Below the pieces are notes generated by a model. The model was given only the letters and a program-made list of their open reading frames with translations, was not told the origin of the DNA and did no database searches. The position numbers were made by a program, and so were the translations under genes. DNA of 64,000 bases from an uncultured Hungatella sp. (GTDB taxonomy: Bacteria; Bacillota; Clostridia; Lachnospirales; Lachnospiraceae). Below, piece after piece: positions 1 to 64,000 of the stretch (the first letter of the stretch is position 1; the number at the start of each line of letters is the position of its first letter). The DNA is taken from the NCBI GenBank assembly GCA_949879795.1, contig CATLBR010000002.1, positions 62,001-126,000 on the forward strand, read 5' to 3'.

Positions 1-599
1 AGAATCAGCCGGTTCAGATACACCAGAGGGCCGGGCAGATAGTAATCCCCCAGCTGCTTTGCCAGGTCCCGGTAAGTCTTTAAAGACACGCTTCCCATGG
101 CCGCCAGTCCGCCTTTCATCAGCCCGTCTGTCAGCTGCCTCAAAAGCTCAAGACCCTCCAGCTGCTTTTTAATCTTCTTTGTCCTGGCCGCCTTTGAGGC
201 CTTTTTGCTCCTCTCCGTGGCAGGCTTTTTCTCACCTGACTGCTTCCCCGCCTCCCTGGCCTCTTTCTTCTCTCTCTTGTCCAGAATATCCTGGGGGATC
301 TCCGTCAGGGCAAATTCTTTTCCCGCCGCCATGGTGTAGAGCAGCGCCAGGCTGTGCTTACAGGGAAACTGCCGGCTGGGACAGCTGCACCGGAACACCG
401 GATGCTCCTCATCTATGTAGTCCGCTGACACAATATAATTGTTCTTTCCGCTTCCCTTGCATTCCCCCATATAAAAGCTGTCGTCCTCAGACCTTTTCAG
501 AGACACGAACCCGCCCCCTGAACATATCTTTCTGCCATTGGCCGCCGCGTTGGCATTGGGCGCCAGAGCGGCGATCTCCTGTTCCTTTACTGTTCTCAT
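1..599 (-). CDS. SWIM zinc-finger domain protein, N-terminal part (runs off the window's left edge)
   Basis: Open minus-strand frame starting at the cat at 597-599: MRTVKEQEIAALAPNANAAANGRKICSGGGFVSLKRSEDD...VFRCSCPSRQFPCKHSLALLYTMAAGKEF; CxC...CKHSLAL matches the SWIM CxCx(n)CxH pattern. Absent from the ORF track because it is open at the edge. Confidence 0.75.
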   Translation of the reverse strand, partial: MRTVKEQEIAALAPNANAAANGRKICSGGGFVSLKRSEDDSFYMGECKGSGKNNYIVSADYIDEEHPVFRCSCPSRQFPCKHSLALLYTMAAGKEFALTEIPQDILDKREKKEAREAGKQSGEKKPATERSKKASKAARTKKIKKQLEGLELLRQLTDGLMKGGLAAMGSVSLKTYRDLAKQLGDYYLPGPLVYLNRLI

Positions 600-794
600 A
601 TCCTCTCCTGTCTGCCGGTAAAACGGCTGTTTCTTTATCCATTATCATACCACTGTAGGGGAAATGGTGTAAAGCCATATTTGGTAAAATGGCACCACAA
701 GAAACGCTTTACATCCTTTCTCTTTCCTATTATAATGAAGACAAGAACATTGATGACTGGTTGTTACAGATATATAAAGAAAAGAGCTGATGAT

Positions 795-977
795 ATGCCA
801 GAGATAGAAATGCTGAAAATCTCCGTTGAGGAATTTTCCAGAGTGCAGCGCTATATGAGGCTATCAGATAAGAACTCGGAAGCCTATGCCGAGATGAAAG
901 AACGATATATTGAATTAAAAGTCATCCTGACAGCCTCGGGAATCAACCTCACGGAACTGGACAGGATCAAGGAGTGA
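795..977 (+). CDS. Small hypothetical protein (about 60 aa)
   Basis: ORF 681..977; the internal start MPEIEMLKISVEEFSRV... gives a compact charged helical protein. Confidence 0.45.
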   Translation: MPEIEMLKISVEEFSRVQRYMRLSDKNSEAYAEMKERYIELKVILTASGINLTELDRIKE

Positions 978-1037
978 TCAGGGACAGCATTCGAGCCGGG
1001 GAAGGTTCCCCTGCTCACTGCATAAGGACAAGTCTAT

Positions 1038-1283
1038 CTATAGAATTGCTTCTAATCGATATATCATAGATGGTGTGTCTTTTCCATGCTCATAAACGTA
1101 TATGCTTTTACAACACGGGCATCTCCAGACCTCATATTTTGGCAGAGGAATCATCCACGGCTGGATACTGTCACAATCGCATATTTCGCTCCACTCTTTA
1201 TCTGTATATACAACTAATTCTATATCGTTAGGAGCTTCATGATTATTTAATTCAGCTCCACAGGTACAGGTCATTCTTGCCAT
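1038..1283 (-). CDS. Small hypothetical protein with zinc-ribbon-like Cys pairs
   Basis: 81 aa with CTCGAE...CDC...CPCC cysteine motifs. Confidence 0.5.
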   Translation of the reverse strand: MARMTCTCGAELNNHEAPNDIELVVYTDKEWSEICDCDSIQPWMIPLPKYEVWRCPCCKSIYVYEHGKDTPSMIYRLEAIL

Positions 1284-1584
1284 AATACATAATGCCTCCC
1301 ATTCGTTGTATGGTTGCTATTATTTTTAACAAAACACTTTACACTTTGGTCATACGGAAAATTATTTTTGGACAAATCAGCAGTCTTATGATTGTACATC
1401 ATAACAGCGGTTAATCCTCCTAAAGTCAGACTGCCTTTTACAACAAAAACTAAATTTGATACTCTGGAAGTTTACTTTACTGATATGCTGAAAAATATGG
1501 TTTTTGAGCGTAAGAGATATGCTTGCCTAAAGCCAGCCTGTCAGATATTTGGTCAGCGCGGATAAAAGGCCATAAGCCAACTAC

Positions 1585-2157
1585 TCAAAGATAAATGATA
1601 TCCGCCTGATACAATTTATCGACGATCTCTTCTGTGGTAACCTTATTTCCTGACATAATGGTTCCGATGATATCCCGGTTGGGAACAGAGGCGGATATCT
1701 GAGAAATCCATTCTCCCACTTCCTGATCGCTCCCTAATCCCATTCGGATCTTCTCCACATAGTCGTGGATTTCCTCCCTGCTTAACCTGACCATTTCTTT
1801 AGGCTGCTTTAAATCCAAAGATACATTATAATCACCGCAATATCTCAATAATAAATTCTCAATAATATCCACAGCCTCTTTTCTTTTTCTCGTAACATAT
1901 TCTCTCACAGGTTCTGACCAATTCTCATCAACGATTGCCTTGATATGAAAGGCCCCCGACGGATCCATATCAGGATACCACCCCAGGTCAATTCCGATCA
2001 GGTACTGCCTGTTTTTTCTTTTCAGATATAAGATATCCTCGGTGAAATCCATCCATATATCGCTGTTGGCCGGATAATCTTCTACATCTGTCTCCATAAA
2101 TTTATTAAATACCATTTCCCAACCTGCTGGGATCCGCAGTGGCTGTAATTTTATCAT
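1585..2157 (-). CDS. Hypothetical protein
   Basis: 190-aa acidic ORF with no recognised domain. Confidence 0.5.
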   Translation of the reverse strand: MIKLQPLRIPAGWEMVFNKFMETDVEDYPANSDIWMDFTEDILYLKRKNRQYLIGIDLGWYPDMDPSGAFHIKAIVDENWSEPVREYVTRKRKEAVDIIENLLLRYCGDYNVSLDLKQPKEMVRLSREEIHDYVEKIRMGLGSDQEVGEWISQISASVPNRDIIGTIMSGNKVTTEEIVDKLYQADIIYL

Positions 2158-2202
2158 GGTCGCCCTCGCTCTTCATAGATTGATCTGTCTTTGGGGATTG
2201 TT

Positions 2203-2676
2203 CTACACAATATCCGCGAAACCGCATCCTGCCACCTCCGCCAGGTCCAGGGGCGACAGTTCAATCTGAAATCCCACCTTACCTGCGCTGACAAAAATCT
2301 CGTCGTACTGCCTGGCCGTCTGGTGAATAAATGTAGGAAACTGCTTCTTCATCCCCACAGGCGAGCATCCCCCATGGACATACCCGGTGAGAGGCAGCAG
2401 CTCCTTCTGCTTTATCATACTTATGGACTTTTCCTGTGCCGCTTTGGCCCCTTTCTTCAAATCCAGCTCCTCTTTGACCGGGACCACAAAAACATAGTGC
2501 TGCCCCGACTTTCCCTGAGTCACCAGGGTCTTAAAAACCTTATTGGCATCCTCACCCAGGATCCCGGCTATGTCCTCCCCGCTCAAGGTAGCGTCGGGCT
2601 CGTATGTGTGGCTCACATAAGCGATCTTCTTTCCGTCCAGCACACGCATCACATTGGTCTTGTCATTGTTTTTCAT
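2203..2676 (-). CDS. ybaK: Cys-tRNA(Pro) deacylase, YbaK/EbsC family
   Basis: MKNNDKTNVMRVLDGKKIAYVSHTYEPDA...KVFKTLVTQGKSGQHYVFVVPV...GYVHGGCSPVGMKKQFPTFIH is typical YbaK. Confidence 0.88.
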   Translation of the reverse strand: MKNNDKTNVMRVLDGKKIAYVSHTYEPDATLSGEDIAGILGEDANKVFKTLVTQGKSGQHYVFVVPVKEELDLKKGAKAAQEKSISMIKQKELLPLTGYVHGGCSPVGMKKQFPTFIHQTARQYDEIFVSAGKVGFQIELSPLDLAEVAGCGFADIV

Positions 2677-2749
2677 GGTCTGATACCTCCTCTGTCTCCA
2701 GACTTTCCCTGCCCCGTCAGAGCCACGCACTATACCCTGGTTCCGCACC

Positions 2750-3211
2750 CTACATTCCGAACTCCGCCAGCAGTCTGTCAAACCGTACACGTTCTTTCTC
2801 TTTCACAGGCTTTGACAGATCGTTCATACAGTGATGGATCACATCTGCGTCCTTCAGCACCTCATCCATGGGGCTGTCTGTCACCAGTTTATCGTCGTGA
2901 TGGTAAATGGCAGAGCAGATCAGGTCTGTTTCCTCCTCATCGGTCAGTCTAAGCTCATGGAGAATCTCTCTGGCAAGCTCCGCTCCCTTATGAGCATGGT
3001 CGTCATAAGACCCGGTCTTGTAGGCATGGAGATCGTGAAGCATCGCCGCCATGGAGGCCAGCTCCGGATCTAGCCTGCGCTTTTTCGCAATCATTGTGGC
3101 CGCGAGCGACACGCCATACAGATGTACCAGCGCTCCGTTTCGTTTTTCGGCATCTTCCAGCCTGCCAAGCTCATGCTCCACATAGTTTCTTAATTCTTTC
3201 AGTCTTCCCAT
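2750..3211 (-). CDS. HD domain-containing protein
   Basis: MAAMLHDLHAYKTG...HAHKGAELAREIL...AIYHHDDK: HD and HxxHD metal-binding motifs. Confidence 0.8.
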   Translation of the reverse strand: MGRLKELRNYVEHELGRLEDAEKRNGALVHLYGVSLAATMIAKKRRLDPELASMAAMLHDLHAYKTGSYDDHAHKGAELAREILHELRLTDEEETDLICSAIYHHDDKLVTDSPMDEVLKDADVIHHCMNDLSKPVKEKERVRFDRLLAEFGM

Positions 3212-3447
3212 CTTCCAATGCTCTCCATTCCGGCCCCGGCGGATCCTCCCTGAATCCGCCTGTATTTTCACCAAAAGCATAGCATCTGCCAATGATTCTA
3301 TCAAGTATTTTTAACCCAAATCTCTCTATTTTCCATTTTTCCTGTTTTTCCCTTCATTAGGGTAGAGGAATTTGCTGGAAAATGTGATAAACTGGTTTCA
3401 CCATTGATTTTATCAATTATTTTCTTTTAAAAAGGAGCGTTTATCAT

Positions 3448-5637
3448 ATGGCTATTCTCTTCAACGAAAAAGCAAAGACCCTGACCCTTCACACGAAAAA
3501 CACCTCATACCAGATGAAGATCGGCAACCTGAACTATCTTCTCCATCTTTATTACGGCCCCTCCATAAAGGACCCGGATATGAGCTACCAGATCATGCAG
3601 TACGACCGGGGCTTTTCCGGCAATCCCTACGAGTCCCGGAACGCCCGCACCTTCTCCCTGGACGCCCAGCCCCAGGAATTCTCCACCCAGCAGCAGGGAG
3701 ATTTCCGCACAGCCAGCATCGAGGTGGTAAACGGTGACGGCAGCTACTCTTTTCACGGAAAGGCCGCTGACTACCGGATTGTCAGGGGAAAATATAAGCT
3801 GGACACCCTGCCCTCTGTGTTCGACAGAGACAAGGACACGGCAGACACTCTGGAGGTAACCCTTTTGGACCCGGTGAGCCATGTTCAGGTGACTCTGCTC
3901 TACGGCGTGTTTGAGGAGGCCGACATCATCACCCGTGCGGTGAAGGTGACCAATCAGGGGGACAGGCCCATACATCTGAAAAAAATCATGTCCCTGTGCC
4001 TGGACTTTTTAAACGGAGCCCATATGGACCTGGTGAGCCTTCCGGGCCGCTATGGCCAGGAGCGCCAGGTAGAACGGCAGCACATGACCCACCACATCCA
4101 CACCATCGGCAGCGTCCGGGGTTCCTCCAGCCATCAGCAGAATCCCTTTGTGATCCTCTGCGACCGGGAAGCCACGGAGGACTATGGCAGCTGCTACGGA
4201 TTCTCTCTCATGTACAGCGGAAACTTCCTGGCTGAGGCGGAACTGGACCAGTACGACCAGCTGCGCCTGGTCATGGGGATCCATCCCAAACAGTTTTCCT
4301 ATGAGCTGAGACCCGGCGATACCTTTGAAGGACCCGAGGTGGTCATGGCTTTTACCACCCATGGATTTACGGCCTTAAGCCACATTTACCACGACTTTTA
4401 CCGCTCCAACCTCTGCCGCAGCAAATTTGTCCAGGATGTGGAGCGGCCGGTGCTGATCAACAGCTGGGAAGCCGCCTTCATGAACTTTGACGACGTGAAG
4501 CTGGTGGAGATCGCCAAGGCGGCCAGGAACATGGGAGTGGACCTGCTGGTCATGGACGACGGATGGTTTGGCAAGCGGGACGACGACAACAGCGGTCTGG
4601 GGGACTGGTATGTCAATGAAAATAAGATCCGCTGCGGCCTTCACAGACTGGTAGAACAGATTAATGACCTGGATATGAAATTCGGCATCTGGTTCGAGCC
4701 GGAGATGGTGTCCGAGGACAGCGACCTCTACCGGGCCCACCCGGAATGGGCCATGGAGATCCCAGGACGCCACGGCGTCCGCAGCCGGAACCAGCTGGCC
4801 CTGGACATGAGCCGCAAGGAGGTTCAGGACTATCTCATCGAGAAGATCAACGCCATCCTGGATGACGCCAATATCTACTACGTAAAATGGGACATCAACC
4901 GCTCCCTGGCGGACATCTGGTCCAACGCCCTGCCGCCTGAGAGGCAGGGGGAGGTCTACCACCGCTATATCCTGGGACTGTACCGGGTGATGGACGAGAT
5001 CATTTTAACCCACCCGGACATCCTGTTTGAGGGCTGCTCCGGAGGCGGAGGCCGCTTCGACCCGGCCATGCTCTCCTACTATCCCCAGTACTGGGTCAGC
5101 GACAACAACAACCCCATTGACCGGTTAAAGCTCCACTACGGCACCTCCTTCGTGTACCCCACCAGCGCCATGGGGGCCCACATCTCCGACAGCGGCAGGT
5201 TCGTCCCCTTAGAGACCAAGGCCGTGGTGGCCATGTGCGGCACCTTCGGCTACGAGCTGGACGCCACCCATCTGTCCAGGAAGGAACAGAAGATCTGCAA
5301 AAAACAGAGCGATTTGTTCCGCAAATACTACCACATCACCTTTCGGGGAGATTTTTACCGCCTGACCAACCCCTTCGAGCCGGGAAATATGACCGCCTGG
5401 CAGCATGTGACTAAGGACAAGAAGGAGTCTCTTCTCAGCGTGGTGGTCACAAACCTGACCTGCAACGGCCCCCAGGAGTATGTCCGGGCCAAAGGGCTTA
5501 TCCCGGATGCCATGTACTCTGTCAACGGAAGCAAGGAGACCCGGTCCGGGGCGGCTCTCATGAACGCCGGGATCCCCATCAACAGAGAGGTGCCGGAGTA
5601 CTCGGCTTTTCAGTTTTATCTGGTCCGGGAGGACTGA
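3448..5637 (+). CDS. Alpha-galactosidase, GH36 (copy 1)
   Basis: 729 aa; DDGWFGKRDDDNSGLGDWYVN, WFEPEMVSEDSDLYRAHPEWA, YVKWDINRS and EGCSGGGGRFD are GH36 hallmarks. Confidence 0.9.
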   Translation: MAILFNEKAKTLTLHTKNTSYQMKIGNLNYLLHLYYGPSIKDPDMSYQIMQYDRGFSGNPYESRNARTFSLDAQPQEFSTQQQGDFRTASIEVVNGDGSYSFHGKAADYRIVRGKYKLDTLPSVFDRDKDTADTLEVTLLDPVSHVQVTLLYGVFEEADIITRAVKVTNQGDRPIHLKKIMSLCLDFLNGAHMDLVSLPGRYGQERQVERQHMTHHIHTIGSVRGSSSHQQNPFVILCDREATEDYGSCYGFSLMYSGNFLAEAELDQYDQLRLVMGIHPKQFSYELRPGDTFEGPEVVMAFTTHGFTALSHIYHDFYRSNLCRSKFVQDVERPVLINSWEAAFMNFDDVKLVEIAKAARNMGVDLLVMDDGWFGKRDDDNSGLGDWYVNENKIRCGLHRLVEQINDLDMKFGIWFEPEMVSEDSDLYRAHPEWAMEIPGRHGVRSRNQLALDMSRKEVQDYLIEKINAILDDANIYYVKWDINRSLADIWSNALPPERQGEVYHRYILGLYRVMDEIILTHPDILFEGCSGGGGRFDPAMLSYYPQYWVSDNNNPIDRLKLHYGTSFVYPTSAMGAHISDSGRFVPLETKAVVAMCGTFGYELDATHLSRKEQKICKKQSDLFRKYYHITFRGDFYRLTNPFEPGNMTAWQHVTKDKKESLLSVVVTNLTCNGPQEYVRAKGLIPDAMYSVNGSKETRSGAALMNAGIPINREVPEYSAFQFYLVRED

Positions 5638-5797
5638 GCGCTTTCAGACGGAACATATTTTATCAGGCAGAGGGCCTGCGCATAAAAAATATCCCTGCTG
5701 AAATCAGGGTTTTATCCTTCCTTGATCTCGGCAGGGACTTTTCTGTCTAAAACAGATCGCTGTAAATTCCGGCTTAAGCATTTATCTCAAGTAAATG

Positions 5798-6793
5798 CTA
5801 ATTTTTCGTACTGCGTTTGACTTCCGACCACCTGCCAAAAATCTCAAGAAACCGTTCCACCGCCTCCCTGTTGCTCCGTTTTTTTCTCAGGGTCTGCAGT
5901 TCCCTTCCGATTTTTTTGATCTCCTTCTGCTCATCAGGCAGTTCTTCCTCCAAGGCGGGGCGCAGCCAGTCCATGACGCAGTACTCATAAGCCCCGTCGA
6001 GCCAGTAGTAGCTCATCTGGTCTGCGGTGTAAAGGGAATCGCCATATCCATTTTCCGCATCCCACTTCCCCTCATCATCAGTCTTAAACCTCCCCATCCA
6101 GTTGTATTGCTGATCCCAGGGGTCGTCGCACCATACCCCATACACGGTCTCAGAAAACACAGGGCCTTCAAGTTTGACCAGATCCCCTGTAAGAAACGGA
6201 AGTCTGTGGGGAAGCCTGTCATACTCGATTTCATAGGGCAGATCCAGACCGCTCTGCTTCTTGTCCACATAAGCGTGGGTCACACAGAGCTGATCCCCCA
6301 CCAGCCTTAAGGTACACTCCATAAGTTCTCTGGGCCCTTCCTCCCCCAGGGTCCATTTCTGAAGATCGCACCGGTCCGAAGGATCATCCAGATATTCCCC
6401 GGCCCATTTCTTTGCCTCTTTGCAGGAATAGAACAGCCAGGTATCCGTAAAGTCATGGTGCCGAAGACAGGCATAGTCATAATCGCCGCATCTTGCCATC
6501 CAGATCGCCTTCCCTCCCCATGAGCCAGACTCCCTGTCTTCCTCATCTTCCATCTGCCGGACAGCAAACTGAAGATAAGCCGCTGCCTGTCTCAGACACT
6601 CCCTCTCTTCCTCCTCTTTTGCCAAGTCAAGGAGCAAGGTCATAGCCTGCAGTTTATCTTCCACAGAACGATAAGCCTTATAGACGATCTTGGCTTGCTC
6701 CAGAAGAGGCAAAGGGGGCTTCTTCTTCAGCCATTCCCTGATCTCCAAAGATAAGATCCATGAATAGATATCAAATGAATATTCCCTTCCCAT
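5798..6793 (-). CDS. Hypothetical protein A' of the eight-gene operon
   Basis: MGREYSFDIYSWILSLEIREWLKK...; its N-terminus resembles the 9750..10832 product (WIYSLDIARWL). Last gene of the operon; an RBS overlaps the upstream stop. Confidence 0.6.
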   Translation of the reverse strand: MGREYSFDIYSWILSLEIREWLKKKPPLPLLEQAKIVYKAYRSVEDKLQAMTLLLDLAKEEEERECLRQAAAYLQFAVRQMEDEEDRESGSWGGKAIWMARCGDYDYACLRHHDFTDTWLFYSCKEAKKWAGEYLDDPSDRCDLQKWTLGEEGPRELMECTLRLVGDQLCVTHAYVDKKQSGLDLPYEIEYDRLPHRLPFLTGDLVKLEGPVFSETVYGVWCDDPWDQQYNWMGRFKTDDEGKWDAENGYGDSLYTADQMSYYWLDGAYEYCVMDWLRPALEEELPDEQKEIKKIGRELQTLRKKRSNREAVERFLEIFGRWSEVKRSTKN

Positions 6794-6804
6794 TTGCCTT
6801 CCTC

Positions 6805-7377
6805 CTACCAAACCCCATCCAGGTAATTGTTGTCAATCTTCTTCGGCGCATCTACCCACCCCAGACAAAAATCACTTTCATTATAAGAAAAACAGTGGTC
6901 AACGGAGTCATAAAAGATCTGATGTCCCAGTTTGCGCAAAATCTCAAAATCCCTCTGTCTCGTCCGCTCCGACAGGCCGGGAAACAATTCATTATAGCAA
7001 TCCTTGGCAGTAACATATTCCTGGGACTCGCCGTTCTCCTGGTTTTCTTTCTTTTGGTATAGTGGGACATCCCCATTTGACAGCTCAGACAACAGCCTTC
7101 CCAGACGGTTCAGTTTCTTTAAGTAAATTTTTCTTCTGGGCGGAGCATCCTCCTTAAATTCCGGGATTCCCGTCTTCACATATCCCTTTCCCTTCCTGGA
7201 ATATTTCACAGCCACCAGCCCCGCATCCCTCAAATCCGCCAGATCCCTCTGAAGCAGACGGGTATTGTAAGGGAATACCTGGCAGATGGCGGAAAGCTCC
7301 GCGATCCCGTAGGGAAGCAGGATTTCGTACAGTTTAAGCTGGCGTTCCAGTTTCGACAGTTTTACCTCTTCGCTCAT
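6805..7377 (-). CDS. Winged-helix/HTH protein (DeoR/WYL-type N-terminal HTH, no WYL domain seen)
   Basis: LYEILLPYGIAELSAICQVFPYNTRLLQRDLADLRDAGLVAVKYSRKGKGY, plus a second HTH-like repeat LSERTRQRDFEILRKLGHQI. Confidence 0.6.
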   Translation of the reverse strand: MSEEVKLSKLERQLKLYEILLPYGIAELSAICQVFPYNTRLLQRDLADLRDAGLVAVKYSRKGKGYVKTGIPEFKEDAPPRRKIYLKKLNRLGRLLSELSNGDVPLYQKKENQENGESQEYVTAKDCYNELFPGLSERTRQRDFEILRKLGHQIFYDSVDHCFSYNESDFCLGWVDAPKKIDNNYLDGVW

Positions 7378-7409
7378 AACATCCTCCTAAACGGTAACGG
7401 CACGCGGCG

Positions 7410-8402
7410 CTATACGTCACCTGCCAGGTCGTCGGAACCCGTTCCAATCAGACCGGCCATGATCAGCATTTCATCCATGCTCTCTTTCCACCAAATACGG
7501 AGCAAAGAATCTCTCCCATCGCCATGGAGTCTCCACTGCTTCTCTACCAGCTCTCTCTGCCTTTCTGACATATTTTCAAGCAAACGGTTTCTCACAGGCT
7601 CTTCGGCTGCCAGGGAGGCGGCTGCCAACGTCCTGCAGTCTGTATCCTTTAAAAGATACCAGAGCCCCGGCTTATCCATCTCTCCGAAAATCCGGTTGAA
7701 CGCCTCTTTGACAGAACGCTCACGCTCCAACCTCTTCTGCTTTTCCTTCTCCCCATCTGCCCTGTCTCTCTTTTCCCTCTCTTCCAAAAGACTCTGGCAG
7801 TATTGGTCATAATCCGTAAGCCACCTCTCAGGCACCAGGGTCCGGGAGAAGACACTGCCCCGTTCCCTGCTCCAATACGGAAATCTGCCGTCCTTCCATG
7901 AGCGGAAACTGTCCCGCTCCCACATTTTCCCTGTGTAGATGACCTTTGCCCCTGTGAAATAAATACAAAGGATATACCACTCATAGGGCTCCTGGATTTT
8001 GGGCTTAAACAGCATAGCGTTTGCCGCCCGCTCCCACCACGGTTCCTCATCCATGTCCCGGATAGCAGACATCAAAATCCTTTTTAAAGGGATCTTTCTG
8101 CCTGCGGAGGATCGTTTCAGAACCTCATCTTCGTAATACCCTCCTCTGCAGATGGTCTCTCCTTCCTTCAGCCCTTGTTCCTCATCCCACAGCATACATA
8201 AATCCATAAGCATGGATTTCTTGGTCTGTTCCACCAGAATTTTGCACTGGTCAATGGTCCGCAACGCCTCTAAAACCTCATCCCTGTGGTTTTCCCATGC
8301 ATCCTCGGCATATCGAAACGTGTTCTCTTCCAGAATCTTTACGGACTCTTCCAGATCCTCCTGCCCTAAAGCCATAACCCCAGGACTAACAAGATACGCC
8401 AT
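7410..8402 (-). CDS. Hypothetical protein B' of the eight-gene operon
   Basis: Likely start MAYLVSPGVMALGQ... at 8402, after an AAAGGAGG SD; NHRDEVLEALRTI and IWWKESMDEML resemble the adjacent 444-aa protein. Confidence 0.6.
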   Translation of the reverse strand: MAYLVSPGVMALGQEDLEESVKILEENTFRYAEDAWENHRDEVLEALRTIDQCKILVEQTKKSMLMDLCMLWDEEQGLKEGETICRGGYYEDEVLKRSSAGRKIPLKRILMSAIRDMDEEPWWERAANAMLFKPKIQEPYEWYILCIYFTGAKVIYTGKMWERDSFRSWKDGRFPYWSRERGSVFSRTLVPERWLTDYDQYCQSLLEEREKRDRADGEKEKQKRLERERSVKEAFNRIFGEMDKPGLWYLLKDTDCRTLAAASLAAEEPVRNRLLENMSERQRELVEKQWRLHGDGRDSLLRIWWKESMDEMLIMAGLIGTGSDDLAGDV

Positions 8403-8418
8403 ATCCTCTTGTCCTCCT

Positions 8419-9753
8419 TTACAGCCACTCATCATCATCGTAGAAAGACTTCCATTGTTCCGTATCCCATATGACGTCTCCCAATTCATCTTCTGTAACG
8501 GTTCTTCCCAGGATCCGTTCCAGGGAAGCCCACCAGATGTCCGGAAACTCATTTTTGTCCTCTTCTTTATTGTACCAGGGCCAGCCAGGGTCCACGGCAT
8601 GAAGGATATCCCGCAGCCTCCCGGCCAGTACCTCCACTCTGTAGGGATTAAATTCACACATCCACCGTTCCATCACAACCACCTGTTCCTCCCGCGGAAG
8701 ACAGGAAAAAAGCCGTTCCTTTAAACTCCTGTCTGCATACAGAAACAGTTCCGCCAGCCTTCCCACCTTCTCGATCATCCTGGCCCTCTGGCAGGTCCGA
8801 TCCGATTCCCAGGCGAAAGAAGCCGGTCTGGCGTAATGGAGAAGCGGCTGATCCTGATCCCACACGGTACCCTCCGGCCAGTCATACAGATAGTTTCCTT
8901 CGTCAAACTGTCCCCGGACAAACCGAGCAAAGGCAGTGTCGTCCATTTTCTCCATTTCTTTTTCAAATAACTCCAGAACCGGAATTCCTCCCCTGACTCT
9001 CTCAGTCTCCTTCATCCGGTCTCCCCGCTCCTCCAGGATTTGCCTCATGGCATGGATCCTCTTATCCTCCAGCTCCACTAAAAGTTTCCGGGAAAAGGCG
9101 GTGTAATCTTCCTGTGCCTCCTTTGGCGCCAGTTTCCCGAACACAAAGAGAATATACTCCATATCCCGGAAATCCCCGATAAATCCGTGATAACTGATCC
9201 CACGCTGAAATTTTAAAATCTCAAAGAGGCCTCTTGTGTACACTGCCTCCAAAACCGCCTTATAACCTGTGTACCCATTTGCCCGGATCCGGGTTTCCAT
9301 ATACTCTGTCAAGGAAAAGGTGTCAGACCCTGCCGCCTGAATCAGGCCCCTGATTCCCTCCATGAGAAATTCCCTGAGAGGTAATGGCACGCGCCGCGAC
9401 CCGTCACCTGCCAGGTCGTCGGAAGGCATCCTAAAAACGCTTCGTGTTTGCCTTCCTCCCAGAGGTATCTCTGAATCTGTCCACAGTTCCTCTTTGTCCA
9501 GTTTATCGTTCAGCTTCCAAAGCTCTTCCTCCCGACGTTCCCGCCACTTTTCAAGATCTTCAGCCGAAAACCGCTTCTCCCAGTTTGTGGTACAGGGCCT
9601 GGGATACCCGGACCAATCACTCTGATCCTGGAGAAATTCCCCGCACAGGCAGACCGCCTTCATGGCGCCATAGACCTCCTCCTTATGGTTCAAAAAGGCC
9701 TCGCTTCCATACTTCTCCATAAGACTCTCCACTGTCTCGCCTATCTCGGTCAT
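8419..9753 (-). CDS. Hypothetical protein B of the eight-gene operon
   Basis: 444 aa; 4-nt ATGA overlap with the upstream gene. Confidence 0.6.
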   Translation of the reverse strand: MTEIGETVESLMEKYGSEAFLNHKEEVYGAMKAVCLCGEFLQDQSDWSGYPRPCTTNWEKRFSAEDLEKWRERREEELWKLNDKLDKEELWTDSEIPLGGRQTRSVFRMPSDDLAGDGSRRVPLPLREFLMEGIRGLIQAAGSDTFSLTEYMETRIRANGYTGYKAVLEAVYTRGLFEILKFQRGISYHGFIGDFRDMEYILFVFGKLAPKEAQEDYTAFSRKLLVELEDKRIHAMRQILEERGDRMKETERVRGGIPVLELFEKEMEKMDDTAFARFVRGQFDEGNYLYDWPEGTVWDQDQPLLHYARPASFAWESDRTCQRARMIEKVGRLAELFLYADRSLKERLFSCLPREEQVVVMERWMCEFNPYRVEVLAGRLRDILHAVDPGWPWYNKEEDKNEFPDIWWASLERILGRTVTEDELGDVIWDTEQWKSFYDDDEWL

Positions 9754-10832
9754 AGACTCTCCGCCCTCCTTTCTCCGGTCCTGCTTTTGATTTTCCCTGT
9801 CTGTTTTGTAACGGCACCAGCCTCTTTGGTCAGTCTTTTTGTTTCTCCCTGGTCAAGTCTCTCTTCCAGTTCCCTCACATAATTCCCCGGGCGGTCAGCC
9901 TTTCCTCCCGGACATTTCCCCGGCTGCCTGTCCCTTAAGATCAGGGCGAAGCAGCTCTTATCTCTCTTTATCAGCTCCCCCAGCTCACGAAGCCACCTCT
10001 CGCTCTCCGAAAGAGTCCCCTCATACCTTGTAAGGAACTGGACAAATGGCAGGACAAAATCCGCCCCAAAAGTAAGGGAAGCATAGTGGTCCAGGGGAAT
10101 CACCCCTATCCCGGCATCCCGGATTTCATGGAAACTGTCGGGATACACCAGCCACTGCTCGTCATCCTGGGCAAAGTCCTCTTCCCATGGTTCGAACCGA
10201 TTGACCACCACGGCTTTTATAGATGGAAAAAAGGGGGACTCGATAGTCTCCACCACGGTTCCGGAAGGGTAGGGAAGTCTCAGATAGTGGTAATCACAGG
10301 GACCGATCCGGTAATCATTGTGCTCCACAGCCTCCACGGTCTCCGGCAGGCAGTAGAGAATTTTTCCTTCCCAATTCACAAGAATATTCCATTCCCGGTC
10401 CAGATATCTGCCACCCCTCCTGTGAAATTTGCCCAGGACCCCAAAAAAGGATTCCGAGCTGATCTCATATCTGTCCGCTGCCTCCTTAATCTGCTCCCTG
10501 ATAAACTCAATCCCGGGCTGAGGGAGGGTGAAGATCCTCTTTGTTACCAATTCTTCCCTTCTTCCATGACAATAGATCTCCGCCTCATAGAGATTGCTCT
10601 GCCCGCCGACCATGTGGAGAACCTCATCCAATGTCTCCATCATGTCAATCCTTTGATCCAGAATCCCTCCTGCCTCCCGGCCAAGCCCCCGCAGGCCCTC
10701 CAGCTTTTCTCCCAGGTTTTTGTGGGGCGCTGAAAGGATACAATCGATCTGCTCGTCAAGATCCAACTCTCTTTCGGCGGACAGCCACCGGGCTATGTCC
10801 AGGGAATAAATCCATCGCTTTAAGTCTATCAT
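9750..10832 (-). CDS. Hypothetical protein A of the eight-gene operon
   Basis: MIDLKRWIYSLDIARWLSAERELDLDEQID...; ATGA overlaps at both ends. Confidence 0.6.
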   Translation of the reverse strand: MIDLKRWIYSLDIARWLSAERELDLDEQIDCILSAPHKNLGEKLEGLRGLGREAGGILDQRIDMMETLDEVLHMVGGQSNLYEAEIYCHGRREELVTKRIFTLPQPGIEFIREQIKEAADRYEISSESFFGVLGKFHRRGGRYLDREWNILVNWEGKILYCLPETVEAVEHNDYRIGPCDYHYLRLPYPSGTVVETIESPFFPSIKAVVVNRFEPWEEDFAQDDEQWLVYPDSFHEIRDAGIGVIPLDHYASLTFGADFVLPFVQFLTRYEGTLSESERWLRELGELIKRDKSCFALILRDRQPGKCPGGKADRPGNYVRELEERLDQGETKRLTKEAGAVTKQTGKIKSRTGERRAESL

Positions 10833-11236
10833 AACGTTTCCTCCAATATCCCACATTGATAGTGGGCGGAATTGTCAATCTTAACCCTGACATCCATGTC
10901 CTCAATCCCGAATGTCTCCCTGATCAGCTCCAGAAAATCTTCTCGGTTCAGAATCTGAGGATTGATGAATATCAAAGCCTTTCCGTGGGAAATCTCCACC
11001 CGCCCTCTGGGGTAATAATTCCATGGAATTCCTCTCAGCTCTTTCCGCCCTCCCGTGACGGTCCGCCAGGAATCCTTATGGGTGTTGTTACAGCCGTTTT
11101 TGGAATTAAAAGAAACAGCCGCCTCCGGATTTCCGTCTTCATCACAGGGAATGGGAAGAGCCAATATCTCTCCCGTGAACACAAGCTCCCCTTCCTTGTC
11201 TGTGGAGCAGGGGAACCAGAAAATACCTTTGTTCAT
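10829..11236 (-). CDS. Hypothetical protein
   Basis: MNKGIFWFPCSTDKEGELVFTGEILALPIP...; ATGA overlap with the next gene. Confidence 0.6.
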   Translation of the reverse strand: MNKGIFWFPCSTDKEGELVFTGEILALPIPCDEDGNPEAAVSFNSKNGCNNTHKDSWRTVTGGRKELRGIPWNYYPRGRVEISHGKALIFINPQILNREDFLELIRETFGIEDMDVRVKIDNSAHYQCGILEETL

Positions 11237-11258
11237 TTTCGTTTCCTCCGCACCTCCT

Positions 11259-12608
11259 TTACTGTCCTCCAAGGGGCATCCGAATCCCGTCCCGAAGTAC
11301 CTGTACCCGGTCAGCATAAGGGGCAAACTCCGGCACGGACGCGAAATCCTCCGGCCGCTCTGTGTGCATGGGAATGATGATTTTCGGATTTACCAGTCGG
11401 ATCACCTTGGCGATGGTCTCCACATAGGCGTGTCCGCTGGTGTGAAGAGATCTGTAGGGATGTCCGCCGATGAACCGAAGCAGATTCTGATCAGCCTTCC
11501 TTCCTTTCAGATACCCGTTCCACATGGAGTAAATGATCTGTCCGTCCCTGTCAAAAAACTTGTCCCGCAGTATTTCAAAGGGGCTTTGATAGGTGTCCGG
11601 GTGGGTATTCTTCCGGGCCAGCAGGACAAAGCCGTCCCTCTCCAGTTCCTCTTCGGTGACGGAGAGAAAGTATAGAGGATTCTCCATAGATTGTCTGATC
11701 TCGCGCAGCCTGGCCCACCCGCTGTCGGTCTCTCCCAGCACATACACGGTCGGATGCTTTTTCGATGGCTGGTATTGAGGAAATTTCCCTTTTCTCTCCA
11801 TGTCCCTCATGGCGGTAATCATAACCAGTGCCTGATACAGATCGCAGACAAACCGCAGATTCCCTGGCGTATTGTGATAAAACTCCATAATGCTGTCCAG
11901 GTTGGTGGAAGAGACCAGGACAAAATTGTATTTGTGCTTTTGAAAAAGCTTTCCCGCCTCCAAACCCAGTTCCCGCTCCGACCTCACCAGGACAGTTCCG
12001 ACCTCCTTTAAGCGGCTGACCATGGTTCCCTCGGTGATGAGAATATCCACCGGCCCAGGCACATAGGTTTTCAGTACTCTCTCCAGACGGCCATTTTCCC
12101 CCACGATACCGTGCTCCCGGAAATCTCCGGTATACAAAATGGTCTTGCCGGCCACTTTGATGGTAAACATGTAGGAATCCAGGGCAGAGTGATCCACATA
12201 GAGGGGGCGAACCTGGATACCGGGAACCGGTGTCATCCAGGTTCCTGCCTCATAGGTACCCATCCGTTCCACCATGGGAAGACCTTTTTCTCTGGCATTG
12301 CGGTCTATATAGGGGACAAGGACCCGCAGAATATTCTTAGCCAGGGGACCGATGTACATGGGAACGTCGTCGGGGATCTCCTTGAACAGTCCATAGTGGT
12401 CCCCATGGTAGTGGGTAAATAAAACGGCGCTGTTCCGGCGGGAACCAAAAACCTTCTGGAACATCTCCGAATCTTTCGTTTCAGCGGTTTCATCCTCTCC
12501 CGGCAGATTGGCTCCGAAATCGATCAGGATGCGGCTCTTGCCTGTACAAATCTCCGTACAACAGCCGCCGATCTGGCGGCTGCCCCGGTGGAACAAAAGA
12601 TCAGCCAT
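11259..12608 (-). CDS. Metallo-beta-lactamase-fold nuclease with beta-CASP-like region (RNase J/CPSF-like)
   Basis: LFTHYHGDHYGL, ILYTGDFREHG, LVSSTNLDS, HTSGHAYVETIAKVIRLVNPKIIIPMHTE. Confidence 0.8.
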   Translation of the reverse strand: MADLLFHRGSRQIGGCCTEICTGKSRILIDFGANLPGEDETAETKDSEMFQKVFGSRRNSAVLFTHYHGDHYGLFKEIPDDVPMYIGPLAKNILRVLVPYIDRNAREKGLPMVERMGTYEAGTWMTPVPGIQVRPLYVDHSALDSYMFTIKVAGKTILYTGDFREHGIVGENGRLERVLKTYVPGPVDILITEGTMVSRLKEVGTVLVRSERELGLEAGKLFQKHKYNFVLVSSTNLDSIMEFYHNTPGNLRFVCDLYQALVMITAMRDMERKGKFPQYQPSKKHPTVYVLGETDSGWARLREIRQSMENPLYFLSVTEEELERDGFVLLARKNTHPDTYQSPFEILRDKFFDRDGQIIYSMWNGYLKGRKADQNLLRFIGGHPYRSLHTSGHAYVETIAKVIRLVNPKIIIPMHTERPEDFASVPEFAPYADRVQVLRDGIRMPLGGQ

Positions 12609-13552
12609 TATTTCGTCTTCCTTTCCGGGTAAATGTCTTTCAGAATGCCTGACAGCAGCAGGGCCATCTCATTCTCCTGATTCCCTTTCAAATATTTCCC
12701 TTCCAGATATTCACCGGCATCCGCCAGGCTGAAGCTGTGACGGTCGTCCCGGGCAGGCTCCATATAAAAGCCCCTGTATTCCTCCTTCTTAAATTCCTCT
12801 GACGGGCATACTCCTGCAGGTGTCAGATAGATGAGCTTCAGAGGCTTATCCCACAAGGTACGTTGCTTATGAAGATAGTCCAGAAGCTGGCCCGCGGTGT
12901 AGAGATACTTTCGTGAGCGGGTACTATCCTTCTGGGTCCAGCTCTCCCTCCGGATCAGCTCCATGGCCTTCTCGGCGCAGTGCCCGGAAAGATGATTCAT
13001 GTCATAGTTTTCTCCGGGATTCCAGATGTTCAATATCAGAAAAAAGGCCTTTTCCAGTGCCTCATCGCCATCCCATATGGGATACCCGGCTTTATCTGAT
13101 CCCGAATCTTGTGGAAAATTCTTTTCATAAGTTGTACCGAAAGCTCCTTTCATAACATTCAGCAGCTTGTTCCCAAAGACCTGGCCAAATGTTTTTCCTC
13201 GGCAATTCTTCAAGTACCGACCGGCCTGTTCATCGGCCTGTTCCGTTTTCGTGCCGCTGTCTGTTGTCTTCAGTTCTACCAGATAGATAACCTCCTCGTC
13301 TCCAAGAACATAATCAATCTTTGTCCCCCTCTTTCCATATCTGGGAACTTTCTTTGGCTTTTCTGACTCCCGAACAGACATTTCCTTGGTGATATAACAA
13401 AGTTCTCCTTTGAAAGAAGACTGGGACTGGTTCTGTAAAATCTCCGCCACATAAGGCGTCAGCAGGGTATCCAGGATGACCTCCGCCTTGATATTGGGGG
13501 TAAAGTAGTCCCTGACCACAGATTCCCTGATTTTATCCATTTGTTCTGTCAT
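12608..13552 (-). CDS. Putative PD-(D/E)XK-fold nuclease
   Basis: RGTKIDYVLGDEEVIYLVELKTTDSG fits D-x(n)-ExK in a strand-hairpin context; its stop overlaps the next start (TAATG). Confidence 0.6.
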   Translation of the reverse strand: MTEQMDKIRESVVRDYFTPNIKAEVILDTLLTPYVAEILQNQSQSSFKGELCYITKEMSVRESEKPKKVPRYGKRGTKIDYVLGDEEVIYLVELKTTDSGTKTEQADEQAGRYLKNCRGKTFGQVFGNKLLNVMKGAFGTTYEKNFPQDSGSDKAGYPIWDGDEALEKAFFLILNIWNPGENYDMNHLSGHCAEKAMELIRRESWTQKDSTRSRKYLYTAGQLLDYLHKQRTLWDKPLKLIYLTPAGVCPSEEFKKEEYRGFYMEPARDDRHSFSLADAGEYLEGKYLKGNQENEMALLLSGILKDIYPERKTK

Positions 13553-13600
13553 GTCTGCTCCTTCCTATGTACATAAAATGATCGGTAATTTAGTATACCA

Positions 13601-13730
13601 TGTCCTTCGGACACTCTACCCTCCGGGGGATGCGCGTGGTTCGGTTTGGTGTTTTGTCTCGCTTCGCGAGACCCGAACCAGCGCTGGTATAATCTCTGTC
13701 GAGATTATACCATATCCGCCCCGGGGGCGG
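13601..13730. repeat. Array of hairpin-forming inverted repeats upstream of the eight-gene operon
   Basis: TGTCC-TTC-GGACA (13601-13613); GGTTCGG...CCGAACC (13638-13679) enclosing GTCTCG...CGAGAC; TGGTATAATCTC-TGTC-GAGATTATACCA (13685-13712); CCGCCCC/GGGGCGG (13716-13730). Confidence 0.7.
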
Positions 13731-13789
13731 CAACCGATTCGCGGGCGTTTCCTCTGCTCACACCCCGGCTATTCCCACTGACTGGACGG

Positions 13790-14093
13790 TTAAAGATAAA
13801 AAACTTTCTCATCCTCCAGCCGCATACAGGCCAGCCTGGCCTCCGGATTGCTCCCTTTAAATCCACATCCGCAGTCTAAATCATAGAAAATGCAGTCTGT
13901 CTCTTCATCATAAGCACGGTACACCTTTCCATGGTTGAAGGGAAGTTCATACCTTGCCATGGTCGGGGTATGCCCTGCCAGGATCATCCCGTGCTCCCCC
14001 CTCCAAACAGTCTTCCGAAAATCCGATCTTTTCAAGCATTGACATCATGGCGTCATAATGTCCATGAATATCCGTCATAACATAAGTACTCAT
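13790..14093 (-). pseudogene. Internally deleted and frame-shifted Ser/Thr phosphatase-family metallophosphoesterase
   Basis: One frame encodes MSTYVMTDIHGHYDAMMSMLEKIGFSED; a different frame encodes GMILAGHTPTMARYELPFNHGKVYRAYDEETDCIFYDLDCGCGFKGSNPEARLACMRLEDEKVFYL. The central GDxxDRG/NHE catalytic block is missing. Confidence 0.75.
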
Positions 14094-14324
14094 TTGACAG
14101 CCCTCCTTATCCCTTCTTTCAGGATTACTGCGTAAAGTATACCACAGTGCCTTTCACTATCGCGTCATTAGGATGACGGGTCTATTGTCAGAAATCTTGC
14201 ACATTCTCGAATACATGTGTTCTAACAGTAGCAGGGATTTTGATCTTATGATAGAATACCTTCATACTGCCTGGGACAAAGGGTCATGCCTTTCGTCCGC
14301 GGAGAACATGAGGAGGGCGCTGAT

Positions 14325-15113
14325 ATGACCTATGCTGAGTATCAGGAATACATGAGAAATTTTTTTGAACAGTATTATCAGAATCTTTCACAGGAAGAGG
14401 TCTCTTTGACACTTCCCCTTGGGGAAGAGGAAAAAGAGATGTGGAGCGATGATGCGGACCCTGATGATGAATGGAAAAAATGGAAGCTGGTTCCTGCTAT
14501 GATTTCGGATGAGGAAATCAGGGAACTGGAAAAAGAAATAGGGGCTAGGCTGCCTCTCTCCCTGAAAGCGTTTCTGACGGTTACCCACCACTGCTTTGAT
14601 AATCCCATAGGACGCAATTCCGCGGCCAAGCATTTTCAGGGAGTGAGAGACGCTTGGAATCCCGCCCTTGTGAGATGCGGCTATTTGCCCTTTGCATGGG
14701 ATGAAGAGGGCGGCTTTGTCCGTTGTATCCGGCTGGAAAAAATGCCGGAAGAAGAGAAATGCGGAATTTACCAGATTGACCATGAAGTATTGTTTGATTT
14801 TGACCAGGACACGGTGACACCGGAAGAAATAGACCAGCGCATGAAGTTTGTTTCCCAGAATCTGCTCACCTATCTTGATGAGATCCTCCATAACAGGGAT
14901 TGTGATTCCCTGCGAAAGGCTTCTCAAAAAGCGGTTCTCAGGGTATTGAAAGAAGAGTGCGGGTTACAGAATTACGATGAATTGTCGGATAAAATAGATG
15001 ATGACGAAGAATTTGATAAAATAATCACTGCGCTGAAACCAGTTCAGAAACAGTATTCCATTTCAGATGATGATTTGGAGGAAATGCTGTGGGCTGCGGA
15101 GTATTATTTCTAG
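14325..15113 (+). CDS. SMI1/KNR4 (SUKH)-family protein
   Basis: SDEEIRELEKEIGARLPLSLKAFLTVTHHCFDNP is a SUKH N-terminal signature. Confidence 0.7.
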   Translation: MTYAEYQEYMRNFFEQYYQNLSQEEVSLTLPLGEEEKEMWSDDADPDDEWKKWKLVPAMISDEEIRELEKEIGARLPLSLKAFLTVTHHCFDNPIGRNSAAKHFQGVRDAWNPALVRCGYLPFAWDEEGGFVRCIRLEKMPEEEKCGIYQIDHEVLFDFDQDTVTPEEIDQRMKFVSQNLLTYLDEILHNRDCDSLRKASQKAVLRVLKEECGLQNYDELSDKIDDDEEFDKIITALKPVQKQYSISDDDLEEMLWAAEYYF

Positions 15114-15196
15114 CCGCGAAGGGTCTCTCAAAATGCCTTTCGACGACATGCCGCCGAACCGAAGGTGAGAGGGCGGCACCAAAAAGGAGGATTTTT

Positions 15197-15598
15197 ATGA
15201 AACATGCCGGGAAAAAGAATTCCCATATACAGAGTTTTATCTTCAACACCGCCATGCTGCTGGAACTTCTTGTGGCGCTGATCGTCATCGTGGCCCTTGT
15301 CATCATGTTCGCCCATGTGCCGGTGGACTTAAAAGTGTTGGTGGAAAATGGGGAATTCAACCAGTTTTTGAAAAAAATGTTCGACCTGATCATCGGGATT
15401 GAACTCCTCAAGATGCTGTGCCGCCATGATCTGGATTCCATTGTGGAGGTTCTTTTGTTCTCCGTGGCGAGAGAGATGATCATCGAGCATATGCCCATCT
15501 ATTTTGAGCTGGTTGGGATCATCGCCATCGCGATCCTGTTCCTTGTGAGAAAATATCTCTTTGTCTCTGCTTTAGATAAGGTGGAAGAGACGGAATAA
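15197..15598 (+). CDS. PsiE-like small membrane protein
   Basis: Four predicted TM helices; FNTAMLLELLVALIVIVALVIM...REMIIEHMPIYFELVGIIAIAILFLVRKYLF; strong SD AAAAAGGAGG. Confidence 0.6.
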   Translation: MKHAGKKNSHIQSFIFNTAMLLELLVALIVIVALVIMFAHVPVDLKVLVENGEFNQFLKKMFDLIIGIELLKMLCRHDLDSIVEVLLFSVAREMIIEHMPIYFELVGIIAIAILFLVRKYLFVSALDKVEETE

Positions 15599-15608
15599 GG
15601 CAAAAAAT

Positions 15609-15663
15609 GTCCTGAACCTGTTGGCCTTTTATGTCAGGCAGCAGGTTTCAGGACGATTTTTTT
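15609..15663 (+). terminator. Rho-independent terminator
   Basis: GTCCTGAACCTG...CAGGTTTCAGGAC followed by a T-rich run. Confidence 0.7.
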
Positions 15664-16474
15664 AATCATAGATGCTTTCCACATCCCAGTCCAGGAAGAC
15701 CCCGGTGGCTCCGTCAATCTCAAACTCGTATTCCATGGCATTGTACACAAACTCGCCTTCATAGATCAGACGGCCGTCATCGTGATCTCTCTCCAATTTT
15801 TTCCAGATCACATCAGCAGCTTTCGCGCCCGCCTTCTTTAAAGCGGCTTCCTTCGCTCCCTCGGTGCCGGATATGGCGTCCGCCTTGACTTCCGGGGCCG
15901 CGTAAGAGGGATTTCCGGCATTTTCCTTTGCCAGCAGACAGCCCCAGGCGTCATATTCCCAACTGATCACCGTTCCGTCTGTCCCATTGAATTCATGTTT
16001 GTATTTGATATGGTCAGCGGTATAGAATTCTGTCTCGTATACCAGCCTTCCGTTCTCGTACTCCCCTTCGGCTTTCAAAAACAGGACATCATCCGCCTTC
16101 TGGCCGGTATATTCCAAAGCCAGCTCCTTGGCCCTGTCTACGGATATAGAGGTCTTCCCGTCGGAAGACTTGGACTCCAAAGTGACGGTGTCATAATCAA
16201 TGCTCAATATAGTGCCATCGGCCATAAGGATCTCATAATCATACTTCTTGTAATCCTTTGTGAGAAATTCCACCTCATAAGTCTGCCGGTCATTTTCAAT
16301 ATCCGCTTCCAGCTTTAAAAATGTTACCTGATCCGCCTTCTCTCCGGCGTGTTCTAAGGCAATGGACTTGGCTTTTTCCTCGGTAATCTGAGCGGCTGAC
16401 ACATTCGTTGTCATGGACACCGCCAGAATTCCTGCCGCCAGACCGATTCTTGATGCTGGGATTCTTTTTTTCAT
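15662..16474 (-). CDS. Secreted protein with three PepSY-like repeats
   Basis: Signal peptide and three repeats of ITEEKAKSIALEHAGEKADQVTFLKLEAD...YEVEF type. Confidence 0.85.
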   Translation of the reverse strand: MKKRIPASRIGLAAGILAVSMTTNVSAAQITEEKAKSIALEHAGEKADQVTFLKLEADIENDRQTYEVEFLTKDYKKYDYEILMADGTILSIDYDTVTLESKSSDGKTSISVDRAKELALEYTGQKADDVLFLKAEGEYENGRLVYETEFYTADHIKYKHEFNGTDGTVISWEYDAWGCLLAKENAGNPSYAAPEVKADAISGTEGAKEAALKKAGAKAADVIWKKLERDHDDGRLIYEGEFVYNAMEYEFEIDGATGVFLDWDVESIYD

Positions 16475-16542
16475 GGGACTCTCCTTCTCAATCTTAAAAA
16501 ATCATTCCGAGTAATATATCGGCATTCTCCTGAAAAAAATAA

Positions 16543-16634
16543 TCATGTCACTCCGTCACAATCCTGATCCCTCTCTTTCAGATTCCTGGAATCCTGTTCT
16601 CCATACCATCTCACCGCCTCCCTTTCCGTTTTAC
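16543..16634 (-). pseudogene. Remnant of the 3' end of a paralogue of the 1012-aa gene (28530..31568)
   Basis: Minus-strand translation KTEREAVRWYGEQDSRNLKERDQDCDGVT* compared with LKEAVRWYEQQGAVILRERGIRIVVER*; DNA ataccatctcaccgcctcc versus ataccacctgaccgcctcc. Confidence 0.6.
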
Positions 16635-16780
16635 ATGCCTACATTCGGCAGGCACCATTCTCTATTCTTAAAACCAATATAGTTTACCAGCATAAATTGA
16701 TAATAAGAAACCGCCTGCCCAAATGTCCAGAAAAAATCATCTCCCGAAGTCATACGCAAGGCCTAGTCCTTTTTTAAATA

Positions 16781-19234
16781 TCAGATCATACTATCGATTT
16801 CCCCGACAAAAAAGTCTTTATTGCTGTCATGCCTGAATTCCAATATTTTAACCATAAATAAACGGTTTTCATAAGTTATATCTGACAGGAGGTTTTCCTG
16901 CTCATATTTATTTACCTTTCTTGGAGAAATATTTACCTCATATCCGTTTTGAATAAGTTTTCCACGAATTCCGCCATTTGTCTTTTGTTTAATGCATTTC
17001 ATCTCAAGACTCTGACCTATTATTTTCTCCGCCTCTTTCGGATCAATGGAAAGAATCACATACTGCAGACATAAATCACATCCTGCCAGAATCCGATCCA
17101 GAATACCCACAGAACAGTCCGCCCCGAAAAGAAGCTCAAACATTTCCTGTACTTTGTCTTTCTCCGGCGATTTATGATCGGCGTGACCAGCCAGGTTTCT
17201 TATTTCCCTGGCACGATGGATATCGGATGCCAGATCGTCCCACCATCTGCTCCAGTCCTCCGGTATTGTGCCCCCGTATAGATGAAAGGTGATACTGGCG
17301 CACAGATCCGCAAGACATATTTTTTTGCCAGATATCAGATTGGCGAAATTGCCGATATAGGTTTTTGCAACATTCATATGCTTAAAGTTATCTCTTGCTG
17401 AAGGAATATCCGCTTTCTCTTTTAAACTATATCCTGACAAAGCCGATATGCCCTGAAAGGCTGCAAACAGATTGTCTCTTAAGGCCTGCTCCACCGCTTT
17501 CCCGTACAAAATCAGCTGTGCGGAATAATCGTCAAAATCAAGATGGGGCAGCGATAAGGCATCCTCGACCACCACTGCCATTTTCAGATAAAACTGGCAC
17601 CGTGCGCTCTGCTTTTCCAGTATCTCATCCTTGAGGTCATGATGTATTCTGTTTCTGGCAATAACGAATCTTTCATCCAGTGTCTGCAGTTCGGATTCCG
17701 TTACATCGACAATGTCCTCATATTCATCCACCTCGATATCCGGAAATATCTGCTTTCCTGCATCGTGGAATGTCTGGTCGACCAATCTGTCATGCTCTTC
17801 TTCGCTTTCATAAGGAAGCTCTAAAACCTGCCGAAGATTATCAGGATCAAATTTGCTTTGAATATGTCTCTGTAAACGGCTTCCTATAAGAAGTCCCAGC
17901 TCTTCCTGATCGCTGCTGTCTCCAAGCATGAGAAGAAATTCTTTTGCCGATATCCCCTGAACATACTGCATATTCTGAATCTTTACTTCTTTCGACTCAT
18001 TTGCAGAACCGTTCTCATAGTAATCACCGTTTACTACAATCGTCGGTCTGTCCATTGGGAGATTCTGCATTTTTTTGTTTTCGATATCCTGTAACGGATT
18101 TCGCTTTGATGCCGCCGTCATCTTATCCTCCCGGCAATATCGCTGAAACAGGAGGGAATTAAACCGCACAAGAAAATCCCTGGATATAAGGTTTTTGTTT
18201 CTGTCCTGATATATGTATCTGCGCAGTAATCCTCTCTGCAGGAGAGCCGCAACTGCTTCTTCATAGGGCGATGCAGTAAAATCACAACAGGCATAATCCT
18301 TATTTGAAGATGCCTGAGCCGCCAGCATCTTAAGTACCTTAATCTGAGTGTCCGTCAACAGCTTGCTCCAGCCATCCATCAGTATCTCGCACTGAAAACG
18401 CGCACTCTTCACAGCACTTCCGATATTGACCTCGCCGTTATTGGAAAGAATGTTTTCATATATCTGTTTTGCCAGAAGATTTACGAATTTTGGAATTCCT
18501 CCGCTGAGGTTAAATATATGGCTGCTCATTGTATCCGGAATGACAACATCGCTGCCTTCCTGCTTTTCATTGAGATAGGACCGGACATCTTCCTGTGAAA
18601 AGGGGGACATTTCAATAACGTTCGTAAACTTCTGCAAAAAGTAGGAGCCTCTTACATCCTTGGGCAGAGAATCCTTTGTAAGATCATAATTGGTCGCAAC
18701 GATGCACTGTATATATCCGCTCTCAATCAGACTTCTGAGGCAGTCATGATGCTCCTGCGTCACGTTTGATGACAGGGTAAACATTTCGAAATAATCCATA
18801 ACTATTATAACGAAATATCCCCAGTTATCATGGATCTCCTCTATCATATTCTGAAATCTTGTTTTTCCTGATATACCGTTGAGCGGGGCTGTTGTCTGCA
18901 GAATCTGTGCCAGCAGTTCTTTATCGCTGATTAAAAATCCCAGCGACTTTTCCAGACGTTCTGCAAGATACTCACAGAGGTCATTGCTGTCGCTCCTCGT
19001 CGATAAATCGGCGAAATAGATCAGTTTCTTTTTTGTTTCCGCTATTTTCTTTCTGTATTCAGGAGAAAAAGTAGTTCTCAGAAGAGATGTTTTTCCGCTC
19101 CCCTCCGGTCCGACCACATAGGTATTGACTCTGTTTTTAACGCTGTACTCCAGTTTTTTGATAAGAGTTTTATCACCGATCCATTCGTCTGTACATTCTA
19201 CAGGAAAATCTTCAATAAACGGATTAAGTTCCAT
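16781..19234 (-). CDS. P-loop (STAND/ORC-like) ATPase with C-terminal HEPN-like region
   Basis: Walker A YVVGPEGSGKTSLLR, Walker B-like YFVIIVMDYFEMF, winged-helix-like region, then two Rx4H motifs: ARNRIHHD and REIRNLAGHAD. Start after an AGGAGG SD. Confidence 0.7.
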   Translation of the reverse strand: MELNPFIEDFPVECTDEWIGDKTLIKKLEYSVKNRVNTYVVGPEGSGKTSLLRTTFSPEYRKKIAETKKKLIYFADLSTRSDSNDLCEYLAERLEKSLGFLISDKELLAQILQTTAPLNGISGKTRFQNMIEEIHDNWGYFVIIVMDYFEMFTLSSNVTQEHHDCLRSLIESGYIQCIVATNYDLTKDSLPKDVRGSYFLQKFTNVIEMSPFSQEDVRSYLNEKQEGSDVVIPDTMSSHIFNLSGGIPKFVNLLAKQIYENILSNNGEVNIGSAVKSARFQCEILMDGWSKLLTDTQIKVLKMLAAQASSNKDYACCDFTASPYEEAVAALLQRGLLRRYIYQDRNKNLISRDFLVRFNSLLFQRYCREDKMTAASKRNPLQDIENKKMQNLPMDRPTIVVNGDYYENGSANESKEVKIQNMQYVQGISAKEFLLMLGDSSDQEELGLLIGSRLQRHIQSKFDPDNLRQVLELPYESEEEHDRLVDQTFHDAGKQIFPDIEVDEYEDIVDVTESELQTLDERFVIARNRIHHDLKDEILEKQSARCQFYLKMAVVVEDALSLPHLDFDDYSAQLILYGKAVEQALRDNLFAAFQGISALSGYSLKEKADIPSARDNFKHMNVAKTYIGNFANLISGKKICLADLCASITFHLYGGTIPEDWSRWWDDLASDIHRAREIRNLAGHADHKSPEKDKVQEMFELLFGADCSVGILDRILAGCDLCLQYVILSIDPKEAEKIIGQSLEMKCIKQKTNGGIRGKLIQNGYEVNISPRKVNKYEQENLLSDITYENRLFMVKILEFRHDSNKDFFVGEIDSMI

Positions 19235-19253
19235 TTTCATTCCTCCTGGTTTT

Positions 19254-22200
19254 TCATTCGTCGTACCATTCACTGTCGTCGTCTGATAACGATCCGTTAA
19301 GATCCGGATCAGACTCCTGCAGTTCTTTATTTTGCAGATTATTGATCACGGCAAAGGGCTCGTTTTTATTCTTTTCAGACTGCTTGATCTGAAAGATATC
19401 AGGTTCCTCCATGACCTGTTCATATATAGAAGGGTTGGTTCTGAAATACCTTCTGTATATATCCAGTTCAAATCTGAACATCTGTGAATCAATGGGATGG
19501 GCCGTGATTATCTTAAGGCCGAGAAGAACCGTGATGATTCTCTGTATCTCCACCCTGGCTGTCCCCATCAGGTCTGAAAGCTGATTGATATGTACATATG
19601 CATCCTTCTTGGCCGCCAGGCTCTGCATCGCGTCTACGAATCTTCTTTCTTCACCGTCTTCACAGCCTTCGTAAAACTGCTTGCACCAGAGTTCTGTAAT
19701 AACTTTTGGCATGCTCTGCCTTATGTCTGACGGATATACCACATATCGGTTGTCTTTTTTTGCTCTTTCTATGGCTTCCTCACCCAGGAGTTTTGTATGC
19801 CATACCAGGCCTCCGGCATAATCCCATATCCATTTCACGGCCTCTTCCGTGATGATCAGTTCAGGATATGGCCGATAGGGCAGAAAGATGACTTCCCTGG
19901 CATCGTTTTCGGGGAGTTTTCCGACCTCAATGACCTGTTTCCCGAATCTTTGGAACAGCTGATTTTTTCTGTCTCCTTTCAGATTATATCGTATCAGCCA
20001 GTTTGATCCGCAAATCACGAGATGAACCGCTTTTCTGCATGAATAGCTGTTCAGTATTTCGCTGACAGCTCCAAACAGGCTGTCCAGATTTCTGTGGTAC
20101 TTCATCTGCGTCTGCTCCACACGCTCAAATAACCGATCGATCTCATCTATGATCAGGAATAATCCTTTATCTCTGATCAGTTCCTTGACATCCATATAGA
20201 ACAGACTCAATTTTTCAGGCTGCTGATCAGCACAGAAATATCCGCTGCTCCAGTTTTGTTTTAATTCACTCCACGCATTTTCTGTTTTTATTCCGGGTAT
20301 TTTCCTTTCAACGATATCCAGGACCCGATCGATAAATACATACTGAATAGGATCTTTTGCCGGAATAGACTGGCAATCCGTCTTTACACAGATTATATTA
20401 TCGCGTTTCAGTCCTATAAACGCTTCAAGATAATTGAGAAGCGATGTTTTACCTGTTCTTCGAATACCGTACATCAACGCGCTCTTATAGTCTTCAAACG
20501 AATCTCCTGCCACCAGATTGCGAAGCATGGCGGTTTCGTTTTTGCGTCCGACAAATTCCGGGCTGTAAACCTCGCCGGTTGCTTCGTCAACTTTAAACAT
20601 GATGCCGTCAGCATACTGAGTCAGAAGTCCTGTGGGATAATCAGGCTTTTTTATATCCTCAAGTATCAGGGTTCCCTTGCACACCGTTGAAGAATGCATC
20701 CGCTCTGAATAGCCGAAACTGACCGTGACCAGATAATCTATTTTATCTGTCTTCTTATCGCAGCTGTAATCTAATTCAAAAACCGCCTTTCCCTCCGGAG
20801 AAAGTCTCTTGAGAATATACTGATTACTGCTGCTGTTATCGCTGTAGGCCGCCTGGATCACTATATTTTCCGCGGCGATCTTTCCTATGTTGTGAACCTC
20901 TCCAAAAAGGTTCCCGTAATGCTGCTGGCTTCCTGAGTTTAAAATCTCGAACTGAAGTACAGGGCGCTGATCCAGCTCATTGATTTCGTCATTGATCAGT
21001 TTCTGCACTCTGTTTTTCATTTCCATCCAGCGGTTGGTTTCAATTTCTTCCAGCTGCCGGTAGTTTAAAGAAAGCTCCTCTCTTAAAATTTCCTGATTAT
21101 CCTGAGAGACAGAGGCATAGCAATTCCTCAGGCTGTCCAGAACGCCAAACACCTGTGCAACACAGGCGCCCACCAGTCCGTCTGTGATCAGGCCTCTGAT
21201 ATACTGCAGAAGCGTTTTATGTTCGCCATAGTATGACAGCAGAGACTGCAGATCCTCCGAGGATTTGATCAATATTAAGAGGCCTTCCTGAACGGTTCTT
21301 TTTGCTGTTTCTGTCCCCTCTCCTTTGGGATTCCGGTATTTTAAAATTCTTGTCATCTCCAGAAGAACCCGGCTTACAACATCCTTTTTCCCCTCAGCCA
21401 GTGCCGAATAATAATAGTCGTTTCCGAACATCAGCAACGCGTCATCCAGAACCTCCCTGGGCTGATTGTCCGACAGATAATGCTGATAGATCATCCTGGA
21501 GAGTTCCAGCTTATCAGGCATATTTCCGGCCAGATTCTGAAGTTTCTTATGTTCTTCGATCACCTGCTGAATATCCCTGTCAGAAAAAGCAGGGGTGATG
21601 TCTTTTGCAAAAAAGGGGATTTCTTCTTCTGTCATGATCTTTTCTTTAATAATCGTTTTGGCAGACATATTCCACAGGGAAGGATCTTTCTGCTCAAAAG
21701 CCTTGCCGTCGGGTTTTCTCGACTCCACCAATAACAGCTTGCTGGGCCGCGAACCGCTGATTGCAGGATTATTGGCCAGCGCCTTTACACTCTGAATATA
21801 TTCTCCATTGAACTGCTGTTTTACGTCCGGATCTGTCAGCGCGTAGCTGATCAGTATTTCTCCGCTCTTGTTTTTGGGATTAAAAGGATATTTAACCACA
21901 TAGCAGAAATATGCTTTTTCTACTTCATCCGTCCTGTTTTCAATCAGTTCTAATTTCTTGTCATCCCTCACAGACGGATCAAAAGCTGTCAGGAGGTCTT
22001 CCGCCAGCTGCCTGTTTCTCTTTCCGAAAAACATGGAAAGTCTTCTGATTTCATCAGAACGCGGGGAGTAGAGCAGAGACAGAACCATATTCATACAGCT
22101 CCAGATATGAAAACCGGAGTTTTTAACCCTGTTTATTACGTAACTGTCGTTAGAGAAAAGCGCTGTGATTCTGTAGCGGGCCTCATAATATTCCCGGCAT

Positions 22201-25200
22201 CTGATTTTAAAGGTTGTATTCGAGGTTTTCTTATAATCCGTACCGTCAAAAATCTCATGCTGCAAATATAAGCCCCGGCTGATTTTATGAAGCGCCTTGT
22301 AAAATACCCATGCATAGGCATCGTTTCCTTTTTCGAAGTATGCATCCGCTTTTTTCAGCAGCTGTGCCTGGAAATAGGGATGTTTGACCAGGGCGCTGAT
22401 CATCCAGACTGTCGCAAATAAAAAGCTGGTATCCGTTTTTTTCTTCAGCGCCGAATCAATATACAGTTTTTCCCACTTTCCGCTCAGGCTGTAGTCTTCG
22501 AAGGGATGTGTCAGCATTGCGGCCAGGGGCTCAAACTCTGTCTGACTTTCAAGAACAGAGAAATAACCTTCCTTATAAAAATCGGTTACAAACTCTGTCT
22601 CTCTGTACTTTTCAGGATATCTCTCTTTGCTGCCGTTTGCTGCCATCTGCTGAATCCAGCTCAGAAAATCATCTCGTTCTTCTTCCCTTATTTCCAGCAA
22701 AACCCGCAGCAGGCTTCTGATCAGCCCTACATTATTTGCAGGCGTTCCGGCACTTACATTAATTTCAAAAGAGATGTCTTCCTTCTCTTTCCATGCGTCT
22801 TCAATTAATTCTTTCCAGTTTCCGGATATGGCACTTAAATACGCTCTCGTGAGCATACGAACCTGCTTTTCATTTCTATTGCGAAAAGATGCTTCTGTTT
22901 CGGTGCGTTTTTCACTGATAGCGGCCCTTTTCTGATATGTCTTATTATCAGACAACGCATGGGTCATGTAGTATTCTCCGGTGCTCTTTGAAAAATCATA
23001 ATCGGTTATCCTGTTTGTCCATTGATTTACGATGCAGAGAGCATCTAATACTGCCAGCATCTCCGCGTAATCCAGCTGCTTTCTCCTGTAGAAAGACGAT
23101 GCGTTTTTAGAAGGGTGCAGTCGGATCAGTCCTCTCAGGCATGTATGGAGGTCCGGAATAAAGTTTATGGGATCCGTGCAGCACAAATTATACAGCGCAT
23201 TATAGGCCCCGTAATCATTTTCAAACATGGAAAGAATACGCTTGATAACGTTGATCGTCTCTCCGGCCTGGCCGTTTACAATACCCAGATCTGTAATTTC
23301 ATTCAGCTTTTCCAGACTTGGCGTATTCCCATCGGGCATTGTCAGCTGAAGCATCATGCTGTTCTCGATATTACCCGCCCATTCTTCTAATTCCTCCGCA
23401 TTTTTTTCGGCAAGCAGATCCACCAGCTCTTTATAATTCATCAGACTGAGAACGTTTTTTAACTGGCACAATATTTCATGAGCTTCCCTGAATCTCTTAT
23501 CCAAAATCAGATTTGCGACCAGCACAACTCCCAGATTGCAGTTTTGCCCGAAAATTTCAGATCTGTATGCTTCTAAAAAGTATTTTAATGCATCCGGGCT
23601 GCCGCTTTTTTCCGCGATCAGTGATGTGGCCCTGAGCAAAGCGTGTATCTCCTGCTCATACCCTTTATATTTTATGCAGATCGCTTTTATAAGATCGAGA
23701 ATCCGGGGATCATCTTTCCACCGCAGTAAATAATCCGGATCATCATACAACCTGTTTTCAATATATTTTCTGCACTCTTCCGCCTTTTGTTCATCCCTGA
23801 CGTTTGCCCAGATCAGCAGCACATTGATCAACAGTTCATTTTGTTCATATTTTTCACAGTAGGAAGCGCACAGTTCACAGTATCCAGGATTAAAGGTACT
23901 GTTCATATATAATAACTTGGCATATGCCGCCGGATTATCCTGGATCGGCAGCGAAATACTCTTTTCCCAGATTCCCAGATCGTAAATATTGCAGTACAGG
24001 TGTTTGATAAGCTCGTTGCTGTCATCCTCGGAGAGCACTCTTGTCGAAGTCTCGTTTACCGATACCTCGATTTCCGTCATCGGCATATTCTGGCTGATAC
24101 GGTATACAAATTCCAGATATGCGGTTATCTCGTCAATACTCAGATTATTTAATACCTTCTTAAACAAATCAAAATAACCCGGTATATCATATCCCCATGT
24201 ACGGCTCAGCAGCGCATTTATTGTCTTTCCGATGCTTTCATCCATATTGTCCAGAGGATGCTCCGCAAGAACACGAAGTATATATTCCGCGCAGTCCGTA
24301 TTGTGATCCCTGATCTTTATAAAATACAGACACAGCAGACTCTCAACGGTGCGGTATAAGCGGGCGTGTACCGTACAGCTGTCTTCTACCCGGGCGATTA
24401 TTTCTTCAGGGAAGACACCCTTCATCATGGTATCGGCATATAGAGAATAGACGCTCCTCTGCATTTCTATGTCAGCCAGTATATCGTCATTGCTGTTCAG
24501 AGAATCAAAGAACCGTACCAGCTGCGTTTTTAATTCATCGGTAACCGCCAGTTTTATCAGGTTATTATAGATCTGCGGCTTCGTGCAGATAACCGCATCA
24601 TTTATATTATGTAAAAGCCGGAGCAGCAAATCTTCATCTTCCGGAAAGGACTCGAGGATCTTTCCGATTCTTTCCGCCTTACGTTCTGCATCGGAAGGCA
24701 TCTCTTCTGATACCTGTATAATCTCTAAAAGGGCGATTTCTCCCTCCAGACTCTTAATGGAATCTCCGTAAATGACCCGCAGTCTCCTCAGTCCGTTTAG
24801 ATGATCTGTCAGGGACAGGGAGTCCAGTCTTCTCATCTCGTTTTCGATATGTCCGGAGACGAGTTCATTTTTCTCCCCGATCTTAAGCACATTATAAATA
24901 TATAAAGACAGTTCCGTATGTCTGGTTTCCAGCGCCTGCCTCTGGATGACGGATAATCTTTCCTCATCAACGGTTTCATTGCCCGTAACTATCTTTCTTA
25001 TTAATTCCGGCTCAAAAGATTTCGTCCATTCGGTAAACATCTGAAACAGTATTGTCTTTATATCTTCCAGGCGGCGGCATTCATATAATGTGCTGATCAG
25101 CAGCGCGCCCCAGGTTTTATACCATAAGGATTCTTCCTCCTTGTCGTCTGCATTCCCGATATCAGGCAGAGGTATTCTTGCCTGATCCGGAACCACCTTA

Positions 25201-28200
25201 AGCTCGGCGATAAACAGCTGCATGGTTCTCTTCCAGCTGTCTGCTTTCATGGCGCATTCGGATACAAATTCTAAATAGTACTCTTTTTGGAACAGCAGGC
25301 TGAGATAGCGCTCTTCATTCTCCTCTCTCAGAACAGGATATTCCTGCATCAGTGACAGCAATGCGATTTCGTCTTCCAGCTCATTATAAATATCCCACAG
25401 AAGCCGGACAGTCTTCATATCCGGAAGCGCAAATTTTGCAAAATTTTCAGCGGCTCCTTTATAGGTTCCGATCATTATAAAAACACGGTATCCTATGCTG
25501 TAAGCGTCCGTTCCGTGAGGATAGGAATCCGCCTTGTAGATGCCGGTAATGGCAGCCGCAAATTTATCGGATACCCCCAGTTTTTTAAGAACCGCCGAAT
25601 CAGAATATTCCCTCAGAGACCGGTCTAAACAGACGATGCTCTTTATCAGAGGATCGTCAAGGAAAGAGCACAGCTTTCTGATCTGATCATAAAAAGCGGA
25701 GATCTCGTTATTGTCATGAGAGCACAGCGAAACAACCGCCCTCCTGATAAATGTCTGCGAATTTGAGATCATAAAAGACAGACATTCCTGAAGATTGGTA
25801 CGGATATAATCGCTGGCCGAAAACGGATCGCTCTTTATTCTTGCCAGTAAATACAGCATTCTGCAGGAAGCGCTCTCGGAATAAAGCATTCTGAAGCATT
25901 CGTATAATTTGCAGCACTCGTCCCACCTGTCATTCTCGGCAAGAATAACCATTAATCCATTTGCCAGAATGTTCTTATTCTCAGCAATCCCCTTCCACAT
26001 ATAGTATTCTGCCAGAGAATTTTTGTTTTTCTGATACCGGTAAAACCTGCTTCCGGTGTCATAGCTTACATTGCCAGTATTCAGTGACTCGTCATTTACA
26101 GAAAAAGCGGCTTTTCTGATTCTGAGGATTTCATCTTCCGAATACCCCATTTCCGTCAGTTCTTTATCCCTGGAGAGAATGGTTTGAATGAGATCCGTAT
26201 TGTTATGGCAGACGGCATCTTCCAATTCATTCCTGTTTTCCGCAGCTTCAAACAGTTCTTTTCTCATCAGTAATCTCTGCTTTTCTTCAGCGCCCAAAAT
26301 GCCGGACGGAAGAGAAAGCAGTAATTCCATACTTCTGGGCTGATACAGTAAATAGCAGTGTTCCCGGGAGTATGCCAGAGCCGCCCCCGGATCACATTTG
26401 CATAAGATTTCCAGATAGGAGATCTGTTCCTCCGTATCCAGGCTGTTGTCATTTGAGTAGGTATTAAAAATCTTAAGATATAAGTCGTCGTTTTTTTCAC
26501 GGCTGTATAATTTCAGCAGTGAGTGAAAATTCTTTTCTTCCTCAAACAGCAGCCCCAGTATATAGTAACGTTCCGCTATCCTTTCAAAATTACCTATAAC
26601 ACGGTAAAGGCGCTCTGCCGCGGCCCAGAAAGTCAGTTCTTCGGGTAAATCTCTATTTTTCAGGTGTTCCATACCTGCATCGGTATACAGAGGATTGTTC
26701 CTGTGATTTTCAAAATAGTTCTCAAGCGGGGTCAGTTCGGAAAAGATCAGCATTTGAACGATTTCATTATTTCCGCAGAGTGCCGCCGTCAAACCGTGAA
26801 TTGCAGCAATGTCTTTACCCAGTGTATGGATCCGTTCAAGCAAATGTTCCGGCGACACGCCTTCTCTTGCGGTCCCGGTATCCTTCTCCGGTTTTGTATA
26901 AGCATTTTCACATGCTCTGATCTGATCTTCGATTGCCTCAAGGTCGGAAAAGTAAGCCAGTTCCCCGGGATCTGAGTCTACCAATATCTTTGCGGCAATT
27001 TTAAAAGACAGTTCTGAAAAATGGGAAGAAATATTATCGATCTTTTCCACGATTCCGTCGCTGTCGATTTTTTTTGCAGCCATTACGTCTCTTAAATCCT
27101 TATAAAAACACAGTATGGACAATAACTGACCGAAATCTGTATGATCCATGGCTGCCGAACAGACGGTCTCGATTATGGCTTTATCCCTCATGGGCGTGGA
27201 GTTTGTATCGTTCACTAATGAATACATGGAGAACAATTCATGGGTCTTTTCAATAATGACACACAGCCCCCGGAGAGCTTTAACCGTCTGTCTGGAAATT
27301 GCGTTTTTCTCATTGGCCAGCTCCTTTACCTGGAAAACCGTATGATCGTCCGGATATGGAGCATTCCAGGCCTCAAAATATATGCTGCGCAGCTCAGAAC
27401 AGGCGCTTTCGAAATCTGCAACTTTTCCGGATATCTCCTCATTGGGCAGCTTCCCCGACATGAGACACTTAAGATACTTTTCGACAATCCCGGTCATGGT
27501 TTCCAATTGCTCATTTACAAGCGCCGCTTTTCCTTCTAATACAGAGAAAGCTTCTCTGCTGCCGGTGCTCTTCGAATGTTCTTTGATCCAGTCTCCCAAT
27601 TCGGTGCCGTCGCCCAAACAGCAGAAACCGCTTTGGACAAATTTCTGCTTCTGGCCGTTTTCGTACCTGGGATTCGGCGTTAAAACACAATAAATACTGT
27701 CATTACTGTCTGCTTTCTTTAATCCGGTTTCAAAGGCCACCCTGGGTGTATCTTCATCCATCCCGTCAATAAAGATGCCGTTCGTCCCAAGAAGGATCCT
27801 GGCAATCTGATGTGCAATGGATCTTTTCGCCGATTCTTCCGTGACTTCTTCGTTATATGCGCGTATTTTTTTGATATTGAGATTCCACCAGTTCATGTAT
27901 GCAATAACGTGCATCTGCTGAATCTCGATCAGTGAAGTTTCCGTATGGGAACGGTCATCTCTGTCTTCTGTGTCACTGACCGGTTCGCTGACCGGCAAAA
28001 CGGGGGTAACGGCAGGCTCTATTGTATGTGAAAGCCACATATTATCACCGGATATCTTAAAATCCGGGAAAACGGACTGTATCCACTCGCCCAACCGCTG
28101 CCCTTTTGCCAGAATCTTGTAGTTGATTCCAGCCGGGTGATTACTCAATATTCCCGGGACCGCCGACATGAGGATCTTCCCGTTCCTCATGAGTTCGCTC

Positions 28201-35111: not shown

Positions 35112-36404
35112 CTATTGCTCAATGGCGTTGGGATAAATCCGCTCCATCCTGGAGTCATCAAAGCGCCTGTCCATGGCCTGTTCCCACCCAAACTCCGCCT
35201 CTTTTCCGTGGGCCCGGGTGTCATACCGGCTCAAGGCCATGACGGAGACACAGATGTTGAGAGCCATAAACACCATACAGACCCCTGTCAGCGCTCTCCC
35301 GCCTTTCTTCAACAGGAACTCAATAAGCCGGACCGCCTTCGGGTACAGGCCTTTCAGCCACACTACCGCCGCGATCCCCCAGAAGAAGCAGTAGAGCAGA
35401 TTGATCCTGCCTCCCAGGTTAAAGGGCATGGCGCTGTAATCCCAGAACACCTTTCCGAAGCAGATCTCCGTAAACACGCTGCAGATGTATTCATAAGCGC
35501 CTCCCAGAAAGAAACCCACCCAGAAGATGTGGCGGTCCTCCTTATGCCTGTCCCTGTAGAGAAGGGCTGTCACCAGGGCGATGGCAAGGCCCCAGACCAC
35601 GCTGAAATCCCCCCACACCAGACTGCTCCTGCTCATCCACACCCCAGCCGTAATCCTGCAGAATATAGTTTCCACCACATCCCCCAAAAAAGCGCCTATG
35701 AAAAACAGCCAGAACAGCTGTACAAACCCGCATTTCTCCCCTGTCTTCTCCTTCTCCTCTCTGATCTGTGCCGTCACAGAAGGGTAGGACCGATAGATTC
35801 GCTTTTCCACCCGGTCTGAAACCCTGGCAGCCAGCCGGAAGGTCCATCTCTGAAGTCTGTGGTTCCAGCCTAGAAGGCGGGGAAGTTTCTCCTCCAGATG
35901 ATAGATTGACATAAGGGAACCGGAAAGGTCCAAAAGCCCCAAGGCCACAAGCCCCCAGACGGCCGGTCCCCTCGCGAACGCAGGCAGAATATGGTAAAAT
36001 CCCACCAGAAGGCTGTTTCCGTACCGGACCGCCAGGAGGCCTAAAAGTCCCCAGATCAGAGAATACTCAAGGCAGATATAGCCGTCAAAATTCAATGGTT
36101 TCCCCGAATAATCCCACCATTTTTTCCGCTTCATCCGCTCCAGCAGCTTCCCTGCGCACCACTCCACCGCAGTGGCCACCGAGGCGGCCCCTAAAAACAG
36201 AAAGAACAGATTGTCCTTAAGGTCACGGAGAAACACCGTTAAAATAACTGCCGTAAAACCGTAGATAAAGCAAAATGGCCCGGAGGCAAATCCCCGGTTC
36301 CGGAAATCCTTTACCTTTATGGTGGCCACAGTTGTCTCCGCCATCCATGCCAGAAAGGAATAGGCAAAAAATAACATGGCGATTTCATAAAATGTGTAGT
36401 TCAT
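35112..36404 (-). CDS. CmpB-type putative ABC transporter permease, membrane protein
   Basis: FFAYSFLAWMAETTVATIKVKDFRNRGFASGPFCFIYGFTAV duplicated in the second half. Confidence 0.7.
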   Translation of the reverse strand: MNYTFYEIAMLFFAYSFLAWMAETTVATIKVKDFRNRGFASGPFCFIYGFTAVILTVFLRDLKDNLFFLFLGAASVATAVEWCAGKLLERMKRKKWWDYSGKPLNFDGYICLEYSLIWGLLGLLAVRYGNSLLVGFYHILPAFARGPAVWGLVALGLLDLSGSLMSIYHLEEKLPRLLGWNHRLQRWTFRLAARVSDRVEKRIYRSYPSVTAQIREEKEKTGEKCGFVQLFWLFFIGAFLGDVVETIFCRITAGVWMSRSSLVWGDFSVVWGLAIALVTALLYRDRHKEDRHIFWVGFFLGGAYEYICSVFTEICFGKVFWDYSAMPFNLGGRINLLYCFFWGIAAVVWLKGLYPKAVRLIEFLLKKGGRALTGVCMVFMALNICVSVMALSRYDTRAHGKEAEFGWEQAMDRRFDDSRMERIYPNAIEQ

Positions 36405-37165
36405 CCTTGGTTTCCTCTTCTTATCAATTCCGCCACCGATTTGGCGGACACCACATCATAACACATAGCCCTGTCTCCTTCCGCCATGCTGTAGGACACC
36501 CGGTTTCCCGCTGTGGTGGGATCCTCCCGCCATGCCTTGCAGGAGCTGTGAATCTGAGTGATGCCCGTATATTCCAGCAGCTCCCTCACATTTCCACTGT
36601 TGACACCGCCTCCCGCCAGGATCTGGATCCGATCTCCGCATCTGGCATGAAGACGCCGAATCATATCCCTGCCCTCCATAGCCGCAGGCGCCAGTCCGCT
36701 GGTCAGCACCCGATCCACCCCCAGACCAATGAGCCCCTCTATGGTCTCCCATGGATCCCCCGCGCAGTCAAAGGCCCTGTGAAACACCGCCTCCCGCCCC
36801 ATCCCCTTGATAATGTCCAGAATCCGTCTGTTTTTCTCCATATCCAGAGCCCTGTCCTTCGTAAGGCACCCAAAGGCAACCCCGTCCGCTCCTGCCTTCA
36901 AAACCTCCCTGCACTCCCGCTCCATCACCGCGAATTCCTCAGGCAGATAACAGAACCCGGCCCCCCGGGGCCGGACCATGGCCACCACTTCCAGATCCAG
37001 ATTCTCCTTCACCATGGAGACCACGGCTGCGGTGGGCGTCAGTCCTCCCAGCATCAGAGCGCTGTTTAACTCAATCCTCCTGGCTCCTCCCAGAGCCGCC
37101 TGTCCGGCATCATAATAACTGCCGCAGCAAATTTCCACAACCAAACCTTCTACACCAGGGTTCAT
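36401..37165 (-). CDS. cutC: Copper homeostasis protein CutC
   Basis: VEICCGSYYDAGQAALGGARRIELNSALMLGGLTPT...MVRPRGAGFCY...ILAGGGVN. Confidence 0.9.
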   Translation of the reverse strand: MNPGVEGLVVEICCGSYYDAGQAALGGARRIELNSALMLGGLTPTAAVVSMVKENLDLEVVAMVRPRGAGFCYLPEEFAVMERECREVLKAGADGVAFGCLTKDRALDMEKNRRILDIIKGMGREAVFHRAFDCAGDPWETIEGLIGLGVDRVLTSGLAPAAMEGRDMIRRLHARCGDRIQILAGGGVNSGNVRELLEYTGITQIHSSCKAWREDPTTAGNRVSYSMAEGDRAMCYDVVSAKSVAELIRRGNQG

Positions 37166-38121
37166 CCCTGCCCCTCCACCGGTGCCATGCGGGTTCTCAC
37201 GTAATCCTCGATCCACTGGTTGGACGCCTCCTCACAGGTACAACGTCCATCCTCCCCAGCCATAGCCAGGTACACCTTGGACGCTTCCCCCTCCGCTGAC
37301 ACCACGAAAGAAAAGCCCTGTATATTGGTGGCCGCGCCCCACTCTCCCTTATTGTTCATGGCGATGACAGACAGATCTCCTGCCTTGCCCCGGCGTTCCT
37401 TAAGTTCCCGGTCAAGAAGCCCTACCGCCCTCTCGCAGGCCTCCTGAGGGTGAAGCCCCTCCTTCATCAGACGGACGATCTCGTAAGAAACGCAGCCCTT
37501 CATCAGGTCCTCTCCCAGACCTGTAGCGGTTGCCCCTCCCACTTTGCTGTCCGCGTAAAATCCTGATCCTACCATAGGAGAATCCCCCACCCTGCCTTTT
37601 TTCTTCATAAACAATCCGCTGGTAGAAGTGGCTGCTGTCATCTTTCCCCTCTGGTCCAGGCACACCACGCCCACGGTGTCATGGCCCTTATAAGGTTTCA
37701 GCTCTGTCTCCTCTTCTTTTTTCCTCTTCCAATAAAAGGCTTTTGCCCGGTCGGTGAGCATATTTTTCCTCTCAAATCCTTCCTTGTGGGCAAAACGTTC
37801 CGCTCCCTCACCTGTCAAAACGCTGTTCACCGGCTCTCTGCTGAGCCGGCGGGCAATGGACACCGGGTTCGCGTAATCCCGAATCGCAGCCACCGCTCCC
37901 ACGTCTAAAGTGTCACCATCCATATAAGCCGCATCCAGTTCCACCTCCATGTCCTCGTTGGGCAGGCCGCCGTAGCCTACGGACTTGTAGTACGGAAAAT
38001 CCTCCACCTCCCGGACAGCCGCCTCCGCCGCGTCACCGGCATCCCCGCCCTGCTCCAACATCGCCGCTCCCTTGCTCACCCCTTCCAGAGCCATTCTCCA
38101 TGTCGCGATCATACCCCACAT
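37162..38121 (-). CDS. N4-(beta-N-acetylglucosaminyl)-L-asparaginase / isoaspartyl peptidase (Ntn hydrolase)
   Basis: GHDTVGVVCLDQRGKMTAATSTSGLFMKKKGRVGDSPMVGSGFYADS includes the catalytic HDTVG. Confidence 0.9.
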   Translation of the reverse strand: MWGMIATWRMALEGVSKGAAMLEQGGDAGDAAEAAVREVEDFPYYKSVGYGGLPNEDMEVELDAAYMDGDTLDVGAVAAIRDYANPVSIARRLSREPVNSVLTGEGAERFAHKEGFERKNMLTDRAKAFYWKRKKEEETELKPYKGHDTVGVVCLDQRGKMTAATSTSGLFMKKKGRVGDSPMVGSGFYADSKVGGATATGLGEDLMKGCVSYEIVRLMKEGLHPQEACERAVGLLDRELKERRGKAGDLSVIAMNNKGEWGAATNIQGFSFVVSAEGEASKVYLAMAGEDGRCTCEEASNQWIEDYVRTRMAPVEGQG

Positions 38122-38173
38122 AACCAATTCCTCCTTCAATGAATATTGTTTCTTCTCTTTCCCGGCAACCTGC

Positions 38174-38971
38174 CTATCGCAGCATCCCGTAAGTGCCCAA
38201 CTCCGTGAATCCGATTCGGTTGTAGATCTTTCCAGCCACCGGGTTGTCGTAAAACAGACAAAGATATTTCTTTCCCCGCTCAAAACAGTCCTGACACAAG
38301 GTTCTCACGACCGCCGAACCATAGCCTTTTTCCCTGTATCCCAAAGCCGTGGCGACACCCACGATCATGGCGCTCTCCGAATTTTCCGCGCTGGTGGAAG
38401 CCAGGGCCACCAGACGTCCCTCCAGAAAACCGCCTACTGACACCTTGCTGCCATTGGTGATCTCCTCTTCCATCACTCTGATCTCTTCCCCCTTCCTCTC
38501 CTTCTTATAGGTTTTACGGAACTGCTCAATATCTTCCAGCAAATTGATGGCCTCCGGGACATCCCCCTTTTCCAGCCTGCGGATTACAAGGCCTTCCGGC
38601 GGCTCCCCTGTGCCTTTCACACCGTCACAGCGGCTCATATAAGTCGATTTCATCTCCCATTGGGGAAATGCCGGGGCAATCCGCTCCAGCAGAACCGTCT
38701 TTCCGCTGACACAGTCGATCTCTTTTCCCTTGAAAAAAGCCGCCGCCTTCTCCGCGTTATAGTCCTCATACCTGCTGTACAAGATGAAAAACTTCCTAAA
38801 CCGCAGCACCAGGAAATCCCAGCAGTCCCGCTCCTCATGGACATAAAAATTGATGGTCTCACTCTCCACACCATAGTTCTCCAGATCCCCGATCAAAAAC
38901 AGGTTCATCTCCGGCTCTTTTCTGACATAGTCGAGAATCGCTCCCCTGTCTTCTTCTCTCAACACACGCAT
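38174..38971 (-). CDS. GNAT family N-acetyltransferase
   Basis: ALASTSAENSESAMIVGVATALGYREKGYGSAVVRTLCQDCFERGKKYLCLFYDNPVAGKIYNRIGF. Confidence 0.88.
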   Translation of the reverse strand: MRVLREEDRGAILDYVRKEPEMNLFLIGDLENYGVESETINFYVHEERDCWDFLVLRFRKFFILYSRYEDYNAEKAAAFFKGKEIDCVSGKTVLLERIAPAFPQWEMKSTYMSRCDGVKGTGEPPEGLVIRRLEKGDVPEAINLLEDIEQFRKTYKKERKGEEIRVMEEEITNGSKVSVGGFLEGRLVALASTSAENSESAMIVGVATALGYREKGYGSAVVRTLCQDCFERGKKYLCLFYDNPVAGKIYNRIGFTELGTYGMLR

Positions 38972-39005
38972 AAAATCTGTTCTCCTTCCTGTGTACTTGT
39001 GATTA

Positions 39006-39086
39006 TTATATCGGTCCCCGGCTGTGCTTTTTGGCCTCCTCGATCATCTTCTGGCTGGAATCAATGCCCGAGACCCGGCTGGTCCC
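39006..39086 (-). pseudogene. Fragment of a class I SAM-dependent methyltransferase
   Basis: TSRVSGIDSSQKMIEEAKKHSRGPI* resembles the motif I/post I segment xVxGiDxSxxMIexAkk. Confidence 0.6.
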
Positions 39087-39983
39087 CTATTCTTTCTTGT
39101 CCTCCAGCACAACCGGGCCGAAAAAATGTTCGTGGAGGGCAATGTCATACTCATGCTCCGAGCCGTCTTTCGGCTGAAAATATTCCCCGGTCAGAACTCG
39201 AAAGCCGAACCCGTCCGCGTATCCGTCCTGGTCCATCATGGTGACGCTCACCGTGGCGTTGAGGGTCCCTCCCGTATAGGCGATGATCTCATCGATCATG
39301 TGCCGCAATTTCTCCTCGGTCTCCTGACGCTGCCCCTCCCTCTCCTCCTCCTCAGGGCTCTCATAGGTAACATAGACATAGAATCTCAGCAGATAGGGAA
39401 ATTCTTCAAAAACCCGGTCAAATTCCAGCCGGGGAAAACAGATGTGTTCCGCCAGGGAATAGTGAAGCTGCCTGTCAAGCATCACAGAAGATTTCGGTAC
39501 AGACGGAGAGGAAAACTGGCTGTATTCTTGAAAATACAATACACTGTCCTCCCGAAACCCGGGGATCTCCTCCACCGCCTTGTCCCAGAAATTTCTCTTA
39601 TAAAAATCCTCTGTCAGTTCACAAAAATAGGTACCTATGAAGCTCTCTATCCTGCTTACCTGGTTGTGAAAGACAAAGTCCTGCTCCTCCCCCCTGGCAT
39701 TTTGATAAGAAAGAGTCCACTCCCTGTAATGTACCGTCACATTTACCTGATCATGATACTCAAAATACTCATATTCCTTCTCCGCTCCCTCCGACAGCTT
39801 GTAGCCGTTTCCAAAGCAGTTCCTAAGCACCTCCTCCCCCGCTGCCCCCAAGTCCTCCTCATAACAGATTGTCCTCTTTCCCGGCAGGATTGTCACAAAG
39901 AGCAGCAGCAGAAACAAGGCGACTGTCAGAGAGCCGGCTATGACAGCTTTAGACACACGAATCGGTTTTCTCATGAAATTCAT
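39087..39983 (-). CDS. Hypothetical membrane-anchored protein
   Basis: N-terminal TM segment AVIAGSLTVALFLLLLFVTIL and a soluble acidic domain. Confidence 0.6.
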   Translation of the reverse strand: MNFMRKPIRVSKAVIAGSLTVALFLLLLFVTILPGKRTICYEEDLGAAGEEVLRNCFGNGYKLSEGAEKEYEYFEYHDQVNVTVHYREWTLSYQNARGEEQDFVFHNQVSRIESFIGTYFCELTEDFYKRNFWDKAVEEIPGFREDSVLYFQEYSQFSSPSVPKSSVMLDRQLHYSLAEHICFPRLEFDRVFEEFPYLLRFYVYVTYESPEEEEREGQRQETEEKLRHMIDEIIAYTGGTLNATVSVTMMDQDGYADGFGFRVLTGEYFQPKDGSEHEYDIALHEHFFGPVVLEDKKE

Positions 39984-39994
39984 GTCATTTCCTT

Positions 39995-40162
39995 TCAGCG
40001 GCTTTCCCCTTCCCCTATCCTTCCATGGTTTCTCTCTCGGAATGAGAGCTCTCTCCAGAACAGCCCCTCCGACCAGGCGATCTTCTCCATGAGATCCCGA
40101 GCCCTTTGGGGCGGATTATAGACAGACATGTTCAGACTGTCCCCGTCAAGCACAAGAACCAT
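39995..40162 (-). CDS. Small hypothetical protein
   Basis: MVLVLDGDSLNMSVYNPPQRARDLMEK... Confidence 0.35.
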   Translation of the reverse strand: MVLVLDGDSLNMSVYNPPQRARDLMEKIAWSEGLFWRELSFRERNHGRIGEGESR

Positions 40163-40175
40163 GTCCTCCTCCCTT

Positions 40176-40508
40176 TTATTTTCTGTACTTCTTCTCAATC
40201 ACAAGACAGTAGACCACCATAGCCCCAATACTCTCCGCCATAAGCCCCACCACAGAAACCATGATCCAGGCCGAATTCTCCCCCGCCAGAAGAGGGATTC
40301 CCAGGCCCATCATCACGATCCCAAAGCCCCCAAAGAGCTTGGCCATGGCCCGGTTATAGCTCTTTACGTCCGTGACCGGAAACATCTGCGCATTGGCCCA
40401 AAATCCCATGGCCCGTGGCTTCTTGGAAAACCAGGTATACAGGGCCAGACACAAAAACAGGCCTCCCACAGCGCACCAGACCACAAATCCCAGGATCCTT
40501 CCCTCCAT
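40176..40508 (-). CDS. Small membrane protein (DUF3784-like)
   Basis: Three TM segments; WFSKKPRAMGFWANAQMFPVTDVKSYNRAMAKLFGGFGIVMM. Confidence 0.55.
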   Translation of the reverse strand: MEGRILGFVVWCAVGGLFLCLALYTWFSKKPRAMGFWANAQMFPVTDVKSYNRAMAKLFGGFGIVMMGLGIPLLAGENSAWIMVSVVGLMAESIGAMVVYCLVIEKKYRK

Positions 40509-40589
40509 CTTCACACCTCCACATTCTGTAGAAATCGGCATTCGCCCCTTGCGTCTCCTTCTGTACTCATCTTCTCTCTGCCCAGGCGG

Positions 40590-40832
40590 TCAATCCTTAC
40601 CCTTTCCGCCTGTCCGCCGAAGCTCCACAAGTCGGAGCACATCCTCATACACCGGGTCCTGATCCTCCACCGGGATCATCAGCCACCGCTGGGTCTTTCC
40701 CGACTTCTTAATCTTCACGTTCCAGCCCGGCTCCCAACTACAGGAACTGAACTCTATGATCTCCTTTGCTCCTGGCCCGTCTTTACCGTTTCTTATAGAT
40801 GATGATTTCCGGATCTTTGCCGCAACAGCCAT
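40590..40832 (-). CDS. Hypothetical short protein, start uncertain
   Basis: KEIIEFSSCSWEPGWNVKIKKSGKTQRWLMIPVEDQDPVYEDVLRLVE; its 5' end overlaps the upstream gene. Confidence 0.35.
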   Translation of the reverse strand: MAVAAKIRKSSSIRNGKDGPGAKEIIEFSSCSWEPGWNVKIKKSGKTQRWLMIPVEDQDPVYEDVLRLVELRRTGGKGKD

Positions 40833-41226
40833 ATTCACATACCAACAGATACCGGTCATCGGCAGCCAGTCCATAACACCTGTCGCTGCCGGGTATTTCG
40901 ATCTGATTCCCCAGATATACATGATCATCTCTGAGCAATTTCACGCTCTGACCATTTGCAAGGGGATATTCCAGATTGACAAAATAACCGCTCAGCAAAT
41001 TGAGATCCGAGACTTCAAGTCCCTGGATCCCAAGGGCATGAAATTCGGAAATCAATGTACTTTTTAAACGAAGAAACTCTTCTGTCCCACCCCTCTTAAT
41101 GCATTCCGCGGCGATACAGGTTCCGCTGCCAAAAGGGTGTCCCTTCACCTTTTGGCAGCCGCCGCACTCTTCTTTCCTGGGGCATTCCTCACAACAATCC
41201 ATACCGCAGATTGATACCATAGCCAT
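40783..41226 (-). CDS. DUF3795-type Cys-rich protein
   Basis: SICGMDCCEECPRKEECGGCQKVKGHPFGSGTCIAAECIKRGG. Confidence 0.7.
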   Translation of the reverse strand: MAMVSICGMDCCEECPRKEECGGCQKVKGHPFGSGTCIAAECIKRGGTEEFLRLKSTLISEFHALGIQGLEVSDLNLLSGYFVNLEYPLANGQSVKLLRDDHVYLGNQIEIPGSDRCYGLAADDRYLLVCEYGCCGKDPEIIIYKKR

Positions 41227-41412
41227 ACCTCCATCATAGTCCACTTAATCTTATGCCATCATAGTCCCATAAGCCCGGCACCGCGCGAAAGCGCCGCCTG
41301 TAAGAATCCGAATCCCTGTCACATCACCCCTGACCGGCCTTTTATCTATAAGATTGAACATAATCTGTTAACTCTGTCCCTAACCAGAACCCACAGCGAT
41401 TGATTCTGATTC

Positions 41413-42096
41413 TCATGTTTCCAAAAACCAGGACACCTGCCGAATCCACGGTGCGAACAAGCCTGCCAATGGAAACAGAATCCCCACACCACACAAAAGC
41501 GCGGCCCAGCGCTTATCATGCTTTCTCATAACCGGCACATAAAAGACATGGGGATTATCCGGCGCGTAGTACAGCTCCACCCGTTCCCCCTCCTTCACAT
41601 AGCTCCTGTCAAACCCGCCGGGCGACTTCACATGATACGTAATCTGCCCCACCTGAAATTCATACTCCGGGAAATAACAGCTCCTGCTTCCGCTTCCCAT
41701 GGAGACATGCCTGCGAACCGAGACTACCAGCGCCGACGTCAGAACCGTGGCATACTGCTTCTCCTTCAGGAGCCTGTGTTCCATGGCCATTCCGATGGCA
41801 AAAAAGATCAGGGGAAAGATTGTAAACATCGTGTCCACCAGACACTCCTCCCCCACACGGTCCGGCTGACCGATAATGATTGCCCCGAAACAGACACATG
41901 CCAGGGGCCAGCCCACTGCCAGAAATCGCCACATCCCAAGCCCCCGGCCGGTCTCGCCATTGCCCGGGACGATTCCTCCCGCGATTCTCCCCCTCCCGGA
42001 GTTTCTTTTTTTCATAAATCTGAAAAATACAACTGCTCCGGCTGTCAAACAGCACAGCATGGTGACCACAGCCACGACCCAAAGCCACGGTGCCAT
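41413..42096 (-). CDS. DUF3592-like membrane protein
   Basis: YFPEYEFQVGQITYHVKSPGGFDRSYVKEGERVELYYAPDNPHVFYV plus TM helices. Confidence 0.6.
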   Translation of the reverse strand: MAPWLWVVAVVTMLCCLTAGAVVFFRFMKKRNSGRGRIAGGIVPGNGETGRGLGMWRFLAVGWPLACVCFGAIIIGQPDRVGEECLVDTMFTIFPLIFFAIGMAMEHRLLKEKQYATVLTSALVVSVRRHVSMGSGSRSCYFPEYEFQVGQITYHVKSPGGFDRSYVKEGERVELYYAPDNPHVFYVPVMRKHDKRWAALLCGVGILFPLAGLFAPWIRQVSWFLET

Positions 42097-42193
42097 AAAA
42101 TCTCCTCCTATTTTCGATCTTGTTCTCAATCACTCTGTTTCCGACCGCATAGAAATCATGGCTATACCTGTCATCGGCCCCAAACCTCTCCGC

Positions 42194-42607
42194 TCACTTC
42201 CTGTTCCCTCTCCTCTTGATCCCCAGCATCCTCAAAAAATCCCCAAACAGAGACGTATCCACCGGCTCAAACATCACCCATTTTCCGTCGTGATAGGTCT
42301 TGGCCTCATCATAGACCCTCAAAGCCTCCTCCGAAAATTCCCCCCGCATTGCCTCAAGCTTCTCCCTCTCCTGCCTCCCGAAAACAACCAGAAATCCCAT
42401 AACGCCTTCCCTGCAGTACAGAGCGCACAAGGTCTTTCCGCCCCTCCGATACTTATACTCATAGGTCCAGGCCTTCCCGCCTTCATTCCAAAGACGTTCC
42501 ATGTCATACCGCTCCTCAATCACCTGGCACAATTTCTCCCACACATCATACAGATCCTTTCCAAGCAGTTTTGTCATCTCTCTGGCATCCGGTTTTTTTT
42601 CCATCAT
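42194..42607 (-). CDS. DUF3788-like protein
   Basis: WNEGGKAWTYEYKYRRGGKTLCALYCREGVMGFLVVFGRQEREK. Confidence 0.65.
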   Translation of the reverse strand: MMEKKPDAREMTKLLGKDLYDVWEKLCQVIEERYDMERLWNEGGKAWTYEYKYRRGGKTLCALYCREGVMGFLVVFGRQEREKLEAMRGEFSEEALRVYDEAKTYHDGKWVMFEPVDTSLFGDFLRMLGIKRRGNRK

Positions 42608-42672
42608 CCTGTCTCCTTTTTGTCATCTCGAAATCAGATATCTGTCAATACCCCTGTTTCCAAGGGACATCA

Positions 42673-43257
42673 TCATTTGTTCTCCCTCATCACCCGGCAG
42701 GGATTTCCCCAGGCCACGGAATTGTCGGGAATATCCTTTGTCACCACGCTCCCCGCTCCGATGACCACATTGTCTCCGATGGTCACGCCCGGCAAGATAA
42801 TGGCTCCGCCTCCGATCCACACACAGTCGCCGATGACAACGGGAGCCGTCTGGGTCTTACAAAACTCAAAGGAACCGTCCGCCCTGGGACTGCCAAACCG
42901 TTCCGCCCCGCTGACCGGGTGAAAGGCCGTGTAAATCTGGACATTGGGAGCGATCAGGGCATGATTGCCGATGACAATCCGGTTGTCGTCCAGGAAGGTA
43001 CAGTTCATGTTCACTTCACAGTGGTCCCCAAAATAGATGTTGTTGCCGTAGTCCACATAAAAAGGCGGTGTAATCCATAGATTCTTTCCCTGCCCGCCTA
43101 AAAGCTGAGACAAAATCTCCTTCTTTTTCTCCAGATCCTCCGAGTCCGTCCCATTGTAATCTCTGACCAGATCCTTGGCCCTGTGCCACCTGGCCAGCAG
43201 CTCCGGATCCCCGCAGTCGTACAGCTGTCCCGCCAGCATTTTTTCTCTCTCCGTCAT
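42673..43257 (-). CDS. Sugar (maltose) O-acetyltransferase, left-handed beta-helix
   Basis: PFYVDYGNNIYFGDHCEVNMNCTFLDDNRIVIGNHALIAPNVQIYTAFHP...GGGAIILPGVTIGDNVVIGAGSVVTKDIP. Confidence 0.92.
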   Translation of the reverse strand: MTEREKMLAGQLYDCGDPELLARWHRAKDLVRDYNGTDSEDLEKKKEILSQLLGGQGKNLWITPPFYVDYGNNIYFGDHCEVNMNCTFLDDNRIVIGNHALIAPNVQIYTAFHPVSGAERFGSPRADGSFEFCKTQTAPVVIGDCVWIGGGAIILPGVTIGDNVVIGAGSVVTKDIPDNSVAWGNPCRVMRENK

Positions 43258-43313
43258 AACCGTCTCTCCTGACTAAATCTTTTCCGTCTTCCCAGATACC
43301 GGAACACCGGCTC

Positions 43314-44213
43314 TTATATTCCACTTTTCCGCTTTTTAATCTCCCACTTTCTGGCACAGAATATAAAATTCCCCAACCTGGTCTCAAACAACAGGCGGCA
43401 GGGATATCTTGTCATAAAATCTTCCCGAAACTCATCTCTGGTCACCAATTCCTTCTTGTCCAACTGGTATTCCGTGTCAGATTTGAACAGCTTGCCCAGA
43501 TGGTGGAAAAACTCCTCCACAATCTGCATGGAAGTATCTCTTACCATCTCCGGCTTATGCATGGCAGACATCCCCATAATCAGGCCGACTCCCCGGCGGG
43601 CCAGTTGTTCCTCAATAGCCAGAAGAAGCTGTGTCTTTTCTCCTCTGTCCGTGTTGTAACTCAGCCGATAGTAGTAGGCCTTTCGAATGTTGCCGCCATT
43701 ATAATCCCCATCCGCCAGCTCCGCTCTCAGGTGGAACACACCCTCCATGGCCTGGTTCACCGCTTTGGCGATCACCGGCGTGTCCAGCAGTTCATCATAG
43801 GTCCTCTTCGGATCCAAATGTCCGGTAATCTCCTGGTCCTCCATCATAATATGCCCTGTAAGCCAGCCCGTGAGAACACTGATAAATCGTTGGACCGCTC
43901 CCTGGGAATAACCGGATTTCAGCAGATACTTTTTGAGGGAAACCAAAGTAATGTCTCTGAAATCATCGTGAAGCTTTTTATGCTTCTCATATCCTTTGTA
44001 GCCAATGGAGCGCATATAGGCCTCCTCCTCCGAAAAGTGGGTCATGGTATAATTCTCCAAAAATTCAATAGTATCTCTGCAAACATTCTCACAGTTTGCC
44101 TCGTACTCCACAAGCTCCATCAACTTTCCCACAATCTTGAAGAGCCTGGCATGCGCCTTGTCAACTATCTCCACACCAATATTAAGCTGATCATTCCAAG
44201 ATAATTTTTTCAC
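43314..44213 (-). CDS. Bacteriohemerythrin with C-terminal extension
   Basis: MKKLSWNDQLNIGVEIVDKAHARLF...HFSEEEAYM...HKKLHDDF...GHIMMEDQEITGH; about 150-aa extra C-terminal domain. Confidence 0.85.
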   Translation of the reverse strand: MKKLSWNDQLNIGVEIVDKAHARLFKIVGKLMELVEYEANCENVCRDTIEFLENYTMTHFSEEEAYMRSIGYKGYEKHKKLHDDFRDITLVSLKKYLLKSGYSQGAVQRFISVLTGWLTGHIMMEDQEITGHLDPKRTYDELLDTPVIAKAVNQAMEGVFHLRAELADGDYNGGNIRKAYYYRLSYNTDRGEKTQLLLAIEEQLARRGVGLIMGMSAMHKPEMVRDTSMQIVEEFFHHLGKLFKSDTEYQLDKKELVTRDEFREDFMTRYPCRLLFETRLGNFIFCARKWEIKKRKSGI

Positions 44214-44340
44214 TTCTTACCCTCCATGCTGCCTGTAAAAATTTGTAAAATCATTATAGCATGGCATGGTCTATTACACAAGGCTATCCCCCTTTGCCAT
44301 GTAGCGATTCAGAGGCGGCATACTCCGCCCCCGTGTAATC

Positions 44341-44400
44341 GAGTAGGGGAGGCTTTTCCCCCCTACTCAACCCGCGGCCCCCGTGCCGCCGGCAGGCGGC
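44341..44400. repeat. GC-rich hairpins downstream of GH36 copy 2
   Basis: GAGTAGGGG...CCCCTACTC (44341-44368) and GCCGCC-GGCA-GGCGGC (44385-44400). Confidence 0.55.
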
Positions 44401-44424
44401 AATACTCCCTTCGGGGGCCTGCGC

Positions 44425-44460
44425 GAAAAAAGGAAGATCCCTCCCCCGGGATCTTCCTCC
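44425..44460 (-). terminator. Rho-independent terminator of GH36 copy 2
   Basis: Minus strand AGGAAGATCCC...GGGATCTTCCT followed by TTTTT. Confidence 0.85.
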
Positions 44461-44469
44461 TCTATATCG

Positions 44470-46692
44470 TTACCTTTTCTTCTCTGATTCAAACTCTCCT
44501 TTTGCCTCGAACCGATATACAACGGACTCGTAGTCCTCCGATGTTACCGGCAGGGCCAGGCCCGCTTTCATAAGCACAGCCCCTGAATATTCCTCCCCAC
44601 TCTCCCTTTCCCGGTAGATCAAATTAGGCTCAAGCCCTCTAAAGCGAAGCAGGTTCACCGGCGGATTCACTTCACTCCTCAGCACTACACCCGCCACCAG
44701 CACATCCCTCTTATCCTTTGACACAAACTCCCAGAACACCGAATTGCTCCGGTCTCCTGGCGCGGACAGCCGATAGTAATCCCCCTGCTGAACCAACTCC
44801 TCCGAGGCCTTAAACTGAGCGATCTGGCTGGTAGCCGCTTTTTTCTCCCCCTCGTCCATGTGTTCCAGATCCAGCTCATAGCCAAAAGTACCCGCTCCTG
44901 CCACAATCCCCCTGGTGCGCAGAGAGGTTGTCCGCCCTGTCTGGTGATTAGGACACACGCTCACATGAGCCCCAAAGGTGCTGATGGGATAAAAGAACGA
45001 AGTCCCGTAGTGGATCTCCAGCCGGTCCGCCGCGTCGGTGTTGTCACTGCACCAGATCTGCGGGGAATAGTAGAGCATCCCGGCGTCGTAGCGGCCCCCG
45101 CCGCCCGCGCAGGTCTCAAAAAGCAGGTTCGGGTAACGGCCGATCAGCCGCTCCATCATATCGTACACTCCCAGCATGTGGCGGTGGAAAACCTCCCCCT
45201 GCTTTCCTGCCTCCACTCCCTGAGAATACACATTTCCCAGAGCCCGGTTCACGTCCCACTTAATATAATCCGCCTGGCAGCTGTCAATGACCTTGAAAAT
45301 CTGCTCCATAATATAGTCCCGGACTTCCTTTTTCGTCACATCCAGGTTCAGCTGAGACCGGCTTCTCACAGGCAGCCGCCCCGGCACCCGCAGACACCAG
45401 TCCGGGTGTTTCCGGTAAAGATCACTGTCCTCAGACACCATCTCCGGCTCCAGCCAGATGCCGAACTTCAGGCCCAGCTTCCGAATCTTTTTTACCAGCT
45501 TGGGCAGGCCGCCGTGAATCTTTTCCTCATTCACATACCAGTCCCCAAGACCTGTATAATCGCTGTCCCTCTTTCCGAACCATCCGTCATCCAGCACAAA
45601 CATCTCCAGCCCCACATCCCTGGCCGCCTTGGCGATGCCGTACAGTTTCTCCTCATTGAACTCAAAATAGGTTGCCTCCCAGTTATTCACCAGAATGGGC
45701 CTGGGCCTTTTCACGTAGCTGCTGCGGATCAGATGTTCCCGGAACCCGTCATGAAAATGATGGGACAGGGTTTCCAGGCCCGTGCCCGAGTAGGACATGG
45801 CTGCCTCCGGAGCCACAAAGGACTCTCCCGGCTTTAAAGTCCAGGCAAACTGGTAAGGGTGAATTCCCATGACCACCCGTGTCTGATCTACCTGGTCAAG
45901 CTCTGCCTGGCAGATAAAATTCCCGCTGTACACAAAAGCGATTCCAAAACATTCTCCATAATCTTCGGTGGCAGTGTGATCACAGAAGATCACCGCCGGA
46001 TTGTGATGGTGGCTGGAGATTCCCCGCTTGCTCTCCACAGACTGAATCCCATGGTGGAGAGGCTGACGCTCCGTAAGTCTCTCCATAGAATGCCTCCCAT
46101 AAAAATGAACCATATCCATGGGACGCTTTGGAAAATCCAGCTCCGCGGACATCACCCGCCTCAAGGTAATATTGGTCTTCCCCCTGTTGACCACCTCCAC
46201 GGTCCTGGTGATGATATCACAATCCCACAGAACACCATAAAGCAATTTCACACAGAGTCCGCTGAGCTCGTCCTTTAAGACAATCTCCAATGTCTCTGCC
46301 TCATCCTCCCCCGCGAACATGGCAGGCAGACCTGCCAGAGCATATTTTCCTTTTCTGATTTCATGAGAATCATATTTCAGCTGCAGAACATGGCTTCCGT
46401 CCTCATGTTCCGCCTCGATTCCCTGAATCCGGTAATCCCCGTTCCCCTCTGCCGTATACTCCTGGGGCAGCACGTCAAGGGAAAATTTTCGATCCCTGTC
46501 AGCCTCATAGGGATTGCCTGAAAAACCCCGATCCAGGTTTACAATGCTGTGAATAATCCGCGCGTCCCCCAGGTCATCGCCATAGTAGAGATGCAGAAGA
46601 GTACCATACCTTCCCACTTGCATCTGGTACATACTGGTTTTGGTATGCAGCGTAAATACGCTAGTATCTTTATGAAAAGAAATATATCTCAT
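44470..46692 (-). CDS. Alpha-galactosidase, GH36 (copy 2)
   Basis: MRYISFHKD...LDDGWFGKRDSDYTGLGDWYVN...YIKWDVNRA...CAGGGGRYDAGML...SDNTDAADRL...PNHQTGRTT. Confidence 0.92.
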   Translation of the reverse strand: MRYISFHKDTSVFTLHTKTSMYQMQVGRYGTLLHLYYGDDLGDARIIHSIVNLDRGFSGNPYEADRDRKFSLDVLPQEYTAEGNGDYRIQGIEAEHEDGSHVLQLKYDSHEIRKGKYALAGLPAMFAGEDEAETLEIVLKDELSGLCVKLLYGVLWDCDIITRTVEVVNRGKTNITLRRVMSAELDFPKRPMDMVHFYGRHSMERLTERQPLHHGIQSVESKRGISSHHHNPAVIFCDHTATEDYGECFGIAFVYSGNFICQAELDQVDQTRVVMGIHPYQFAWTLKPGESFVAPEAAMSYSGTGLETLSHHFHDGFREHLIRSSYVKRPRPILVNNWEATYFEFNEEKLYGIAKAARDVGLEMFVLDDGWFGKRDSDYTGLGDWYVNEEKIHGGLPKLVKKIRKLGLKFGIWLEPEMVSEDSDLYRKHPDWCLRVPGRLPVRSRSQLNLDVTKKEVRDYIMEQIFKVIDSCQADYIKWDVNRALGNVYSQGVEAGKQGEVFHRHMLGVYDMMERLIGRYPNLLFETCAGGGGRYDAGMLYYSPQIWCSDNTDAADRLEIHYGTSFFYPISTFGAHVSVCPNHQTGRTTSLRTRGIVAGAGTFGYELDLEHMDEGEKKAATSQIAQFKASEELVQQGDYYRLSAPGDRSNSVFWEFVSKDKRDVLVAGVVLRSEVNPPVNLLRFRGLEPNLIYRERESGEEYSGAVLMKAGLALPVTSEDYESVVYRFEAKGEFESEKKR

Positions 46693-46782
46693 AGGTTGCC
46701 TTTTATCCTCCACTGATTATAGTAATCATGCCCGGAACCAAAAGGAAGTAAAGGGATATTCCAGTGGCGCCGGGCATTGCTT

Positions 46783-47457
46783 TTAGAAGACATATTGGTC
46801 GGATTCATCTCTCATGCCCGACGGTTCCTGTTCCTCTTTCTCGAAATACGGGCGAAACAATCTCCATAAAAACCAGGAATTTCCATATGCTGTCAGTGAA
46901 AACCCACACATAATCCACACGAAAAGATAGATGGGAAACAACTGCGCGTCCACCATGGTAAAGTACATGGGCAGACAGGTGATCGCCGCCATACACAGGG
47001 CATAGCCGGGTTTCCTGGCCGCGAAACAAAGCGCGAAGACAACCAGACGTCCTGTCTTGTTTTCAAAAGACGCGATGGTCGGGAACACATACAAGGCAAT
47101 CACAAGAAGAAGCAAGGCAATCCCCCACACCACGTAAGTAAATACCACTGACATAGCGCCAGGCATGGAAACCACTGCCTTTTTCTCAAACCAGACACAT
47201 ACTCCCGCCGCTGCCAGGCCCAGCCAAACAACCGTGGCCTGGAGAAAATTCCCCCGAAAGCTCCTCCAGTAACATTTCCAGATACTGATATCCCTGTCCT
47301 TGTGGAGCTTTAACCCGCAGTAGTACAGAGCTGTGGTGGACGCTCCAATGGTAATGACAGGAAGACTGGTTACAATCCATAAGAGATTCAAACCGATAAA
47401 GCCTCCCGCCGAGAGAAAAAAGCGGTGAAGAAAATTGTCCTCGTTGAACAGGTTCAT
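46783..47457 (-). CDS. YesL/DUF624 family membrane protein
   Basis: NLLWIVTSLPVITIGASTTALYYCGLKLHKDRD. Confidence 0.85.
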   Translation of the reverse strand: MNLFNEDNFLHRFFLSAGGFIGLNLLWIVTSLPVITIGASTTALYYCGLKLHKDRDISIWKCYWRSFRGNFLQATVVWLGLAAAGVCVWFEKKAVVSMPGAMSVVFTYVVWGIALLLLVIALYVFPTIASFENKTGRLVVFALCFAARKPGYALCMAAITCLPMYFTMVDAQLFPIYLFVWIMCGFSLTAYGNSWFLWRLFRPYFEKEEQEPSGMRDESDQYVF

Positions 47458-47482
47458 GCCTCCTCCTTCTTTCTGTTGTTTT

Positions 47483-48307
47483 CTACAGCTTTCCTCCGGA
47501 AGTCGCGATACCCTCGATGAACTGTTTCTGGAAGATCAGGTACAGAACAATCATCGGTATACAGGCAAGCAGAGAAGCTGCCATCAGCTGTGGATAGTTG
47601 CTGCTGTACTGGCCCTGCATCTTGGCAAGAGCGGCGGACAGAGGCATCACGTCTCTGTTACAGATCAGTGGCCACATCAGGTCTTTGTAGGCGAACACTG
47701 CTGTAAAGATTCCCAGGGCCACCATGGAGGACCGTGTTAACGGCGCCATGATGAACAGGAAGGTCTGGCCGATGTTGCAGCCATCCAGGCGGGCCGCCTC
47801 TTCCAGATCTTTCGGAAGTCCCATGTAAGCCTGACGAAGCAGGAAGGTACCGAAAGCGGTCACCAGACCTGGGAAGATCAGGGCGAAGATGGTGTTGAGC
47901 ATTCCCATCTTGCTGACCATCAGGTACTGAGGAATGATGAAGATCTGGCCTGGCACCATCATCTGGAACAGAATCAGGGAGAACATAAAGTCTCTTCCCT
48001 TAAACTGCAGTCTGGCGAAAGCGTAACCTGCCAGTGTGGCTGTGAGAACCGCTGCGATAACACGACCGGCGATCAGCAGCAGAGTGTTAACGTAGAGTTC
48101 CATAAAGTTTAAGTTGTTGATAACCGTGGTAAAGCTCTCGGTCCTCCACACGCTGGGGAAGATCACGAAGGGAGACACGCTGGTTGCCTCTCCCATACTC
48201 TTGAAGGCAGTCAGTATCATCCACAGAAACGGCACTAACATGGTGATGGATACCAGAATCAGGATGACATGAATCAACGCTTGCATCATTTTCGCTCTTT
48301 GTTCCAT
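47483..48307 (-). CDS. Carbohydrate ABC transporter permease (MsmG-type)
   Basis: MVPFLWMILTAFKS...EEAARLDGCNIGQTFLFIMAPL (EAA loop). Confidence 0.92.
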   Translation of the reverse strand: MEQRAKMMQALIHVILILVSITMLVPFLWMILTAFKSMGEATSVSPFVIFPSVWRTESFTTVINNLNFMELYVNTLLLIAGRVIAAVLTATLAGYAFARLQFKGRDFMFSLILFQMMVPGQIFIIPQYLMVSKMGMLNTIFALIFPGLVTAFGTFLLRQAYMGLPKDLEEAARLDGCNIGQTFLFIMAPLTRSSMVALGIFTAVFAYKDLMWPLICNRDVMPLSAALAKMQGQYSSNYPQLMAASLLACIPMIVLYLIFQKQFIEGIATSGGKL

Positions 48308-48322
48308 AGCGCTTCTCCTCTC

Positions 48323-49216
48323 CTAATTGTAGTATACCCACTTCTTCTGGGCGATCATCTGGAATACGGTTATTACCATAATAATGGCGATCAGCAGCAC
48401 CACGATAGTGGAGCCGTAGCCCTTGTTGTTCTCCACAAAAGAGTTCTGATAGAACAGGTACACAATAGACTGAGTCTTGTAGAGAGCCGGGTTGTTCTTA
48501 TCCATTACCATGAAGATCAGGTCAAATACCTGCAATCCTCCGATGACTCTGGTGATGGTCACAAAGAAGATGGTCGGGGACAGCAGGGGAACCGTAATGT
48601 TGAAGAACTGATTGATTCCCGTGGCTCCGTCGATGCTGGCCGCCTCGTAGTAATCCCTGGGGATTTCCTGAAGGCCCGCCAAAAACAGCACCATATTGTA
48701 ACCGATGATGGACCAGATACCGATGACCGCGATGGCGAACACCGCGATGGCAGGATCAGAGATCCAGTTAATGTTGGTTCCGAAAATATGATTCAAAAGA
48801 CCAAACTCCGAGTTAAACAGCCATCTCCACACCATGGCGATAGCGGCGGGAGCCGCGACCATGGGAAGGAAGAAGATGGTACGATACGCGGACACGCCCA
48901 TCATCTTGCGGTTTAAGAGTACCGCGAGAACCAGAGCGATGGCGATGGAGAAAGGCACCTCCACGATCGCGTACTTAAAGGTATTGATAACGGACTGCCA
49001 TACTTCCGCGTCGCCGAACATCTTAATATAGTTGTCCAGGCCGATGAAGATATTTCCTTTTCCAAAATCTCCGGTCTTAAAAAAGCTCTGGTAGATGGTC
49101 TGGAAGATGGGAATAATGTTCAGTATGATCAATCCCAGCATAGTGGGGAAGATAAACGCCCAGCCCCATACGAATTCATTGCGTTCTCTGGTAGTTCCTT
49201 TTTTAATAGTACCCAC
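48323..49216 (-). CDS. Carbohydrate ABC transporter permease (MsmF-type)
   Basis: GLQEIPRDYYEAASIDGATGINQFFNITVPLLSP (EAA loop). Confidence 0.92.
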   Translation of the reverse strand: MGTIKKGTTRERNEFVWGWAFIFPTMLGLIILNIIPIFQTIYQSFFKTGDFGKGNIFIGLDNYIKMFGDAEVWQSVINTFKYAIVEVPFSIAIALVLAVLLNRKMMGVSAYRTIFFLPMVAAPAAIAMVWRWLFNSEFGLLNHIFGTNINWISDPAIAVFAIAVIGIWSIIGYNMVLFLAGLQEIPRDYYEAASIDGATGINQFFNITVPLLSPTIFFVTITRVIGGLQVFDLIFMVMDKNNPALYKTQSIVYLFYQNSFVENNKGYGSTIVVLLIAIIMVITVFQMIAQKKWVYYN

Positions 49217-49245
49217 AACTTCACCCCTTTTCTATTGTCTCAGGA

Positions 49246-50526
49246 TTATTTCTCCTCAGCGATCTTCTCGTTCATGATAGCTGTGATGTTGGCACAGGCT
49301 GTCGCCATATCCTCCTCGCCGTTCCAGGGCTTCTTCAGCTCTTCTACCATTGGATTCCACCATGCCAGAGTGCTCTTGGTAGAGGGACGGAACACAACAT
49401 CATCCATGGCCTCCAGGTAAGGAGTCAGATTGAACTTATCGGTATTGTTGACCCACTGATCCGATACGCCCTCGTAAGCTGCCATAGTAACGCCCAGTTC
49501 TGCCTGCTTCTGCTGCATATCCTTGGTAGTGAACCACTCGATCAGCTGATAAGCGCCTTCAGGATTCTTGGTACTCTTTGAGGCTGCCCAGCCAAGTCCG
49601 TTGTACAGAGAAACGCTTCTTCCTGTCGCGGCGTCTTTTGGAAGTCTGGCCACATCGGCGTGCTCCGCGATATACTCGTTATCCTTAAATCCAGCTACCA
49701 TCCAGGAACCCTGAGTGATCATAGCCACCTTACCGGAACCGAAGAGTACATCTGTACCGGTCTCAGACATAGTAGAAGCAGGAGGCATAACCGTATGTAC
49801 CATCTTATCTACAAATTCCATGGCAGCGATGGTCTTGGGATCGTCAAATCCTGACATACCCTGGTCGTTCAGCACGCATCCACCCATGGTATAAACGATG
49901 TTCATCCAGGTATCCTGCTCATTAGACGGGTTTGCCGCGAATCCATATACGCTTCCGTCATCCTTGGTCAGCTTCTGAGCGATCTCATAGAACTCATCCC
50001 AGGTCCAGCTTCCATCGGGATAAGGAATCCCTGCTTCATCAAACAGTGTCTTGTTGTACCAGACAGCGATGGTATCCATATCTTTTGGCAGAGCGTAGGT
50101 CTTACCCTCCCACTGATACATTGCTTTCAGATCCTCTGGGAACTTATCCATCTCCAGAACCGTGCTGGCCGCCACTTTGTCCGTAAGGTCCAACAGAATG
50201 TCGTTGGACATGTATTTCACCGCCTCGTTGGAGTGCATCCAGAACACATCCGGCATGTCTCCGCCGCTGGCACCCGCCTCAAGAAGAGTCCAGTAGCTGT
50301 TCCACTCGATGACCTGCACCTGAGCCGGAATTCCGGTGGCCTCCGTAAACGCGTTGCAGATCTCCTGAAGTCCCTTCTGCTGGCCGTTATCCCAGATGGC
50401 CACAGTCAATCCTGCTTTCGGATCTCCGCCTCCGGCGCTTCCGCCAGAACCACCACAACCAGCCAGACCTGTCACCGCCATTGCTGCTGTCAGACTCAGA
50501 GCTAAAATCTTGTTACGTCTTTTCAT
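49246..50526 (-). CDS. Carbohydrate ABC transporter substrate-binding lipoprotein
   Basis: LAVTGLAGCGGSGG lipobox; LTVAIWDNGQQKGLQEICNAFTEATGI; family 1 SBP pattern. Confidence 0.93.
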   Translation of the reverse strand: MKRRNKILALSLTAAMAVTGLAGCGGSGGSAGGGDPKAGLTVAIWDNGQQKGLQEICNAFTEATGIPAQVQVIEWNSYWTLLEAGASGGDMPDVFWMHSNEAVKYMSNDILLDLTDKVAASTVLEMDKFPEDLKAMYQWEGKTYALPKDMDTIAVWYNKTLFDEAGIPYPDGSWTWDEFYEIAQKLTKDDGSVYGFAANPSNEQDTWMNIVYTMGGCVLNDQGMSGFDDPKTIAAMEFVDKMVHTVMPPASTMSETGTDVLFGSGKVAMITQGSWMVAGFKDNEYIAEHADVARLPKDAATGRSVSLYNGLGWAASKSTKNPEGAYQLIEWFTTKDMQQKQAELGVTMAAYEGVSDQWVNNTDKFNLTPYLEAMDDVVFRPSTKSTLAWWNPMVEELKKPWNGEEDMATACANITAIMNEKIAEEK

Positions 50527-50582
50527 CTTGCATTACCTCCCGTTTTCGTCATAATGACTTATTTTTTTAGCTATATTGCCTG

Positions 50583-50616
50583 ATTTGACATTAAGCGAAT
50601 GAAACTCATGTCAAAT
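50583..50616. promoter_or_regulatory. Inverted repeat upstream of the ABC transporter operon
   Basis: ATTTGACAT-N16-ATGTCAAAT, perfect 9-bp arms. Confidence 0.5.
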
Positions 50617-50688
50617 TGTTACTTAGATTATAAGAAATATATAGGCATTTTGTACATGGCAAGGTAATTTCATTTTTTCCATAAACCC

Positions 50689-50719
50689 TATGGTAAAATA
50701 AATCATCATATGGTAAAAT
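50689..50719. promoter_or_regulatory. Direct repeat with AraC-operator-like spacing
   Basis: TATGGTAAAAT at 50689-50699 and again at 50709-50719, 20-bp period. Confidence 0.5.
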
Positions 50720-50732
50720 GTAAACTAAATGA

Positions 50733-50858
50733 GCAGTGCGAAGACAAGTCGCGAGGCGGTTGCGTCGCGCTTGCGCGTAAGCAGACGGCTCGTGACTTGG
50801 CTTCATGGGGCAAATGCCCCACAGCGAGATGGAGCGCAGCGTAATCGAGCTGCACTGC
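50733..50858. repeat. Nested inverted-repeat element, cruciform/structured RNA-like
   Basis: GCAGTGC...GCACTGC (outer), CAAGTCGCGAG...CTCGTGACTTG (one mismatch), TGGGGC-AAAT-GCCCCA. Confidence 0.65.
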
Positions 50859-50986
50859 GGACTTCGCCTCCCACAACCAAGCGAAATAAAACCAGAAGGC
50901 ATACGCATCGCGTTTTTTCAAGCCACTCCACCTGCTCCCCCGTTTTATCTAATCATGTGTTTCAAATACTCTAAGGAGATGACATC

Positions 50987-51922
50987 ATGAGAAACATCAA
51001 GTACACAGATTCCGCGCAATTCCAATGTCTCGAACACTTAAGAGAAGCCTTCATGGACCTTTATCTGGTTCACTGCGGCATCGAACACTGTCAACCTTCC
51101 CAGTATCTGGGCCCTTCGGTTCGGGATGAATACATCATCCATTTTGTCCTGGAAGGCAAGGGAAACTACACCGTAGGCGGCATCACCTATTTTTTATCCA
51201 GCAATCAGATGTTTTTGATCAATCCCGGGGAGGAGGTGCGCTACGGTTCCGACGCGGACGAGCCCTGGACCTATGCCTGGATCGGATTTAACGGTATTCG
51301 GGCGTCGTCTACACTGAAAAACTGTGGCTTTTCAAAACAGTCTTATGTACTTCCTTTTAAAAATGAAGATGTTTTACTAGAACATATCTCCAATATACTC
51401 AGCTCTACCCAACTGTCTCTCGCCAATGATTTAAAAAGAAACGCTTGCCTTTTGATGGTCTTTTCCTGCCTTATGGACAATTATAATCAGCTTTCTCAGC
51501 ATCAAGTCAAAGGAAAAGAGGTCCGCTATGATTATGGAAGTAACGTGTATGTAGAACAGGCCATCGACTACATCAAATGGAATCACAGCAGGGGCATCAA
51601 CGTGACGGACATCGCCGATTATATCGGCATCAGTCGAACCTATTTAAACCATGTATTCCAGAAAGAACTGGGCATCTCTTCCCAGAAATTTCTCATGGAT
51701 TTTCGTCTCCACAAGGCCGCAAGCCTTCTGATTTCCTCCGATCTGCCGGTGACAGAGGTATCCGCCGAAGTTGGATACGACGATTCCCTGGCCTTTTCCA
51801 AAGCCTTCAAGAAAAAATTCGGTCTCAGCCCGAAAAATTACCGCAGCCACAAAGAAACTATGGACCGTTTTACTGTCAAGCAGCCCTCTACAAATGAGTT
51901 TCCTGATTTAAGCAAACCATAG
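50987..51922 (+). CDS. AraC-family regulator 1
   Basis: N-terminal cupin; C-terminal GINVTDIADYIGISRTYLNHVFQKELGISSQKFLMDFRLHKAASLLISSDLPVTEVSAEVGYDDSLAFSKAFKKKFGLSPKNYR. Confidence 0.93.
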   Translation: MRNIKYTDSAQFQCLEHLREAFMDLYLVHCGIEHCQPSQYLGPSVRDEYIIHFVLEGKGNYTVGGITYFLSSNQMFLINPGEEVRYGSDADEPWTYAWIGFNGIRASSTLKNCGFSKQSYVLPFKNEDVLLEHISNILSSTQLSLANDLKRNACLLMVFSCLMDNYNQLSQHQVKGKEVRYDYGSNVYVEQAIDYIKWNHSRGINVTDIADYIGISRTYLNHVFQKELGISSQKFLMDFRLHKAASLLISSDLPVTEVSAEVGYDDSLAFSKAFKKKFGLSPKNYRSHKETMDRFTVKQPSTNEFPDLSKP

Positions 51923-51939
51923 CAGCAGGTGAGTGAATT

Positions 51940-52821
51940 ATGGAACAATCTCTTGTACTTCAGCTTCCCAACCGCCAAATTCAGGATTTTTACCTGTGTT
52001 TCTGCGGTTACGCCAAATGCGAACCCCTCCACACCCCTGGATATGGTGTGCGTCCCAACTACGTGATTCACTATGTTTTGGACGGCGAGGGAGAGTACCG
52101 CGTAGACAATGAAACTTTTCATATTGCAGCTGGGCAGGGCTTCATCATTGAGCCCAATATGCTAACTTTTTATCAGGCCAGCCGTGAAAACCCCTGGTCT
52201 TATGTGTGGGTAGGCTTCTCCGGCCCCCGGGCTCCGGAATATCTGTCCTATCTGGGTTTTAACCACAATCATCTGATTTTTAAGAGTTCCGAGTCGGAAC
52301 GAATTCGAGACCTAGTATTCCAGATGCTTCGTTCCAACCAGAACAGCCCTAAGAACGAATTTTATCTCCATGGATTATTTTTTGAATTTTTCTCATGTCT
52401 TATAGATGAGAATGCTCCCAGACAGCAGGAAGATTTAGACAGAGACAGAGAGACTACAAACCGCTATTTAAGAGAAGCTATATCCTACATTCAGCAGAAT
52501 TTCCATCAGGGGCTGCGGGTGTCGGACCTGGCAGACCACGTGGCTGTGAGCAGGGGATATCTCTATCAGATTTTTAACGAGACTCTGGGCATGTCCCCCA
52601 AACAGTACCTGACCAATTTCTGCATGACCAGGGCCACAGAGCTTTTGACACTGAACAATGAACCGGTAGAGGTGGTTGCCCGCAAGTGCGGCTACCCCAA
52701 CCCGGTGGCTTTCTCCGCCCTGTTTCGAAAGCGCATGGGAGTGTCCCCGACTCAGTACAGAAATGAGCTGTCAGCATCCCACCGTGACAGGCTTAAGAAA
52801 GAATTGGAGAGTCTTCAGTAG
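51940..52821 (+). CDS. AraC-family regulator 2
   Basis: GLRVSDLADHVAVSRGYLYQIFNETLGMSPKQYLTNFCMTRATELLTLNNEPVEVVARKCGYPNPVAFSALFRKRMGVSPTQYR. Confidence 0.93.
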   Translation: MEQSLVLQLPNRQIQDFYLCFCGYAKCEPLHTPGYGVRPNYVIHYVLDGEGEYRVDNETFHIAAGQGFIIEPNMLTFYQASRENPWSYVWVGFSGPRAPEYLSYLGFNHNHLIFKSSESERIRDLVFQMLRSNQNSPKNEFYLHGLFFEFFSCLIDENAPRQQEDLDRDRETTNRYLREAISYIQQNFHQGLRVSDLADHVAVSRGYLYQIFNETLGMSPKQYLTNFCMTRATELLTLNNEPVEVVARKCGYPNPVAFSALFRKRMGVSPTQYRNELSASHRDRLKKELESLQ

Positions 52822-53007
52822 CGTGACTGAGAGACACCTGTGAAAGAGGTGAAAAATGCCCAACGGTGCGGAAATCCTTAAAAACAGTATTGACATCTCC
52901 GGATGTCAATCTCACAGATATGGACGAAAAAAAGAATATACAGTTGACACATATGACCCTGCCCGCCCCCACCTGTGGTGATGGACGGACAGGGTTCGCT
53001 GCAGGTC

Positions 53008-55224
53008 TTATGACTCCGCTTTCAACACATAGATCTTAGACCAAAAATCAGTGCAGTAATCACCCGGAAACGCCTGCCCTGCCGACGCGTCGCTGGTGAC
53101 CAGTCCGGCGTTCATCAGTTCATCTCCGTAGAACCACTCGTTCTTCTCCTCCACCCGATAACGCACATCCGGCAGAAGGCCCTGTAGTTTCATTCTCCGG
53201 AACTCGCAGTTCACATCGTTGAGAATCTTGTAATATCCTACAACAGCCGTCTTCTTATCCTCGGAGACTGCCATCCACGCGGCAATATTGTGTTCGAACG
53301 GACTCTGGAGGCGGTAAAAGGTTCCAAACTGAATTACCTCCCGGTACTGCTTCATAAAGGCAATCTGTTTCCTTACGGTCTCTCTCTCTTCTGCCGACAG
53401 TTTCTGCAGATCCAACTCGTATCCAAAAGCTCCAAAGTAAGCCACATTTCCTCTGGTCTCAAGAGGCGTGAACCGGAACAGCTGGTGGTTGGGCACTGCA
53501 GACACATGAGCACCCATGCTCACCACCGGGTAGCCGAAAGAAGTGCCGTACTGAATCTTAATCCTCTCCACCGCGTCCGAATCATCGCTGGTCCAGCACT
53601 GGGGTGCGTAGAACAGCATACCCGCATCGAATCTGGCTCCGCCGCTGGCGCAAGACTCAAATAAAATCTCGGGAAAATTTTGAATCAGTCTCTCATACAG
53701 GCTGTAAACCCCCAAAATATACCGGTGAAATATCTCTCCCTGGCGGTCAGCCGGAAATGCCTCGGAATAACATTCTGTGATAGACCGGTTCATGTCCCAT
53801 TTAATATAGGAAACTTTCGACTCCGCAAGTATCCTGGCTATCATGTCATAGATATAATCTACCACTTCTTTCCTTGAAAAATCGAGAACCAGCTGGTTTC
53901 TGCCCTGAGAACTGGTTCGCCCCGGCGTGTGGAGGGCCCAGTCCGGATGTGCCCTGTATAAATCGCTGTCCGGGTTTACCATCTCCAGCTCCACCCATAG
54001 ACCAAATTTCAATCCCAGCTCTTCGATCTTTTCAGAGAGACCCTTGATTCCCCTGGGCAGTCTCTCTCTGTTGGCATACCAATCCCCCAGCCCGCTGGAG
54101 TCGCTGCTCCTCTCGCCAAACCATCCGTCATCCAGCACGAACAGTTCTACCCCGTCCTCCTTGGCGGCTCTGGCGATATTCACCAGCTTCTCCTCGTTAA
54201 AATCAAAATAGGTTGCCTCCCAGTTGTTCAGAAGCACCGGCCGCGTCTTATCTCTCCAAACTCCCCTGGCAAGACGGGTGCGGTAGAGGTGATGGAAGGT
54301 CTGGCTCATTCCGTTGAGACCTTTGTCAGAATAGACCATCACCGCCTCCGGTGTCTGAAAGCTCTCCCACGGCTCCAGCTTCCATGTGAAGGCAAAAGGG
54401 TTGATTCCCATCATCACCCGGGTCACGTTGTAAGTGTCAACCTCCGCCTGAGCCAGGAAGTTGCCGCTGTAAACCAGAGAAAATCCCATAACATCCCCCT
54501 GGAATTCGTCTGCAGTGGGACGTTTTAACACGATAAACGGATTGTGGTTGTGACTGGAATGCCCCCTGGTACTGCCCACCGCCTGAATCCCCTGCTCCAG
54601 ACGGCGGGTTTTCACCTGCCTCTCCCTGGACCAGGCCCCTGAGAACTGTATCCAATCATAATCACAGTCCGGCAAATCCAGGCACATGCTCATGGCTCTG
54701 GAGATGTGAACCGCCTTGCCGGAAGGATTCTCAAATCTTGCACTCCTGGCTACAGCCGCTTCCCCGTTAAAGATGGAGTAGAGAAGAACCAGTTTTATGT
54801 TCAGCAGCTTGTCCCTCAGAGTGAGCTCCAGAGTGTCCGCCTCCGACCCATCCTCCGTATAGGTGGCAGGAAGGCCTTCCAGAACCGGTTTTCCCTGGAA
54901 TATGCGGTAAGATTCATATGTAAAGTTCGTCAGCCTGCTTCCGTTGTCCTGAAGAATTTCCAGGGCAGGAAGTCGGAAATCCGTGGTCCCATAGGCAGGA
55001 TACTCCTGGCGGACATGCTCCAGAGAAAAGCCGAAATCCTGCTGCAAAGCCGTCATGGGACGGTTGGCAAGTTCCAGATAATATCCAAAACTCTCTCTGT
55101 CATGAATCCTTTTTCCGAAATAAAGCTGGCCCAGCTGGCCGTTTCCCAAAATTTTTATTATATAACTGATGCTGTCATTATACAGGTGAAATTCTCTTGA
55201 CGACTCGTGAAAGACAATGCTCAT
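53008..55224 (-). CDS. Alpha-galactosidase, GH36 (copy 3)
   Basis: LDDGWFGERSSDSSGLGDWYANRERLP...YIKWDMNRSITE...SCASGGARFDAGML...SDDSDAVERIKIQYGTS...PNHQLFRFT. Confidence 0.92.
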   Translation of the reverse strand: MSIVFHESSREFHLYNDSISYIIKILGNGQLGQLYFGKRIHDRESFGYYLELANRPMTALQQDFGFSLEHVRQEYPAYGTTDFRLPALEILQDNGSRLTNFTYESYRIFQGKPVLEGLPATYTEDGSEADTLELTLRDKLLNIKLVLLYSIFNGEAAVARSARFENPSGKAVHISRAMSMCLDLPDCDYDWIQFSGAWSRERQVKTRRLEQGIQAVGSTRGHSSHNHNPFIVLKRPTADEFQGDVMGFSLVYSGNFLAQAEVDTYNVTRVMMGINPFAFTWKLEPWESFQTPEAVMVYSDKGLNGMSQTFHHLYRTRLARGVWRDKTRPVLLNNWEATYFDFNEEKLVNIARAAKEDGVELFVLDDGWFGERSSDSSGLGDWYANRERLPRGIKGLSEKIEELGLKFGLWVELEMVNPDSDLYRAHPDWALHTPGRTSSQGRNQLVLDFSRKEVVDYIYDMIARILAESKVSYIKWDMNRSITECYSEAFPADRQGEIFHRYILGVYSLYERLIQNFPEILFESCASGGARFDAGMLFYAPQCWTSDDSDAVERIKIQYGTSFGYPVVSMGAHVSAVPNHQLFRFTPLETRGNVAYFGAFGYELDLQKLSAEERETVRKQIAFMKQYREVIQFGTFYRLQSPFEHNIAAWMAVSEDKKTAVVGYYKILNDVNCEFRRMKLQGLLPDVRYRVEEKNEWFYGDELMNAGLVTSDASAGQAFPGDYCTDFWSKIYVLKAES

Positions 55225-55486
55225 ATAACAATCCTCCAAATAAAAATTTATCCCTATTATAATCGAAAACCTCTAAAAGGGAAAGTGTTTATATGTAGGA
55301 CAAGTTATCGAAAATGTCAGATTTAAATGTATAAATCCTCCAAACCTTAACGATTTGTAAGAATCCAGTCAGCAAATATTCATTCCCACCCTCTATGATT
55401 AAAAACAGTCAAAGGCTCCTGCCTTTAAAACGCGCGCGGAAACAAATCTCACAAAATTTACAACAACTAAGAAAAGAGGGGTTCAA

Positions 55487-56785
55487 ATGATTGCACTTGT
55501 CGGTTTTCTTATGATTTTCCTCATCGTTCTTCTTCTTTTGAAAGGAAAGATGTCTCCCATCGTGGTTCTCGCCCTGATTCCCACTGTGGCCGCTCTGATT
55601 CTGGGATATGATTCCAAATCTGTGGCGGGATTTATCAAAGACGGTATAGGGACCACCACCAGCAACGGTATTCTGTTTATTTTCTCTGTCATTTACTTTG
55701 GCGTAATGTCCGACACCGGAATGTTTGACGTGATCGTAAACTTCCTGGTAAAGAAGGCAGGCAGCAATGTCATCGCCGTCACCGTGGCCACCGCCATCAT
55801 CGCCACCATCGCTCACCTGGACGGAACTACAGCGACAACAGTCCTCATCACCATCCCTGCCCTGTACCCTGTGTACAAGAGGATGAATATCGATTCCAAG
55901 ATTCTTTTGTGTCTGACAGGCGCATGCATGGGTGTTATGAACCTGCTACCCTGGGGCGGACCAGTAGCCCGGGCCGCCACTGTTCTATCCATGGATGCCA
56001 ACGAGCTGTGGCATATTCTCATCCCCATTCAAGCTGTGGGATTTATCTTTAATATTGTAATCGCCGTTCTCCTTGGTATGTATGCCGTCAAGCACGGCGC
56101 CGGCAGTGGAAAAGGCGAGGAGATCCAGGTTGACCAAAAATCCCAGGAAGAGGAAACTGCTCTCCGCCGCCCAAAACTGCTGTTCTTCAACTTGCTTCTT
56201 ACTGTAGGACTCATCGCGGTTCTCTCAGTGGGATACATAACCAGCTATGTGGCTTTCCTTCTGGCTCTGAGCCTGGCCCTGGCTGTCAACTATCCTGACT
56301 TAAAGCTTCAGGACAAACTGATCAAGAAACACGCCCCCGCCGCCCTGATGATCTCCGCCACACTGTTCGCGGCCGGCGCCATGGTGGGAATCTTTGACGG
56401 AACTGGCATGCTCACAGAGATGGCCAACACCATCATGGCCGTTATCCCCGGTTTCCTTGGACGATTTATACACATTATTTTCGGTATTTTAGCCCTGCCT
56501 CTTGGACTGTGCATCGGTACCGACGCTTATTTCTACGGAATCATGCCCCTGGTTATGCAGGTAGGCGAGACCTACGGCGTCGCCTCCTTAAGCACTGCCC
56601 TGACCATGGTAATCGGAAAAAATCTGGCCCTCATGGTGAGTCCTCTGGTTCCCGCCACCTACCTGGCTATCGGCCTCACCAACACAGAGTTAAAAGATCA
56701 CATGAAATTCAGCATTCCCATTTACTGGGTCGTCAGTGTCTGCATGGTGATCATCGGAGTCATTTTTACCGTCATTCCTATCTGA
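55487..56785 (+). CDS. CitMHS-family citrate/divalent-metal:proton symporter
   Basis: MIALVGFLMIFLIVLLLLKGKMSPIVVLALIPTVAALILG...AHLDGTTATTVLITIPALYPVYKRM. Confidence 0.88.
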   Translation: MIALVGFLMIFLIVLLLLKGKMSPIVVLALIPTVAALILGYDSKSVAGFIKDGIGTTTSNGILFIFSVIYFGVMSDTGMFDVIVNFLVKKAGSNVIAVTVATAIIATIAHLDGTTATTVLITIPALYPVYKRMNIDSKILLCLTGACMGVMNLLPWGGPVARAATVLSMDANELWHILIPIQAVGFIFNIVIAVLLGMYAVKHGAGSGKGEEIQVDQKSQEEETALRRPKLLFFNLLLTVGLIAVLSVGYITSYVAFLLALSLALAVNYPDLKLQDKLIKKHAPAALMISATLFAAGAMVGIFDGTGMLTEMANTIMAVIPGFLGRFIHIIFGILALPLGLCIGTDAYFYGIMPLVMQVGETYGVASLSTALTMVIGKNLALMVSPLVPATYLAIGLTNTELKDHMKFSIPIYWVVSVCMVIIGVIFTVIPI

Positions 56786-56819
56786 TTTTTGTTGACTCTG
56801 CCGGATACTCCGCGGCAGT

Positions 56820-56860
56820 GCAGGGGCTTTTTAAACCGAAGCCCCTGCTCCGTTTTTTTC
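56820..56860 (+). terminator. Rho-independent terminator of the CitMHS gene
   Basis: GCAGGGGCTT-TTTAAACCG-AAGCCCCTGC then TCCGTTTTTTT. Confidence 0.85.
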
Positions 56861-56933
56861 ACCTTTATTTTTGTCATTTCCACTGAAATACGTTATAATG
56901 GTAACAACCACCACATGAATCGAGGATCCGATT

Positions 56934-57629
56934 ATGGCAAACGAACGAATATTAATAGTAGATGACGAGCTGGCCATCCGTATGGCTCTCAAAACCGCCT
57001 TCTCCAGGGAAGGTATGACCGTCCAGGAGGCCGCCTGCGGAACCGAGGCCCTCAGCTTTTTATCTTCCTGTAGATTTGACCTGATCGTCCTGGATATCAT
57101 GATGCAGGACATCGACGGCTATGCCATTCTGCAGAAACTGAGAGCTGACGGCATCATGACGCCGGTTCTCATGCTCAGCGGCAGACAGGAAGAGACAGAT
57201 CAGGTCCTCGGACTGGGACTGGGTGCGGATGATTATCTGACAAAACCGTTTCATCTGGCTGTCCTCATTCAGAAGGCCAAAGCCCTCATCCGCCGCAGCA
57301 GCGTTTACAACAGCCAGAAATCTTCCGGCGGCCTGGTGGTGGGACCTTTCCGCTTTGACACCATGAAGCTGGAATGCTATAAAAATGACCGCCTGTTAAA
57401 GCTCACCGCCAGAGAGCTGGTGCTGTTTCGCTTCTTTTTAGAGCACCCGGGACAGACCTTTACCAAGGAACAGCTTTATCACCAGGTATGGAATGAATAT
57501 GTTGTAGACGACAATACCATTATGGTCTATATAAAACGTCTGAGAGAAAAAATAGAAGACGACAACAAAAAACCGGTGTATCTGAAAACCATCCGGGGAA
57601 TAGGATATGTTTTTGATGGAAAAACTTAA
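56934..57629 (+). CDS. OmpR/PhoB-family response regulator
   Basis: ILIVDDELAIRMALKTAF...LIVLDIMMQDIDGY...LTKPF; wHTH ...IKRLREKIEDDNKKPVYLKTIRGIGYVF. Confidence 0.93.
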   Translation: MANERILIVDDELAIRMALKTAFSREGMTVQEAACGTEALSFLSSCRFDLIVLDIMMQDIDGYAILQKLRADGIMTPVLMLSGRQEETDQVLGLGLGADDYLTKPFHLAVLIQKAKALIRRSSVYNSQKSSGGLVVGPFRFDTMKLECYKNDRLLKLTARELVLFRFFLEHPGQTFTKEQLYHQVWNEYVVDDNTIMVYIKRLREKIEDDNKKPVYLKTIRGIGYVFDGKT

Positions 57630-59778
57630 AAAACAATTTTTTGTACTCTGTGCGGCCGGCGCCCTCTCTGCCTCTTTTATAATCACCGTGAGTCTTTCCT
57701 TCTACCGTAGCTATCAGAGGGAATTGATTGAGACAGAGCAGCAGCAGCTTCTGACCATGGCCCAGACTGTCGGAAAAAGCCTGGTAAATTATATTCAGCA
57801 GGAGCTGGAGACTCTTGACCTGTATTTCGGATCCATCCAATCCCATGCACCGGAGGAAACCTATGAGGATCTGTACATAGCTTCCTCCTCCTTCCTGCGG
57901 CAGAAAGGGGACATCTATGAGGCCATGGCCTGTTACACCTTAGACGGCGTCCTTTTGTTCCAGGAGGGAGATTGGGATTTTCACTGTCCGGATACACCCT
58001 CATCCCCAGACCGGCATGCCATGATCTGCGGCAAACAGCTTACGAAGAAGGGCTGGTATCAGCTGTTTCTCTCCCGGGATTTTCTGTGGCAGAACTCTCT
58101 CTGCCGCATCGTGTACGCCATGAATCTAAATGAACTATATGAACAGATCGTGGCCCCTGTCCAGATCGGCCAGGGCGGCTACTCCATCGTCAAGGACAGT
58201 AACCTGGATATCATTATGCACCATGCACAGGACCAGATCGGCATCGATGCCGTCTACGACAGAAGCCGCCTCTATCCCCAGCTGGATCTGACGGATCTTT
58301 TCTCCTGGATCTCCCTGCAACAGACCCAGCCGGAAGGCCTGAGCGTTATCGATTCTTACGTGTGGGACAACCCCCAGCTGCCTCCCCAGAGGCGGATCGT
58401 AGCTTACACCACCATCCTGCTTCCCGGGGAAGAGTGGATTGTCAACTCCACTCTCCCTCTCCAGGAACTGGATCGACCTCTGACTCATATGATGCAGCGC
58501 CTGATAATCATGAGTGCATTTTTTTTACTGCTTCTTGTGGTTTTCGTCTATCTTATGACCAGAAGTCTGGACAGGGCAGAGACACAGAGGCGGCAGATAG
58601 CCTACTTAAAAGAAATCAACGACGGTATGGAACTTCTCCGCCGCAAGGACGAAGAACTGCAGCGCTATCATCAGATGCAGTCCATCGGCCAGATGAGCAG
58701 CCACATTGCCCATGAATTTAACAACTATCTGACTCCTGTGATGATCTACGGGGAAATTCTGGAGAATGACACTTCCATCAGCTCCCAGAATCAGGAACTG
58801 ATCCATGGTATCATAGGATCTGTAGAACAGGCTGCCGCTCTGTCCAGAAAACTCCTGGATTTCAGCCGACAGGACAACTACGGTCCTCTGACAGAGCAGG
58901 ATCTGGCAGAAGAGACCTGTCAGGCCTCCCAGGTGATCAGCCGTATGGCGCCGGACCACGTCACGGTTCACACGGAGATTCCGGATACCCGGCTTCTCGT
59001 CCGGGGAAATAAAGGAATGATGAACCATCTGCTCTTAAATCTCTGCAACAACGCCTTCCACGCCATGGATGACAGAGGAGGAACTCTGACTATCCGCCTT
59101 GAACAGACCGGTGAGAATCAGGCAGTGCTGTCTGTGGCGGACACTGGCTGCGGCATCGCTGCAGAAGTCCTGGACAGCATCTTTGAACCCTTCTACACCA
59201 CCAAGCGCAGCGGAAAAGGCACCGGTCTTGGGCTGTCCGTGGTAAGAAATGTGATGAATTCTGTGGGCGGCCAGGTGCGGTTGGAAAGCCAGGTAGGGGC
59301 GGGAACCACGTTCTACCTCTCCTTTCCCCTGATTTCCTCCTCCCTGCCCCTCTCTGGATCCAGAAAAAAGGCTCGCCAGCTGATCATCGTAGACGACGAT
59401 GCTGCGCTTTTAAAGTCTCTCAAGGCCATGGTGAAGCGCATCTCAGCCGCTGAACAGGAACATGAGGGAATTTCTGTCCCTGTTCAGACAGAATGCTATG
59501 ACCACCCTGCCGCCGTCCTCTCTCTCCTAGAGCGGAATAAAGACTGCTGCGACATTCTGCTCACCGACTACTCTATGCCCTCTGTCAACGGGCTGGAACT
59601 GGCCCAGATGGTCCGCCGGATAAATCCCCATATTTTTCTGGTGCTGATGAGCGGTTCAGGAAACAAACAGTTCGAGGAATACCTGAAAAACGGCGTCATC
59701 GACTGTTATATCGACAAGACCCAGCTGGCTGGAAAACTTCCTTACCTGCTGTTTAACACGAAACTCCGGGGCAGGTAG
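57616..59778 (+). CDS. Hybrid sensor histidine kinase with extracytoplasmic sensor and C-terminal receiver domain
   Basis: Two TM segments flanking an about 270-aa sensor; IAHEFNNYLTPVMIYGEIL (DHp), NNAFHAMDDRGG...GCGIA...GKGTGLGLSVV (ATP-binding), IIVDDDAALLKSLKAM...LLTDYSMPSVNG (REC). Confidence 0.92.
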   Translation: MEKLKKQFFVLCAAGALSASFIITVSLSFYRSYQRELIETEQQQLLTMAQTVGKSLVNYIQQELETLDLYFGSIQSHAPEETYEDLYIASSSFLRQKGDIYEAMACYTLDGVLLFQEGDWDFHCPDTPSSPDRHAMICGKQLTKKGWYQLFLSRDFLWQNSLCRIVYAMNLNELYEQIVAPVQIGQGGYSIVKDSNLDIIMHHAQDQIGIDAVYDRSRLYPQLDLTDLFSWISLQQTQPEGLSVIDSYVWDNPQLPPQRRIVAYTTILLPGEEWIVNSTLPLQELDRPLTHMMQRLIIMSAFFLLLLVVFVYLMTRSLDRAETQRRQIAYLKEINDGMELLRRKDEELQRYHQMQSIGQMSSHIAHEFNNYLTPVMIYGEILENDTSISSQNQELIHGIIGSVEQAAALSRKLLDFSRQDNYGPLTEQDLAEETCQASQVISRMAPDHVTVHTEIPDTRLLVRGNKGMMNHLLLNLCNNAFHAMDDRGGTLTIRLEQTGENQAVLSVADTGCGIAAEVLDSIFEPFYTTKRSGKGTGLGLSVVRNVMNSVGGQVRLESQVGAGTTFYLSFPLISSSLPLSGSRKKARQLIIVDDDAALLKSLKAMVKRISAAEQEHEGISVPVQTECYDHPAAVLSLLERNKDCCDILLTDYSMPSVNGLELAQMVRRINPHIFLVLMSGSGNKQFEEYLKNGVIDCYIDKTQLAGKLPYLLFNTKLRGR

Positions 59779-59785
59779 ACTCTGT

Positions 59786-59827
59786 AAAAAGAACATTTCC
59801 AAAATATCCCCTGGAAATGTTCTTTTT
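59786..59827 (+). terminator. Rho-independent terminator
   Basis: GAACATTTCC...GGAAATGTTC-TTTTT. Confidence 0.85.
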
Positions 59828-59863
59828 AGCGAGGAAATCGATCCCCCTCTTCAACCTCCCCCA

Positions 59864-60697
59864 TCAGATCAGGCCCAGATGTTCGAAGCCCTTGTAAAGA
59901 CCATCCTTATCCACATCGTCTGTGATATAATCCGCCATTGCTTTTATCTCGTCTCCCCCGCTGCCCATGGCCACACCCACGGCACAGTACTCCAGCATAG
60001 GGATATCGATCTTGGCGTCACCGAAAGCTATGGTGTCCTCCTGTTTTGCCCCGAGGTACTCCAAAAGATGCTCAATGGCATTGGCCTTGGTGATATCCTT
60101 CACTCCCAAATCTCCAAAAAGCGCCGTCTCCCCCGCGCCTCCCCAGGTTCCGCTCTGCATATCCGGAAACGCATCCCGCGCGTCAAGAAAATCCTGATAG
60201 CTTTCCAAAATGTAGCTGATTTTGTTGAGATCGTCACGGTAAAGCTCCCCGCCGAATATCATATCCGGAAACGCGTCCCGCACCGTAAGATTTTCTGAAT
60301 CCAACTTGCCCTTTCTCCTGCTGTACTCCTGCATCACAGGTTCCCCCGCCTTCTCAAAGTTCTCGCTGGCAAACAGGCCATTGTTGCTCTCCAGGTAAAA
60401 TTCCAGCCCCCTGCCGTGAAGCCAGTCCACGATCTTTTTGGCCTGCTCCGCTGTGATCAGCTGATGCATCACCACATGTCCGTGATCCTCCACATAGCTT
60501 CCGTTTCCGCCGATCATCCCGTCCAGGCCGATATCCCAAATATTTTTATACACCTCCGCCTTGCTGCGCCCGGTGCTGATGTACACCCGGTGGCCGTTTG
60601 CCCTTGCTCTGCGCACGGCCTCAACCGCCGACTCAGGCAGTTTTCCCTCATAGTCCACCAGGGTTCCGTCCACATCGATAAAAATAATTTTGCTCAT
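59864..60697 (-). CDS. HAD-superfamily Cof-type hydrolase
   Basis: IIFIDVDGTLVDYEG...ISTGRSKAEV...TKANAIEHLLEYLGAKQEDTIAFGDAKIDIPMLEYC. Confidence 0.92.
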   Translation of the reverse strand: MSKIIFIDVDGTLVDYEGKLPESAVEAVRRARANGHRVYISTGRSKAEVYKNIWDIGLDGMIGGNGSYVEDHGHVVMHQLITAEQAKKIVDWLHGRGLEFYLESNNGLFASENFEKAGEPVMQEYSRRKGKLDSENLTVRDAFPDMIFGGELYRDDLNKISYILESYQDFLDARDAFPDMQSGTWGGAGETALFGDLGVKDITKANAIEHLLEYLGAKQEDTIAFGDAKIDIPMLEYCAVGVAMGSGGDEIKAMADYITDDVDKDGLYKGFEHLGLI

Positions 60698-60808
60698 AAA
60701 GCTCTTCTCCTCTTTCAGTATGTTTGACCATATAATATTATATTCTTGTGGGTTTCTCTATCAGAAAATGGTCCTAAACTATAAAAATATGGCCGAATCC
60801 TCCTGCCG

Positions 60809-61621
60809 TCAGGGATGCTTCCAGGCGCTGTCCGGAGTATTGGAAAAAAATCTTTTTCCGTCTTCATATCCCTGAAAGATACGTCTTCTGGCTCCCTCTG
60901 TGGAAAAGTCCAAAGTTCCCGTCACAAAATCCCCCTGATCTTCCGACGGAATAATCTGAGCTATGGCCGCCCCCGGAAAATCGGTCTCATCCACCAGTCC
61001 CTGTCTGTTTAAATGAACCACCAGAAAGTCTCTGTAACCTGCATTGTATAAAGGCTTCACAGGCACGTTGTCCTTCAGCCCTCCATCAAGGTACAAGCAG
61101 CTGCCAAATTTTACCGGTCCGAAGATCCCAGGCAGAGCCGATGTGGCCAAAAGAATAGTTTCCATGTCGTTCTGTTTCATCCCTGTCATATTAATATAGT
61201 CCACCAGATTTGCGGTGGTGTTATAGCACGCCGCATAACAGGGCATCTGTCTGTCCTGAATTTTTTTCACATCCAGTTCCCTGCGTATAATCTCTATCAG
61301 ACCTTCCCTGGTAAACATCCCCTCCTTCAGTACATCCGCCGTCTCCGCGATAAGTCCGTTCTCCACCAGCTCTTCAAGGCCCATTAGCAATGATTTCTTG
61401 CCCGGGGTCAAGATTTTCTCCTGCGACATAGACAGCCATATCCGTTCAGCCGCTTCATAATCCCCCTGGGCGAACAGTGCGCCATTGAGCCCTCCCACGG
61501 AAGTTCCTGCAACGGCCGCGATGGCTTCTTCCACGCCATACTCTCTCATGGCCTTCCACACACCTATCTCATAGGCGCCCTTTCCCCCTCCTCCCGCGAG
61601 GATCAATGCGGTTCCTTTCAT
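60809..61621 (-). CDS. Patatin-like phospholipase
   Basis: ALILAGGGGKGAYEIGVWKAM...AGTSVGGLNGALFAQ...YLDGGLKDNVPV. Confidence 0.9.
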   Translation of the reverse strand: MKGTALILAGGGGKGAYEIGVWKAMREYGVEEAIAAVAGTSVGGLNGALFAQGDYEAAERIWLSMSQEKILTPGKKSLLMGLEELVENGLIAETADVLKEGMFTREGLIEIIRRELDVKKIQDRQMPCYAACYNTTANLVDYINMTGMKQNDMETILLATSALPGIFGPVKFGSCLYLDGGLKDNVPVKPLYNAGYRDFLVVHLNRQGLVDETDFPGAAIAQIIPSEDQGDFVTGTLDFSTEGARRRIFQGYEDGKRFFSNTPDSAWKHP

Positions 61622-61840
61622 ATTTATATATCTCCTTTCAAATTGCCTTTCTCATTTTGGACATCTTGGGACATCCCAATCACATCCCCCAGTCCTGATA
61701 ATATAATATCTTATGAAGCTGCAAATAAAAAGGGGATACAGACGAATAATTATGTTTACAAATCGCTAAAAAGTTGTTAAAATTAAGTTAAGATATCCCA
61801 CATGTTGACCTGCTTTGATTACCCATAATGGAGGTTCATT

Positions 61841-62659
61841 ATGAAAAGAAGTGACAAACTGTTATCTCTTTTTCTTATCACTACACTGCTCTGCTGCACC
61901 ACTTCTTGTAAAAATGCCAACACGGTTCCCCTCATGGACTTTCAGGAGAAGGTGGAATGGAAAGTGCCTGACCCTGCTGTGGGCAAAAGACCGAAGATCC
62001 TCTTTGTGGGAAACAGTCACACCTATTACAACAATCTCTCCACTATGTTTGTAAATATTATAGATGCCTCCGGCTACAAATCCAGTGTCCGCGAACTCTC
62101 CTCGGGATACTACACACTGAAGCAGTTTGCCGACACGGAGAATCAAGGAGGCAAACTGCTGGATAAAACTCTGACGGAACAGTCCTGGGACTTCGTCATA
62201 CTGCAGGAACACACCACCAGTTCTCTGTCTTCTGTCGCCGAGGAAGAGATGTTTCCCTCTTCACGGATTCTGGACAAAAAGATAAAGCAGGCAGGCGGAC
62301 AGACGGCCTTTCTCATGACATGGACTCCCAAAAAGGGAATCAAAGGTCAGAAACCTGAACAGGTTCAATCTGACATTGCCAACACATACATGACTATCGC
62401 CGAGGAGCTGAATGATCTGGTGATACCTGCAGGAATCAGCTTCATGAGATGCACCAAGCTGTATCCGGATATCGAGCTGTGGGATCCTGACGGCCAGCAT
62501 CCATCCCCGGAAGGCTCCTATCTGACAGCCTGCACTATCTATGCCGTCATTTTTCAGGAGTCCCCGGAAAATTGCTCCTACACCGGCGATCTCGATAAAG
62601 ACCTGGCGCTGAAGCTACAGACCATCGCGGCGGAAACCGTTCTGAATTCAACGGAATAG
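61841..62659 (+). CDS. SGNH-hydrolase-like lipoprotein
   Basis: Lipobox LLCCTTSC; ILFVGNSHTYYNNL (GNS block), DGQHPSPEGSYLTA (DxxH block). Confidence 0.75.
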   Translation: MKRSDKLLSLFLITTLLCCTTSCKNANTVPLMDFQEKVEWKVPDPAVGKRPKILFVGNSHTYYNNLSTMFVNIIDASGYKSSVRELSSGYYTLKQFADTENQGGKLLDKTLTEQSWDFVILQEHTTSSLSSVAEEEMFPSSRILDKKIKQAGGQTAFLMTWTPKKGIKGQKPEQVQSDIANTYMTIAEELNDLVIPAGISFMRCTKLYPDIELWDPDGQHPSPEGSYLTACTIYAVIFQESPENCSYTGDLDKDLALKLQTIAAETVLNSTE

Positions 62660-62729
62660 AGGATTTCCCCTGCCTTACCGTACCAGGGCGGACCGCGTCA
62701 GCGGCATATTCCCTTCTCTCTACATTCTT

Positions 62730-62770
62730 AAAAAAAAGGACTGACGGAAATCCACTTTCTGCCAGTCCTC
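62730..62770 (-). terminator. Rho-independent terminator
   Basis: Minus strand AGGACTG...CAGTCCT-TTTTTTT. Confidence 0.75.
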
Positions 62771-62792
62771 TATTTATGTATACAGATTTTTT

Positions 62793-64000: not shown

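Follow-up and report, generated by a model that had tools for sequence, protein, structure and literature searches.

Re-use of a MotA-derived protein outside flagella is known from Zorya, in which ZorA is MotA-like and a transmembrane ZorA stator is accompanied by ZorB and a helicase. An Lhr-Exo-ligase-MPE repair cluster of Pseudomonas, in which an MBL nuclease occurs with a metallophosphoesterase, has reportedly been described by Ejaz and Shuman. Nuclease-protease pairs have been acquired by antiviral systems; they join a nuclease to a second enzyme and recur in unrelated contexts (PMC12799240).

The operon considered here lies in a 64,000-nucleotide stretch of DNA from an uncultured Hungatella sp. 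(contig CATLBR010000002.1), referred to as the window. As the preliminary description had proposed, eight genes, all in the minus strand, occupy positions 5798-13552, and every reading frame is intact and overlapping or closely spaced. Each is preceded by a purine-rich ribosome site, begins with ATG, and is free of internal stops. The spacing to the previous gene along the operon is -1, 22, -4, -4, 16, 32, and 11 nt, and the claimed overlaps, TAATG (12608) and ATGA (10832 and 9753), are present. The small gene described as encoding 136 aa was also found, but from its ATG at 11236 the product is 135 aa long. The features are:

12608..13552, minus strand: nuc, PD-(D/E)XK-like, 314 aa; D80...E93-x-K95, with E24 likewise invariant
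11259..12608, minus strand: MBL, RNase J-like predicted β-CASP nuclease, 449 aa; Pfam Lactamase_B and RMMBL, TIGR00649
10829..11236, minus strand: S136, small conserved protein, 135 aa; H53, W57, PRGR, D121, and H125-Y126 invariant
9750..10832, minus strand: A, 360 aa, a family without named relatives
8419..9753, minus strand: B, 444 aa, predicted MotA-cytoplasmic/FliG-C type and paralogue of B′, from family profiles; contains the GA-cis insertion
7410..8402, minus strand: B′, 330 aa, predicted MotA-cytoplasmic and FliG C-terminal fusion, from Pfam FliG_C, profiles, and a structure model
6805..7377, minus strand: WH, 190 aa, winged-helix regulator with a WYL/DeoR-type N terminus, from PADLOC WYL and HTH_11
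5798..6793, minus strand: A′, 331 aa, distant paralogue of A, with an N-terminal region common to both
13790..14093, minus strand: remnant of a calcineurin-like phosphatase gene, both termini kept and the metal-binding center lost
13686..13711, no strand assigned: GGTATAATCTC-GACA-GAGATTATACC, a perfect inverted repeat located upstream of nuc
9376..9463, minus strand: Rfam GA-cis element RF02987 within gene B, 36.6 bits against a cut-off of 34.7
7386..7437, minus strand: half copy of GA-cis spanning the B′ stop, ahead of WH; repeat of 9373-9424

The gene set had not been recognized as a named system, and indeed none that fits was found. Unlike Zorya, the operon holds only the cytoplasmic part of MotA, fused to FliG_C, and lacks both a transmembrane stator and the Zorya helicase, as well as a MotB-like ZorB; with these defining parts absent and no PADLOC Zorya match among its genes, Zorya was rejected. 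The pairing of an MBL nuclease with a metallophosphoesterase recurs on Prevotella and Cereibacter plasmids, where metallophosphoesterase genes overlap MBL; unlike the Pseudomonas cluster, neither an Lhr helicase nor a ligase was seen, and a PD-(D/E)XK partner, S136, and a WYL regulator occur instead. In contrast to the nuclease-protease pairs, the present locus has two predicted nucleases and no protease. Against the PADLOC 2.0 system models, the operon proteins gave a weak WYL match (WH) and chance-level matches, the enzymes matching nothing, and no Cas effector match was significant. Among 61 neighboring proteins PADLOC matches were sparse, each family listed matching one or two proteins, mostly a methyltransferase, which makes a dense defense island around the loci a weak proposition. 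An origin as phage structural or phage-borne genes was rejected, since the PHROGs search returned nothing beyond a match to an MBL hydrolase and chance matches; homologues of A were absent from the phages and viral contigs searched.

The assignment of MBL to the β-CASP group was borne out by the Pfam matches (Lactamase_B and RMMBL) and by TIGR00649 (E = 7e-13), with profile similarity in the PDB as well. The superfamily signature, HxHxDH, the motif 3 H, the motif 4 D, and motifs A, B, and C, is complete, and H66, H68, D70, H71, H140, D162, E193, H393, and H415 are invariant across 15 homologues from three phyla. By these residues, MBL is a predicted β-CASP nuclease with a complete active site. 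Active-site motifs, the RMMBL domain, and profile and PDB similarity are common to it and to RNase J; unlike RNase J, it scores far below the curated TIGR00649 cut-off (about 31.5-47.7 vs 400 bits) and sits within a mobile multi-gene locus. A role as the housekeeping RNase J was rejected, since the genome's own RNase J is located elsewhere (640.7 bits). CRISPR type VII, with its MBL protein Cas14, was rejected likewise (Cas14 23.3 vs 800 bits for MBL), and Cas5 and Cas7 partners were not found.

For nuc, the earlier PD-(D/E)XK call stands in its motif, D80, E93, and K95 (and E24) being invariant in the three members, from the window, a same-genus genome (L123), and locus L032, but not in any library match: Pfam, NCBIfam, and PDB profile searches of nuc returned nothing, the HSDR_N match of the L032 relative is weak, and the partner-family profiles matched no solved nuclease. 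In other relatives of the locus, different PD-(D/E)XK-like families adjoin MBL, and together the partners form several sequence families with scant similarity outside the motif region. Of 70 MBL-adjacent ORFs, 23 contain the motif, compared with 5 among 141 distant ones (Fisher p = 1.4e-8; odds ratio 13), in a comparison that is partly post hoc and uses loci that are not fully independent. The motif was then loosened, and of 8 further loci, collected only once that form was fixed, 7 had a motif-bearing partner. Most of the MBL relatives in Bacillota genomes and on plasmids of Proteobacteria have such a neighbor; beside some others (L015, L017, L020, and L125) it is not obvious. By motif, nuc and its counterparts are putative PD-(D/E)XK nucleases. 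The neighborhoods show that, across several bacterial groups, MBL is linked to a swappable gene carrying the motif of this predicted class, and this core pair is the most conserved layer of the locus. Earlier descriptions of the MBL/PD-(D/E)XK pair, or of a MotA-FliG fusion, were not found in the literature searched.

S136 homologues were recovered from at least 11 loci and from plasmids of Ochrobactrum, Rhizobium, Sphingomonas, Roseomonas, Acetobacter, and Acinetobacter. The gene adjoins MBL in Rhizobium, Ochrobactrum, Sphingomonas, and Lachnospiraceae and is present without MBL on Acinetobacter plasmids. S136 matches nothing named and is a cross-phylum family. The winged-helix call for WH is supported by PADLOC WYL (E = 6e-5) and a weak HTH_11 match; WH homologues lie near MBL in several loci, and WYL regulators occur beside it.

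The other partners had been called unknown, which holds for A and A′; B and B′ are apparently derived from MotA and FliG, and S136 belongs to the family just described. The pairing of A with A′ and of B with B′ is weak in direct BLASTP (E = 0.013 and 0.004, respectively) and clear with family profiles. Neither A nor A′ matched a Pfam or PDB profile, and in the structural prediction that had been suggested for both families the AF2 model of A (pLDDT 77) had zero fold matches, the best TM being about 0.1. The model of B′ matched FliG_C (1qc7, TMt 0.79). Pfam FliG_C (PF01706) scored 24.6 bits for B′ against a gathering score of 23.3, with relatives reaching 1e-12; its family profile retrieved FliG (E = 6e-16) and MotA (8e-5) from the PDB, and a wider profile (A10) did so at 2e-28 and 2e-16, respectively. 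In Pfam, B′ gave no MotA match. The B profile alone had no significant PDB match; the B and B′ profiles match each other, and the FliG-type segment is visible in the B alignment. Both profiles cover cytoplasmic MotA only, and B′ is without the MotA transmembrane part. From these profiles and the model, B and B′ are predicted to be soluble fusions of the MotA cytoplasmic domain and the FliG C-terminal domain, assembled out of flagellar motor parts. The motor proteins share domain homology with B′ and its wider family; in B′, unlike in FliG or MotA, the two domains sit together in a single soluble protein whose gene lies outside flagellar operons. Such fusions unite two interacting faces of the motor.

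The co-conservation that had been proposed as a check holds strongly: the core pair reaches other phyla, and the A-B-B′ order recurs. A scan for A over 85,462 species found 12 loci, with B and B′ directly after A in 6 of them and nearby in 2 more; A-B-B′-WH-MBL is a recurring order among related loci. In L123, the order is that of the window: nuc-MBL-S136-A(truncated)-B-B′-A′(truncated). A is patchy, being present in 4 of 397 genomes and in 4 of 26 within the genus; truncated gene copies occur in L122 as well as L123, and relatives are carried on plasmids. In gut Lachnospiraceae, A, A′, B, B′, phosphatase, ADP-ribosylglycohydrolase, and other genes are shuffled around the core. The phosphatase is found in nearly all of these loci, where its homologues are intact (260-285 aa) and the window copy is a remnant; ADP-ribosylglycohydrolase is found in several.

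These gene contents are best read as a conflict or stress module in which two predicted nucleases are under regulation. WH would repress the operon until stress or an invading element is sensed, with A/A′ and B/B′ perhaps serving as sensor or adaptor scaffolds. Cutting of DNA or RNA would then fall to the PD-(D/E)XK protein, MBL would degrade RNA or DNA from the ends so made, and S136 might aid or restrain the pair; phosphatase and ADP-ribosylglycohydrolase could reverse modifications made by the trigger. A role in defense against foreign nucleic acid is plausible and is favored because the swapping of PD-(D/E)XK partners fits an arms race over target recognition. That the operon is the expanded Lachnospiraceae form of a horizontally moving, regulator-controlled nuclease-pair module is a serious possibility, at somewhat below an even chance. 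In its favor are the invariant MBL active site, the motif enrichment beside MBL, the recurrence of S136 and WYL regulators there, the patchy distribution with truncated copies and plasmid carriage, and the recurring gene order. Counting against it are the lack of PADLOC matches for the enzymes, the few defense matches among the neighbors, the absence of A from the phages and viral contigs searched, a nuclease assignment made by motif, the MBL relatives without an obvious PD-(D/E)XK neighbor, and S136 without MBL on Acinetobacter plasmids. More tentative, and rather doubtful in its entirety, is a cross-phylum unnamed conflict system in which a WYL/winged-helix-controlled RNase J-like enzyme acts with swappable PD-(D/E)XK nucleases and S136, the Lachnospiraceae form having recruited MotA-FliG fusions and A/A′ as sensors that possibly activate the nucleases in response to flagellar state or flagellotropic attack. 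The cross-phylum pair with its small partner is a concrete candidate defense or RNA-processing module.

The RNase J-like active site, the phosphatase, the overlapping metallophosphoesterase genes, and ADP-ribosylglycohydrolase would suit an RNA (or DNA) processing or damage-repair stress operon, induced by nucleic-acid damage and not by phage, in which ends are made ready by the PD-(D/E)XK protein and phosphatase and trimmed by MBL, and ADP-ribosylglycohydrolase strips adducts. This is unlikely, though far from negligible: the loci have no recurring ligase, kinase, or helicase, the sequence of the PD-(D/E)XK partner is not conserved, and a repair system would not usually be patchy or plasmid-borne. 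The shuffled same-strand arrays with ADP-ribosylglycohydrolase, and a SUKH-type gene that adjoins the operon on the opposite strand, recall an immunity or antitoxin array whose small genes neutralize toxins from outside: ADP-ribosylglycohydrolase would counter ADP-ribosylation, phosphatase would counter kinase toxins, and the nucleases would be regulators or bystanders. However, the loci yielded no recognizable toxin genes or fragments, plasmids conserve the MBL-nuclease core in the absence of the remaining genes, and the recurrent A-B-B′ order is unlike that of independent immunity genes, which makes this explanation improbable.

Because B/B′ join two domains that are in contact within the motor, they might imitate the interface between MotA and FliG and act as a brake on, or decoy for, the flagellar motor, with the remaining genes regulating this; the host genome does have a separate FliG-type gene (C5:120629), and solitary MotA-FliG fusions occur in other Lachnospiraceae. 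Those solitary fusions have no motility neighbors in common, the sequences are strongly diverged, and the nuclease core would be left unexplained, so that motility control has very little probability. We give just as little to mobile cargo that was assembled by chance, has no fixed function, and is now decaying. The truncated copies, the phosphatase remnant, and the GA-cis insertions would agree with decay; the translational coupling of eight intact genes, the full conservation of the active-site residues, and a gene order kept in diverged genomes would not.

The GA-cis element lies in frame within gene B and is absent from B of L123, L030, L024, and L022. Its half copy ahead of WH is a direct repeat, 85% identical to 9373-9424, and a degraded copy is found at the B′ end of L123. 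A regulatory role for GA-cis in this gene set was rejected, given its absence from related loci and the dispersal of copies genome-wide. Since the insertion is in frame within a protein-coding gene, its position suggests that the GA-cis "RNA motif", an Rfam RNA family, is a mobile palindromic repeat. The inverted repeat upstream of nuc is a possible operator or terminator; one of its arms recurs in L123, close to the nuc start.

The eight-gene operon proposed in the preliminary description (5798-13552) was borne out. Its genes, in the order nuc (PD-(D/E)XK-like), MBL (RNase J-like beta-CASP), S136 (135 aa), A, B, B′, WH (winged helix) and A′, all lie on the minus strand with ATG starts, ribosome sites and no internal stops, and the intergenic spacing, gene by gene, is -1, 22, -4, -4, 16, 32 and 11 nt. 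The source assembly is from Lachnospiraceae, in 44 contigs at 65% completeness. Pfam matches in the operon were limited to MBL (Lactamase_B, RMMBL), B′ (FliG_C) and WH (weak HTH), and PADLOC and PHROGs searches of the operon proteins gave no decisive match. In NCBIfam, MBL resembles RNase J at a score far under the cut-off; the housekeeping RNase J of this genome is encoded elsewhere.

Co-conserved neighbourhoods, which the preliminary description had suggested looking for, were found. Scanning 85,462 species with an alignment of A gave 12 loci, every one in Lachnospiraceae- or Clostridiaceae-type records, and family profiles over these loci revealed a recurring kit of A, A′, B, B′, WH, MBL, S136, a metallophosphatase and an ADP-ribosylglycohydrolase, together with a DUF2786/DUF7168 protein, a TM2 protein and several unknowns. 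The kit genes are mostly on the same strand in shuffled order, A-B-B′ being the steadiest stretch. A same-genus locus, L123, reads nuc-MBL-S136-A(truncated)-B-B′-A′(truncated); locus L121 reads A-B-B′-c9-WH-MBL, with S136, the phosphatase and the PD-(D/E)XK-like c7 upstream. A search with MBL across 299 family genomes turned up one that carries A-B-B′-WH-ADP-ribosylglycohydrolase-MBL-301 aa consecutively. The distribution of A is patchy (4/397 family genomes, 4/26 genus genomes). At L022:6952-7812, matches to MBL and to the phosphatase fall in one and the same ORF, which suggests recombination between kit genes.

Where nuc is present, it adjoins MBL. In other loci the slot beside MBL, or the position before A, is filled by the partner families c7 (PD...ECK), X301 (D...ELK) or further variants. 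Counted across 33 loci, the motif was present in 23/70 ORFs adjoining MBL vs 5/141 distant ORFs (p 1.4e-8), a count whose pattern missed the c7 homologue of locus L019. With a looser form of the motif, set before fetching, a D...E-x-K-type neighbour was seen in 7/8 MBL loci of a fresh sample from the phylum. Plasmid MBL homologues of Rhizobium, Ochrobactrum, Sphingomonas, Cereibacter, Cupriavidus and Butyrivibrio also have a D...E-x-K neighbour; a Prevotella plasmid homologue lacks one and is accompanied by a WYL regulator and a metallophosphoesterase gene that overlaps it. Inside each partner family, the D, E and K columns do not vary. Because profile-profile scores between families are low, the alignable part lying mostly around the motif, and neither of two family profiles tested matched a solved nuclease, it is from the motif that the partner gene is assigned as a probable PD-(D/E)XK enzyme. 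In MBL, nine catalytic positions are invariant across 15 homologues (Bacillota, Bacteroidota, Alphaproteobacteria).

In Rhizobium, Ochrobactrum and Sphingomonas, homologues of S136 adjoin MBL; many Acinetobacter plasmids carry them without MBL. The invariant residues of S136 (H, W, PRGR, D, HY) suggest an active or binding site. In the two Acinetobacter records inspected (L131, L132), both small mobilizable plasmids, a Doc-type toxin and a macro-domain gene lie near the S136 homologue.

The B′ family profile matched FliG (6e-16) and MotA (8e-5) in the PDB, other matches being unconvincing, and the best fold matches of the predicted B′ model were FliG, its C-terminal domain superposing on 1qc7 (TMt 0.79, 2.4 A). 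Solitary MotA-cytoplasmic/FliG-C fusions (L105-L113, L083) occur outside flagellar operons in ~10/397 genomes (Lachnospiraceae), and no conserved neighbours were found among these ~10. Their profile matched FliG at 2e-28 and MotA at 2e-16 (PDB), and they carry ARKEGLLALEE...DGxDPE, the signature of the MotA cytoplasmic domain. A and A′ have an N-terminal region in common; no named relatives of either were found, and a fold search with the A model (pLDDT 77) gave no match.

The anatomy of the operon and the association of its genes are direct observations. As to function, WH would repress the operon, and MBL and its PD-(D/E)XK partner would act jointly, with foreign nucleic acid as the putative target. 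Such a conflict role is favoured, tentatively, over RNA or DNA processing under stress, which appears rather unlikely.

The Rfam element GA-cis (RF02987) occurs at two sites in the operon:
9376-9463, minus strand, GA-cis inside B
7386-7437, minus strand, half copy of GA-cis across the B′ stop, before WH

GA-cis was earlier described as a likely cis-regulator. It is absent from the B genes of relatives, is inserted in frame relative to L123, and is present in 10 copies in this genome (with sites in this stretch and on contigs C6, C10, C15, C31 and C32) and 55 in a sister species, often in tandem; this is how a mobile palindromic repeat behaves. Another GA-cis match (15111-15184, plus strand) lies within a short ORF (15089-15598, plus strand) whose product resembles, by eye, a PsiE-like membrane protein; in L123 a homologue of this ORF lies upstream of nuc.

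Divergent from the operon is a SUKH/SMI1-KNR4 family gene (14286-15113, plus strand); such genes often encode immunity proteins. Further along (16781-28451, minus strand), an nSTAND1-type ATPase of 830 aa adjoins a protein of 3065 aa whose C-terminal domain is an AAA ATPase. The two together resemble a conflict locus of their own, a candidate of the STAND type. Next to the giant AAA gene, a 1012-aa protein without a Pfam match is encoded (28530-31568, minus strand).
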